A DNA stretch of 41,335 bases from positions 1-41,335 of the IMG/VR virus record IMGVR_UViG_3300025131_006924; one strand, written 5' to 3'. The notes under the pieces are model-generated. The model saw nothing but the letters and a program-made list of their open reading frames with translations, was not told where the DNA came from and did not search any database. Origin of the DNA: a virus. Position 1 is the first letter of the stretch. The number at the start of each line of letters is the position of its first letter. The position numbers and the translations under genes were made by a program. Shown piece after piece: positions 1-41,335 of this stretch.

Positions 1-364
1 ATTCTTTTGATATTGTAAGAGTCATAGTTTGAAAGTTAACAAGACCACCTAATTGATTCCACATACTGGATATTTTACTGTATTCATCTTTAATGCGGGG
101 TATTTTAATAAAATCTTGTTTGTTTTGGCGTCTTGCTATTTCTTGTTCTTCTTCACTTGCCGTTTGATACATAGATGCAATAAAACTATAATATTCATTC
201 TCTGTAGAGGTTAATATTAATTTGCCTTCCGTAAACTGCCAATAGAAGCCATCACGCGGATCTATGTACTTGTCTCCACCTGCCCAAGGCTTTATAACAT
301 CACTAATATTTTCGTGACGATGATCGTATACTTCTTTTGCTTCTAGTAATTGTTCAAATCTCAT
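1..364 (-). CDS. Leader-tagged hypothetical protein, C-terminus cut by window edge
   Basis: An open frame of 121 codons starts with ATG at 364 and runs off the left edge without a stop, so only the N-terminal part is visible. It begins MRFEQLLEAKE, the same kind of short leader with a Glu at about residue 8 that recurs through the window. The rest is mixed charged sequence with several Tyr and Trp residues and no family I recognise. Its start lies 11 bases inside the end of the upstream MORN gene (stop at 354), so the two are probably translationally coupled. A role as an internal head protein is inference from the leader alone. Confidence 0.75.
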   Translation of the reverse strand, partial: MRFEQLLEAKEVYDHRHENISDVIKPWAGGDKYIDPRDGFYWQFTEGKLILTSTENEYYSFIASMYQTASEEEQEIARRQNKQDFIKIPRIKDEYSKISSMWNQLGGLVNFQTMTLTISKE

Positions 365-644
365 CAGAACTTATACCGTTAACAAATGTACCGGTTGTTA
401 CTGAGCCATCGGCATGGGTCATAGTTCCGGCTCCATTCGGTTGTCCGTTGGCCCATTCGCCGTCATACTTACTTCCATCAGGATCAATTCCAACTCCGGA
501 TCCATTCATTGCTCCCAATTCCCATTGGCCTTCATATGTTCCACCATCTGGCCAAGTATAACTTCCTGTTCCGTGTGGTATTCCGTCTGCGATGTCTCCC
601 ATATAATTAGTCCCACTATTACCATATATTTCTATTTCAGCCAT
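354..644 (-). CDS. Short MORN-repeat protein
   Basis: This 96-residue protein is almost entirely MORN repeats, about four copies of a roughly 23-residue unit with the pattern Y-x-G-x-W/D...G-x-G. Clear units are YMGDIADGIPHGTGSYTWPDG and YDGEWANGQPNGAGTMTHADG, with a weaker copy between them and another at the end. MORN repeats form extended beta-hairpin solenoids that in other proteins bind lipids or act as scaffolds; no catalytic domain accompanies them here. The start is preceded by an AAAGGAAAA ribosome site. This copy is Asn/Ala/Asp-rich and has diverged from the two longer MORN proteins in the window, so it is not a recent duplicate of them. Confidence 0.85.
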   Translation of the reverse strand: MAEIEIYGNSGTNYMGDIADGIPHGTGSYTWPDGGTYEGQWELGAMNGSGVGIDPDGSKYDGEWANGQPNGAGTMTHADGSVTTGTFVNGISSDEI

Positions 645-678
645 TTTTTTTCCTTTTTAATTTATAGCTTTATAATAT

Positions 679-1092
679 TTACTTTATTGTTTTCTTATGA
701 ATTGGATGATATCGCCAATCGTCTAGGCCTACATCATCATCATATTTGTCATGCCAATTAACATAATCACCTAATGTACCTTTTGCAAAATCATATGGGC
801 TACCACCTATTTCTACCCAATGGTGGGTCATGTATCCTCCTGTTTCGGCATCTCTTCCTTCGTCTGTTTCTAGTTCGCCAAACACACCAACTACTTCTTC
901 AGGAAATGCCCGGGCAACTGCATGAGCAGTATATTGGCATCCACCAAGTTCACAACTATCAACATATTCCTTCCAGGTACTATGTTCTTCATAATCCATT
1001 AAATGCTTTTTAATTTTATCTCGTAATTTATGGTGCATCCAATATTCATGTTCAGAAGTATCAATTTCAAATAAGTCGGCTAATCTAGGCAT
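679..1092 (-). CDS. Putative papain/transglutaminase-like cysteine hydrolase with head leader
   Basis: This 137-residue protein begins MPRLADLFEIDTSE, resembling the recurring leader. In the middle it has GGCQYTAHAVA, then HHWVEIGG about 50 residues later, then PYDFAKGTL. The order Cys (followed by a helix), His, Asp is the layout of papain-fold and transglutaminase-like hydrolases, with the His on a strand before a short turn. The family match is by pattern only; I cannot name a Pfam family. The gene overlaps the upstream 99-codon frame by 8 bases. If the leader is a capsid targeting signal, this would be a packaged protease or amidase. Confidence 0.7.
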   Translation of the reverse strand: MPRLADLFEIDTSEHEYWMHHKLRDKIKKHLMDYEEHSTWKEYVDSCELGGCQYTAHAVARAFPEEVVGVFGELETDEGRDAETGGYMTHHWVEIGGSPYDFAKGTLGDYVNWHDKYDDDVGLDDWRYHPIHKKTIK

Positions 1093-1369
1093 CTATTGCA
1101 CTCCGTACATACATTTCTTTATCTGAAATTCGTTGATAAAGTTTATCATTAGTTACGTATCCTTTTAATTGGGCTAACTTATCTATTAGTGGTTGCAATT
1201 TTTTATCTACTTGCCTATAAAGTTGTCCTTCAACTCCTGCATTAGAAGGAGCAAAGTTATACTTTCTTTTGTTTACTTTTGATTTAACTTCATATGGAGT
1301 GCTATCTATTCTTGTATAATCTTGGTGTTGCACAGGACCCAATTCCATTATTATTTCTCTTATTTTCAT
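1085..1369 (-). CDS. Leader-tagged small basic protein
   Basis: The likely start is the ATG at 1369, which overlaps the stop of the upstream 525-codon gene in an ATGA junction. A frame open to 1384 would add five residues but would lose this coupling. The 94-residue product begins MKIREIIMELG, with a Glu at residue 9, and continues as a basic, Lys/Gln-rich, mostly helical sequence. No family is recognised. It sits among other leader-tagged genes, which fits a small internal head protein like the T4 internal proteins, but this is inference. Confidence 0.75.
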   Translation of the reverse strand: MKIREIIMELGPVQHQDYTRIDSTPYEVKSKVNKRKYNFAPSNAGVEGQLYRQVDKKLQPLIDKLAQLKGYVTNDKLYQRISDKEMYVRSAIDA

Positions 1370-2943
1370 ATTAGCCCCTGCCATGTTTGTTTATAATCTG
1401 TGGTATTCATTATGTCGTCACGTACAAATTTTTGAATACGATTATCGAATGGAAAAATTATTTTTTGTATCTCATCTTCGGTGTGTCCTTGTTTTTCTAA
1501 CATTTTTGGAATTATATATTTTTCCATCCAGCCTTGCATACCCCAGCCACCTATCCAATGGTGTATACGTCTATATTCGTACACCCATTCTTGTAATCCT
1601 TCTGCAAAATCTGCTGTTTCGCCACCGAATTCAGATAGTATGTCTTGAAATGCTTTAAGATGAACTGCTATACTTTTTTGTCGATTAAAATGTTTATCAA
1701 TTTTTTCGAGACTTTCTTCTTCACCGGAATTTGCCATACCACCTATTTCATAATCATATATGTTATATGTTTGTAGTCTAAGATATTCGCCTATTTCTGA
1801 ACCTATTCTAATATCTGCTTTTGTAACATCCCACCATGATTTTCTATCTGAATAACTCCGTTCAGCATATTCTTTTAATGCATTGCCTTTTTTAAGTTTA
1901 GGAATTATAACTTCATTTATTCCACGTATAAAATCAAACATATCCAGATCTTTATATCGTTCGTAATAATGTTTGCGCCAATGAGTAAATCCAACTGCAT
2001 CAAGCATTTCATTTACTGCTTTTAATCCGTCGCCCCTATTATGTTCTTCCATTAAACGTATAACACCTGTGATAGGAGCATCTCTTTCAAAATCATCCCA
2101 ATTTTCTTTAAGGTCAAAAAATTTCTCCATCCAGATGCTTAATGCCTCTGCAAATTTTTCTTTGAATATCGAATATAATTCTTCATCAATTACTAATCCG
2201 TATCTATCACGATCATTAAGAACAATGGGTCTATCCTGTACATTCATAAATTGACCACTTTCAAAATGAAATTGATATATTGGATTACTAGTTGCTATAA
2301 TACTATCTTTATCATAATTAGCATCTTTTCTTCTGATTATATACAAAGGACCTTCTTGTCTATATTCATTAAAATAATCTGACGAACCCTTACTAGCAGT
2401 ACACCATTTAGTACCTGCACCAAATGAGCATGATGCTTGTGAGGTGTTTGGTGTTACCACAACATATCTAGCACTCTCTGCAAATACATCATAACTACTA
2501 GGATCTATATGATATTCACCTTGTTGCCGTTTTTCTTTTTTAGTTAATTCTTCACCAAAGTCATCTACTGCATCTTCTAATTCATTTATATCAGCATACT
2601 GGTTAATATCACGTTTGTTAAGTCTTTGTTTAAATCGTCCAAATAACCCTAATGCATCTTTTAATCTATTAGAATCCTCAAACCCGCGGAACTTGTCTTT
2701 AATATACATGTTCATAACAGGTTGTATATATTGTTTATTAGGGGTAGGATCTATAAGTTCAAACTTATCTAATACATATTCTCTATTTTCGGGATCATCA
2801 AATTTAACATTAATACCACGGTCAATTCTGCCAATAGTAGTTGGATCTTTACGTTTAACCGCGGCCATTACTTTGGTCATAAGGTTATCGTTTGCTAATG
2901 TTTTTTCTCTACTGTATTCTAATAAAAATTCTTTATATCTCAT
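1366..2943 (-). CDS. 525-aa leader-tagged protein with KWCTAS motif
   Basis: A large protein that starts MRYKEFLLEYSREK, the clearest match in the window to a T4-type capsid targeting leader (FLLE then Y). The only strong motif is around residues 171-183, SCSFGAGTKWCTA, followed by a hydrophobic strand and YIIRR. This resembles a conserved Trp-Cys-Thr core that I have seen in unannotated proteins of other large phages; I know no assigned activity. The C-terminal half is acidic and helical with many aromatic residues. The first 103 bases of this gene are duplicated at 3644-3746 as a separate minigene. It is followed by an ATGA-coupled small gene. Function unknown. Confidence 0.85.
   Translation of the reverse strand: MRYKEFLLEYSREKTLANDNLMTKVMAAVKRKDPTTIGRIDRGINVKFDDPENREYVLDKFELIDPTPNKQYIQPVMNMYIKDKFRGFEDSNRLKDALGLFGRFKQRLNKRDINQYADINELEDAVDDFGEELTKKEKRQQGEYHIDPSSYDVFAESARYVVVTPNTSQASCSFGAGTKWCTASKGSSDYFNEYRQEGPLYIIRRKDANYDKDSIIATSNPIYQFHFESGQFMNVQDRPIVLNDRDRYGLVIDEELYSIFKEKFAEALSIWMEKFFDLKENWDDFERDAPITGVIRLMEEHNRGDGLKAVNEMLDAVGFTHWRKHYYERYKDLDMFDFIRGINEVIIPKLKKGNALKEYAERSYSDRKSWWDVTKADIRIGSEIGEYLRLQTYNIYDYEIGGMANSGEEESLEKIDKHFNRQKSIAVHLKAFQDILSEFGGETADFAEGLQEWVYEYRRIHHWIGGWGMQGWMEKYIIPKMLEKQGHTEDEIQKIIFPFDNRIQKFVRDDIMNTTDYKQTWQGLI
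2841..2943 (-). repeat. Direct repeat copy A (5' end of 525-codon gene)
   Basis: This 103-base segment matches 3644-3746 at 99 of 103 positions. It covers the first 34 codons of the 525-codon gene. All four differences are third-position or Leu first-position changes that leave the amino acids unchanged. Confidence 0.95.
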
Positions 2944-2949
2944 TCTATA

Positions 2950-3612
2950 TTACCCATACAACCAATTCGCAACACGTTTATACTTAAAGTTAAACGCATT
3001 CATCATAAGTTCTATTTCACGCAAACATTCATCTCTGCCACCACCACCCATTAGTGCTGGTGTATATCGTTTTAAATCATTTGGTTCAAACCATGGAGCA
3101 CAATATATATTGTCAGTCGTCATAGTATGAATTAAATCATCATCTATTCCATATACGTTATTAACTTTTCTGTTGCCATCACTTAATATTGCTTTTAATT
3201 GATCTTCTTCTATATCTCGAGAATCATTTAGCCTGTTATTATACATATATCTGAAAACTCGTATTATCATCCAATCTTCTATATTATTATCCATCCAACC
3301 ACGTAAAAATGCATAACCTTTTTCCATAAAGTTTAAATCTGCATTTGTGTTTAATCCACGTTCAAAATAATGTTCTTGTACTTCTTCTTCAGTATCTTCT
3401 ATGCCAACATCCATTCCATTATAAAATATTAATGCTTTTCCATTGAAATTATTCAAATATTCAATTGCATTACTTAAAGAAGTATCATATCCTCCAGGAC
3501 CGGTTAATCGAGTACTAGTTGAATGTACAGGCTGAAAGTCTACAAGTATCACGTTACCACGAGCACCGTATGTTCGTTTTTCGTTTAGTTTTCTAATCTG
3601 CCTATATCTCAT
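2950..3612 (-). CDS. Conserved phage hypothetical protein, GGGxxECL C-terminus
   Basis: This 220-residue protein begins MRYRQIRKLNEKR, a variant of the recurring leader. A hydrophobic strand VILVDFQPV follows, then ALIFYNGMDVGIED, a central aromatic helical part, and MGGGGRDECLREIELMMNAF near the C-terminus. The combination of an N-terminal strand ending in Asp, a conserved YNG segment and the Gly-rich ECL ending recalls a widespread hypothetical family in marine phages and bacteria, but I cannot give it a name or activity. Its ATG overlaps the stop of the upstream 45-codon minigene (ATGA), so expression is probably coupled. Confidence 0.85.
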   Translation of the reverse strand: MRYRQIRKLNEKRTYGARGNVILVDFQPVHSTSTRLTGPGGYDTSLSNAIEYLNNFNGKALIFYNGMDVGIEDTEEEVQEHYFERGLNTNADLNFMEKGYAFLRGWMDNNIEDWMIIRVFRYMYNNRLNDSRDIEEDQLKAILSDGNRKVNNVYGIDDDLIHTMTTDNIYCAPWFEPNDLKRYTPALMGGGGRDECLREIELMMNAFNFKYKRVANWLYG

Positions 3613-3746
3613 TTATTATCCTTACTACGTCTACCGATTTCTATTGGATCTTTACGTTTAACCGCGGCCATTACTTTAGTCATAAGGTTATCATTTGCTA
3701 ATGTTTTTTCTCTACTGTATTCTAATAGAAACTCTTTATATCTCAT
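3609..3746 (-). CDS. 45-aa minigene copying the leader of the 525-aa protein
   Basis: A 45-codon frame with ATG at 3746 (overlapping the MORN gene stop as ATGA) and TGA at 3609-3611 (overlapping the next gene's ATG). Its first 34 residues are identical to the first 34 of the 525-residue protein downstream, beginning MRYKEFLLEYSREKTLAND. The last 11 residues are unique and basic. The two copies differ at four bases, all silent (GAA/GAG, TTA/CTA, AAC/AAT, ACC/ACT). Double ATGA coupling and exclusively silent change argue that this is a translated, selected gene rather than duplication debris. It could encode a free targeting or scaffold-like peptide; the alternative is a very recent partial duplication. 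Confidence 0.75.
   Translation of the reverse strand: MRYKEFLLEYSREKTLANDNLMTKVMAAVKRKDPIEIGRRSKDNK
3644..3746 (-). repeat. Direct repeat copy B (minigene)
   Basis: Second copy of the 103-base repeat, about 800 bases from copy A and in the same orientation. It forms the first 34 codons of the minigene, with only silent differences from copy A. Confidence 0.95.
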
Positions 3747-4753
3747 ATTTTAATTCCATCCTTCCATTCCCCTACATACTTGTGTCCATCAGGGTAAGTT
3801 TCCGTTCCTTGACCATTTTCTCTCCCATCTTTCCATTCTCCTATATACTTTTTCCTATCCGAGAAAGTGAATGTTCCTTGACCATTTCTTTCTCCATCCT
3901 TGAATTCTCCTTTATAGATACTTCCATTAGTGAAAATCATTGTTCCTTGACCATTTTGTTCCCCTTCCTTGAACTCCCCTATATACTTTCTTCCATCAGA
4001 CCAAGTGAATGTTCCTTGACCATTTTGTTTCCCATCCTTGAATTCCCCTATATACTTTCCTCCATTAGCCCAAGTGTATGTTCCTTGACCATTCCACCTA
4101 CCATCCTTGAATTCTCCAACATACTGTTGTCCATCAGAATAAGTTTCTGTACCTTGACCATTTTTTTGATCATCCTTGAATTCTCCTTCAAATATACTTC
4201 CATCAGGACGAGTGTATGTCCCTTGTCCATGTTTTAAATGTCCATTCCATTTCCCTTTCTTGTATTCCCCTTCATACTTTGTTCCATCGTTGTTATATCC
4301 TAATTCTGTTATATCAATTTCTTCATCATTTTTGTTATACCATTTACCTTCTTTAGGTGACCAATTATAAACGAATCCAATAAATTTTAATCCATCCCAT
4401 GTGATAAGCATTCCAACTCCATGTGGCAAGTGATTTTTGTGGTCTCCTACATATATTGCACCAGTGGGTAGTTTCCAATAACCTATACCATTTCGTTGAT
4501 TATCTTTATATTGGCCACAATATATTTCTTTTCCTTCAAAATATGTTTTTATTCCAATGCCTTTTGCTTTATCTTTATCAAATTCACCAACATATCTATG
4601 AGTTAGATTTCTAGATTCATACATTCCAATGCCATGTTCTTTCCCATTTATATAATCGCCAATATATCTTCTTTTTGTAGGTTCTGCACAAACTCCTATA
4701 CCTGTAAAATTTTGTTTAGTTTCTTCAGTAAGTTCCATTATACCTTTACTCAT
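3743..4753 (-). CDS. Long MORN-repeat protein (about 13 repeats)
   Basis: This 336-residue protein starts MSKGIMELTEET and then consists of MORN repeats with a 23-residue period. About five are degenerate (residues 30-130), followed by a short non-repeat stretch. About eight are near-identical units such as YIGEFKDGKQNGQGTFTWSDG (residues 155-336). The regular C-terminal array implies recent tandem expansion by unequal exchange. No enzyme domain is attached. A NATAAATA late promoter box lies 25 bases before the start (4778-4785). The likely role is a structural or membrane-binding solenoid expressed late. A paralogue with very similar units is at 35542-36321. Confidence 0.9.
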   Translation of the reverse strand: MSKGIMELTEETKQNFTGIGVCAEPTKRRYIGDYINGKEHGIGMYESRNLTHRYVGEFDKDKAKGIGIKTYFEGKEIYCGQYKDNQRNGIGYWKLPTGAIYVGDHKNHLPHGVGMLITWDGLKFIGFVYNWSPKEGKWYNKNDEEIDITELGYNNDGTKYEGEYKKGKWNGHLKHGQGTYTRPDGSIFEGEFKDDQKNGQGTETYSDGQQYVGEFKDGRWNGQGTYTWANGGKYIGEFKDGKQNGQGTFTWSDGRKYIGEFKEGEQNGQGTMIFTNGSIYKGEFKDGERNGQGTFTFSDRKKYIGEWKDGRENGQGTETYPDGHKYVGEWKDGIKI

Positions 4754-4777
4754 GAGGTTGATCCAGTATGCTTCTAA

Positions 4778-4785
4778 TATTTATT
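4778..4785 (-). promoter_or_regulatory. Putative T4-type late promoter box (AATAAATA)
   Basis: The minus strand reads AATAAATATTAG, 25 bases upstream of the MORN gene start. It fits the T4 late promoter consensus TATAAATA, which is recognised by gp55-bound host polymerase with the sliding clamp. Confidence 0.5.
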
Positions 4786-4804
4786 TGTTTTTAATGATTA
4801 TTGT

Positions 4805-5074
4805 TTATAAGTATTTCTCTACGACGTCGTCGTATTTTCCGGCAATAATGTTTTGTCTAAATTGTGTAGCATTTTTATCTATCCACTGCATAATTAAATT
4901 ATTTGCTTCTTCTCTAGTACCGGTTATGGAATGTTTTTTAATGAAGTTTCGTATCATTGTATTTTGAAGATTCATACTTACTTTATGTTGTGCAGAGGCA
5001 GAAAGGTCGCTATAATTTTCATTTATTATGCGTAATAAGGTTTCATTTAATAATACAAATGTTCGTAAATTCAT
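4805..5074 (-). CDS. Leader-tagged 89-aa hypothetical protein
   Basis: The product begins MNLRTFVLLNETLLRIINENY, where LLNE then T matches the proposed leader cleavage pattern. The remaining 75 residues are predicted helical and polar, with no recognised family. Another AATAAATA box (5080-5087) sits only 6 bases before the ATG, so a transcript from it would be nearly leaderless; that box may be chance in such AT-rich DNA. Two bases separate the gene from the IMP cyclohydrolase gene upstream. Confidence 0.7.
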   Translation of the reverse strand: MNLRTFVLLNETLLRIINENYSDLSASAQHKVSMNLQNTMIRNFIKKHSITGTREEANNLIMQWIDKNATQFRQNIIAGKYDDVVEKYL

Positions 5075-5075
5075 A

Positions 5076-5753
5076 CTAATATTTATTAATTATTTTAACA
5101 TAATTTCCTTCACGAACCATAAGAGAAATACGGTTATCTTCATTTAACAAATTCCAATATGTATTTGCAATATCATCAACATCACCTGTTAATGGAAGCA
5201 ATATAGGTTCGCCTCGAAAGGGAGGTAACGGGTCTCCGTCTCCCATATATGTTGTTATGCAATATCCAACTCCCAAAGGTATATCTGAATATCGATAAAA
5301 ACAATGATCGGTATTGCCTGTATGATTTCTTTTTATAACAGATAGTGTTATGCATTGTTCGTTTTTATTTACATAGCCAGATATTCGAGGAGTATAATTA
5401 GGAGCATCAGGTTCGTAAGTCTCATATGCTAATGATGTTAAAAATCCGCTTCCTAGCATTAATTTATCATAAATCATATCTGTTTGTGATCCATTACTTA
5501 CAATAACATTATGTCCTATGCCTCGCATAGCATTATAAATTATTAGTGATGGATCTTTAACTAACGAAGGATCGGCGGCTTCAGTACTTAAAATATTATT
5601 TTTATATTTAAAAACTCTATTTCTACTATTATCACTGCGACCCATTATCCAATAAATTACAACCCATTCACTATCATGGTTACGCCCAATGATAATACCA
5701 CGACCCGGGTAACTATTATTTGATATGTGTGCTAAACTGTTATTCGCATTCAT
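5076..5753 (-). CDS. IMP cyclohydrolase-like protein (PurO type)
   Basis: This 225-residue protein matches the IMP cyclohydrolase family known from archaeal PurO and some bacteria. Landmarks in order are SYPGRGIIIG (residues 14-23), WIMGRSDNSRNRVF, DPSLIIYNAMR, VSNGSQTD, YEPDAPNYTPRISG and a terminal half with YCITTYMGDG. The enzyme closes the ring of FAICAR to give IMP, the last step of purine synthesis. It differs from bacterial PurH, in which this activity is fused to a transformylase. It overlaps the lipase gene by 14 bases. With PurE and a phosphoribosyltransferase elsewhere in the window it suggests that the phage boosts purine supply. I see no lesion, but exact active-site residues were not verified. 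Confidence 0.85.
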   Translation of the reverse strand: MNANNSLAHISNNSYPGRGIIIGRNHDSEWVVIYWIMGRSDNSRNRVFKYKNNILSTEAADPSLVKDPSLIIYNAMRGIGHNVIVSNGSQTDMIYDKLMLGSGFLTSLAYETYEPDAPNYTPRISGYVNKNEQCITLSVIKRNHTGNTDHCFYRYSDIPLGVGYCITTYMGDGDPLPPFRGEPILLPLTGDVDDIANTYWNLLNEDNRISLMVREGNYVKIINKY

Positions 5754-6567
5754 CGCAAAGTTTTGGAAAAATGTGTTCTTCTAATACATCATAATATTCT
5801 TGTATTGAATGGTCTCTACCATCTATTTCAAAAAATGACTCTTCTTCGTGACTCTCATCCCATTCTAATGTTTCTGGATTTATTTGAATTCCGGAATGAA
5901 GAAAAGGATAAGGAGGAAGAAAAGGCACAGGATCATTCCCAAAAGAAACACGGAAATGAGTGGGTCTATTTTCAAAAAAGGTCGTACTGACTTTGGGAGA
6001 ACCAAAAGTATATATTTGAACATCATGCCCCCTTTGGTCTAACCATAGACCAATTATTTGTGCAACTGCGCCACCCATTGAGTGACCCGTTAAATATACT
6101 ACTTGTTCTAATTTATAATTGTCATCAATATCTTCGAGTATAAACATGGCGGCATCTTTAAATCCACGATGTAAATTAATATCACAATGTCCTGGTTCTG
6201 TACCGCACCAGTGGTCAGTTAATCCGTCATCTTTCCATACTCTAAAATCAAGATCTGTTACTAAAGCATTTTTAGCACTTTTTGTACCTCTAAAAATAAG
6301 AATTGTCACACCTTGATCTTGTTTTACATGATATGAAAATTCATCTTTTCGTATTTCGTATAATTTATTTTCAGCAGTAGCTCGACGATATGATGTGTTA
6401 CAATAATTTGCCATTTCGACAAGTTCAAAAGGGTCTACCGGTAATGTATCTTTATTGCCATATTCGCCATCGCTTCGAAGTAATTTATTAGTCCATGCAC
6501 AACCATTAACCATGTATACTATGATTATTAGGAACAGCAATATAATTTTTCGAGCTTGCATATACAT
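5740..6567 (-). CDS. Secreted lipoprotein lipase, class 3 (alpha/beta hydrolase)
   Basis: The 275-residue protein has a hydrophobic N-terminus (residues 7-20) followed by VNGC, a plausible lipobox with Cys23 as the acylated residue. The mature part is a class 3 lipase: ILIFRGT strand, GHSMGGAVAQ nucleophile elbow with Ser163, FGNDPVPFLPP with Asp212, and DHSIQEYY with His253. These form a complete Ser-Asp-His triad. The family hydrolyses lipid esters. The predicted destination is the inner face of the outer membrane or the periplasm of a Gram-negative host, which would fit late membrane disruption or superinfection defence. ATG codons at 6567 and 6561 are both possible starts; a CATAAATA sequence overlaps the first. 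Confidence 0.85.
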   Translation of the reverse strand: MYMQARKIILLFLIIIVYMVNGCAWTNKLLRSDGEYGNKDTLPVDPFELVEMANYCNTSYRRATAENKLYEIRKDEFSYHVKQDQGVTILIFRGTKSAKNALVTDLDFRVWKDDGLTDHWCGTEPGHCDINLHRGFKDAAMFILEDIDDNYKLEQVVYLTGHSMGGAVAQIIGLWLDQRGHDVQIYTFGSPKVSTTFFENRPTHFRVSFGNDPVPFLPPYPFLHSGIQINPETLEWDESHEEESFFEIDGRDHSIQEYYDVLEEHIFPKLCDECE

Positions 6568-6614
6568 ATTTATGGAATTTTTGTAAATATCTGGTAAGGT
6601 AGGGTTTACAAAAA

Positions 6615-6899
6615 TTACCCCATAGTTTTTATTTCTACTGGGTTACCATTTATATCATAATCTATTGGAGGACTGCCATGAACATAATGAAGCATTTCTA
6701 TTTCACTAGTTATTTCGGCTTTTACTACAGGCCATTTATTCCATGTTGCTTCTAATGATGTCATTCCGCCGCGATGTAACATTGTGCTACCATCTTCTAA
6801 TGTAAGTCGTCTAACTTTGTATTCTTCAAACTCGTCAATTTTGTGTTTTTTTCTAAAATCATTTGATCGCTGTTTTCTTTTGTAGTATTCTGTTTGCAT
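6615..6899 (-). CDS. Hypothetical protein, possibly second half of a frameshifted gene
   Basis: A 94-codon frame starting MQTEYYKRKQRSND and rich in basic residues, then RRLTLEDGSTMLHRGG and a Pro/Gly-containing C-terminus. It overlaps the upstream 93-codon frame by 103 bases, which is unusual here because most junctions overlap by 4 bases. No good ribosome site precedes the ATG at 6899. Either the two frames are separate overlapping genes, or they are one protein whose frame changes in the shared region. No family is recognised. Confidence 0.55.
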   Translation of the reverse strand: MQTEYYKRKQRSNDFRKKHKIDEFEEYKVRRLTLEDGSTMLHRGGMTSLEATWNKWPVVKAEITSEIEMLHYVHGSPPIDYDINGNPVEIKTMG

Positions 6900-7078
6900 T
6901 CGAGTTCTACTTTAAAAACGTGATAATCTGGATAGTCATTTTCGTATGGATGTAATAATTTATGTTTTTTTAGGGCTTCTTTTTTAGAGGTGGCTTCAAT
7001 GTGTTCGATACGGACCATCCACGGGGGAGTATTATTTTCGAAATAAAGCGTATAGTGCATCTCAGCACATAACCTCAC
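6797..7078 (-). CDS. Hypothetical protein overlapping the next frame
   Basis: The open frame encodes up to 93 residues. The first six (MRLCAE) may be upstream of the real ATG at 7060, which gives MHYTLYFENNTPPWM. The sequence to about residue 60 (HVFKVELE) looks like a normal compact alpha/beta domain. The final 33 residues, which overlap the downstream gene, are low-complexity Lys/Thr/Asn sequence and look less like real coding. That supports a frame change into the downstream frame near 6890. No family is recognised. Confidence 0.55.
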   Translation of the reverse strand: MRLCAEMHYTLYFENNTPPWMVRIEHIEATSKKEALKKHKLLHPYENDYPDYHVFKVELECKQNTTKENSDQMILEKNTKLTSLKNTKLDDLH

Positions 7079-7081
7079 ACA

Positions 7082-7330
7082 TTAATTTATATAAAAATAT
7101 TTATCGACCTTTCTAATATTAGTTTGGTTAACGCTTCCTATTTGTATTTCTTTAATTTTAGCTTCAAGATTTTCTTCCCAATATTTTACAAATCGTTGCA
7201 TACGAGGATATTCAGGAGGACAATCATCATCTTGAAACATAAACAAATTTAGGATATGTTCGTAATCAGGCATCCAATAGAGCACCTGAATTGTGGTTAG
7301 TTCCCACTTGTCAATTTTGACATAAGCCAC
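7082..7330 (-). CDS. Hypothetical protein with GTG start and consensus ribosome site
   Basis: An 82-residue protein whose start is GTG at 7330. A perfect AGGAGG lies 6 bases upstream, and the ATG that overlaps the GTG is out of frame and soon stops. The product is rich in Trp, Tyr and acidic residues (VLYWMPDYEHILNLFMF). It has no signal peptide or recognised domain, and its function is unknown. Confidence 0.65.
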   Translation of the reverse strand: MAYVKIDKWELTTIQVLYWMPDYEHILNLFMFQDDDCPPEYPRMQRFVKYWEENLEAKIKEIQIGSVNQTNIRKVDKYFYIN

Positions 7331-7344
7331 ATAAAACCTCCTTA

Positions 7345-7575
7345 TTAATAAGGGCTTTGATATGTTTCGACAACCATTATGTCATCGGCTTCCGACATTC
7401 TATTTAAAAATATTCTGTATTCTGTTTTACTATCAAAAAATCTTATATTAATAGAACTTTCCGGAATAACATATGCTGGAGGTTTTTGTGATTGAGCATG
7501 AGGTTGTTTTTTTTCTGCTTCCACAATTGCCTGCGGTATATTATACCATCTTACAAAGTGTTGAAATGACTTCAT
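7345..7575 (-). CDS. Small hypothetical protein, possible leader variant
   Basis: This 76-residue product begins MKSFQHFVRWYNIPQAIVE followed by AEKK. AIVE then A fits the T4 prohead protease site seen in the other leader-tagged genes, but the leader is longer and the match is weak. The rest contains a Gln/Pro/His stretch and a short alpha/beta segment (INIRFFDSKTEYRIFL). One base separates it from the membrane protein gene upstream. No family is recognised. Confidence 0.6.
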   Translation of the reverse strand: MKSFQHFVRWYNIPQAIVEAEKKQPHAQSQKPPAYVIPESSINIRFFDSKTEYRIFLNRMSEADDIMVVETYQSPY

Positions 7576-7576
7576 A

Positions 7577-7966
7577 TTATTTGTGTACTATTTCCCAACC
7601 TTCACCAACTGATTCATTTGTTAAATTAGGCGATCCTTCACCACCTAATTGAGGCGGAAGACCATTGCCATTTTTGTGAAGTTCTATGCCTTCAGCAATT
7701 TCTGGATCATCTTTCTCTTTGAACCAATAATCAGTTGTTTTCGCTAAGACTGCAACATAAGCACCTACTAAAATATTGAGCAGGTCTCTTGCTTCTTCAG
7801 GTACCAATCTGAAAAACAGTAAGGCAATTAATACTAAAAATGTGCCAACGATAACTAATGTAACTGAATATCGGGCAAACCAATTTGCCTTACGTCGTGT
7901 TTCTAATTGTTTTAATTTTGTGGCTTGAATATCATGTTCTGTTATATTGTTGTTTTCTTCGTTCAT
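7577..7966 (-). CDS. Two-span membrane protein, holin candidate
   Basis: A 129-residue protein with a polar N-terminus of about 33 residues, a first membrane segment SVTLVIVGTFLVLIALLFF, a short acidic loop, and a second weaker segment LLNILVGAYVAVLAKTTDYWF. A 40-residue polar Gly/Asn-rich tail follows. Size and topology fit a class II holin, and its neighbours encode a secreted protease and a lipoprotein lipase. No sequence match to a named holin family is claimed. A structural membrane role is the alternative. Confidence 0.7.
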   Translation of the reverse strand: MNEENNNITEHDIQATKLKQLETRRKANWFARYSVTLVIVGTFLVLIALLFFRLVPEEARDLLNILVGAYVAVLAKTTDYWFKEKDDPEIAEGIELHKNGNGLPPQLGGEGSPNLTNESVGEGWEIVHK

Positions 7967-7990
7967 GTGTCCTCTATATTAACTACTACT

Positions 7991-8467
7991 TTATTTATTA
8001 ATTAAGTCATCCCAGGTTATCGGTTTTTTGTTACTTGTGTCTTTTTTAAGTTCTTCTTTTTTCTCAATTGTTTTATTATCTGTTTCGCTTAAATATGCCT
8101 TACGTGCCGCATCACCCATCGCACCTTCTAAAATACATTGTTTACTAAATTCTCCTAGCATTTCAGCTACTATATTCTTCCCAACTAGGTCCATATATTT
8201 TTCAACACATTCAATTTTTCGCCGTATTTTATCTGTTATACAAACACATTGATTGATGCCAAGCACTGGTATAATTGGTGCACCAAACATTCGAATAGAA
8301 TTCGTATTTAGATGTTGAAAACATGATTGTACTAGATTATGAACAGCGGCTGTTGGATATCCAAGTTTATCTTCACATGTTTTACTGTTAACTGCGGTTG
8401 GCACTATTAAAAGTGCCAACGCAATTACCAGCTTTTTAACGTACTGCGTCTGTTTTGGGTTCCTCAT
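7991..8467 (-). CDS. Secreted cysteine-rich protein
   Basis: I place the start at ATG 8467 (MRNPKQTQYVKK). The open frame continues upstream to 8551, but only inside the protease gene and in low-complexity Lys/Gln sequence. From this start the protein has a textbook signal peptide, LVIALALLIVPTAVNS, cleaved before KTCEDKLGY. The mature 130 residues hold six cysteines, including a CVC pair, which suggests disulfides in the periplasm. The fold looks helical, with a Lys/Glu-rich tail. It overlaps the DegP-like gene by 32 bases, and the two may act together, for example as substrate and protease or as partners. No family is recognised. Confidence 0.75.
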   Translation of the reverse strand: MRNPKQTQYVKKLVIALALLIVPTAVNSKTCEDKLGYPTAAVHNLVQSCFQHLNTNSIRMFGAPIIPVLGINQCVCITDKIRRKIECVEKYMDLVGKNIVAEMLGEFSKQCILEGAMGDAARKAYLSETDNKTIEKKEELKKDTSNKKPITWDDLINK

Positions 8468-9575
8468 TTGGTTTCTCTTCTTTTTGAGTTTCATCTTTTG
8501 GTTCCTTAGTTTTTGGTGGTTGTGGTATTGTTGGTTGCCCTTGTTTATCAAAAAGTTGGGCTCCGGTAACTTCTAATTTCTTAAGTGTTACAGTAACATT
8601 TTTATAAACACGATCTCTTATTAGTAACAGATCAACTGTATCACCTGGTTTTTTAGTTCTTATTATGTCTGTAATATTTTCCTGTCTATTAACAGCCTGG
8701 CCATCTACACCAATTATTGTGTCAAATTTTTCAAGTCCTTCTGGAATATCAGTAGAAGGAGCAACAACACAACCAAATGTATTAGGTATAGTAACACCAG
8801 CTTCTTTTACATCAGGCAAATTTACTATACTATTTCTATTTAACGGATTTAGATTTACTAGGCTCACACCCATAATTGCCCGTACAAATTCTTTACCTTC
8901 TATTAAAACATCAACAATTTCTTTTGCATCATCATTTCGTAGTGCTAAAGCAACGCCTGCATGACTTTTTATTTGTTGTGGACTAATTATTAATGAATTA
9001 ATTCCAACAACATTGCCTGCGGTATTTACTAATGGTCCGCCTGAATTACCTTGATTAATAGCAGTATCGGTTTGAACGTACCGTACATATGGAGATCTAA
9101 CAATTCGTTTATTATTACTAATAATACCTTTAGTTACTGTCCATACCATTCCAAATGGATGTCCTACTGCAAATACATCCATACCTTCCCAGGGTTCTTC
9201 TAATGACCAATTTAGGTATGGCAAGGGTTTTTTTCTTTTAGGTATTTGTATTACTGCTACATCAGCAAGAGGATCTGTACCTATTATTTTCACATCATAC
9301 ATATTCCAATCATCGCGATCATAAAATGCTAACATTAATTGTGTAGAATTATGAACACAATGATAATTTGTTACAATGTATCGTTGTTCGTTAATAACAA
9401 ATCCACTACAGGTCCCCCGTCCGTTAGGGTTTGTAATAGATGTATTATTGGCACTTTCTATTAAAATAAAAACAGTTGCCTCTTTAACTTTGTCTACTGT
9501 TTCTTTATTAAGAGTTGAAGCAATTGCAGATCCTGCAAAAAAACACAATAAAATAAAGATAAAAACTTGTCTCAT
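8436..9575 (-). CDS. DegP/HtrA-like periplasmic serine protease with one PDZ domain
   Basis: A 379-residue trypsin-fold protease. Residues 1-19 form a signal peptide ending in ASA/IAS. The catalytic triad is intact: His72 in TNYHCVHNS, Asp105 in DPLADVAVIQI, and Ser178 in QGNSGGPLV. A PDZ domain follows (about residues 235-335, with EKFDTIIGVDGQAV), then an unusual Pro/Lys/Glu/Thr-rich tail (about 345-379) not typical of DegP. DegP-type enzymes degrade or refold periplasmic proteins. A good AAGGAG site precedes the ATG. The gene was probably taken from a Gram-negative host. A likely role is envelope quality control or remodelling late in infection. Confidence 0.92.
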   Translation of the reverse strand: MRQVFIFILLCFFAGSAIASTLNKETVDKVKEATVFILIESANNTSITNPNGRGTCSGFVINEQRYIVTNYHCVHNSTQLMLAFYDRDDWNMYDVKIIGTDPLADVAVIQIPKRKKPLPYLNWSLEEPWEGMDVFAVGHPFGMVWTVTKGIISNNKRIVRSPYVRYVQTDTAINQGNSGGPLVNTAGNVVGINSLIISPQQIKSHAGVALALRNDDAKEIVDVLIEGKEFVRAIMGVSLVNLNPLNRNSIVNLPDVKEAGVTIPNTFGCVVAPSTDIPEGLEKFDTIIGVDGQAVNRQENITDIIRTKKPGDTVDLLLIRDRVYKNVTVTLKKLEVTGAQLFDKQGQPTIPQPPKTKEPKDETQKEEKPNEEPKTDAVR

Positions 9576-9586
9576 TATTAATCTCC

Positions 9587-9805
9587 TTAGTCTTTAAAAA
9601 CTAAAATCAATAAAAGTATATTCGTAATTAAAAGTTCAATTGCCAATATAGTATGATAGAACACCCACCGTTGTTCATATAAGTGATCTTTATCGAGTTT
9701 AACATCAAGTTTTTCTTCAATACTCTGTTTGGTTTTTTTTGCTTCTTCTAAAACTCTCGCTTTTATGTCTTCTAATATATCCAATGTCTTACGTAGACGA
9801 TTCAT
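9587..9805 (-). CDS. Small coiled-coil protein with C-terminal membrane anchor
   Basis: A 72-residue protein with a charged helical N-terminal half (LDILEDIKARVLEEAKKTKQ), likely a coiled coil, and a C-terminal transmembrane helix of about 22 residues (ILAIELLITNILLLILVFKD). A GGAGG ribosome site precedes the ATG. It lies 11 bases before the DegP-like gene, so it may belong to the same envelope operon. No family is recognised. Confidence 0.75.
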   Translation of the reverse strand: MNRLRKTLDILEDIKARVLEEAKKTKQSIEEKLDVKLDKDHLYEQRWVFYHTILAIELLITNILLLILVFKD

Positions 9806-9862
9806 ATAACCTCCGACCTCGAGTAGGATTATTCTATGCCTTTTAAAAATTTATAATTTCCG

Positions 9863-10156
9863 TTAAAGGTTTTCGACTATTGTTTCACCATGCGTTAATT
9901 TTAAAACAGTAAACTTCTTTGTTTTAAATCGACTGTTTAATTTTTCTGCTAAATTAAATGCATGGCCAGCATTTGGAAAAGAAACTTTTTTATATTTTGG
10001 TCCTGGATAATTTACAAGACTATTAAAGCTTCGAATACTGATAGGGGATCCATCATAGAATACTGCATAGATTGCGGCTGCCTTCAAAACTTCTTCACTC
10101 CGGAAGGTTTTTGAGTCAGTGTGTTCTAAAATGATGGTTGGTTTTGGTCTCGCCAT
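9863..10156 (-). CDS. Conserved T4-like marine phage hypothetical protein
   Basis: A 97-residue basic protein, MARPKPTIILEHTDSKTF..., with a central YPGPKYKKVSF and GHAFNLAEKLN segment. From memory this sequence type is common in cyanophage and related T4-like genomes as a conserved hypothetical, but I cannot name a function. A NATAAATA late box lies 24 bases upstream of the start, which implies late expression. Confidence 0.8.
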   Translation of the reverse strand: MARPKPTIILEHTDSKTFRSEEVLKAAAIYAVFYDGSPISIRSFNSLVNYPGPKYKKVSFPNAGHAFNLAEKLNSRFKTKKFTVLKLTHGETIVENL

Positions 10157-10179
10157 TTCATATACCCGATATATATTGT

Positions 10180-10187
10180 TATTTATC
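10180..10187 (-). promoter_or_regulatory. Putative late promoter box (GATAAATA)
   Basis: The minus strand reads GATAAATA, 24 bases upstream of the 97-codon gene, in a short intergenic stretch. It matches the T4-type late consensus at 7 of 8 positions. Confidence 0.5.
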
Positions 10188-10209
10188 GCTAGATATGACG
10201 AATATAATG

Positions 10210-10611
10210 CTAGTTTATTAATTTGTCGGACTCGCCTTTTTTCTTTAATACTATAGTGTTAGCGGTCTGACTTGCAATAAACTGCTTTGCTCTTTCTTCT
10301 CTGTCTTTTATTATTGCTTGCTGTAATTTTTCTTTGTTGATAATATCGCCGGTAGGATTTCTTGTTGGTATGTTTAGGATGTCTTCAGGAGCATACCATT
10401 CTGTTTTCCACATTCCTTTATACTTAGATCCTCGCTTTTCGCCTTTCGGGTCATACCAAAGTTCTAAATGTACTTCTAAATTACCTTCTTTACCAATTGG
10501 AAACATTAATTGATAAATGCCTATGGAGGGATAAAATTTAAAGGCAGGATCTTTATACAATTGAAGTTTTACATGAACTTCAGCATTATGTTTTTCATCT
10601 TCAGTTAACAT
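10210..10611 (-). CDS. Hypothetical protein
   Basis: A 133-residue protein starting MLTEDEKHNAEVHVKL. The N-terminal 90 residues look like a small beta-rich domain with conserved Trp and Tyr (HLELWYDPKG, KGMWKTEWYAPED). The C-terminal part is a charged helix. It overlaps the RNase H gene by 11 bases, so co-expression with the replication nuclease is likely. No family is recognised. Confidence 0.75.
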   Translation of the reverse strand: MLTEDEKHNAEVHVKLQLYKDPAFKFYPSIGIYQLMFPIGKEGNLEVHLELWYDPKGEKRGSKYKGMWKTEWYAPEDILNIPTRNPTGDIINKEKLQQAIIKDREERAKQFIASQTANTIVLKKKGESDKLIN

Positions 10612-11593
10612 TATTATAGCCTGCTGTTAAGTATAAAGCATGATCTTGGACTTGTGATCCAATCCGCTGTAAATTATACTTACCGCAAAACTTCATAAAA
10701 TGTATTCCTACTTGGGGGATTTTGGGTTTTTCAACAACTTCGGTGATAGTCTCATCCATTGTAGTTTTAACCCATTGGGGTTGTTCGCTTAAATCAATAA
10801 GTTTTTTGTTACGCTCATAATCGTCGAGTACTGTATGTTCTTCTCCATCATGATCAACCCATCGTTGTAACATTAAATTATTCCAGTTATATCCTTGCTT
10901 TGTACGATCATCAAATGCTTCTAGCAATCCGACTTTATTTTTAGTACCTTTTTTGCGTACTCCTGGATATGCACTAAAAATGTTATCTGAAGTATCTCCA
11001 CGCATACACTTTTCGAAAAGAAGCCAACTAGGATTGGGTGCTCCTTTTGGTTCTCCAGTTTTTTTATCAATAACCAACTTACCTTTTCCATCATAATACC
11101 CTTCTGTAGTAATCTTAGTATCAGAAATACCATTATAAATTTGGACATTATCTGTTATAAGTTGAAAAAAATCCGAATCGCTAGAAACAATAATATGTTT
11201 TTCTTTTGGATGTAATTGAATCCATCTTGCAATCATATCATCTGCTTCGCAATCCTTATTACACAAAACCGAACAATTTGTTTTTTCTGTTAAGAATGTT
11301 TGGAATTCTCCAAATTTTTCAAAAAAGTATTTGTCTTCTTTTATCTCGTTTGGAGTTAAAGCATCCCGTTTCTCTTGCCTATTTTTCTTATAAGGTTCAT
11401 ACACTCCCTTGCGCCATGAATGCCCTTCAAAACAAAATACCACATGACTACCGGCAAAGTCTCGCCATACTTTGTTTACAGATGTAAACATAATATGCAT
11501 AGCCATACCAACCTTTGTGTCTAGATCGTCTCCTCGAACAACATGTTTTGCTCTAAAAAACATATTGGTTGTGTCTACGAGTATGTATGTCAT
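10601..11593 (-). CDS. rnh: T4-type RNase H / 5'-3' exonuclease (FEN family)
   Basis: A 330-residue flap endonuclease-family protein of about the same length as T4 RNase H (305 aa). Metal-binding acidic clusters are visible: VDTTNMFFRA near the N-terminus, CEADDMIA in the middle, SSDSDFFQL, and the helix-hairpin region RGDTSDNIFSAYPGVRKKG. T4 RNase H removes RNA primers and adjacent DNA from Okazaki fragments. Its place beside the nucleotide-metabolism genes fits a replication role. The following 124-codon gene starts immediately after its upstream border. Confidence 0.9.
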   Translation of the reverse strand: MTYILVDTTNMFFRAKHVVRGDDLDTKVGMAMHIMFTSVNKVWRDFAGSHVVFCFEGHSWRKGVYEPYKKNRQEKRDALTPNEIKEDKYFFEKFGEFQTFLTEKTNCSVLCNKDCEADDMIARWIQLHPKEKHIIVSSDSDFFQLITDNVQIYNGISDTKITTEGYYDGKGKLVIDKKTGEPKGAPNPSWLLFEKCMRGDTSDNIFSAYPGVRKKGTKNKVGLLEAFDDRTKQGYNWNNLMLQRWVDHDGEEHTVLDDYERNKKLIDLSEQPQWVKTTMDETITEVVEKPKIPQVGIHFMKFCGKYNLQRIGSQVQDHALYLTAGYNNVN

Positions 11594-11967
11594 TATTTTT
11601 TTTCTTTATTTTGTTTTTCTTTTTGAATATCTGATAATTTAATTATATCAGCATCTGCTACAAAAGAGTCATGTGCTACTTCTTGTGCGGCAATTGTTCT
11701 ACATAAATCATTAAACCATAGATCAATAATGTCTGCTTCAGCTTTACCATTGTATCCATTTTCTGCAAGCATTTTAATAAATGGCTCATTCCAATCTAAT
11801 TCAAAATATCCTTCAGATGGGCTTTCAGGATTTATTTGTGTATCTATTACTTGTACCCAAGGTTCTCCTTTTTCTGTTGCAATATCTTTTGGAGTTTTTG
11901 TTTTAGCAACTTGTTTAGGTTGTTTTTTCTTTTTAAGTTTATTTTTAAATTTATCTAATATTTTCAT
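11593..11967 (-). CDS. Conserved T4-like phage hypothetical protein
   Basis: The start is ATG 11967, fused to the QueE stop as TAATG; a longer frame to 11979 lies inside QueE. The 124-residue product begins MKILDKFKNKLKKKKQ with a very basic N-terminus. It has a central block (EPWVQVIDTQINPESPSEG, then YFELDWNEPFIK) and LWFNDLCRT. This central block is of a type I recall from cyanophage genomes with unknown function. It ends in a Lys-rich tail. Confidence 0.8.
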   Translation of the reverse strand: MKILDKFKNKLKKKKQPKQVAKTKTPKDIATEKGEPWVQVIDTQINPESPSEGYFELDWNEPFIKMLAENGYNGKAEADIIDLWFNDLCRTIAAQEVAHDSFVADADIIKLSDIQKEKQNKEKK

Positions 11968-12815
11968 TATGTTCCCCATGCGTTTCCAAATAAATGTACA
12001 TGTAATCTAGGACTGAATCTATATCCGTATTTTAATGCAAGTTCGGCAACACCCTTTTCTGTAAGTTCTAACCCTTCAACTGTACCGCCACATGGCATTA
12101 AATATACTGGAACATTTAATCCATAGGCATGTTCTGCTGTAATTACTTCTTTAATATCTTCTTTATCTTGTACTACAAATTTTAAATATAGTTCGCTATT
12201 TCGTACTCTATTATATTCTTGTACAACTTCAGGTTTAATTGCATCCTTCCAATCTTCTCCACTAATACTTAATTTAGGACTACATGACCAGGTTATATAT
12301 ACTCCTGCTCCATGCCGTTCATCTAAAAATTCTTTAAAGGCTGGGGTAAATTTTTGTGTAGCATTTGTTTCAATGGTAACATGTTCTAACCCTTCAAATG
12401 CTTTTTGTGACAATAAGTCAGGTATTTGCTTTTGCCAAAGCATAGGTTCGCCACCTGTAATAATTAAATGTATATCATTCCAATTTTTACGTGGTGTTAA
12501 ATTTAATAATTTTTTTGCAACAACAGAGTTTTCTTCAATGGTTGCAATATGTTTGTATAGATGTGACCAAGATGCACTTGTATCGCATCCTATTTTTGGA
12601 ACAGGAAGATCATGGTAGGATTTATAGTTAAGTCTGTTTGGATCTGTTACGTGAGGCATTTGATCTTTTGGTAGCCATTTAGATTGATCTCTACCTTGGC
12701 CAAACCCTCTACATTCAAAATTGCATCCAAACATACGCAAAAAGACGCTTGGTGTTCCTACCCAACGCCCTTCACCTTGTATGCTATAAAATGCTTCGGA
12801 ATATTTAATCTTCAT
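11967..12815 (-). CDS. queE: 7-carboxy-7-deazaguanine synthase QueE (radical SAM)
   Basis: A 282-residue radical SAM enzyme starting MKIKYSEAFYSIQGEG (ATG at 12815; a TTG at 12824 is a weaker alternative). QueE landmarks are FYSIQGEG, PSVFLRMFGCNFEC (Cys31, Cys35), GCDTSASW (Cys77), LIITGGEPMLW, ETNAT and SPKLS. It converts 6-carboxytetrahydropterin to 7-carboxy-7-deazaguanine. The third cluster cysteine normally follows within a few residues, but here a roughly 39-residue insertion separates it from the first two. FolE, a QueD-like enzyme and a DpdA-like transglycosylase in the same window suggest a DNA modification pathway. Confidence 0.9.
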   Translation of the reverse strand: MKIKYSEAFYSIQGEGRWVGTPSVFLRMFGCNFECRGFGQGRDQSKWLPKDQMPHVTDPNRLNYKSYHDLPVPKIGCDTSASWSHLYKHIATIEENSVVAKKLLNLTPRKNWNDIHLIITGGEPMLWQKQIPDLLSQKAFEGLEHVTIETNATQKFTPAFKEFLDERHGAGVYITWSCSPKLSISGEDWKDAIKPEVVQEYNRVRNSELYLKFVVQDKEDIKEVITAEHAYGLNVPVYLMPCGGTVEGLELTEKGVAELALKYGYRFSPRLHVHLFGNAWGT

Positions 12816-12990
12816 TTGGTACAATTTCGCAAGTTATTTGTCTACCACCACGATTGGATTTAGTCATCTTAATCTGTTCATCTTCTTTTAATCCTAAGGC
12901 TAAATGTATCTCTGGAGGTAGTATAACAGTTTTTCCGTCTTCCTTGACTTGAATATCTTCTGCATTACAATTATACACTTTTTTGCTCAT
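12805..12990 (-). CDS. Small AbrB-like hypothetical protein
   Basis: A 61-residue protein starting MSKKVYNCNAEDIQV. The segment TVILPPEIHLALGLKEDEQIKM resembles the swapped-hairpin AbrB/SpoVT DNA-binding motif (hydrophobic strand, LP, helix, LG, acidic turn). The match is by eye and weak. It ends inside the QueE start. It could be a small regulator; function unknown. Confidence 0.6.
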   Translation of the reverse strand: MSKKVYNCNAEDIQVKEDGKTVILPPEIHLALGLKEDEQIKMTKSNRGGRQITCEIVPNED

Positions 12991-12998
12991 AATGTCAA

Positions 12999-13289
12999 CT
13001 AATTTATTGTATTATTAATTGGTGGGCCCATTATATCTTGAAAAGGTTCAACGCCGAGAATTTGATCTCCGTCTTCATCTAAAACTTTAAAATTTGTTGC
13101 AATATAATTCTTGTTAGTTGAGGTAAAATCAAAGATAAATGTTTTTCCTTCTGCGTCAAACTCTAAACGAGCCCTAGAAACAATTGATTCCGAGTCATTA
13201 AAATCTTTAGCAATTTTTCCTGAGGCTAAAAATAATAACTTTGGTATATTGTCTTTATATTCGATAATTTCCTTTGCATGGGATGACAT
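12999..13289 (-). CDS. Hypothetical 96-aa protein
   Basis: The open frame continues up to 13457, but the part above 13289 lies inside the HIT gene. A strong GAGGAGG ribosome site sits about 8 bases before the ATG at 13289, so I choose that start (MSSHAKEIIEYKDNIPKL). The product has a beta-rich C-terminal half (TFIFDFTSTNKNYIATNFKVL) and no recognised family. Its start overlaps the HIT gene end by 35 bases. Confidence 0.75.
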   Translation of the reverse strand: MSSHAKEIIEYKDNIPKLLFLASGKIAKDFNDSESIVSRARLEFDAEGKTFIFDFTSTNKNYIATNFKVLDEDGDQILGVEPFQDIMGPPINNTIN

Positions 13290-13656
13290 GTCTGACACCT
13301 CCTCTCGGATCTTCGACATCTCCCGTGCGCCTAGGTATAAGGTGTACATGTGGCCACATAACTGTTTGACCCGCCGCGGCACCTCTGTTAATACCAACAT
13401 TAAATCCTTCATAATCTTCATTTTTAACTCCAATATTACCTTGGTTATTTGCGGCAATAAAACAGGACATAATACTTAATTCATCTTGTTTCTTGGGGAC
13501 AAATAAAAGATGTCCTTCGGTGACCGGATAACCGTCTTTATAAACTATATACTCGTTAGTTTCTTCTACAATGTTTTTGTCTGGCCACGGAGCATCTTTA
13601 TAACTTTCTAAAAGGTCGGTAGATTCCACCACTCCTCCCATGGAAATACAATCCAT
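13255..13656 (-). CDS. HIT-family nucleotide hydrolase or transferase
   Basis: A 133-residue histidine-triad protein. Landmarks are EGHLLFVPKK, NVGINRGAAAGQTV and the active-site strand PHVHLIPRRTGD. The usual HxHxH core reads W-P-H-V-H, so the first His is Trp while the middle and last His are kept. The middle His is the nucleophile in HINT and FHIT proteins. Members cleave nucleoside phosphoramidates or dinucleotide polyphosphates. It overlaps the upstream phosphoribosyltransferase gene by 49 bases; the first ATG is at 13656, and starts at 13641 or just after are also possible. A role in nucleotide turnover is likely. Confidence 0.85.
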   Translation of the reverse strand: MDCISMGGVVESTDLLESYKDAPWPDKNIVEETNEYIVYKDGYPVTEGHLLFVPKKQDELSIMSCFIAANNQGNIGVKNEDYEGFNVGINRGAAAGQTVMWPHVHLIPRRTGDVEDPRGGVRHVIPCKGNYRI

Positions 13657-14132
13657 TGCGGATCGTCAATTTTGTTAACTATGTCGCCTATGTAATCAAC
13701 TTCAAATTCACTTCCAGTATTTTCAATTAAACATGCAACTTTAACATTATTACCAAATATCATATCATTTTGCCATTTAGGATCCGCAGGGTGTGTACTA
13801 GCTTTCCAATCGTTTTTAATCCATTGTAATGTTTTACCGCTGTCGTTGATATCATCAAAGATAAGAATTTTTTTACCATTATAAGCATCTTCGGACATCC
13901 ATGTATTGCTTTCTACATCATCTTCAGTATTTTCTCCTGCTCCGGCTTTAAGTTGTACTTTTAATGTGTACATTGGCACACCTGTGTAATGGCTATATAA
14001 TCCAGCAGGATAATTCCCGCCTCTAACTATACCTATAACATAATCAGGGCGCCATGCATCATTATGCAATCCTCGTATAATATTATGCATTAATGAGCTT
14101 ATTTTAAACCAACTAAGATATACTTTTTTCAT
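13608..14132 (-). CDS. Purine phosphoribosyltransferase (HPRT/GPT type)
   Basis: A 174-residue type I phosphoribosyltransferase. It has VIGIVRGGNYPAG near residue 32 and the PRPP-binding loop ILIFDDINDSGKT at 89-101. The C-terminal VFPWEEWW matches the pattern (PWE) of xanthine/hypoxanthine phosphoribosyltransferases. It would salvage a purine base to its nucleotide using PRPP. Its ATG is joined to the PurE stop as TAATG, so the two purine genes are coupled. Exact base specificity cannot be read from the sequence. Confidence 0.85.
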   Translation of the reverse strand: MKKVYLSWFKISSLMHNIIRGLHNDAWRPDYVIGIVRGGNYPAGLYSHYTGVPMYTLKVQLKAGAGENTEDDVESNTWMSEDAYNGKKILIFDDINDSGKTLQWIKNDWKASTHPADPKWQNDMIFGNNVKVACLIENTGSEFEVDYIGDIVNKIDDPQWIVFPWEEWWNLPTF

Positions 14133-14551
14133 TATGTTCCATAAGGTGGGTCAGTATCTATTAAATCTAATATGCGTTTTGCATATAGTGCCGCATTAAT
14201 TGCGCCATGTTTACCTATTGTCATGCATGCCACAGGCACGCCTTTAGGCATTTGTACTATGCTCAGTAAACTATCTATGCCCATTAATTCACTTTTCATA
14301 GGCACACCAATTACTGGCAAATTTGTTTGAGATGCAACTACTCCCGGTAGTGCGGCGGCCATACCTGCGGCCGCAATAATAATTTTATATCCTGTTGCTT
14401 CCCATTTTTTAATATATTCTGTTACTTTCTTTGGATTTCTATGTGCAGATGCAGTAACTATTTCGTTACTAATACCTAATTCGTTTAACTTATCAACACA
14501 ATGATTCATAATTTCTAAATCACTATCGCTTCCTACTACTATTCCTATCAT
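14132..14551 (-). CDS. purE: PurE, N5-carboxyaminoimidazole ribonucleotide mutase
   Basis: A 139-residue class I PurE, slightly shorter than bacterial forms (about 165). Hallmarks are GIVVGSDSDLE at residues 3-13, TASAHR with His37, AAAGMAAALPGVVAS and GVPMKS. The enzyme rearranges N5-CAIR to CAIR in purine synthesis. No PurK partner is visible in the window, so the phage enzyme would work with the host pathway. It is coupled by ATGA to the small gene upstream and by TAATG to the phosphoribosyltransferase. Confidence 0.93.
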   Translation of the reverse strand: MIGIVVGSDSDLEIMNHCVDKLNELGISNEIVTASAHRNPKKVTEYIKKWEATGYKIIIAAAGMAAALPGVVASQTNLPVIGVPMKSELMGIDSLLSIVQMPKGVPVACMTIGKHGAINAALYAKRILDLIDTDPPYGT

Positions 14552-14724
14552 ATTTTGTTGTTTACCATATGTTCAAAAGAACCTTCGACATAATTACGAA
14601 TTCCAGTTTGTTGTTTGTTGATTTCTTTTCCAACTTTAGCTCTAAAATCTAATTCTTGTTTGATCATTGATCTGATTTCTCGCAATTCTGCGGAATGCAT
14701 CTTTTTTATATCTATTCTAGTCAT
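14548..14724 (-). CDS. Small 58-aa helical protein
   Basis: The frame runs from ATG 14724 to a TGA that overlaps the PurE start as ATGA. The product begins MTRIDIKKMHSAELREIRSM and is basic and helical (KQELDFRAKVGKEINK). Its tight coupling to PurE supports that it is real. No family is recognised. Confidence 0.65.
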   Translation of the reverse strand: MTRIDIKKMHSAELREIRSMIKQELDFRAKVGKEINKQQTGIRNYVEGSFEHMVNNKI

Positions 14725-14775
14725 TACTCGCCTTTTTTATTAGTAATTGTGTTTATGCTGGTCTGGTTCTGCTGG

Positions 14776-14955
14776 CTAGTAGTCTTGTATTGGTAATAAA
14801 CTTTCTGCAACTGTAAAAATTCTATCATAAGGACTTTTAATTTTATCAAAGTCTTCAGTAACTACATCTACTTCCTGATTAATGTTTCTCAATGCTCTTG
14901 AAAGACATTTCCATTTATTCTTACCTCTTTTATATCCTATTATTAAATTTTTCAT
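14776..14955 (-). CDS. Small 59-aa basic protein
   Basis: The frame runs from ATG 14955 to TAG 14776. The product begins MKNLIIGYKRGKNKWKCLSR and ends VAESLLPIQDY; it may be a small alpha/beta peptide. A perfect TATAAATA late box is 10 bases upstream, and 51 bases separate its end from the next gene. No family is recognised and there is no strong ribosome site. Confidence 0.55.
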   Translation of the reverse strand: MKNLIIGYKRGKNKWKCLSRALRNINQEVDVVTEDFDKIKSPYDRIFTVAESLLPIQDY

Positions 14956-14963
14956 ATTAATTT

Positions 14964-15782
14964 TTATTTATATAACGTATACACGGTAGACGTTTCATCA
15001 GGAGTAGAAATTTCTACCTCACAATTAAAAATATTAATTAATCTTTGTTTTAAATAATCTATATTATAAAATGCATAGAAACCAGAACAAGATGATAATT
15101 TTAAAATTTTATTTGAAATAAAACTATCTTTGTCAAACATTTTTATATCATCACCACGATCCTTATCCCACCGTGAAGTGCATAGTAAATAAAAAATATT
15201 ATTATCTAATTTTGGCCATCTAGTAATATCAATATCATAAAATTTACGATAAATTATATTTAATAAATTAATATTATTTTTATTCCAAACATTAAATACA
15301 ATTTTTTTTCTAGTTTTTTTAAAAGCAAATTGTAATATTTCTATTAAATCTCTATAATCACAACATAGTGCTACATTATACAAAAATGTATAATCGTGTT
15401 CTTCTATTTCTGGATACTTCACATTAGGTTCTCCAGTTATATTATATATCCAGTTAAATTTATTATAATAATAAAAATTGCTGTTTGGATGTAAGAATTT
15501 TCCATAGTCTATTGCAAGTTTAGATACATCAAGACAAGAATATTTTTCAATGATTCCTATTTTATCATCATATAATAATAAATTTCCAGCATTACCACCA
15601 ATATCTAATACAGAACCCGAATCTGTAAAATAATTTAAAAAAATTGCACCAATATTCTCACTACCTAATATTTGTTTATTAGTTTTTTTTAAAGGATAAA
15701 TTTTTCTTTCATCATAAAAATCATCAATGTTAATTTCTTCTTTGTACTGTTTAAGAAATTTATTAAAACCAGTTACATTCAT
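14964..15782 (-). CDS. SAM-dependent methyltransferase-like protein
   Basis: A 272-residue protein with a class I methyltransferase core. It has SVLDIGGNAGNLLLY as motif I (residues 54-68), then YSCLDVSKLAIDYGK, and HDYTFLYNVALCCDY as the motif IV region. The C-terminal 100 residues are Asn/Ile/Lys-rich. It is markedly more AT-rich in codon use than its neighbours, which may mark a separate acquisition. The substrate cannot be read: sugar, small molecule, protein or nucleic acid are all possible. It ends within the late box of the next gene. Confidence 0.75.
   Translation of the reverse strand: MNVTGFNKFLKQYKEEINIDDFYDERKIYPLKKTNKQILGSENIGAIFLNYFTDSGSVLDIGGNAGNLLLYDDKIGIIEKYSCLDVSKLAIDYGKFLHPNSNFYYYNKFNWIYNITGEPNVKYPEIEEHDYTFLYNVALCCDYRDLIEILQFAFKKTRKKIVFNVWNKNNINLLNIIYRKFYDIDITRWPKLDNNIFYLLCTSRWDKDRGDDIKMFDKDSFISNKILKLSSCSGFYAFYNIDYLKQRLINIFNCEVEISTPDETSTVYTLYK
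14965..14972 (-). promoter_or_regulatory. Putative late promoter box (perfect TATAAATA)
   Basis: The minus strand reads TATAAATA exactly, the T4 late promoter consensus, at the end of the methyltransferase gene. Transcription would begin close to the start of the 59-codon gene. The run is AT-rich, so chance is possible. Confidence 0.45.
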
Positions 15783-15804
15783 CCGTATATTACCATTACT
15801 CTCA

Positions 15805-16164
15805 TTAAGTTATCCCCATTGCTTTCTCTTCGGCATTCCCGAAATAATCGTAGACTTCTTGGGGGACTTCAACCCACTCTCCCTCTCCTTTTTTAGGATC
15901 ATAGTATGAAATCATTGTAAGGTCTCTACTAGTTTCTATTAAGTCGCTTTCTGCACTAAAATTGATAACGTCTTCGTCGTCCCAATCATAACAGTCTGCG
16001 GCATTATCACATGCTTCTTGCCAAGTTTTGCCAATATATTCTTCTTCATGGTCACATAGGTTATCTTCTTCTTCATCCTCGTAATGGCTTTCGGTATCCC
16101 AAATAAAGGTTAACCTTACTTCGCCATCAGAGTCTCTCATATCTGGTAATTCATCAGTATTCAT
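15805..16164 (-). CDS. Very acidic hypothetical protein
   Basis: A 119-residue protein with an extreme Asp/Glu content, for example HYEDEEEDNLCDHEEEY. It has conserved aromatic segments (LTFIWDT, CYDWDDEDVINF, YYDPKKGEGEWV). The strong negative charge could mimic DNA, as anti-restriction proteins do, but this is speculation. It lies 9 bases after the upstream gene. No family is recognised. Confidence 0.7.
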   Translation of the reverse strand: MNTDELPDMRDSDGEVRLTFIWDTESHYEDEEEDNLCDHEEEYIGKTWQEACDNAADCYDWDDEDVINFSAESDLIETSRDLTMISYYDPKKGEGEWVEVPQEVYDYFGNAEEKAMGIT

Positions 16165-16173
16165 AATGTTCTT

Positions 16174-16398
16174 TCATTCTGGGAATGTTACTCCCTTTTC
16201 AACCATTGCTTCATAAATTATACGTCGTACTCCTTGCAATGTTTCTTGAATATCTTTAAAATTGTGGTTATCGTATTTAACCCAATCACGACATTGTTGA
16301 TCTAAATCCCACACAAGCAAAGCCCATTCCATAGCCTTTGTAGCCGCATTAAATTGTTCCTGGTCTTCAGGTAAATTAAATGTTAGTTTTGCTTTCAT
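16174..16398 (-). CDS. Conserved small hypothetical protein
   Basis: A 74-residue protein, MKAKLTFNLPEDQEQFNAA..., of a type with a short strand, an LPED turn and helices containing a conserved Trp (MEWALLVWDLDQQCRDW). I recall the pattern F-x-LPE-x-x-x-E/QF from many phage and plasmid hypotheticals of unknown function. It overlaps the upstream gene's end by 23 bases. Confidence 0.75.
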   Translation of the reverse strand: MKAKLTFNLPEDQEQFNAATKAMEWALLVWDLDQQCRDWVKYDNHNFKDIQETLQGVRRIIYEAMVEKGVTFPE

Positions 16399-16636
16399 AA
16401 TATGTGTCCTTAAAAATTTTTTCTTTAATCATTGTTTCAAACACTCGAAATAATTTTTTACATCTAATATCATGTAATTCACTTAATCCAATCAAAACAT
16501 TCCCAATTTCATCTTCTGTCAAAGGGCCATCTGGATCATCATAAACCCTTTCTGCTATGGCATCCAAATCATCTTTTGTTTGCCAAACATTTAAAATTTC
16601 TGCTTCTAAATTAAATCTATCATATTCTTGCGTCAT
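16376..16636 (-). CDS. Hypothetical 86-aa acidic protein
   Basis: I place the start at ATG 16636 (MTQEYDRFNLEAEILN); a second ATG three codons upstream at 16645 has its ribosome-site-like AGGAA too close. The protein is acidic and helical, with a central YDDPDGPLTEDEIGNVLIGL segment, and overlaps the next gene by 23 bases. No family is recognised. Confidence 0.65.
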   Translation of the reverse strand: MTQEYDRFNLEAEILNVWQTKDDLDAIAERVYDDPDGPLTEDEIGNVLIGLSELHDIRCKKLFRVFETMIKEKIFKDTYYESKTNI

Positions 16637-16656
16637 TTTTACCATTTCCTATGCGA

Positions 16657-16731
16657 TTACCCCCAATGGTACCACGCCACGGCTATCCAGGTAATCCAAA
16701 TTAAATTATTCCATAAAAAAGCGGTTATCAT
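16657..16731 (-). CDS. Possible 24-aa hydrophobic peptide
   Basis: In the 150-base interval between FolE and the next gene, an ATG at 16731 encodes 24 residues, mostly hydrophobic and Trp-rich (MITAFLWNNLIWITWIAVAW). It overlaps by ATGA the end of an equally short frame of 20 residues starting just after FolE (MLTGLLLAWIYLHIMLYYFL). Two consecutive single-span membrane peptides with coupled ends are unexpected by chance, but there is no ribosome site and no homologue that I know of. Confidence 0.3.
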   Translation of the reverse strand: MITAFLWNNLIWITWIAVAWYHWG

Positions 16732-16794
16732 AAAAAATAATAAAGCATTATGTGTAAGTAAATCCACGCCAACAGTAACCCGGTTAACATTTTT

Positions 16795-17451
16795 TTATCC
16801 GTAAAAACCTTTCATGCCTTTAAGCAAATTAAAGAATTCTCGTTTTTGAGTTTCTTCTTCACGTAATGATCCTCGCACAATAGATGTGGTCATATCACTT
16901 TCGTGTTCCTTCACGCCTCTGTGTGTTAAGCACATATGTTCTGCTTTCACAACAACTGCGATACCTTCTGCTTGTGTTTCTGTTTCTATTAGGTCTGCAA
17001 TTTGTACGGTCATTTCTTCTTGTATTTGGGGCCTACTTGCAATCCAATCTACAAGTCTATTAAATTTACTTAGCCCAATAACATTTTTACCAGGAAATAC
17101 ACCAATCCATGCATTGCCAACGATAGGCTGGAAATGATGGGCACAGGTGCTACGTATTTTAATTGGTCCTGTTACATATAATTCATCGTATTGATTTGCA
17201 TTTGGGAAAGAAGTTACTCGGGGCTTTGGTTCGTATCTACCTGCAAAAACTTCACGTACCAACATCTTTGCTACACGTTTGGCAGTTTCTTTGGTATTGT
17301 GATCGTTTGCTGTATCAATTAACAATGCTTCTAATACTTTTTGAAAACGTTTTTCAACGTTTCGTTCTATTTTAGTTACATCTTTCTCTGTAACTATATC
17401 ACTAATATTATCATTGCATCGTTTTCCGTTAAAATCTATCATGTCTGTCAT
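16795..17451 (-). CDS. folE: GTP cyclohydrolase I
   Basis: A 218-residue FolE of normal length. The zinc site is intact, with Cys103 and His106 in STCAHHFQPI and Cys174 in EHMCLTHRGV. Other FolE motifs are TAKRVAKML, GLSKFNRLVDW and the C-terminal SIVRGSLREE. The enzyme converts GTP to dihydroneopterin triphosphate. In this window it is probably the first step towards 7-deazaguanine, with QueD-like and QueE enzymes, rather than folate. It starts one base after the glycosyltransferase stop; the ATGs at 17451 and nearby codons are alternatives. Confidence 0.95.
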   Translation of the reverse strand: MTDMIDFNGKRCNDNISDIVTEKDVTKIERNVEKRFQKVLEALLIDTANDHNTKETAKRVAKMLVREVFAGRYEPKPRVTSFPNANQYDELYVTGPIKIRSTCAHHFQPIVGNAWIGVFPGKNVIGLSKFNRLVDWIASRPQIQEEMTVQIADLIETETQAEGIAVVVKAEHMCLTHRGVKEHESDMTTSIVRGSLREEETQKREFFNLLKGMKGFYG

Positions 17452-17452
17452 G

Positions 17453-18565
17453 TCATATGTTTAGCTTTTGTAATAATGATGTGCAACTAAAATATTCTTC
17501 AGATAATTTATCTGCTTCATCAACTACAGATGGATAAAAACTAGTATAATTATCCATTCTATGTTTTATTAAATTAATAAGTTTTTCTTTATGTTCAATA
17601 TAATTATCAAAGTTTAAAGTCCATGTAGAGTTATATTTAAAATCTGCACTATACATTTCACTATATGAAAGTCTATCAGGAACCATCGGTATTGCTCCTA
17701 CCAATGCTCCTTCATAAGGACTAATGCCTAATGTTTCCTGCAAATTAGCACTAAAGATTATTTTAGCTCTTTTTATTATAGCATGATACTCTGCTTTTGT
17801 CAATTGTTTTTCTTGGCATATAATAAACTTATATTCTGGTATACTTTGTGCTAAATCTTTAAATATTTCTGGTTGTTTTTCTGGTGCTATTCTGTGAGGG
17901 AAAACTATTAAGTTTTCTTTCTCTGCAAATACAGTATTATCAAATAATGTTGTCTTTGAAGCATCTTTTAAATACTCCATTGGCCAGCCTGTACGTATTA
18001 TTTTATCTTTAAGTTTTTCATGAAAAAATTGATTACTAGGTACATCTGCTGAATCCGTAAATGTTCCATTAAATGTATAATTAAATAATGTTTTTACGAA
18101 TAATTTGATATGAAAATTAGTAGCAAAATAGTTATAATCTGAAGCATGGAAAATACTCCGCTCAAAATCAAAAGTCCACTGCTTGTCATGTATTAACCTT
18201 CCTAAAAAGTCATGTGGGTCATACGATCCTGCATGCCACATTGAATGAATTGTTACAGGTACTTGGAGCAGTTCGCTCATATACTTCAATGATATAATAC
18301 CTGGATGCCATGCATCTGTAAATAAAAAATGATCTCCTGCTTTGACTGTGCCGTCGCAGAACATCCTACCCATTGTTTCTATTTGCTTTGCTTTATAAAT
18401 GTTAGTGCCACCAAAGTTTAAAAATGCACCTGGTGTAGTTGCTTTGGGGATATCTTCAGCACCTTCGATAGGTACAGAATCTTTAATACGTTCAGGCAAA
18501 TGCCATTTCCATTCACACGTATATCTAGATTCAACTGATTCTAAATCAACTATGTAAACTGTCAT
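17453..18565 (-). CDS. Glycosyltransferase, GT-B type
   Basis: A 370-residue protein with two Rossmann-like halves. The N-terminal domain has MTVYIVDLESVESRY, DHFLFTDAWHPG and VTIHSMWHAGSYDP. The C-terminal domain has LIVFPHRIAPEKQPEIFKDL and IIFSANLQETLGISPYEGALVG, the acidic nucleotide-sugar site typical of GT-B retaining enzymes. The substrate may be modified DNA, as in T4 glucosyltransferases, or a surface glycan; the sequence does not decide. It overlaps PyrF by 20 bases and sits inside the deazaguanine cluster, which makes a DNA role worth considering. Confidence 0.8.
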   Translation of the reverse strand: MTVYIVDLESVESRYTCEWKWHLPERIKDSVPIEGAEDIPKATTPGAFLNFGGTNIYKAKQIETMGRMFCDGTVKAGDHFLFTDAWHPGIISLKYMSELLQVPVTIHSMWHAGSYDPHDFLGRLIHDKQWTFDFERSIFHASDYNYFATNFHIKLFVKTLFNYTFNGTFTDSADVPSNQFFHEKLKDKIIRTGWPMEYLKDASKTTLFDNTVFAEKENLIVFPHRIAPEKQPEIFKDLAQSIPEYKFIICQEKQLTKAEYHAIIKRAKIIFSANLQETLGISPYEGALVGAIPMVPDRLSYSEMYSADFKYNSTWTLNFDNYIEHKEKLINLIKHRMDNYTSFYPSVVDEADKLSEEYFSCTSLLQKLNI

Positions 18566-19205
18566 ATATTTCCTTTACTCTTTTAACTGGATTGCTCGCT
18601 TGAGTAATAGATCTTCCAATAACCACATAATCGGCACCAAGTTCCATTGCTTCTTTTGGTGTTGCTGTTTTTGATTGTCCGCTAAGTTCTGTTTCATATT
18701 TTATTCCTGGACAAACTCTAACTAAATCATAATCAGGATCTACTATATCTATTGCAGGTAAATCCGAAACAGGACAAACAATTCCGCCAAAATTATGTTT
18801 TATTTTACCAATATGATCACTCCATATATCATATGATCCTTGTTTATGTATTTCATATTCTTCTTGTGGTGTCCAAGAGGTAAGTGATGTTACACCTAAT
18901 AATTCAATGTCGTTGTTAAATTCATTAAGGGTGTTAAATACTTCAGGATTGTTTAAGGTGCTTACAGTAGTCATTGTAGCACCCATCTCTATAAATTTAC
19001 TTACTATTGTTTTAACAGTATTTGGGGTGTCCCATAATTTGCAATCTATAAAATATTCTTTATCGAATTTTTTAAAATACATTGCATACTCTAACAATGT
19101 ATGATTAATTTTAAACCCATCTACATGATCCCGTAACTTTGCGGCCATTTCTAACGCATCTGAAGGATCTGTATAATCTAATGCTACTATTACTGACACA
19201 CTCAT
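18546..19205 (-). CDS. pyrF: Orotidine 5'-phosphate decarboxylase
   Basis: A 219-residue class I PyrF (TIM barrel). It starts SVIVALDYTDP, with Lys32 in GFKINHTLL and the catalytic array Asp54-x-Lys56-x-x-Asp59 in FIDCKLWDTPNTV. It ends with RVCPGI and VIGRSITQASNP for phosphate binding. All catalytic positions are kept, so it should make UMP from OMP. This is an unusual phage gene that would relieve a pyrimidine bottleneck. It is followed by the glycosyltransferase with a 20-base overlap. Confidence 0.93.
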   Translation of the reverse strand: MSVSVIVALDYTDPSDALEMAAKLRDHVDGFKINHTLLEYAMYFKKFDKEYFIDCKLWDTPNTVKTIVSKFIEMGATMTTVSTLNNPEVFNTLNEFNNDIELLGVTSLTSWTPQEEYEIHKQGSYDIWSDHIGKIKHNFGGIVCPVSDLPAIDIVDPDYDLVRVCPGIKYETELSGQSKTATPKEAMELGADYVVIGRSITQASNPVKRVKEIYDSLHS

Positions 19206-19208
19206 TTT

Positions 19209-19421
19209 TTAGTTTGTTGTAACGGTTTGCTCATCAACTAAATCTCCAAATATAATACTACAAACCTCATTAACACTATCTGCTGTTAATATAATGAAGT
19301 CACCTAAGGCGTCTATTATAACATATCCACCGCTGTCATGATATCGGCGAACTTCATAATCTCCTATAACATCTACATGAGTTGAACAATTCAAAATTTC
19401 TTTGAATTTATCAATGTTCAT
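19209..19421 (-). CDS. Hypothetical 70-aa protein
   Basis: A small protein starting MNIDKFKEILNCSTHVDVIG, apparently an alpha/beta domain with strands YEVRRYHDSGGYVIID and DFIILTADSVNEVC. It overlaps the QueD-like stop by 4 bases and lies 3 bases before PyrF, so it is in the same operon. No family is recognised. Confidence 0.65.
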   Translation of the reverse strand: MNIDKFKEILNCSTHVDVIGDYEVRRYHDSGGYVIIDALGDFIILTADSVNEVCSIIFGDLVDEQTVTTN

Positions 19422-19849
19422 AACCCAGTTTTAGCAATAGCATCGACGTGTTGGTATTGCTGTTGTACCCCTTTGTAATCCAATTTCGGGATTTGGGTAT
19501 ATTCTGCTACACAACCATTTTCCCCGTCCTCTGAAATTTCTATTTTAAAATCTCTTCCAGGGTAATGTAGTTTAATATATTCAGCTAATTCGTCTGCCAT
19601 CATTTCACAGGATTTATAATCTAATTGTAGTGTACCTTGCTCATATAATCCTGCTAATTCTCGTTTAAATAGAATAAATTCTACTTCGCGATCATCGTGC
19701 CATACTTCTAAATCAACTCTAAAATGAAACATATGTCTATGTTCATTTGCAAGAAATTCTACACCAGGATGTTTGGTGGCATCGGGCCATTTATGTAGTC
19801 CTTCTTTTTGAAATGTAACCCAGATATGTTGTTTACTAGTCATCGTCAT
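19418..19849 (-). CDS. queD: QueD-like 6-carboxytetrahydropterin synthase
   Basis: A 143-residue protein of the tunnelling-fold (6-pyruvoyl-tetrahydropterin synthase/QueD) type. Features are GLHKWPDA near residue 17, EHRHMFHFRVDLEV for metal binding (His-x-His), a central SCEMMADELAEYI corresponding to the usual TxExLA segment, and a late ISEDGENGC followed by AEY. It departs from canonical QueD in the first His region, so I rate it QueD-like. The expected product is 6-carboxytetrahydropterin, the substrate of QueE. FolE and QueE are nearby. The two in-frame ATGs at 19849 and 19843 are both possible. Confidence 0.7.
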   Translation of the reverse strand: MTMTSKQHIWVTFQKEGLHKWPDATKHPGVEFLANEHRHMFHFRVDLEVWHDDREVEFILFKRELAGLYEQGTLQLDYKSCEMMADELAEYIKLHYPGRDFKIEISEDGENGCVAEYTQIPKLDYKGVQQQYQHVDAIAKTGL

Positions 19850-20012
19850 CGGGTGTGATTCCTAGATATTTTTCAATTCGTTTTGAAGTTTGATACATTT
19901 CCCAGAGTTTCCAGTCCATTGCTTCAACTGTTTTTATCATCTTTCTTTCTGCCGCAGACATATCATCTTCAACACTTTCTTCTTCTACTAATTTAACTTT
20001 TTTTGTTGCCAT
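19836..20012 (-). CDS. Small 58-aa acidic/basic helical protein
   Basis: The frame runs from ATG 20012 to TAG 19836, overlapping the QueD-like start by 14 bases. The product starts MATKKVKLVEEESVEDDMSA and has a central helix with conserved Trp (MDWKLWEMYQTSKRIEKYLG). The sequence style is like small hypotheticals conserved in T4-like marine phages. Function unknown. Confidence 0.7.
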   Translation of the reverse strand: MATKKVKLVEEESVEDDMSAAERKMIKTVEAMDWKLWEMYQTSKRIEKYLGITPDDDD

Positions 20013-20019
20013 ATTTCCT

Positions 20020-20538
20020 TTATTGGAGTATTTTGTCTTTGGAATAATTATCCCATTCAGTTAGATACATATCTTGTACTAACTGTTCAAAAGGTATACA
20101 CCAAACACCATCGTTTGTTGCATTAAAGGTTTTATCATCTATTTTTATATTTAGGTTTGTGCTTTCGTTTTTTACATCAAGAAATTGTAAACTTATTTGA
20201 GGAATAAAGTTTTTATGAAAATATAGATCTTTTAGTTCATGTTTAATAGCACTATGTTCATTATATTTATAGTTTAAAGATACTGCATATTCTGCTTTAA
20301 GTAAATCATCTACAACATCATGTAAAATATACCATCCGTTACTTCTGTTATATGAATGATTAGCACCTAAGTAGATGTGTGTTACTTTTTCCTGTGAAGC
20401 ATGTTTAAGTATTTCTGCTGAAAATTGCGGACCAACAACAAATAAGGTGCGTTGGTTTTTTCCGAGAGTATTTTCTACTTCTGTTCCAACAAAAAATTCA
20501 ACGTTTGTGGACTCTCCACTTTCGTACGATCTTTTCAT
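20020..20538 (-). CDS. Hypothetical protein near the deazaguanine cluster
   Basis: The start is taken as ATG 20538 (MKRSYESGE); the open frame adds two codons from a TTG. The 172-residue product has VEFFVGTEVENT, a short Rossmann-like segment TLFVVGPQFSAEIL, and IYLGANHSYNR. The C-terminus is beta-rich. From memory similar proteins occur in other T4-like marine phages without a function. It overlaps the upstream 68-codon frame by about 41 bases. Confidence 0.7.
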   Translation of the reverse strand: MKRSYESGESTNVEFFVGTEVENTLGKNQRTLFVVGPQFSAEILKHASQEKVTHIYLGANHSYNRSNGWYILHDVVDDLLKAEYAVSLNYKYNEHSAIKHELKDLYFHKNFIPQISLQFLDVKNESTNLNIKIDDKTFNATNDGVWCIPFEQLVQDMYLTEWDNYSKDKILQ

Positions 20539-20704
20539 TTTCAATTTTTGTTAATATGTTCAGAAGACCAGGTATGCCACCACTATTACGTGATTCGGCT
20601 ATTCCTTCTAAGCCACTAGTTTCAGAAATTTCTTCTTCAACTTCTTGTAAAGGCTTGACTTTCTTTTTTCTTCTTCCTGTTTTATCCTGTAGGTCTTTAT
20701 GCAC
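20498..20704 (-). CDS. Hypothetical 68-aa protein, GTG start, overlapping an AUU-start frame
   Basis: A GTG at 20704 preceded by GAGGAA begins a 68-residue frame: a basic start (HKDLQDKTGRRKKK), then LQEVEEEISETSGLEGIAES and IPGLLNILTKIENEKIVRKW. The second half looks like genuine protein. It shares 97 bases with the upstream 80-codon frame (20608-20850). Its frame relative to that one is -1, so a single longer protein made by frameshifting, or a gene broken by an indel, are alternatives to two overlapping genes. Confidence 0.55.
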   Translation of the reverse strand: MHKDLQDKTGRRKKKVKPLQEVEEEISETSGLEGIAESRNSGGIPGLLNILTKIENEKIVRKWRVHKR

Positions 20705-20850
20705 GAAACAATTTCCTCGTCATTGAGATTATTACCCAAATATACATTTTTTCCATAATCTTTAAGGTTTACTTCTTTGCTAATACTATCGTATCCTACG
20801 ATTTCATGCCTATGATCAACAGATAGAGATTTAAATATAACGACCCCAAT
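20608..20850 (-). CDS. 80-aa protein with probable AUU start codon
   Basis: An open frame preceded by a near-perfect sigma70 promoter and AAGGAG placed 6 bases before ATT at 20850. It encodes GVVIFKSLSVDHRHEIVGYD and so on to TAG at 20608, without any in-frame ATG, GTG or early TTG. The in-frame ATG upstream lies inside the promoter and is followed by a stop. The first 60 residues read like a conserved globular protein. AUU starts are known from infC, where they allow autoregulation. The last 20 residues overlap the GTG frame and are low-complexity. No family is named. Confidence 0.55.
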   Translation of the reverse strand: MGVVIFKSLSVDHRHEIVGYDSISKEVNLKDYGKNVYLGNNLNDEEIVSCIKTYRIKQEEEKRKSSLYKKLKKKFLKLVA

Positions 20851-20867
20851 AGGTTTCTCCTTAGTTT

Positions 20868-20896
20868 ATTTTAGCATATTTGCATATTTATGTCAA
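20868..20896 (-). promoter_or_regulatory. Sigma70-type promoter (TTGACA-17-TAAAAT)
   Basis: On the minus strand the -35 box is TTGACA (20891-20896), followed by a 17-base spacer and the -10 box TAAAAT (20868-20873). Transcription should begin about 20861, placing AAGGAG right at the 5' end. It is close to consensus and fits an early phage promoter for the deazaguanine/nucleotide operon. Confidence 0.8.
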
Positions 20897-21768
20897 GTTA
20901 TTTCATTGACTCTTTGAGCGAATTTTTTAACTGCTCGATTGAAACGATTTGTATCATAGTTCCTTAGATGGCCAAAAAATTCACTATGTAAAACGTAATC
21001 TTTAATTTGTTGTGGCAACGGTTTTGTACGATCATAATCTGAATATCTAAATTGTGATGCTTCAGAATCTATCATAGGATCAAACTCAACCGGACTTAAA
21101 TTGTGTGTGCTACTATCTGAACCATCATCATATCCTGGCAATTTTTTAGCTTGTCCTGTAAATGCAAATTCGTCTTCATCCCAATCGCCTGTTTTTTGAT
21201 TAAATTTTCTTGATGTTGTTTTATCTAACACATGTTCTTGTGTTAAATGCATAAGCTCATGTTTTAATATAGATTTTGCTCGTTCTATTATGTAAAAAAT
21301 TTCTCTAAATTGTTCTTTGGGTTGATTTTGTATTAATAAATCTTCAGTAATATTTCCAATAACAACCCTTATAATATGGAGCCATTTATTATTACGCACA
21401 CCCCTTTGATGGGTTCCGTCGGCATCTTTATCAGCAGACGGATTATATACTATTTGTAACCTTGCAATGCCGCTTTCTTTTTCTGTTTTTGGAGTATATC
21501 TATTAGGAAATTCTTCTGCTCCAAATTCGGCTTCAATAATATTATTTTTTGATTTAGTCCATTTTTGATCTATTGCAATGCCTTTTCGTTTTGCAATTTT
21601 AGCAACAATATTTTTAATACGATCATGTTCTGGCTCATAATCCCATTTAGAAATTTTATAATTGTACAAATAATTTAGTATTTCTTGTTCGAGATGATTA
21701 GAAAAAGTTTTGAATATTTTTTCCGGTATCTTAACTAATTTTTCTTGTATTACTTGATCTATTTGCAT
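20893..21768 (-). CDS. Putative zinc metalloprotease (HEXXH)
   Basis: A 291-residue protein with HELMHLTQEH at residues 170-179, the HExxH signature of zincin metalloproteases. The preceding helix (FYIIERAKSILK) and the following acidic, disordered part (DDGSDSSTHNLSPVEFDP) fit a small phage metallopeptidase. The rest has no named domain. An AATAAATA box sits 6 bases before the ATG, which would give an almost leaderless transcript. Its substrate is unknown. A single motif in an otherwise unrecognised protein keeps confidence moderate. Confidence 0.7.
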   Translation of the reverse strand: MQIDQVIQEKLVKIPEKIFKTFSNHLEQEILNYLYNYKISKWDYEPEHDRIKNIVAKIAKRKGIAIDQKWTKSKNNIIEAEFGAEEFPNRYTPKTEKESGIARLQIVYNPSADKDADGTHQRGVRNNKWLHIIRVVIGNITEDLLIQNQPKEQFREIFYIIERAKSILKHELMHLTQEHVLDKTTSRKFNQKTGDWDEDEFAFTGQAKKLPGYDDGSDSSTHNLSPVEFDPMIDSEASQFRYSDYDRTKPLPQQIKDYVLHSEFFGHLRNYDTNRFNRAVKKFAQRVNEIT

Positions 21769-21779
21769 GTAAATATTTA

Positions 21780-23312
21780 TTATAAATCATGCTCAAGCTC
21801 GGTTAATGCTTTCTCATCAGATTGATCAAACATATCTGCATCGTTATCGTCACCCATATCTTCTGTTTCGAATAGTGAATTAAATACTGCCGAAGACGAT
21901 CTACGAGTTCGTTTATCACTAATATCTGCAAATAATCCTTCTGCTTGTTCAATTAATGTCATCGGATTTTCTGCTTTAAATATATCTTTACATACTTCGT
22001 TAAAGTAAATTAAATTGCGTGGCACCCACGGACTAAATTCGTCTTCGTTACTTGTTGCTTTTACTTTACGCCATTCTGTTATTTTTGGTTTATACATGTT
22101 ACTCGCAGTATCTGCAAGTACATTTGCACGTTGTACAGATTCGATATGCTGATATAAATTATGCGCCATCATTAAAAAGTAACTAAAACTATCCCAACTT
22201 GTTGTTGGTTCCTTACCTAATTTATTCACATCACCTGGTTTATAATAACAAATATCGCCCATTGTCATACGTTCTGCAATTGGACTTGTCCACGGACATG
22301 GAATAGTGCTACCCGATAATATTTTATTATCTACTGCTTTATCCATTATGTAACTAAAACGATTATTCCTATGTACATGTTGTGTGTACATTTGGCCATG
22401 TGCAGTTGCTATAAATGGACTAGCACAATCAAATGTAACCAACATATCTTCATTTACATACTCACGTAAACATCGTTGTATTGTGGTAAGCATACACGCC
22501 CAATCTAATCGCGAAGTGCCTAAGAAATGTACTACATCATGTTTACCTTTTTCTAATAACTTATCATCACGTAATACAATTAACCTACGCATAGCAAGAT
22601 AAATGTTACGCATATTGTTTGAGCCTAATGCCCATCCTTCAAACGGGAAGTACTTTACTTCGTCATACCATTCTGTCGAGGATTCCCAATCCATGCCATG
22701 TAATGCATTTAAAAACTTTACTTTTCCTTGTCTGTTTGCGGCGAACCAAGCATTATTATACAATGTGGCTTTGAGTGTTTCGGCATGACTAGACATTTTT
22801 GTCCGTCCACTATTAACAGGATCGGCAGTCCATGACGGTACGTCCAATACGAGGGCATAGTCAGCGGTATGCTCGAGCCAATTGAGAATCTTACCACGAA
22901 CGGCATCAGCATTACCAACATAATTACGATCACTAGGTTCTTCATAAAAATTCTCCCAATCAAATTTAATAACACCTTTACCTATTTGGAATCCACCACT
23001 ATCAGCAAGACACCAAGTTTTTGATTTATCACGCTTCTGCACCATGCTTTCTTCAATATCGCTTTTTGCAATATCAAGTTGAGCATGTCCTGCAGAATAC
23101 AAAGACCATTTATAATTAAAATATGCTTGGTCTTTATTTAAAAAATTACAGCCTTCTATACCATTTTCAAACTCTGCAGGAATACGATCTTTTGGCACAT
23201 ATTCTTCATGTTGTTGCTTTGATATAAATGTATTATAAAAGCCACTTATGCTTGGTAAAAATACCGCATAATCGTTATTAGATTCTGTTAGGTTTTGTAA
23301 GGTCTTTGTCAT
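21780..23312 (-). CDS. dpdA: TGT/DpdA-like transglycosylase for 7-deazaguanine
   Basis: A 510-residue protein with the tRNA-guanine transglycosylase barrel pattern. Landmarks are TWCLADSGGFQIG (Asp104 in the base-binding loop), ALVLDVPSW, KFLNALHGMDW, WALGSNN, VVHFLGTSRLDWACML, and MLVTFDCASPFIATAHG with the probable nucleophile Asp. I do not see the CxCxxC zinc motif of tRNA-type TGT. Such TGT relatives in phages (DpdA) exchange guanine for a 7-deazaguanine in DNA. With FolE, QueD-like and QueE genes nearby, DNA modification is the best reading. A tRNA or other nucleic acid target remains possible. Confidence 0.8.
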   Translation of the reverse strand: MTKTLQNLTESNNDYAVFLPSISGFYNTFISKQQHEEYVPKDRIPAEFENGIEGCNFLNKDQAYFNYKWSLYSAGHAQLDIAKSDIEESMVQKRDKSKTWCLADSGGFQIGKGVIKFDWENFYEEPSDRNYVGNADAVRGKILNWLEHTADYALVLDVPSWTADPVNSGRTKMSSHAETLKATLYNNAWFAANRQGKVKFLNALHGMDWESSTEWYDEVKYFPFEGWALGSNNMRNIYLAMRRLIVLRDDKLLEKGKHDVVHFLGTSRLDWACMLTTIQRCLREYVNEDMLVTFDCASPFIATAHGQMYTQHVHRNNRFSYIMDKAVDNKILSGSTIPCPWTSPIAERMTMGDICYYKPGDVNKLGKEPTTSWDSFSYFLMMAHNLYQHIESVQRANVLADTASNMYKPKITEWRKVKATSNEDEFSPWVPRNLIYFNEVCKDIFKAENPMTLIEQAEGLFADISDKRTRRSSSAVFNSLFETEDMGDDNDADMFDQSDEKALTELEHDL

Positions 23313-23802
23313 GTTTTAATCTTTCTCCAACAATTTTATCATAATAGTCTTTCTTCCAATATGAATAGTAGTTTGTTTTATTATGTAACCATGCGGCTTT
23401 TTGGTTAAGATCACTGAACGTTTGTACAAGGATCATTGCTAAGTCAGGATTGCCGTGTGGTAATCCAGCAATCTGACCATCAGTATCATCTGGGTGCCAC
23501 GGATACAAATATAGGTCCCGTTCAATTGCAAAGTCTTGCCATTCTTCGCAAAAATCTTCTAATTGCTTTTGTGTAAAATCTTTAGCGTCGGTAGCACATA
23601 CCACAAGTGTCTTACCTTTGGGCATATCTTTAATATATTTTAAAGCAAAAACAAGTGTATTTTTACCTTCCTTTATAAACTCAACCTCGCCCTTATCTAA
23701 GCCTATCCGGGCAAAAGGACACATCGGCATGCCCCCCATCTCAGGATTTAGTTTAGTAACATGCTCTACTAATCTGTCTATTTTTTTATCAATATTTTTC
23801 AT
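23278..23802 (-). CDS. Hypothetical protein adjoining the transglycosylase
   Basis: A 174-residue protein starting MKNIDKKIDRLVEHVTKLNP. Landmarks are GGMPMCPFA, ALKYIKDMPKGKTLVVCATDA, YPWHPDDTDGQIAGLPHGNPD and a C-terminal aromatic helical part. It overlaps the DpdA-like gene by 35 bases and the SGNH gene by 14. I recognise no domain. The tight linkage suggests a partner or a companion function in base modification, which is inference. Confidence 0.75.
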   Translation of the reverse strand: MKNIDKKIDRLVEHVTKLNPEMGGMPMCPFARIGLDKGEVEFIKEGKNTLVFALKYIKDMPKGKTLVVCATDAKDFTQKQLEDFCEEWQDFAIERDLYLYPWHPDDTDGQIAGLPHGNPDLAMILVQTFSDLNQKAAWLHNKTNYYSYWKKDYYDKIVGERLKHDKDLTKPNRI

Positions 23803-24361
23803 TTTTTATTTCATTATAAAGTTTTGTCGCAAATGCTTCATGGGATTTAGGTCCAGGATGGGCATTATCTAATGCAAAATCTAAATTATGTTCACCTACT
23901 ATATTTGGTATTGTTTCATGAAAATTTAATATAGATTTTAAATTCAATATTTTTTCTACATGATCTTTTCTAAAATATGCATCAATTGTTGCATCAAATT
24001 CTTCATAAAAATGTTTATAAAATAACGGACTTTTGTCAAATGTTCTAGGAGAATTCCATGGTCTAATTCTAATATATTCTTTTGGGGTTTTAAAAATAGT
24101 TATTCTATCTTTTATAGTCCAAAAAATAACAACGATATCATTTTCTATAAAATTAAAATTAATAATTTTCCACCATATTTCTTTGTTACTAGCTCCCGGA
24201 ATTCCGTTATTAATACATTTAACGTTTAATTTATCTGCCAATAATTGCGGCCATGCTAATTTGCTATGTTTGTTTCTAATATGTTTTCCTGTTTCTTTAT
24301 TCCACACATCAGATAATCCTTCGCCCCATGTAAAACTGCAACCAAATGCAATTAATCTCAT
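23789..24361 (-). CDS. SGNH/GDSL-like hydrolase
   Basis: A 190-residue protein with the GDSL-type block I, LIAFGCSFTWGEGL (Ser9 as nucleophile). The Asn/Gly-containing block II region is IPGASNKEIWW, and the C-terminal HPGPKSHEAFATKLYNEI carries the typical catalytic Asp/His arrangement (DNAHPGPKSH). Family members hydrolyse esters of lipids or acetylated sugars, for example capsule or LPS O-acetyl groups. The start overlaps the clamp stop as ATGA. Confidence 0.8.
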   Translation of the reverse strand: MRLIAFGCSFTWGEGLSDVWNKETGKHIRNKHSKLAWPQLLADKLNVKCINNGIPGASNKEIWWKIINFNFIENDIVVIFWTIKDRITIFKTPKEYIRIRPWNSPRTFDKSPLFYKHFYEEFDATIDAYFRKDHVEKILNLKSILNFHETIPNIVGEHNLDFALDNAHPGPKSHEAFATKLYNEIKNEKY

Positions 24362-25104
24362 TTACTCATCGCCGGTAATATATAATCATATGTTGCAAGT
24401 CCGCTGTCAATAGCAATTTGCAATGCACCTTGATCTGAAATATTCATAACACAAGCACCACTCATACCAAGTTTAAGAATACCTAATACTTGATGCAATG
24501 GCCAACTCCAATGTTGCTTTAATTCGCCTACTACGTTTCTTGCAAAAATACGTTTACCTACATGTCCGCTACCATCATCGGTTCCAACACCAATAACAAC
24601 ATTTCCATTTTCAGTACGTACAGAAAAAGTTGGTTCAATGTTTACATAAATGTTTGCAATTTGTGCAAGTTCTTGAACACTTTGCTTTGATGGTTCAAAC
24701 GAAACATTCCAATTAACTCCTCTAAATTTAACAGTTTTAAGTTGTTGATCTACAATTTCTTTACTCATAAATCTATACTGATCAGTATTACCATATTGAT
24801 CTTCAAATGTTAATGACTCTAATACTTGTTCAGCATTTCGTTCGCGATTGTTTACATTAATTGTTGCTTCGTCTACTTTGTAACTGTCTAAGTTTACAAT
24901 ACCGTTTAAAAAGCCTAAATTGCCCATACCAAATTCACCAATGAATTCCGGCACAGGATTATGTGATTTTGCATTTAAAATAACAGTCCTATCCGGATCC
25001 ATTGCTTCAAATACAGTTTCTTCAGTTGTTCCTGTTACTTTTACATTTTCAATGAACCCAAGACCAGCAGTATGGTCAACTAGGTCCAAAAGAATATCCT
25101 TCAT
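24358..25104 (-). CDS. 45: Sliding clamp (T4 gp45 type)
   Basis: A 248-residue sliding clamp, close to T4 gp45 (228 aa). It starts MKDILLDLVDHTAGLGFIEN and contains FIGEFGMGNLGFLNGIVNL and the repeated beta-alpha-beta pattern of the clamp half-folds. It encircles DNA as a trimer, holds the polymerase, and in T4 also activates late promoters. A consensus sigma70 promoter and an AAAGGAG ribosome site precede it, so it is strongly expressed early. Confidence 0.92.
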   Translation of the reverse strand: MKDILLDLVDHTAGLGFIENVKVTGTTEETVFEAMDPDRTVILNAKSHNPVPEFIGEFGMGNLGFLNGIVNLDSYKVDEATINVNNRERNAEQVLESLTFEDQYGNTDQYRFMSKEIVDQQLKTVKFRGVNWNVSFEPSKQSVQELAQIANIYVNIEPTFSVRTENGNVVIGVGTDDGSGHVGKRIFARNVVGELKQHWSWPLHQVLGILKLGMSGACVMNISDQGALQIAIDSGLATYDYILPAMSK

Positions 25105-25133
25105 AAATCTCCTTTAGATAAATTAATTAATAT

Positions 25134-25162
25134 ATTATAACATGCCGAGCGGCTAATGTCAA
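25134..25162 (-). promoter_or_regulatory. Perfect sigma70 promoter (TTGACA-17-TATAAT)
   Basis: The minus strand carries TTGACA (25157-25162), 17 bases, then TATAAT (25134-25139), 30 bases before the clamp ATG. Both boxes are perfect consensus. The stop of the Na/Pi transporter gene lies two bases before the -35 box. Confidence 0.9.
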
Positions 25163-25163
25163 G

Positions 25164-25664
25164 TTAAAATTTTGATATAAATCGTGCCATAGGTTGTATA
25201 AATGGAAGTAAAGCAACCGCCATAATTGTATTCACCCCTGTATGTATAAGAGCTACCTGTCGTGTAATGCCCGTAGGCATTCCGTCGCTTACTAATATTC
25301 CTGCAATCCATATAGTGCCAGTTGTGCCAATATTTGCACCTAATATAGCGGCAATTGCAGATGGTAATGGCAATGCACCAGATGCAACAAGTCCTATAAC
25401 AGCGGTTGTAGTAAGAGATGATGATTGCCAAAGAATAGTAAAACCTATTGATCCAAGAAACATCCAATAAGGATTTCCTAAAAACCATTCAAGTTGTTCT
25501 ATGTGGCCCATAGTTTTCATACCACCTGAAAACATTTTGAGTCCTATGTAAAAAATTATTAAACCTAAAATGGTTTGAAAAACTGGATTATTAAATTCCA
25601 TGAAGTTCCCCTTTTTATATTTCCATGAATCGTAAAGTTCTCTATCTTCTTTTTTCAAGTTCAT
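25164..25664 (-). CDS. Na/Pi cotransporter-like half protein (QSSS motif)
   Basis: A 166-residue membrane protein with about four spans: residues 27-47, 68-80, 84-105 and 125-155. It carries the family signature LWQSSSLTTTAVIGLVASG at 78-96, with QSSS at 80-83, and AAILGANIGTT. Normal NptA/PhoU-linked Na/Pi cotransporters have about 8-10 spans with two inverted QSSS repeats plus a PhoU domain; only one repeat is present here. It may act as a dimer, or modify host phosphate uptake. A late-type AATAAATA box lies 22 bases upstream, with an AGGAC site before the ATG. Confidence 0.82.
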   Translation of the reverse strand: MNLKKEDRELYDSWKYKKGNFMEFNNPVFQTILGLIIFYIGLKMFSGGMKTMGHIEQLEWFLGNPYWMFLGSIGFTILWQSSSLTTTAVIGLVASGALPLPSAIAAILGANIGTTGTIWIAGILVSDGMPTGITRQVALIHTGVNTIMAVALLPFIQPMARFISKF

Positions 25665-25685
25665 TGTCCTAATTCATTCAACAAA

Positions 25686-25693
25686 TATTTATT
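25686..25693 (-). promoter_or_regulatory. Putative late promoter box (AATAAATA)
   Basis: The minus strand reads AATAAATATTTG, 22 bases before the Na/Pi transporter start, at the end of the DNA polymerase gene. It matches the T4-type late consensus at 7 of 8 positions. Confidence 0.5.
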
Positions 25694-28355
25694 ATGATAC
25701 TTCAAATAATGAATTAAATGTATTGGTATTTTCAGTATCTTTAAGATCCCAATTTAACACACCAATAAGATTACTTATTTTTTTGTTAATAATTGTTTTT
25801 TCCATTTCACTATGATCAAATGGAAGATCTTTATACCAATTAGGTAAGTGTAGTTCATCTATTGGATATGCTATAGATGTCATTCCCATGGGATTACTTT
25901 TCAGTTTACATACTATGGTTTTCATGCCATCTGTTACTTCTAATGAATAATTATCAGAATATGCTTTTCGTAGCCTATTCCAATTAATAGCCGCCATAAC
26001 GTGTCCAACTCCACACTTGCCTGTTCTGTCATATAACTTAGTGTACTTGGTTAGATTATTGACACGCTTCGGAGTACCTTTTTCCCAACCCGGTCGTTCT
26101 TTGAATTCTTCTCTGAAGTCTTTTATCTTTGAAAAAATTTCTGTTTGTCCTTTACGATTTAACACATCAAATAAGATTTCTTCTAAGAATTTTTGCATAA
26201 ACTCAGGCGTATCGCTACGTTTTAGATCCAAGCCCATGGCTTTAAGTTTGCCAGGTTCTCCGTTAACATCTTTGCGATTACCTTCTTCATCGTATACTAA
26301 GATACCATATCTTTTCTTTTTAATGAATAATCCGCTTGTAGCAACAATTTCTCTAGCGGCTTTTATAATTTGTCCTGCTTCTATTGAAATACCAAATGCT
26401 TTATTCATATACTTTGGAAATGTGGAATTTACTTCCTCACTTATAACATCATATAATTTAATTGCCTTTTCTTTATCCCATTCAACATTACCATTATCTA
26501 TATCTTCCTTGAGAGAAGGTATAGCAGAATAATACACACTGTCAGTGTCGCCATAAATGATAGAGGATCCAACATGATCGTACTCTCCTGTAAGTACTTT
26601 GTTAACTTCTGCGGCCATATGCCTTGCAATTGACCTACCAGTTAATGTTACACTTTGACCCATTCGTAAGTCAAAGAACCTTGATCCCTGATTTAAAATA
26701 GCACCATATAAACTATTTAAGTTAATTTTTTTAACAAGTTGTCTTTTATCCCAAAATTCTATTTTTTCTTTGTCACCGGTGTCTATTGCATTCTGCAAAT
26801 TCTTTTGCATTTCTTTGCGTTCTGCATACCAACGTTCTAACAAGTTTGGAACAACACCTTTGGTATCACATCTAAATATAGTTCCATTTGCTGATATTGC
26901 CCATGGATTATTTTGTAAAAATACTGCGTCATAAATTTCTGCACCTGTGTATTGATCTGTTTCTCCATTTTCCCAGTCTACAGTGATCTTTTCTGCTACA
27001 TCTCGCTCTTGTACTAAGTCATATTCTAATGTATTAAATATACCTTCCCATGCTTCTGCAAAACTTGCTTTATTATTCATTTTTTTGCGAATCATATCGT
27101 ATGTTCGATCTAATCGCAGTTGTCCAATGATTGTTTCTGGACCCATATTCAATGCACGAATTACACTAGGATACAACGAATTTAAATCCATAGAGCATAC
27201 CCAATCATGCATTCCTACCTTTGGTTGTGCTACATAAGCACCTGCTGCAGTATCAAACTCTGCGTCAAAATTTTTCTTTTTATCTGGTACTTGAAGTCCT
27301 TGACTATGTGCTTCATTTATAATTGCTTGATCACTTACTGCTACAGCCCCCATTGTTGTTTGCAGTAATACAGTATTAGCATGAGCAAGTACATTGGCAA
27401 GATCTATAAACTGTAGTTTATCATCCATCTTTTTAAGCATCATTGTATCTTGCCTGTTGTATGCAATAAACTTTTCATAGTCATTGTTATACAATTGATC
27501 CAATGTACCTTCGTATGGAACTTTGTTTTCGCCTATTTCAAATTCCCCAACAGCATCTAATCTATATGAATGTATTTCGTGATATGTATATCTACGATAT
27601 AGTTCCATATAATCTAAATGTACTCGTCCTAGTAAATCAAATGTTTCTTGTTCTCTACCAAATTTTTCATATTCTCTTTTGCGAGGATATTGATTCCACA
27701 AACAAAAGTCACGCATTCGTTGTTTGCCTAATATTCTAGCAACTCTGTTTACGGTATATGGTATATCATAGCCCTCACTATTCCACCCACTAAGTATATC
27801 GGCGTCTTGTATAATTACTAAAAAATTGTTTAATAAATCTTCTTCTGTATTAAACAACATGGTGTTGCTAAACTTATTACATATTGCTTCTGCATCTTGG
27901 CGTGAAACTGTTTTTGGGCGAATAGTTAAAGTAATAAGATCATTAAGCCAACTACACCATAATGTAATAGAATTTATCATTGAAAACGGATTAGACGGAT
28001 CTGCATATCCTTTACTAGAACTAAAATCCACTTCAATATCAAAGAAGCATTTGTTAAGGGTTGGTGCTTCTTTACCTAAATAATATTCTTCTAAACATCG
28101 AAAAATGGGATTTACATCAGACTCGTATAACTGCTTATGGCTATAGAGTTTTCTTTCTTTTTGAAATGCTTTTCCGCTAGTTGTGCTAACACGGTTTAAA
28201 GGTTTGCCGTAAATAGAACGATACTTTCCTTTTGCATCGGGATAAAAGAAGGCATACTTTGTAGGATATGTTCTGAAGATTCGTTTTTCGTTTACTCGTT
28301 CAACAACATGTATAACATCTTTATCACGTTCAAAGAATGCGTCTACATAACTCAT
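25692..28355 (-). CDS. 43: DNA polymerase, family B (T4 gp43 type)
   Basis: An 887-residue replicative polymerase with proofreading, similar in length to T4 gp43 (898). Exonuclease motifs are FFDIEVDF (Exo I), GWNSEGYDIPYTVNR (Exo II) and YNRQDTMML (Exo III). Polymerase motifs are MDLNSLYPSVIRALN (A), KKINLNSLYGAILNQGSRFFD (B) and IYGDTDSVYY (C). It would replicate the phage genome with the gp45 clamp encoded nearby. The ATG overlaps the stop of the DsbA-like gene. It is shared by all T4-like phages and supports the taxonomy. The sequence appears intact. Confidence 0.97.
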   Translation of the reverse strand: MSYVDAFFERDKDVIHVVERVNEKRIFRTYPTKYAFFYPDAKGKYRSIYGKPLNRVSTTSGKAFQKERKLYSHKQLYESDVNPIFRCLEEYYLGKEAPTLNKCFFDIEVDFSSSKGYADPSNPFSMINSITLWCSWLNDLITLTIRPKTVSRQDAEAICNKFSNTMLFNTEEDLLNNFLVIIQDADILSGWNSEGYDIPYTVNRVARILGKQRMRDFCLWNQYPRKREYEKFGREQETFDLLGRVHLDYMELYRRYTYHEIHSYRLDAVGEFEIGENKVPYEGTLDQLYNNDYEKFIAYNRQDTMMLKKMDDKLQFIDLANVLAHANTVLLQTTMGAVAVSDQAIINEAHSQGLQVPDKKKNFDAEFDTAAGAYVAQPKVGMHDWVCSMDLNSLYPSVIRALNMGPETIIGQLRLDRTYDMIRKKMNNKASFAEAWEGIFNTLEYDLVQERDVAEKITVDWENGETDQYTGAEIYDAVFLQNNPWAISANGTIFRCDTKGVVPNLLERWYAERKEMQKNLQNAIDTGDKEKIEFWDKRQLVKKINLNSLYGAILNQGSRFFDLRMGQSVTLTGRSIARHMAAEVNKVLTGEYDHVGSSIIYGDTDSVYYSAIPSLKEDIDNGNVEWDKEKAIKLYDVISEEVNSTFPKYMNKAFGISIEAGQIIKAAREIVATSGLFIKKKRYGILVYDEEGNRKDVNGEPGKLKAMGLDLKRSDTPEFMQKFLEEILFDVLNRKGQTEIFSKIKDFREEFKERPGWEKGTPKRVNNLTKYTKLYDRTGKCGVGHVMAAINWNRLRKAYSDNYSLEVTDGMKTIVCKLKSNPMGMTSIAYPIDELHLPNWYKDLPFDHSEMEKTIINKKISNLIGVLNWDLKDTENTNTFNSLFEVS

Positions 28356-28609
28356 GCAGTTCGCCCGACTGCTGTTAAAACTTCTGCAACTTCTTCAAAG
28401 TCTTTTTTGCTTTGTGTAAGTTGTCCTTTAGCGGCGATTTTGATTGCTCTATTGAGTGTAGCCGGTTTCATGTTAAGTTCTTCGGCTACTGCTGATACTG
28501 TATCTTTGAGTCCTTCTCTAAGATCAGTCATTTCTTGGGTTACTTGGATTCCTTCGTTAACTATTTGTTTTAGTTTTGCTACATCGGTTGATGATAGTAT
28601 TTTTGCCAT
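28352..28609 (-). CDS. dsbA: DsbA-like late transcription protein
   Basis: An 85-residue helical protein, MAKILSSTDVAKLKQIVNEG..., with VAEELNMKPATLNRAIKIAAKGQLTQSKKDFEEVAEVL. The order and spacing of the C-terminal part resemble T4 DsbA, the double-stranded DNA-binding protein associated with late promoters, though sequence identity is low. It is coupled to DNA polymerase by ATGA overlap and preceded by a sigma70-type promoter and an AAAGGAA site. Call is by resemblance, not proof. Confidence 0.6.
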   Translation of the reverse strand: MAKILSSTDVAKLKQIVNEGIQVTQEMTDLREGLKDTVSAVAEELNMKPATLNRAIKIAAKGQLTQSKKDFEEVAEVLTAVGRTA

Positions 28610-28646
28610 TTGGTTCCTTTCAAGAGATTAGATTTATTCATAATAT

Positions 28647-28675
28647 ATTATAACATATATAAACAATTAAATCAA
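28647..28675 (-). promoter_or_regulatory. Sigma70-type promoter (TTGATT-17-TATAAT)
   Basis: The minus strand has TTGATT (28670-28675), a 17-base spacer and TATAAT (28647-28652), upstream of the DsbA-like and DNA polymerase genes. The -10 box and the ATATATTA downstream are the same as in the clamp promoter. Confidence 0.7.
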
Positions 28676-28678
28676 TTA

Positions 28679-29152
28679 TTATTTTGTAACGAAACCATTT
28701 AAATAAGAAGTTTTTCCATTTTTAATTAAAGCAGTCATTGTTTTTTTTCTATTTGTTCCGTCTTTTCTGTATGAACAATGAATCCAACCACTATTAGGGC
28801 CTTCTAAGGGATTAAAGAATTCCAAGATGAGTTGATCAAATTGTAAATGATCTCTAATCCATGTTGCTAATTCTAAATTAGGTAATCCCATAATTTCAAA
28901 ATCAGCCGCTTCACCATTACAATGTTGACTTTTACTTGATCCACCAACGGCTTTATTGAGATTCGGACTGCGATAGCCACTATTTATTGTAACAACCCGT
29001 CCAAAATAACTTCGTACTGGTTGAAGTATGTGACAGCATAAATTTGTAAGATTAACTAGATGTTCTGTGCTTGGTAAATTATCTATACCTTTGCGTATAG
29101 CCGTTGTACTTTTTGTTAGTTCTTGCAAACTAAAATTTCGTGTAATTTTCAT
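28679..29152 (-). CDS. M15-type D,D-carboxypeptidase/endolysin
   Basis: A 157-residue protein of the peptidase M15 family. It has SGYRSPNLNKAVGG, then SSKSQHCNGEAADFEI (His77, Asp84) and SGWIHCSY (His125), the three zinc ligands. It starts NFSLQELTKS, usual for this family. It would cleave peptidoglycan stem peptides and is a plausible phage endolysin. It has its own late promoter box (29176-29183) and an AAAGGAA ribosome site. It follows a proline-rich tagged gene and precedes the replication genes. No signal peptide is visible. Confidence 0.88.
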   Translation of the reverse strand: MKITRNFSLQELTKSTTAIRKGIDNLPSTEHLVNLTNLCCHILQPVRSYFGRVVTINSGYRSPNLNKAVGGSSKSQHCNGEAADFEIMGLPNLELATWIRDHLQFDQLILEFFNPLEGPNSGWIHCSYRKDGTNRKKTMTALIKNGKTSYLNGFVTK

Positions 29153-29175
29153 ATTTTCCTTTCGGATTTATAGAA

Positions 29176-29183
29176 TATTTATT
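29176..29183 (-). promoter_or_regulatory. Putative late promoter box (AATAAATA)
   Basis: The minus strand reads AATAAATATTC, 24 bases before the endolysin-like gene, as expected for a late lysis gene. Confidence 0.55.
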
Positions 29184-30899
29184 TTATGGAGTAGCAAATC
29201 TTATTATACCTGAATTTTTTACCATATTCATGAGTTTTATTAATACAGGGATAGTTAGTCTAGCCGCAGATACTGTTCCGGCTATTGCTGAACCTGCACT
29301 AGCTACTGTTCCTGCTGGTAATAGAAGAGCTAAAGAGCCTAGCGTAACTCCGGTGCCTACAGCAAGATACTTTGCTACATCTTCACCAGTAAGATGTACA
29401 GCAGAAGATCCTGAACCAAAGTGATACATATCAGGATCTTTTGGATCAACATACTTATCTGTTACCCATTTCATATATGTAGTAACCGCTTGTTGATCTT
29501 TTTTAGATAATAAGTCATAATTACTGTTTATGTCTTTAATTACCGCTCGTTGTTCTTTGGTTGTATGATCACCTCGGGCAATATCTATAAGTTGGTTATG
29601 CATGGCCTGTTTAACAGGTCCACTAAGTTCTGGTTGAACGTAAGGAGTAATATCCGTGCCACCTGCAACTTTGCCTGGTTTTGGTGTTGAAAGTACACCT
29701 GGAGCAAATGTGAGCCTACTTAAATCTTTTGGTAACGTATCTGTTGTTTCGTCGCCTTTTTTTCGTCTTCCAGACCCAGTTACTTCACCACCACGAGTAA
29801 CAATATTTCCTTTTGGACCTATTTTTAATCCTGTGTCAAATGCTTGTTTTGAAATATATGCTTGCTTAGGATATACTACAGGTACTTGTTTTCCTGTTGT
29901 TTTACCTTTTGCATAACCTATTTTTCCTCCGCCTCCATCTTTTTGTGCTTTTTCAAATTGAGCTAAACTAGAGTAACCGAGGCCTTCCCAAAAATCTCTT
30001 GCGTCAACCCCTTTTTCTGGATTTCTAGGTGCTAAATCATCCTTTTTTAAATCTCTACGCCATGTAGGTACTACCCCTGGATTAAAAAATTGTCCTATAG
30101 CCTGTTTATCTAGTTCTGTTTTGGGTTGAATTGGAATTATTTCTTTCCATTCGTTGGGATGAATTTTCAACATTTCTGTTGTAGGATCTTCGACTCCTTT
30201 AAGTACTTTCCAGAATACTTTTTTTGCCTTATCAGATAAATCTGTATAATTTTTAATTTCACGTTTTGGTTCTTTTATTGGCGACGGGTCAAGGTCGGGC
30301 AATTCTAGTTCAAGTTCTGGTTTCGTAAATACTGGATCTTTAGCAAACGGAACAGGGTAAGCATGAGGTTCTCGGTCCTTCCACGGCGGAGGAATAGGAG
30401 GAAAGGCCGGACCAGTACCAATTCCTTGTCCTTTAGCACCCCATTTAGAACCGGCCGGGTCTGGTCTTTCAGGCATTTCAGGTTCAGGCATTTTAGGTTC
30501 AGGTAATTTTATTCCTGATATGTCAGGTTCAGGTAATTTTATTCCTGATATGTCAGGGTTAAACATAGGGATCTTGCCTGGATAAGGAATAGTTACAGGA
30601 ACCGTATCGGGGGCTAAAGCAAATTTCGGGTATTTTAATGGTTTATGTGCAAGCGAAGGAACAATTGCAGGAGCCAGTGGTGGTGGTGGTCCTGTACCTG
30701 GCACAAGTGGTGGTGGTGCAATAGGTACAGGTTTAAAGTCCCAGTTAGTTTCTATATCCGTTATTTTAGGTTTTTGGATACGTGGTTCATCAGGAATTCG
30801 TATTTTTGGTTTAAAGAAGGCTGCCGGACGAGTTGTTCCTCTGACCGTTTCTAATAATTTACTCTTTTTTTTAGAATTATCTAATTCTTCTATTTTCAT
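29184..30899 (-). CDS. Proline-rich rod-like protein with C-terminal membrane segment
   Basis: A 571-residue protein that starts MKIEELDNSKKKSKLLE then T, a long variant of the leader. Residues 20-200 are extremely rich in Pro, Lys and Glu, with PDISGIKLPE repeats; the encoding DNA has a 30-base tandem repeat. A helical middle part follows. The C-terminus has one or two hydrophobic stretches (YLAVGTGVTLGSLALLLPAG, and VSAARLTIPVLIKLMNMV). The combination suggests an extended shaft with a membrane-insertion end, for example a packaged protein that meets the host membrane during DNA entry. No family is recognised. Confidence 0.75.
   Translation of the reverse strand: MKIEELDNSKKKSKLLETVRGTTRPAAFFKPKIRIPDEPRIQKPKITDIETNWDFKPVPIAPPPLVPGTGPPPPLAPAIVPSLAHKPLKYPKFALAPDTVPVTIPYPGKIPMFNPDISGIKLPEPDISGIKLPEPKMPEPEMPERPDPAGSKWGAKGQGIGTGPAFPPIPPPWKDREPHAYPVPFAKDPVFTKPELELELPDLDPSPIKEPKREIKNYTDLSDKAKKVFWKVLKGVEDPTTEMLKIHPNEWKEIIPIQPKTELDKQAIGQFFNPGVVPTWRRDLKKDDLAPRNPEKGVDARDFWEGLGYSSLAQFEKAQKDGGGGKIGYAKGKTTGKQVPVVYPKQAYISKQAFDTGLKIGPKGNIVTRGGEVTGSGRRKKGDETTDTLPKDLSRLTFAPGVLSTPKPGKVAGGTDITPYVQPELSGPVKQAMHNQLIDIARGDHTTKEQRAVIKDINSNYDLLSKKDQQAVTTYMKWVTDKYVDPKDPDMYHFGSGSSAVHLTGEDVAKYLAVGTGVTLGSLALLLPAGTVASAGSAIAGTVSAARLTIPVLIKLMNMVKNSGIIRFATP
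30495..30554 (-). repeat. Two tandem copies of a 30-base repeat
   Basis: Two identical 30-base units (30495-30524 and 30525-30554) encode two copies of PDISGIKLPE in the proline-rich protein. Identical DNA indicates recent duplication. Confidence 0.9.
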
Positions 30900-31822
30900 T
30901 ATGCAGACTCAAGTTCTTTTGTTGCGTTAACAACAATTTTATCCCAACGTTTTGCAATAGAAGGATCAATGCTTTCCATTTCAACCGGAGGTAATTCGTC
31001 AACAACATCAACGGCCTCAGGCTCAGGAGCAGGCTCTTCAAGAGTCTGTGATTCGTAATCCATATATTGATATACAGAATTAACATTATCATTTGCTATT
31101 GCAATATGTGATTGCACCCAGCCTTCTATTTCTTCTGTATCGGCTATCATTTGGTGTAATTCAATAGCCCGTTTTGCTAACGAATATAATTGTGCCTTAA
31201 CTAAAACACCTTCATCGTCAACTGAATCTAATACACCTTCATTTATATTTTGTTCTTTTTGCATGACCATATAGTCCTCGCCTTTATCATATCCTTTAAT
31301 ATGTAAAAATTTTTCAATTTTATCGGCCCTGTCTTGATCAACAACTATTATATTATTTTCATGTCGTTGTATCTTGTCACCGACTTTTTGTAAAATAAGA
31401 TTTAATGCATCTTCATTATTAATTACCATAAATACTTCGCCACTATATACTGGCATTTCACTTGCTTCTGTTTGTTCGCCACCAATTAGATCACCAAGAC
31501 CGGCTTGTTTAAGTACACCTCTAGATATATTACCTAAATTTCGTAATCGCATTAACCTTGCAATGGCAGCCCTATCAACAGGTATTCCTTTTTTTCTCAT
31601 AGCCGCAATAATTTCGCCTATTGAGAATTCGTTAAGTATTTGTGATTCTGATACATTTTTTTTAATTTTTTTCTTAGGATTTCTGCGTACAATAGGAAAC
31701 ATGCCAACATCATTAGCATCAGCACTAACTACTTTTTCATTCGGTACTGCTGTAGATGTAGCAATATTGCCAGCACCTGTTGCTCCTGCTGAAGCGGTTT
31801 CTTGTAAATCTTTAAGTTTCAT
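30899..31822 (-). CDS. Leader-tagged protein
   Basis: A 307-residue protein beginning MKLKDLQETASAGATGAGNI, where DLQE then T fits the leader cleavage pattern. The Ala/Gly/Thr-rich follow-on, then a Lys/Arg-rich stretch (RNPKKKIKKNVSESQ), is reminiscent of scaffold-like or head proteins. The middle (IGEIIAAMRKKGIPVDRAAI, residues 70-90) is helical, possibly helix-turn-helix. A late AATAAATA box lies 19 bases upstream. The next gene begins at its stop (TAATG). Function unknown; packaging is inferred. Confidence 0.75.
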   Translation of the reverse strand: MKLKDLQETASAGATGAGNIATSTAVPNEKVVSADANDVGMFPIVRRNPKKKIKKNVSESQILNEFSIGEIIAAMRKKGIPVDRAAIARLMRLRNLGNISRGVLKQAGLGDLIGGEQTEASEMPVYSGEVFMVINNEDALNLILQKVGDKIQRHENNIIVVDQDRADKIEKFLHIKGYDKGEDYMVMQKEQNINEGVLDSVDDEGVLVKAQLYSLAKRAIELHQMIADTEEIEGWVQSHIAIANDNVNSVYQYMDYESQTLEEPAPEPEAVDVVDELPPVEMESIDPSIAKRWDKIVVNATKELESA

Positions 31823-31840
31823 TTGAAATCCCTATTACTA

Positions 31841-31848
31841 TATTTATT
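31841..31848 (-). promoter_or_regulatory. Putative late promoter box (AATAAATA)
   Basis: The minus strand reads AATAAATATAG, 19 bases before the 307-codon gene, in the short spacer after the nuclease-like gene. Confidence 0.55.
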
Positions 31849-32917
31849 ACCGTAACGACAATTGAGCAAACACTTCGTTAGGTTGGGTAGGTACAATGCT
31901 AGGCGGTAAAACTTTAATATGTTCGAACGCAGATCTAAATTCGTTTTCATTACTCACGCTTATTGCTATATCTGCGGTTAAATCAAAGAATAACATTCTA
32001 TCCCAATTACTTCCTGCTTTATATTGTTTAAATTGGGTAACGTAATATTCGTTAAGGGTTGTTTCTCTGTCATTAGATTTGCTAATCATAGTTGCTATGC
32101 GTTTACCATCAGATGATCCAATTATATTGCTTATTAATGGTAAACTAAGTTCATATCTTAACGAATTATTATTATATTCTTTATTACCTATAGTAGTTTT
32201 TTGTCCTACAGGTAATCGACTATTTAATAAATCTATATACTTGCCTGCAGATATACTTTTTGTAGAAATTTCCATTATATTATTATATTTTTGATTGAAC
32301 GCATCAAACACTTGTCGTTGTGCTTCAACAGTTACTGGTGGCTGGTGTCCTAGTCGTCCGCCCCCACGTCCTGCATCAGCACTCAATGCTGATTTTATCT
32401 CAACCAATGATCCGTCGATAATTAAATCGCCGCCGCCTGATTTAGGAAAAGCAATTCTGTTACTAAGTGTTGCAAGACCAAATTCTCCAGGCCCTTTACG
32501 GTTAATGTCTATACCAAATTTTATCAGTGCTTTAAATACTTTATAACCTGCGGCGCTACTAAAAACAGAACTGAGTTGTACTTGAGGCGATAACAATGCT
32601 TTTGTGTTTATTACTTTATCATCTTCTAAATCATTTAAGAAATTATTTATATTTTCTTCGTTAAATCCTGCAAGTCCATTAAAAATTATTTGTGATATTT
32701 CTCCGATAAACTTCTCAGACATTCCTCCGCCCAAGTTTGCTTGAATATCTTGAATGATTGAACTATGGCGTAAAGTATTATGTACTCTTGCTAATATACT
32801 AGCACTTTGCTTTGAATTATCAAGACTTTGGACAGTGGATATTATCTTACCTTTAATAGTAGATAAATCCATTTCATTTGCATTGTCTAATTCTTCAAAT
32901 AATTCGCCTAGTCTCAT
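31847..32917 (-). CDS. Leader-tagged PD-(D/E)xK nuclease-like protein
   Basis: A 356-residue protein with the leader MRLGELFEELDN. The central region holds GPGEFGLATLSNRI (Glu145), then GGGDLIIDGSLVEIKSA with Asp164, Glu173 and Lys175. A metal-binding Asp, then Glu-x-Lys on the next strand, with a helix carrying an acidic residue before, is the PD-(D/E)xK nuclease pattern. The rest has no recognised domain. A packaged nuclease could act on host DNA or rival phages after injection; this is inference from leader plus motif. ATGA coupling joins it to the 84-codon gene upstream. Confidence 0.75.
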   Translation of the reverse strand: MRLGELFEELDNANEMDLSTIKGKIISTVQSLDNSKQSASILARVHNTLRHSSIIQDIQANLGGGMSEKFIGEISQIIFNGLAGFNEENINNFLNDLEDDKVINTKALLSPQVQLSSVFSSAAGYKVFKALIKFGIDINRKGPGEFGLATLSNRIAFPKSGGGDLIIDGSLVEIKSALSADAGRGGGRLGHQPPVTVEAQRQVFDAFNQKYNNIMEISTKSISAGKYIDLLNSRLPVGQKTTIGNKEYNNNSLRYELSLPLISNIIGSSDGKRIATMISKSNDRETTLNEYYVTQFKQYKAGSNWDRMLFFDLTADIAISVSNENEFRSAFEHIKVLPPSIVPTQPNEVFAQLSLR

Positions 32918-33168
32918 TGTTTAACTCGTGTCTTCTTCTTATTATATTTACTCGTTTTTGTGGCATTATCTGATTTTTTATCTTTGTTCCATTTCCAAAG
33001 ATTACCCAGACCTACACTTACTGGTCCTTTACCAATTGATAATCCACCACCCTTTTTATTAAGGTTTACACCAACATTGGCTCCGCCTATGTTTTTTGCT
33101 AAATTAAGAAACCAACCCAAATCTTGTTCATAAATATTGTTGTTTTCATATAAATCTTGTATTTTCAT
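32914..33168 (-). CDS. Leader-tagged Gly/Lys-rich small protein
   Basis: An 84-residue protein with the leader MKIQDLYENNNIYEQ (DLYE then N), then a Gly/Asn/Lys-rich part (NIGGANVGVNLNKKGGGLSIG) and a strongly basic tail (TKTSKYNKKKTRVKQ). It has a GGAGGAG ribosome site. Positive charge would suit binding packaged DNA. It is ATGA-coupled to the nuclease-like gene. No family is recognised. Confidence 0.75.
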   Translation of the reverse strand: MKIQDLYENNNIYEQDLGWFLNLAKNIGGANVGVNLNKKGGGLSIGKGPVSVGLGNLWKWNKDKKSDNATKTSKYNKKKTRVKQ

Positions 33169-33169
33169 G

Positions 33170-33679
33170 TTACTCCTCCATTGGTAATAAATCTTGCTTG
33201 TTGTGTTCTGCTAAATATTGTCTGTTTTTCCAGTGTTCTTCTGTAAGTTCGTTTTTACTTCCGCCGGTGTATCCGACTGCAAAACCATTTTCACATAGCC
33301 ATCGGTTTACATTGGTCCAACCTCCGTACTCACCTTCTGAGTTGCAGTTTACCCAAACTTCGCCTAATATTCTTCCAAACTTGCCTCGGCTGTCTGCTTC
33401 AGGGCATCTAATTTGAATATCAATATCATCTCTATCAGACATAATTGCCCAATGTACCCATGACTTAAGATGTTTCTTACTAAGCAGACCGTATACTTTT
33501 TCATTTAAATTTCTTGTTCTAGATTCTGGTGTGTCTATGCCTAACATTCTTACACGATGTTTAACCATAACATCAAATCCTAAATCAAATACACAATCTA
33601 ATGTGTCTCCATCTATTACTTTTGTCACTGCTTCTACTCTGTAAATAAATGAACATTCGGTTTCCTTATAGGTTCCCAT
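33170..33679 (-). CDS. Staphylococcal nuclease-like endonuclease
   Basis: A 169-residue SNase-fold protein: VTKVIDGDTLDCVFDLGF, then HRVRMLGIDTPESRTRN with the active-site Arg and Glu, and SRGKFGRILGEVWV for the later active-site Arg. These match the three catalytic positions of micrococcal nuclease. No signal peptide or leader is present, so it likely acts in the cell. Substrate could be host DNA or RNA. An AAAGGAAA ribosome site precedes the ATG. Confidence 0.88.
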   Translation of the reverse strand: MGTYKETECSFIYRVEAVTKVIDGDTLDCVFDLGFDVMVKHRVRMLGIDTPESRTRNLNEKVYGLLSKKHLKSWVHWAIMSDRDDIDIQIRCPEADSRGKFGRILGEVWVNCNSEGEYGGWTNVNRWLCENGFAVGYTGGSKNELTEEHWKNRQYLAEHNKQDLLPMEE

Positions 33680-33706
33680 TTCGTAATTTCCTTTCTAATG
33701 GCCAGC

Positions 33707-34015
33707 TTATTTTGACCTGTTATTGTTATACGGATCTACCCTGTTATACGGATGACCAGGAGATAACAGTTCGGCAAATCTAATTCTCATATCTGTTATT
33801 TGTTTTTCTAATTCATCTAATTTGTTATATCCATCTGCAATATCTTTATTGATTTGTGGTATTTCTGAATCTTCTATTCTATGTTGTACTTTGTCTAACT
33901 CCATGACAGTTACGAATATCCATGATATACTTCCCACTAATGCTACCGTAACAAGTGGTAAAGCCGCCTTGAATAAAGAATGTTCTGCAATTGCTTGCAT
34001 TTTTTGTACTGGCAT
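33707..34015 (-). CDS. Single-span membrane protein with coiled coil
   Basis: A 102-residue protein: one transmembrane helix at residues 15-37 (FKAALPLVTVALVGSISWIFV), then a charged coiled-coil helix (DKVQHRIEDSEIPQ to LEKQITDMRIRFAEL) and a short Asn/Arg-rich tail. The topology is like i-spanins or antiholin-like proteins, but no spanin lipoprotein partner sits beside it. An AAAGGAAA site precedes the ATG. Function unresolved. Confidence 0.75.
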   Translation of the reverse strand: MPVQKMQAIAEHSLFKAALPLVTVALVGSISWIFVTVMELDKVQHRIEDSEIPQINKDIADGYNKLDELEKQITDMRIRFAELLSPGHPYNRVDPYNNNRSK

Positions 34016-34027
34016 TTTTATTTCCTT

Positions 34028-35545
34028 TTATTTTTGTAATATCATAGGGTAAATTTCATTTTCGTTACTTAACCAGCCACTCCCGCTCAGTTTGGAATGT
34101 GCTGGAGGAACGCTCCATATTGTTGTAGCAGTATCTGCTTCGTCTTGTGTTTTAAATACTGCTACACACCTTGTATATATACAATCAACAAACAACTCTT
34201 CTGGATGAAATTTGTATTGACTGGGTGTTTTAAAAATAAATTGACATTCTTCAAATGTACAATTTATAAATCCTGAATTATGTACTTTAACTAATTGATT
34301 CCATAATCTAGGTTCTAAAGCAAATGCTTCTCCATCAAATCCTAAGTTATAAGCATCAACCGAAAAAATAGGTTGTTGATGTAATATTCTTGGTTCTATT
34401 TTAGATTCGGGAGTATTCCATACTCGTGGATTAGATATAAATGGTGCAAATCCAGTTGCTATCGATTTCATACTGTCATCCACTTGTTTTAAAAATGTAT
34501 TATCACTAAATCGTTTTGTATCTAACCCAGTATCTCTGTATTGCATATGTTGATGAAAAAATGTTCGTGCTTGTTGTAGTTTTTCTTTAGGAATAACAGT
34601 TTTAAAATTACTATTAAATATTTTAACTACATTACTTGCTTCGCCTGAATCACTTTGTTTACGTTCAAAATAAAATCGTTTTAATTCTCGTAATGTTATT
34701 CCGCCAATTTCATAATCTAATAACATATTTTGTGATCTACCAACTTCTCTAGCAAATTTATAAACAAATTTTAAATAGTCTACTATTTCGTTATAATTGT
34801 TTGCTTGTCCGGACATGTTATCAAATACACCACGTAATCCTCGCCACTCTAATGTTCCTTGATGGTGCGGATTAAGTACATTATATTTGTCAAATATTCC
34901 CATGTGTAATTTATCAACTGTCTGTTGATGAGCAAATGCTAACTTGTTTTCTTTCGCTGTAAGATTATCTAGGCTTGCACGAAATCCGTCAACAGACCCT
35001 TCTAATTCATTTATACTAGCATATTCGCCTTCTTCGTATTGTGGAATACCTTTATATGTTTGGTAATTTTTGAATAACCCACTTTCTATAAAATATGCTG
35101 TAAACCAAGTTGTATCCATGCCACTAGTTTTTTCTAATTTCCCTAATCCAAAATGTGCATGAAATCCACATGTTTCATTTGTATATGCACCGTTATCTAA
35201 AAATTCTTTTACTATTCTTGCTACCTTTGTAAAGTTCGGAGGTGTTGCTGTTAATCGTGTTTGAGTATGTCCGTCTTCGTTTTTTATTAAACCTATATCA
35301 AATTCAGCTCCAAAATGTGTATCTAAATCATCATCATTTGGTGTAACACTTTGCTCGTCCATTCGTCCTAATCCATATTTGGCAACAATGCGTTCAATTT
35401 GAGGAGCAAGTTGTTCTAGGGTACCTGGTTCTAAATCATCAATTTGTGAACTAAATGTTCTTGCTCCTGGCACTACAATCTCCAATTCGAAACCAACAGT
35501 AATCTCACTGGCTATTGCTTCGGTAATTATTTCTCTTTCTCTCAT
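34028..35545 (-). CDS. Leader-tagged amidoligase-like protein
   Basis: A 505-residue protein starting MREREIITEA (ITE then A). Residues 17-23 are VGFELEI, followed by a long insert, EQSVTP and, at 124-134, ETCGFHAHFGL. Then NPHHQGTLEWRGLRG occurs around residue 225. This succession (G-x-E-x-E, SxTP, tGxHxH, then TxExR) is that of the amidoligase (COOH-NH2 ligase) family, which joins amines to carboxyls with ATP. The C-terminal 200 residues are unassigned. It may modify a peptide or cell-wall component after injection. Activity is inferred from pattern, not checked. Confidence 0.75.
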   Translation of the reverse strand: MREREIITEAIASEITVGFELEIVVPGARTFSSQIDDLEPGTLEQLAPQIERIVAKYGLGRMDEQSVTPNDDDLDTHFGAEFDIGLIKNEDGHTQTRLTATPPNFTKVARIVKEFLDNGAYTNETCGFHAHFGLGKLEKTSGMDTTWFTAYFIESGLFKNYQTYKGIPQYEEGEYASINELEGSVDGFRASLDNLTAKENKLAFAHQQTVDKLHMGIFDKYNVLNPHHQGTLEWRGLRGVFDNMSGQANNYNEIVDYLKFVYKFAREVGRSQNMLLDYEIGGITLRELKRFYFERKQSDSGEASNVVKIFNSNFKTVIPKEKLQQARTFFHQHMQYRDTGLDTKRFSDNTFLKQVDDSMKSIATGFAPFISNPRVWNTPESKIEPRILHQQPIFSVDAYNLGFDGEAFALEPRLWNQLVKVHNSGFINCTFEECQFIFKTPSQYKFHPEELFVDCIYTRCVAVFKTQDEADTATTIWSVPPAHSKLSGSGWLSNENEIYPMILQK

Positions 35546-36321
35546 TTTAAAAATTGCCCATCCATGAATTCCCCTTCATACTTGTGTCCGTCTGGTGAAG
35601 TGAGTGTTCCTTGACCATTCCTTTTCCCATTTACCCATTCTCCTTCATACTTAATTCCATCAGGTGAAGTTTCCGTTCCTTGACCATATATCTTCCCATC
35701 CTTCCATTCCCCAGAATACTTAACTCCTTCATTTGAAGACCATGTTCCTTGACCATTCTTTTTCCCATCCTTGAATTCCCCTTCATACTTGTCACCATTG
35801 GACCAGGTAAAAGTTCCTTGACCATTTGGTTTATCATCTTTGAATATCCCTACATACTTGTCTCCTTCAAAAGAAGTTAATGTTCCTTGACCATTTTGTT
35901 TCCCATCCTTCCATTCTCCAACATACTTATTTCCATCAGTGTAAGTGGATGTTCCTTGACCACTCATTATTCCATCCTTGAACTCCCCTACATACTTCTC
36001 TCCATTAGGGAAAGTCATTGTTCCTTGACCATTCTTTTCTCCATCCTTGAACTCCCCTACATACTTCTCTCCATCATGATAAGTTATTATACTATGCCCA
36101 TGTCTTAATCCATTTTTCCAGAGTCCTTCTTCTCGCCTTCCTACCCCTACTTTATCGGTATATATACCATATCCATGCCATTGTCCTTTTTCATTTACTT
36201 CACCTTCATATTTTCCGCCTGATATGTCATCAAACTTTAAAATAACTTTCCTTAATGATTTTTGTGGTTCTTTTTGACTTATACTACTAAGTTTTTTTAG
36301 TAGCTCATCATTTATTTCCAT
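35542..36321 (-). CDS. MORN-repeat protein (about nine repeats)
   Basis: A 259-residue protein. About 38 residues (MEINDELLKKLSSIS, basic) precede MORN units of 23 residues such as YVGEFKDGEKNGQGTMTFPNG and YEGEWVNGKRNGQGTLTSPDG. These are close in sequence to the repeats of the 336-residue protein 31 kb away, so the two genes are paralogues. It lacks the leader but lies between leader-tagged genes and is ATGA-coupled to the amidoligase-like gene. A solenoid scaffold or lipid-binding role is likely. Confidence 0.88.
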   Translation of the reverse strand: MEINDELLKKLSSISQKEPQKSLRKVILKFDDISGGKYEGEVNEKGQWHGYGIYTDKVGVGRREEGLWKNGLRHGHSIITYHDGEKYVGEFKDGEKNGQGTMTFPNGEKYVGEFKDGIMSGQGTSTYTDGNKYVGEWKDGKQNGQGTLTSFEGDKYVGIFKDDKPNGQGTFTWSNGDKYEGEFKDGKKNGQGTWSSNEGVKYSGEWKDGKIYGQGTETSPDGIKYEGEWVNGKRNGQGTLTSPDGHKYEGEFMDGQFLK

Positions 36322-36332
36322 TATATTATTGC

Positions 36333-36695
36333 CTAGTGATATAAAGTGTAAGGTTTACCAATTTCTTTATTTGGCCAATAGAAAATTTTAACATTCATGT
36401 TAGGTTTAGCATGAAACGTTTCTACTGGATATTCGCCTTTTCGGGCTAATTTTTTTGCTTCTTTTTTTGTATGTGTTGCAATACCTGCTTTTATTAATGC
36501 TTCTTCTTCTTCGGGCGTATACTTATGATACCGGATATCTTTTGCTTTTTTAATGGCAATTTGCAATGGAGTAGATGGTTCTTCATCATAATCTACTATT
36601 TCCTGTGAAGGTCTATGATACTTTGTTTTAACTCGATGTGGTTGTGTTCCTCTATTAAGGATACCTTTACCTTCAGATAACTCATATAGTTTCAT
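36333..36695 (-). CDS. Leader-tagged basic protein
   Basis: A 120-residue protein with the leader MKLYELSEGKG (ELSE then G, close to the T4 cleavage rule). It is very basic (RVKTKYHRPS, KKAKDIRYHKY) and includes a TPEEEEALIKAGIAT turn. This composition resembles small internal head proteins that bind DNA. Its ATG is fused to the stop of the upstream gene (TAATG). No family is recognised. Confidence 0.75.
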   Translation of the reverse strand: MKLYELSEGKGILNRGTQPHRVKTKYHRPSQEIVDYDEEPSTPLQIAIKKAKDIRYHKYTPEEEEALIKAGIATHTKKEAKKLARKGEYPVETFHAKPNMNVKIFYWPNKEIGKPYTLYH

Positions 36696-37126
36696 TACGG
36701 TCTTTGCCTCTTCTTCTGTAAACGTGCTTGTTGTACTTGTGCTATTGCGGCGTTAGCCTCTGGACTCATCTTACCTTGTGGTGCCGGTCTTGGTGATGCT
36801 ACTGGTAGTTTTGGTGATGCTATTGGATGTCTCTTTTTAGCGGCACTAGCAAGAGCCGGATCAACTTGACCTGTTCCATAACCAACAGGTGCCTTTGCTA
36901 ATTCAGATCCGTCGCCTGAGGTAGGTGGAGATTTTTTAACTATTTTTTTTCCAATTTCGCCTGCCATATGTGCTTTAGTTCCTATGCCTTTTACTTTTTT
37001 CAAATAAGGTAATACATGCTTTATCCCCTTCCACACATATGGCGCCATTCTAACTGCTCCGCCGATAACTGCTGGAAGTACTTCATCTACACGTTCTTTT
37101 TCTGTTATTACTTCATTTATTTTCAT
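36695..37126 (-). CDS. Leader-tagged basic, low-complexity protein
   Basis: A 143-residue protein starting MKINEVITEKERVDEVLP (ITE then K), then a hydrophobic AVIGGAVRMAPYVW segment and a Lys/Pro/Ala-rich disordered C-terminus (HPIASPKLPVASPRPAPQGK). A GGAAAG ribosome site precedes the ATG. Probably a DNA-associated or structural internal protein; no family recognised. Confidence 0.7.
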   Translation of the reverse strand: MKINEVITEKERVDEVLPAVIGGAVRMAPYVWKGIKHVLPYLKKVKGIGTKAHMAGEIGKKIVKKSPPTSGDGSELAKAPVGYGTGQVDPALASAAKKRHPIASPKLPVASPRPAPQGKMSPEANAAIAQVQQARLQKKRQRP

Positions 37127-37156
37127 TTAATCTTTCCAAGACTAATGACTGTTAGG

Positions 37157-39346
37157 TCAAGTATAGCCTTCCTTATGTGCTAATGCATGACATTGCTCGT
37201 GTGATAATCCTAGTTTAGCACATAACATGTGTAATTTTTTATGCATTACTTTACTATCTGGCGCAATGTTTGTTAATGTATGTGCCAATCTTTTTACTTT
37301 CTTTTTACCCTCTGAACCACAATCTTCATTTACCGATTCACTAAAATCTTCTTTCATTCTTTCATGCATACTAACAAAATCTTCGCCACTATGTAATCTA
37401 GGGTTAATTTCTTTTAACGAACTAACAAATCCTTTTACTGCATCAAAGGTACTCCATTCAGTATTCTCTGAAATTTCTTCCATTGTAAATGCGTCACCTT
37501 CATCATGTTCAACTGCATAATCATTCCACCAATGATATTGCCATCCATGGCCTTCTCCTCCTTCATCTTGATTAATTGCAGTTAAGACATCTAATATTTC
37601 TACTAATCTAGCTGATATAAACGTTGGGTTGTCTTCTAAATCCCATCTGCTTGGGCGTTTTGCATGTATTGCTAATTCAACTTCTTTTGCTCCATGACCA
37701 AAATAACCATTGTATGAGCCCTCAATATATTCAACTGCATTATAAAGTATTGTTGATTTAATTCCTGCTACCCAACCGTCAAGGATACCATCTTGAAGTG
37801 CTTGCATTATACCATCCGAAAAATCTCCACCGTGATTTTGTAAAAATTCCCATAAATCATCTTCTACTGTTGCTGGTTCTTCTCCACTTACTTTGGCTAA
37901 CTCCTCAATTATTATATGTCTTATTACTGGCGGGAGTTGAAAGTCTAATATTTCTTCATGTGGTATGCAACAACCTTCCTCTTCTGTTTTAGCTATGCCT
38001 AGTTCTTGTATATTCCACTCGCCGGTACCTTTTAAAAGTTGCCAATATGGTGAATCATGGAATTCAGCTTCTATAAGTTTTTCAAAGTTTGGATATTCTT
38101 CTGTAATTTGTGCTTCTATTAAATCTAATCGATAATCTTTCTTTAATGCTTCAAAATCTGCATTTATTAATTTAAAGTATGCACCGTCGCCCATAAATGT
38201 ATGAATAAACTTTTCTAAATTTTCATCTATCCCAATTTCTTGAACGTATTTCAGTAAATTGTCACCGCCTAGGGCTGGGGTTACCTTTACTAGTTCTTGT
38301 GCATCTGGCAAGTCCCATACGGAAAAATTTTCTTCTGGTAAATATCCTCCTCCGGCTATACCATCAACATATTCTGATGTTATCAATGCTCTAATTACAT
38401 CATGATATTTTTTAGTTGGTTTTTTATTACCATAGCCTTTCATTTCACCAAGCATACCTGTTTCTTGATTATGTATAAAAGTTAAATGTGGTACCCAATG
38501 ATTTTCTTTATGCGGATGTGGTGTTCTATAACTGTAAATTGTATCAGTTTCTTTTTGGCCGGCAACATTACCACAATGTCCCATTGAATCACCTTCGTCT
38601 TTACATTCTGCTCTATTTAAATTAAACCATGCCGATCCATCAGGAAATTTTATTAGCACATCAAACGTCTCATTCCATGTTCCTTCACCTTCGGGTCCGG
38701 ATATAGATCCACCATGTTCAATAGATCGTTTTTCATCTTTAAGACCTTGAAGCCATTCATCTTCTATTTCTTTCCATTCACCCATAGCTTCTAATGGAGG
38801 CATAGCGGGTTTAAGTGGCATTGCCCGTACTTTATCTGAAATACCGTGTGTTCCTAAAAAATGCACGAGTGCTTGTGCAAAACTAGATGCACTATCGTCA
38901 GGAAAAATACCTCTGTAAGCGTCAGGAAAATCGGCTAGTCGCCCTCCCACACCTAATTGTTTTGCTTTATTTTTTACTTTTTGAATTTCTTTATCTGTGA
39001 ATACATGATTATATTGCTCTAAAGATGTACGTTCAGGACTATCTGCAGGATAAACACTAGGTGAAACACTTGATAATTTTTGTGCTTGTTGTATAAGACC
39101 TAGTTTAGTATCTAATACCCACCAAGTCATAAGCCAAACCATCTTAGAATTGTCAACGGCACTATCCTCGGCCTCGCCTTTTCTAAGCCACCTTTTTGCC
39201 CAACTTACCATCTTATCAAATTCTTTTGTAATATTATTATAGGTTGGTGATTCAGGGCCATGATCAGGTTTAAGACCTTTTACAAGGCTATTACGCAAAT
39301 CATCTACTATGCTTTCTTGTAAAAAAAATACTTCTGACAGTCTCAT
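37157..39346 (-). CDS. 729-aa leader-tagged protein with GHCGN motif
   Basis: The second largest protein in the window, starting MRLSEVFFLQE then S. Around residues 239-260 it has AWFNLNRAECKDEGDSMGHC followed by GN, then HLTFIHNQETGMLGEMKGYG and NKKPTKKYH (to about 315). This Gly-His-Cys core with a following EMKGxGNxKP segment is of a type I recall in unannotated proteins of large marine phages; no activity is known to me. The C-terminal 60 residues (KKVKRLAHTLTNIAPDSKV to EQCHALAHK) are a separate His/Cys-containing helical domain. It is ATGA-coupled to the upstream gene. Confidence 0.85.
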   Translation of the reverse strand: MRLSEVFFLQESIVDDLRNSLVKGLKPDHGPESPTYNNITKEFDKMVSWAKRWLRKGEAEDSAVDNSKMVWLMTWWVLDTKLGLIQQAQKLSSVSPSVYPADSPERTSLEQYNHVFTDKEIQKVKNKAKQLGVGGRLADFPDAYRGIFPDDSASSFAQALVHFLGTHGISDKVRAMPLKPAMPPLEAMGEWKEIEDEWLQGLKDEKRSIEHGGSISGPEGEGTWNETFDVLIKFPDGSAWFNLNRAECKDEGDSMGHCGNVAGQKETDTIYSYRTPHPHKENHWVPHLTFIHNQETGMLGEMKGYGNKKPTKKYHDVIRALITSEYVDGIAGGGYLPEENFSVWDLPDAQELVKVTPALGGDNLLKYVQEIGIDENLEKFIHTFMGDGAYFKLINADFEALKKDYRLDLIEAQITEEYPNFEKLIEAEFHDSPYWQLLKGTGEWNIQELGIAKTEEEGCCIPHEEILDFQLPPVIRHIIIEELAKVSGEEPATVEDDLWEFLQNHGGDFSDGIMQALQDGILDGWVAGIKSTILYNAVEYIEGSYNGYFGHGAKEVELAIHAKRPSRWDLEDNPTFISARLVEILDVLTAINQDEGGEGHGWQYHWWNDYAVEHDEGDAFTMEEISENTEWSTFDAVKGFVSSLKEINPRLHSGEDFVSMHERMKEDFSESVNEDCGSEGKKKVKRLAHTLTNIAPDSKVMHKKLHMLCAKLGLSHEQCHALAHKEGYT

Positions 39347-39825
39347 GAATAACTTTTTCCTTTTTTAGCATCTCTTGTTGCAACTGCATACATAACTGAT
39401 TCCCCATCTTTACCATATTGATCAGTAAAATTTTTCTTATGAGGTTTTAACTTTTTAACATTATGTTCTACATTGCCTTCTTCTTTATTCGTAAGTTTGC
39501 GTTCATTCATATGTGCTTTATATTTTTTACTACCTTTTGGATGAGGACTTTTGCCTTCATTTTGTTGGTTTTGATAAAATTCTTTAAATTGTCTATCTAT
39601 TTCTTCGGCCCATCTTTTTTGTTCTTCTTCGGTATCGGCGCTTTGCATATTATCATATGCTACTTGAGCTTTAGGTTCACTACTTAGTAGACTTGATAAC
39701 ATACCTGCTCCCCGCATACCCATGCCTGCTATTCCTCGTAATGCCGCACCGCCTGCTCCTCGTAAAAGAGTTGGCCCAATAATTCTTGCAAGTCCTGCAA
39801 GGGGAGCAAATTCATATAATCTCAT
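39343..39825 (-). CDS. Leader-tagged Gly/Arg-rich protein
   Basis: I choose ATG 39825, which overlaps the upstream stop as ATGA and gives MRLYEFAPLAG; ATG 39837 adds four residues. The 160-residue product has an Ala/Gly/Arg-rich N-terminal half (RGAGGAALRGIAGMGMRGAG) and a C-terminal half ending in KKNFTDQYGKDGESVMYAVATRDAKKGK. The last motif (F-x-x-x-YG..GE..MYA..A...AKK) recurs in head-associated proteins of T4-like marine phages, in my recollection. Packaging is inferred. Confidence 0.7.
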   Translation of the reverse strand: MRLYEFAPLAGLARIIGPTLLRGAGGAALRGIAGMGMRGAGMLSSLLSSEPKAQVAYDNMQSADTEEEQKRWAEEIDRQFKEFYQNQQNEGKSPHPKGSKKYKAHMNERKLTNKEEGNVEHNVKKLKPHKKNFTDQYGKDGESVMYAVATRDAKKGKSYS

Positions 39826-40361
39826 TTTGACCACCATGGATAGAATTCTTTTGCAAAAAATTTATTTTGTTCTATTTTATCTTGATTCTTTCCTACATCA
39901 GCTGTCATATTTTGCTTTGTAATTATACCTACCCCTGCGGCTTCTTTAACATTTGCTAAATCAATAACCCAAGCCATTGGTTGTACACCTGCATCAACTG
40001 CCATTGACAGTCTTGTATTTCCGCCTATTAAAATATATCCTCGAGAGTCGTGTAAAATAATAGGTAATTGTATTGGCTTACCACTTTTAAACATTTGCCT
40101 AACACGTTTTACTTTATCTTTATCAAAAGCATCCCATGGTGTACCTTCAAATGCATCTGTGTTTTCCACATTCCATTCTGGCTTCGCTTCTTGCATATTA
40201 CCTTGTTTTGCTTTTGCAAACCATGTTTCTTTGTCTGGAAAATGGATACGATAACGAGTGCCTGTAGCATCAAATGCTTCTGCTACTTCACCCCATTCTT
40301 CTTCAAAATTTGGCAATACCCAATTAATATTTTCGTTAAGGGCAAGTTCAAATAATCTCAT
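39822..40361 (-). CDS. Leader-tagged ParB/Srx-like fold protein
   Basis: A 179-residue protein starting MRLFELALNEN (ALNE then N). The C-terminal half contains LPIILHDSRGYILIGGNTRLSMAVDAGVQPMAWVI, which resembles the GGNTRL/GHHRL loop of the ParB N-terminal/sulfiredoxin fold. It has no ParB helix-turn-helix partner domain. Such standalone domains are seen in phage nucleases and kinase-like proteins, so activity cannot be assigned. ATGA coupling to the upstream gene. Confidence 0.75.
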   Translation of the reverse strand: MRLFELALNENINWVLPNFEEEWGEVAEAFDATGTRYRIHFPDKETWFAKAKQGNMQEAKPEWNVENTDAFEGTPWDAFDKDKVKRVRQMFKSGKPIQLPIILHDSRGYILIGGNTRLSMAVDAGVQPMAWVIDLANVKEAAGVGIITKQNMTADVGKNQDKIEQNKFFAKEFYPWWSK

Positions 40362-40702
40362 GTAATATCGCCAAATTGTTTTTTATATCTGTTTTGCCGG
40401 GCTAAATCATCATATGCTTCTACTAATGTTTCTAATTTACTTTGAAAAACAGGATTATCTTTATTATATAATATTTTATACACTCGCCGCATGTAGAATG
40501 GATCTGCTGGCTGATCGATATCAACTGTTGCTATACTTTCAGCCAATTCTTTTAATTGTCTTGCGACCATACTTTGTAATGATTTAATATCATATGTTCC
40601 ACCACTAGGTGGCCAAATTTCTTTAGTAAATGGATCCTTTGGATCTTCGGATAATCGATCCATCATTTCACGCATATCTTTTGCTTTTTCAGATTCGTAC
40701 AT
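40358..40702 (-). CDS. Hypothetical 114-aa protein
   Basis: A 114-residue acidic, helical protein starting MYESEKAKDMREMMDRLSED. It lacks the typical leader. It has a GAGGAA ribosome site, and a late GATAAATA box is 27 bases upstream, so it heads the late transcription unit of leader-tagged genes. No family recognised. Confidence 0.75.
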   Translation of the reverse strand: MYESEKAKDMREMMDRLSEDPKDPFTKEIWPPSGGTYDIKSLQSMVARQLKELAESIATVDIDQPADPFYMRRVYKILYNKDNPVFQSKLETLVEAYDDLARQNRYKKQFGDIT

Positions 40703-40728
40703 ATAGATTCCTCAAGAATAATTGTTAA

Positions 40729-40736
40729 TATTTATC
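40729..40736 (-). promoter_or_regulatory. Putative late promoter box (GATAAATA)
   Basis: The minus strand reads CGATAAATATTAAC in the largest spacer in this part, 27 bases before the 114-codon gene. It would start the leader-tagged gene cluster. Confidence 0.55.
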
Positions 40737-40781
40737 GGTTTTTATAAAATGACAAGATGTATTAATATGTATATTCTAATA

Positions 40782-41072
40782 TTATGAAGTTATTTCGTGG
40801 GTGGCTTCTAACATAAAATCAAATTCTGTACTTTCTTCTAATTCAATTGCAACTAGATCGCCTTCGTCAGGGGTAATATCTCTACTTAAAGAAATATCAT
40901 AATTATGCATGTCGTCTTTTTTATGGTACACCATTATTGTGTCAGACTCTTCTTCAGGTTCTACTATATCTGTAAATGGCATATTTTTTACAACATCATA
41001 GTAGAATTTTACGTCTTCTAATTGAAGTTTGTTGCCGACACTTAGTCGGATGTGATGTTCAAATTCTTCCAT
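40782..41072 (-). CDS. Hypothetical 96-aa acidic protein
   Basis: A 96-residue protein, MEEFEHHIRLSVGNKLQLED..., acidic throughout and probably alpha/beta, with a DEGDLVAIELEESTEFDFML segment. The 79 bases downstream include a late promoter box. No family recognised. Confidence 0.65.
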   Translation of the reverse strand: MEEFEHHIRLSVGNKLQLEDVKFYYDVVKNMPFTDIVEPEEESDTIMVYHKKDDMHNYDISLSRDITPDEGDLVAIELEESTEFDFMLEATHEITS

Positions 41073-41080
41073 AACAATAT

Positions 41081-41335
41081 TTAGCTATAATCCGCTTCGC
41101 TTAATGTAATATGGGCTAACCATAATATATTTTTATTTGCTTCGCCAGTTACTTTAAATTCTAAAGTATTTTGAGTGCTATTAAGACTTGCTACTGCATC
41201 CCAATTATTTACTGATTCTGCTAAGATTTCTTCTACTGTAGGATTTATAAAACTGAATAAATTATTTGGAGTATCACGTTCAACCATACCTTTAAGTATA
41301 TATCCTACTGATTCTGATCCTGTTTTTTCTCTAGC
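41081..41335 (-). CDS. Hypothetical protein, N-terminus cut by window edge
   Basis: The frame ends at TAG/TAA near 41081 and is open to the right edge. The in-frame ATG at 41287 is preceded by 16 open codons (AREKTGSESVGYILKG), so the gene most likely continues beyond the window. The visible 84 residues form a beta-rich domain (FKVTGEANKNILWLAHITLS). No family recognised. Confidence 0.65.
   Translation of the reverse strand, partial: AREKTGSESVGYILKGMVERDTPNNLFSFINPTVEEILAESVNNWDAVASLNSTQNTLEFKVTGEANKNILWLAHITLSEADYS

Follow-up and report, generated by a model that had tools for sequence, protein, structure and literature searches.

A minigene repeating the start of a leader-bearing gene, and a putative capsid-targeting tag, in a fragment of a marine giant phage

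The T4 proteins IPII and IPIII start with MKTYQEFIAEA, as read from the T4 record, and within the T4 leader residues 4 and 7 have been identified with targeting and residues 8 and 10 with processing (PMC9026906). Short homologies also let T4 amplify and delete segments (PMC9391042). Among cultured phages, Pseudomonas phage PA5oct and Salicola phage SCTP-2 encode a T4-type prohead protease and gp23-type capsid genes along with homologues of the 525-codon gene considered here; the PA5oct homologue, EST35_0205, is annotated as a structural protein on the basis of ESI-MS/MS. The DNA studied here (the window: the whole 41,335-nucleotide stretch of IMG/VR record IMGVR_UViG_3300025131_006924) is a fragment of a marine giant phage.

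Using the ORF listing and a codon-by-codon comparison, a 45-codon minigene, MRYKEFLLEYSREKTLANDNLMTKVMAAVKRKDPIEIGRRSKDNK, was identified at 3609-3746, between a MORN-repeat gene (3743-4753) and a gene for a 220-aa protein with the leader-like start MRYRQIRKLNEK (2950-3612); the 525-codon gene follows at 1366-2943, all four being on the minus strand. The minigene and the 525-codon gene have codons 1-34 in common, with differences at 4 of 102 nt (codons 5, 7, 18 and 23), all of them synonymous. This is what the sequence-only reading had claimed, and the real extent of the homology is to codon 39, with silent differences at I37 and G38 and an identical R39. At codons 35-36 both amino acids are replaced (minigene IE vs TT in the 525-codon gene, 5 nt changes), so that "all synonymous" is valid for codons 1-34 only. 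The two copies thus compared, 3630-3746 in the minigene and 2827-2943 in the 525-codon gene, both minus strand, are not a chance likeness, since a search within the window gives the second copy an E-value of 2e-21 and the repeat finder reports 114 nt at 92% identity with a spacing of 803 nt.

Past codon 39, comparison of the minigene tail with the 525 gene, both that of the window and that of its relative, detects no homology, which rules out a longer homology with the 525 body, and nothing obvious is common to the two copies 5' of their start codons; the duplication thus begins at the start codon and stops at about codon 39. The six final codons, unrelated to the 525-codon gene, contain the Shine-Dalgarno sequence of the 220-aa gene, AAGGA (3619-3623, minus strand), which lies 6 nt before its start in the upstream sequence cgtagTAAGGATaataa that leads directly into its ATG. 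That two strain variants were joined in metagenome assembly is very unlikely. The evidence is a single contig and the two copies differ as strain variants might, but all frames are intact and there is no evident overlap to seed a false join, because the junction past codon 39 joins sequences without detectable homology.

The sequence-only reading was also correct in placing ATGA overlaps at both ends of the minigene, with the MORN gene and with the 220-aa gene. These overlaps, together with the AAGGA in the tail, would fit a minigene that matters only as translated sequence 5' of the 220-aa gene, with re-initiation at ATGA and an irrelevant peptide. We consider such coupling quite improbable: it would not conserve amino acids, direct coupling to the MORN gene would have been possible, and the ATGA arises easily. 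Leader genes here often start ATGAGA, and any upstream frame in register stops there, so the downstream overlap by itself is weak evidence.

Relatives of the window were reached via its DNA polymerase; the 525 and 220 proteins, used as single queries against viral contigs, gave no match, a scan of cellular genomes for relatives was empty, and for the 220-aa gene neither phages nor the near contigs yielded a relative. Only two near relatives holding the 525 gene were found, G011 and G026. The comparison of the same locus in related phages, proposed with the sequence-only reading, goes against a conserved microprotein, in that both have a 525 homologue with a single leader copy, different neighbours and no minigene. 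The slot is thus a variable cassette. In G011 two other leader genes (MRYRELLTE and MRFREVIKE) lie between an 89-aa gene and the 525 homologue; the matching interval of the window is occupied by the MORN gene, the minigene and the 220-aa gene. Past the 525 gene the two genomes again differ, up to a common gene starting MRFEQLLEAKE, which in the window is cut by the window end (1-364, minus strand) and is similar to the gene that in G011 lies just past the 525 homologue.

Some other features of these genomes may be recorded here. Three MORN-repeat-like proteins lie in or beside the leader clusters of the window (354-644, 3743-4753 and 35542-36321), one of them confirmed by Pfam and two recognized by eye. 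An IMP cyclohydrolase-like protein (5076-5753) overlaps a class 3 lipase gene (5740-6567), and both are also neighbours in G011. A region of about 47 kb in G011 (C1:51787-98979, L045-L047) is on the opposite strand and includes several genes with radical-SAM-like cysteine motifs (by eye), which is unusual for a phage.

The minigene is best explained, with a probability that we put at about 0.6, as a truncated paralogue, the start of a 525-type gene left by recombination. It would derive from codons 1-39 of a 525-type paralogue or allele, left behind when phage recombination swapped cargo cassettes upstream of the 525 gene; the same exchange would have introduced the 220-aa gene together with a ribosome-binding site of its own, and the minigene frame past codon 39 would simply run out in that gene's upstream sequence and start codon. 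The 45-residue product, if translated, would carry the tag and, as with other tagged cargo, should be taken into the prohead and cleaved after E9. The route through recombination is presumptive, and the peptide presumably has no required role. Against a remnant stand the open frame and the silence of all changes on the minigene branch, since an old neutral remnant would look otherwise; nor did a scan for the DPIEIG variant turn up a donor copy.

When G011 serves as outgroup, the minigene branch takes three of the four silent changes (nt 15, 19 and 69) and the 525 branch the remaining one. For random changes, three out of three silent has a probability of 0.7-2.6%, depending on transition bias, which hints at constraint on the sequence, though such constraint could date from a time when the copy belonged to a full-length gene. 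Silent divergence is thus weak evidence for selection on the peptide: the minigene-branch changes in codons 1-34 are indeed all silent, but there are only three of them and divergence before truncation explains the pattern equally well. A conserved peptide is also disfavoured by the two replaced residues at 35-36 and by relatives that lack the minigene.

The same silent changes, along with an open frame within an operon, are what would be expected if the minigene encoded a functional small internal head peptide, its leader taking it to the prohead, the protease removing nine residues and a basic 36-residue peptide staying in the head. Other phages do have small proteins (51-68 aa) that bear the leader, several of them visibly basic, and one of 66 aa adjoins the 525 homologue in the more distant relative G027. 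Such a peptide is nevertheless unlikely: G011 and G026 have no minigene, no other leader was seen with so short a body, and the body is merely the start of the 525 protein, with codons 35-36 both replaced. Somewhat less probable still is the proposition that a nearly body-less capsid-targeting leader has been selected as a gene product of its own, either packaged or tuning the loading of tagged cargo into the head. The idea that came with the sequence-only reading, of a free leader peptide that competes with or nucleates the packaging or protease machinery, found no evidence in its favour. The minigene product would bear a complete targeting signal, but comparative support is lacking, both relatives are without it, and it would be a lone copy among many tagged competitors; we regard this as highly improbable. 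Function as a free peptide is, in general terms, possible but unsupported, and a truncated paralogue is preferred.

Whatever its origin, the minigene draws attention to its leader. The start MRYKEFLLE (3720-3746, minus strand), with a predicted cleavage after E9, was aligned with T4 IPII and IPIII using the functional positions of PMC9026906. With one gap, the Y, F, I/L and E of MRYKEFLLE and of T4 MKTYQEFIAE fall in the same columns, so that the window leader has Y, F, L and E at T4 positions 4, 7, 8 and 10 and all four mapped positions match; M1, F7 and E10 are invariant over eight aligned leader sequences. The features of a T4-type capsid-targeting sequence (an N-terminal propeptide of 10-20 residues with Y4, F7, I/L8 and E10) are thus present, as a match of sequence only. 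These first nine or so residues are most likely a T4-type capsid-targeting propeptide common to many cargo genes of a giant phage. The earlier guess of a head-type leader is well supported by this match and by the mass-spectrometric annotation of the PA5oct 525 homologue as a virion protein, though in a check of 105 PA5oct genes the pattern occurs in 2 MS-detected and 2 undetected genes and so does not separate the two groups.

A T4-type prohead protease (Pfam PF03420) was found in each of the five tested leader-bearing contigs of 258 kb or longer and in 7 of 14 leader-bearing contigs overall. Because the fragments of the nearest relatives, searched with T4, PA5oct and SCTP-2 as positives, yielded neither a protease nor a capsid gene of T4 type, we infer targeting in the window virus, and cleavage after the E of its leader, only from the likeness to T4. 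(An earlier Pfam protease search of near relatives was also empty, but had no positive control and is hence uninformative.)

Leader-like starts are also seen on about a dozen other window genes, which form two clusters at 1-3.7 kb and 28.7-40.4 kb; 1 of the 13 pattern matches lies in the block between. The first cluster includes a gene starting MKIREIIMELG, at an internal Met of a listed 99-aa ORF (1085-1369, minus strand), and in the second (28679-40361, minus strand) the starts are MKLKDLQE, MRLGELFEE, MKIQDLYE, MREREIITE, MKLYELSE, MKINEVITE, MRLSEVFFLQE and MRLFELALNE. Across five contigs, the window and four relatives, two leader patterns fit 22 and 30 of 491 gene starts, as compared with 0 and 3 of 1970 internal Met controls and with 1.5 and 3.0 in shuffles. 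Since some starts had been seen before the patterns were drawn up, gene starts were crudely called and two contigs overlap, these counts serve as a guide and should not be taken for independent tests. In G027 the 525 homologue lies within a run of genes starting MRA[QH]EF[VIL]xE, and a degenerate DNA pattern for MRAHEFIxE matches at least 120 stretches of viral contigs. At 80 loci among the matches listed, of at least 120, 133 leader ORFs of at least 40 aa fall into 23 body clusters without detectable similarity (clusters defined at E<1e-3); the same leader is thus found on unrelated cargo, in clusters of genes in both the window and G027. A 729-aa leader-bearing protein of the window (37157-39346) is related to SCTP-2 gp31 (E 9e-23), which starts MRLNNLFES. 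Very small leader-bearing proteins of 51-68 aa, with several bodies that are unrelated to one another and often basic, are found at L112, L138, L139, L160, L113, L118 and others, and are candidate internal head proteins of other phages.

The 525 protein, in which the leader MRYKEFLLE is combined with a WCTA-motif domain, has homologues in Pseudomonas jumbo phages by homologue searches. Its near homologue in G011 (51% identity) starts MRYREFLLEYSREKT, the distant one in G027 MRAQEFLLEYSRDIT and the L087 member of the family MRAKEFILEYNQTKT. Pfam and PHROGs give no function for it, and against solved structures only designed helical-repeat proteins are matched, in a helical stretch; an AlphaFold model built from four sequences had a mean pLDDT of 37 and was left out of the fold search. 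At least four SCTP-2 paralogues have MK[VI]xHITQYLFES[YF]KDAQ in common (L080 14526-15932, 22423-23757, 23759-25402 and 26733-27464).

What the minigene leads to is a nine-residue tag, probably a label of head cargo in a wide range of uncultured giant phages. With such a tag, unknown proteins, among them candidates for host takeover and counter-defence, could be predicted from sequence to be packaged cargo, and the minigene suggests a way in which tagged cassettes get shuffled, leaving fragments.

Compared with described systems, EST35_0205 of PA5oct is homologous to the 525 protein (E ~1e-21) and has the leader-like start MKLFEVFTLYE, but it and the related jumbo-phage homologues differ in having 28% identity, one place per record and no minigene in the region read. 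SCTP-2 gp34, gp45, gp46 and gp48 belong to the same family by profile, and about 40 N-terminal residues are common to these nearby paralogues, so that repeats of the N-terminal region of the 525 family are not unique to the window; unlike the minigene, they are long genes, not truncated, and their leader has diverged. Segmental duplication and deletion through short homologies in T4 is a process able to yield duplicated, truncated segments such as that of the window, where the end product alone is seen. The T4 capsid-targeting sequence (IPI, IPII, IPIII and Alt) is, like the window leader, N-terminal, about 10 residues long, of the form Y..F[IL].E, common to otherwise unrelated cargo, and terminated by a gp21-type (hydrophobic)-x-E site; the likeness is drawn from the residues themselves, and targeting and cleavage in the window would follow by analogy. 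The window leader differs in being one residue shorter, in standing on many more genes per genome, and in having one copy almost alone as a minigene.
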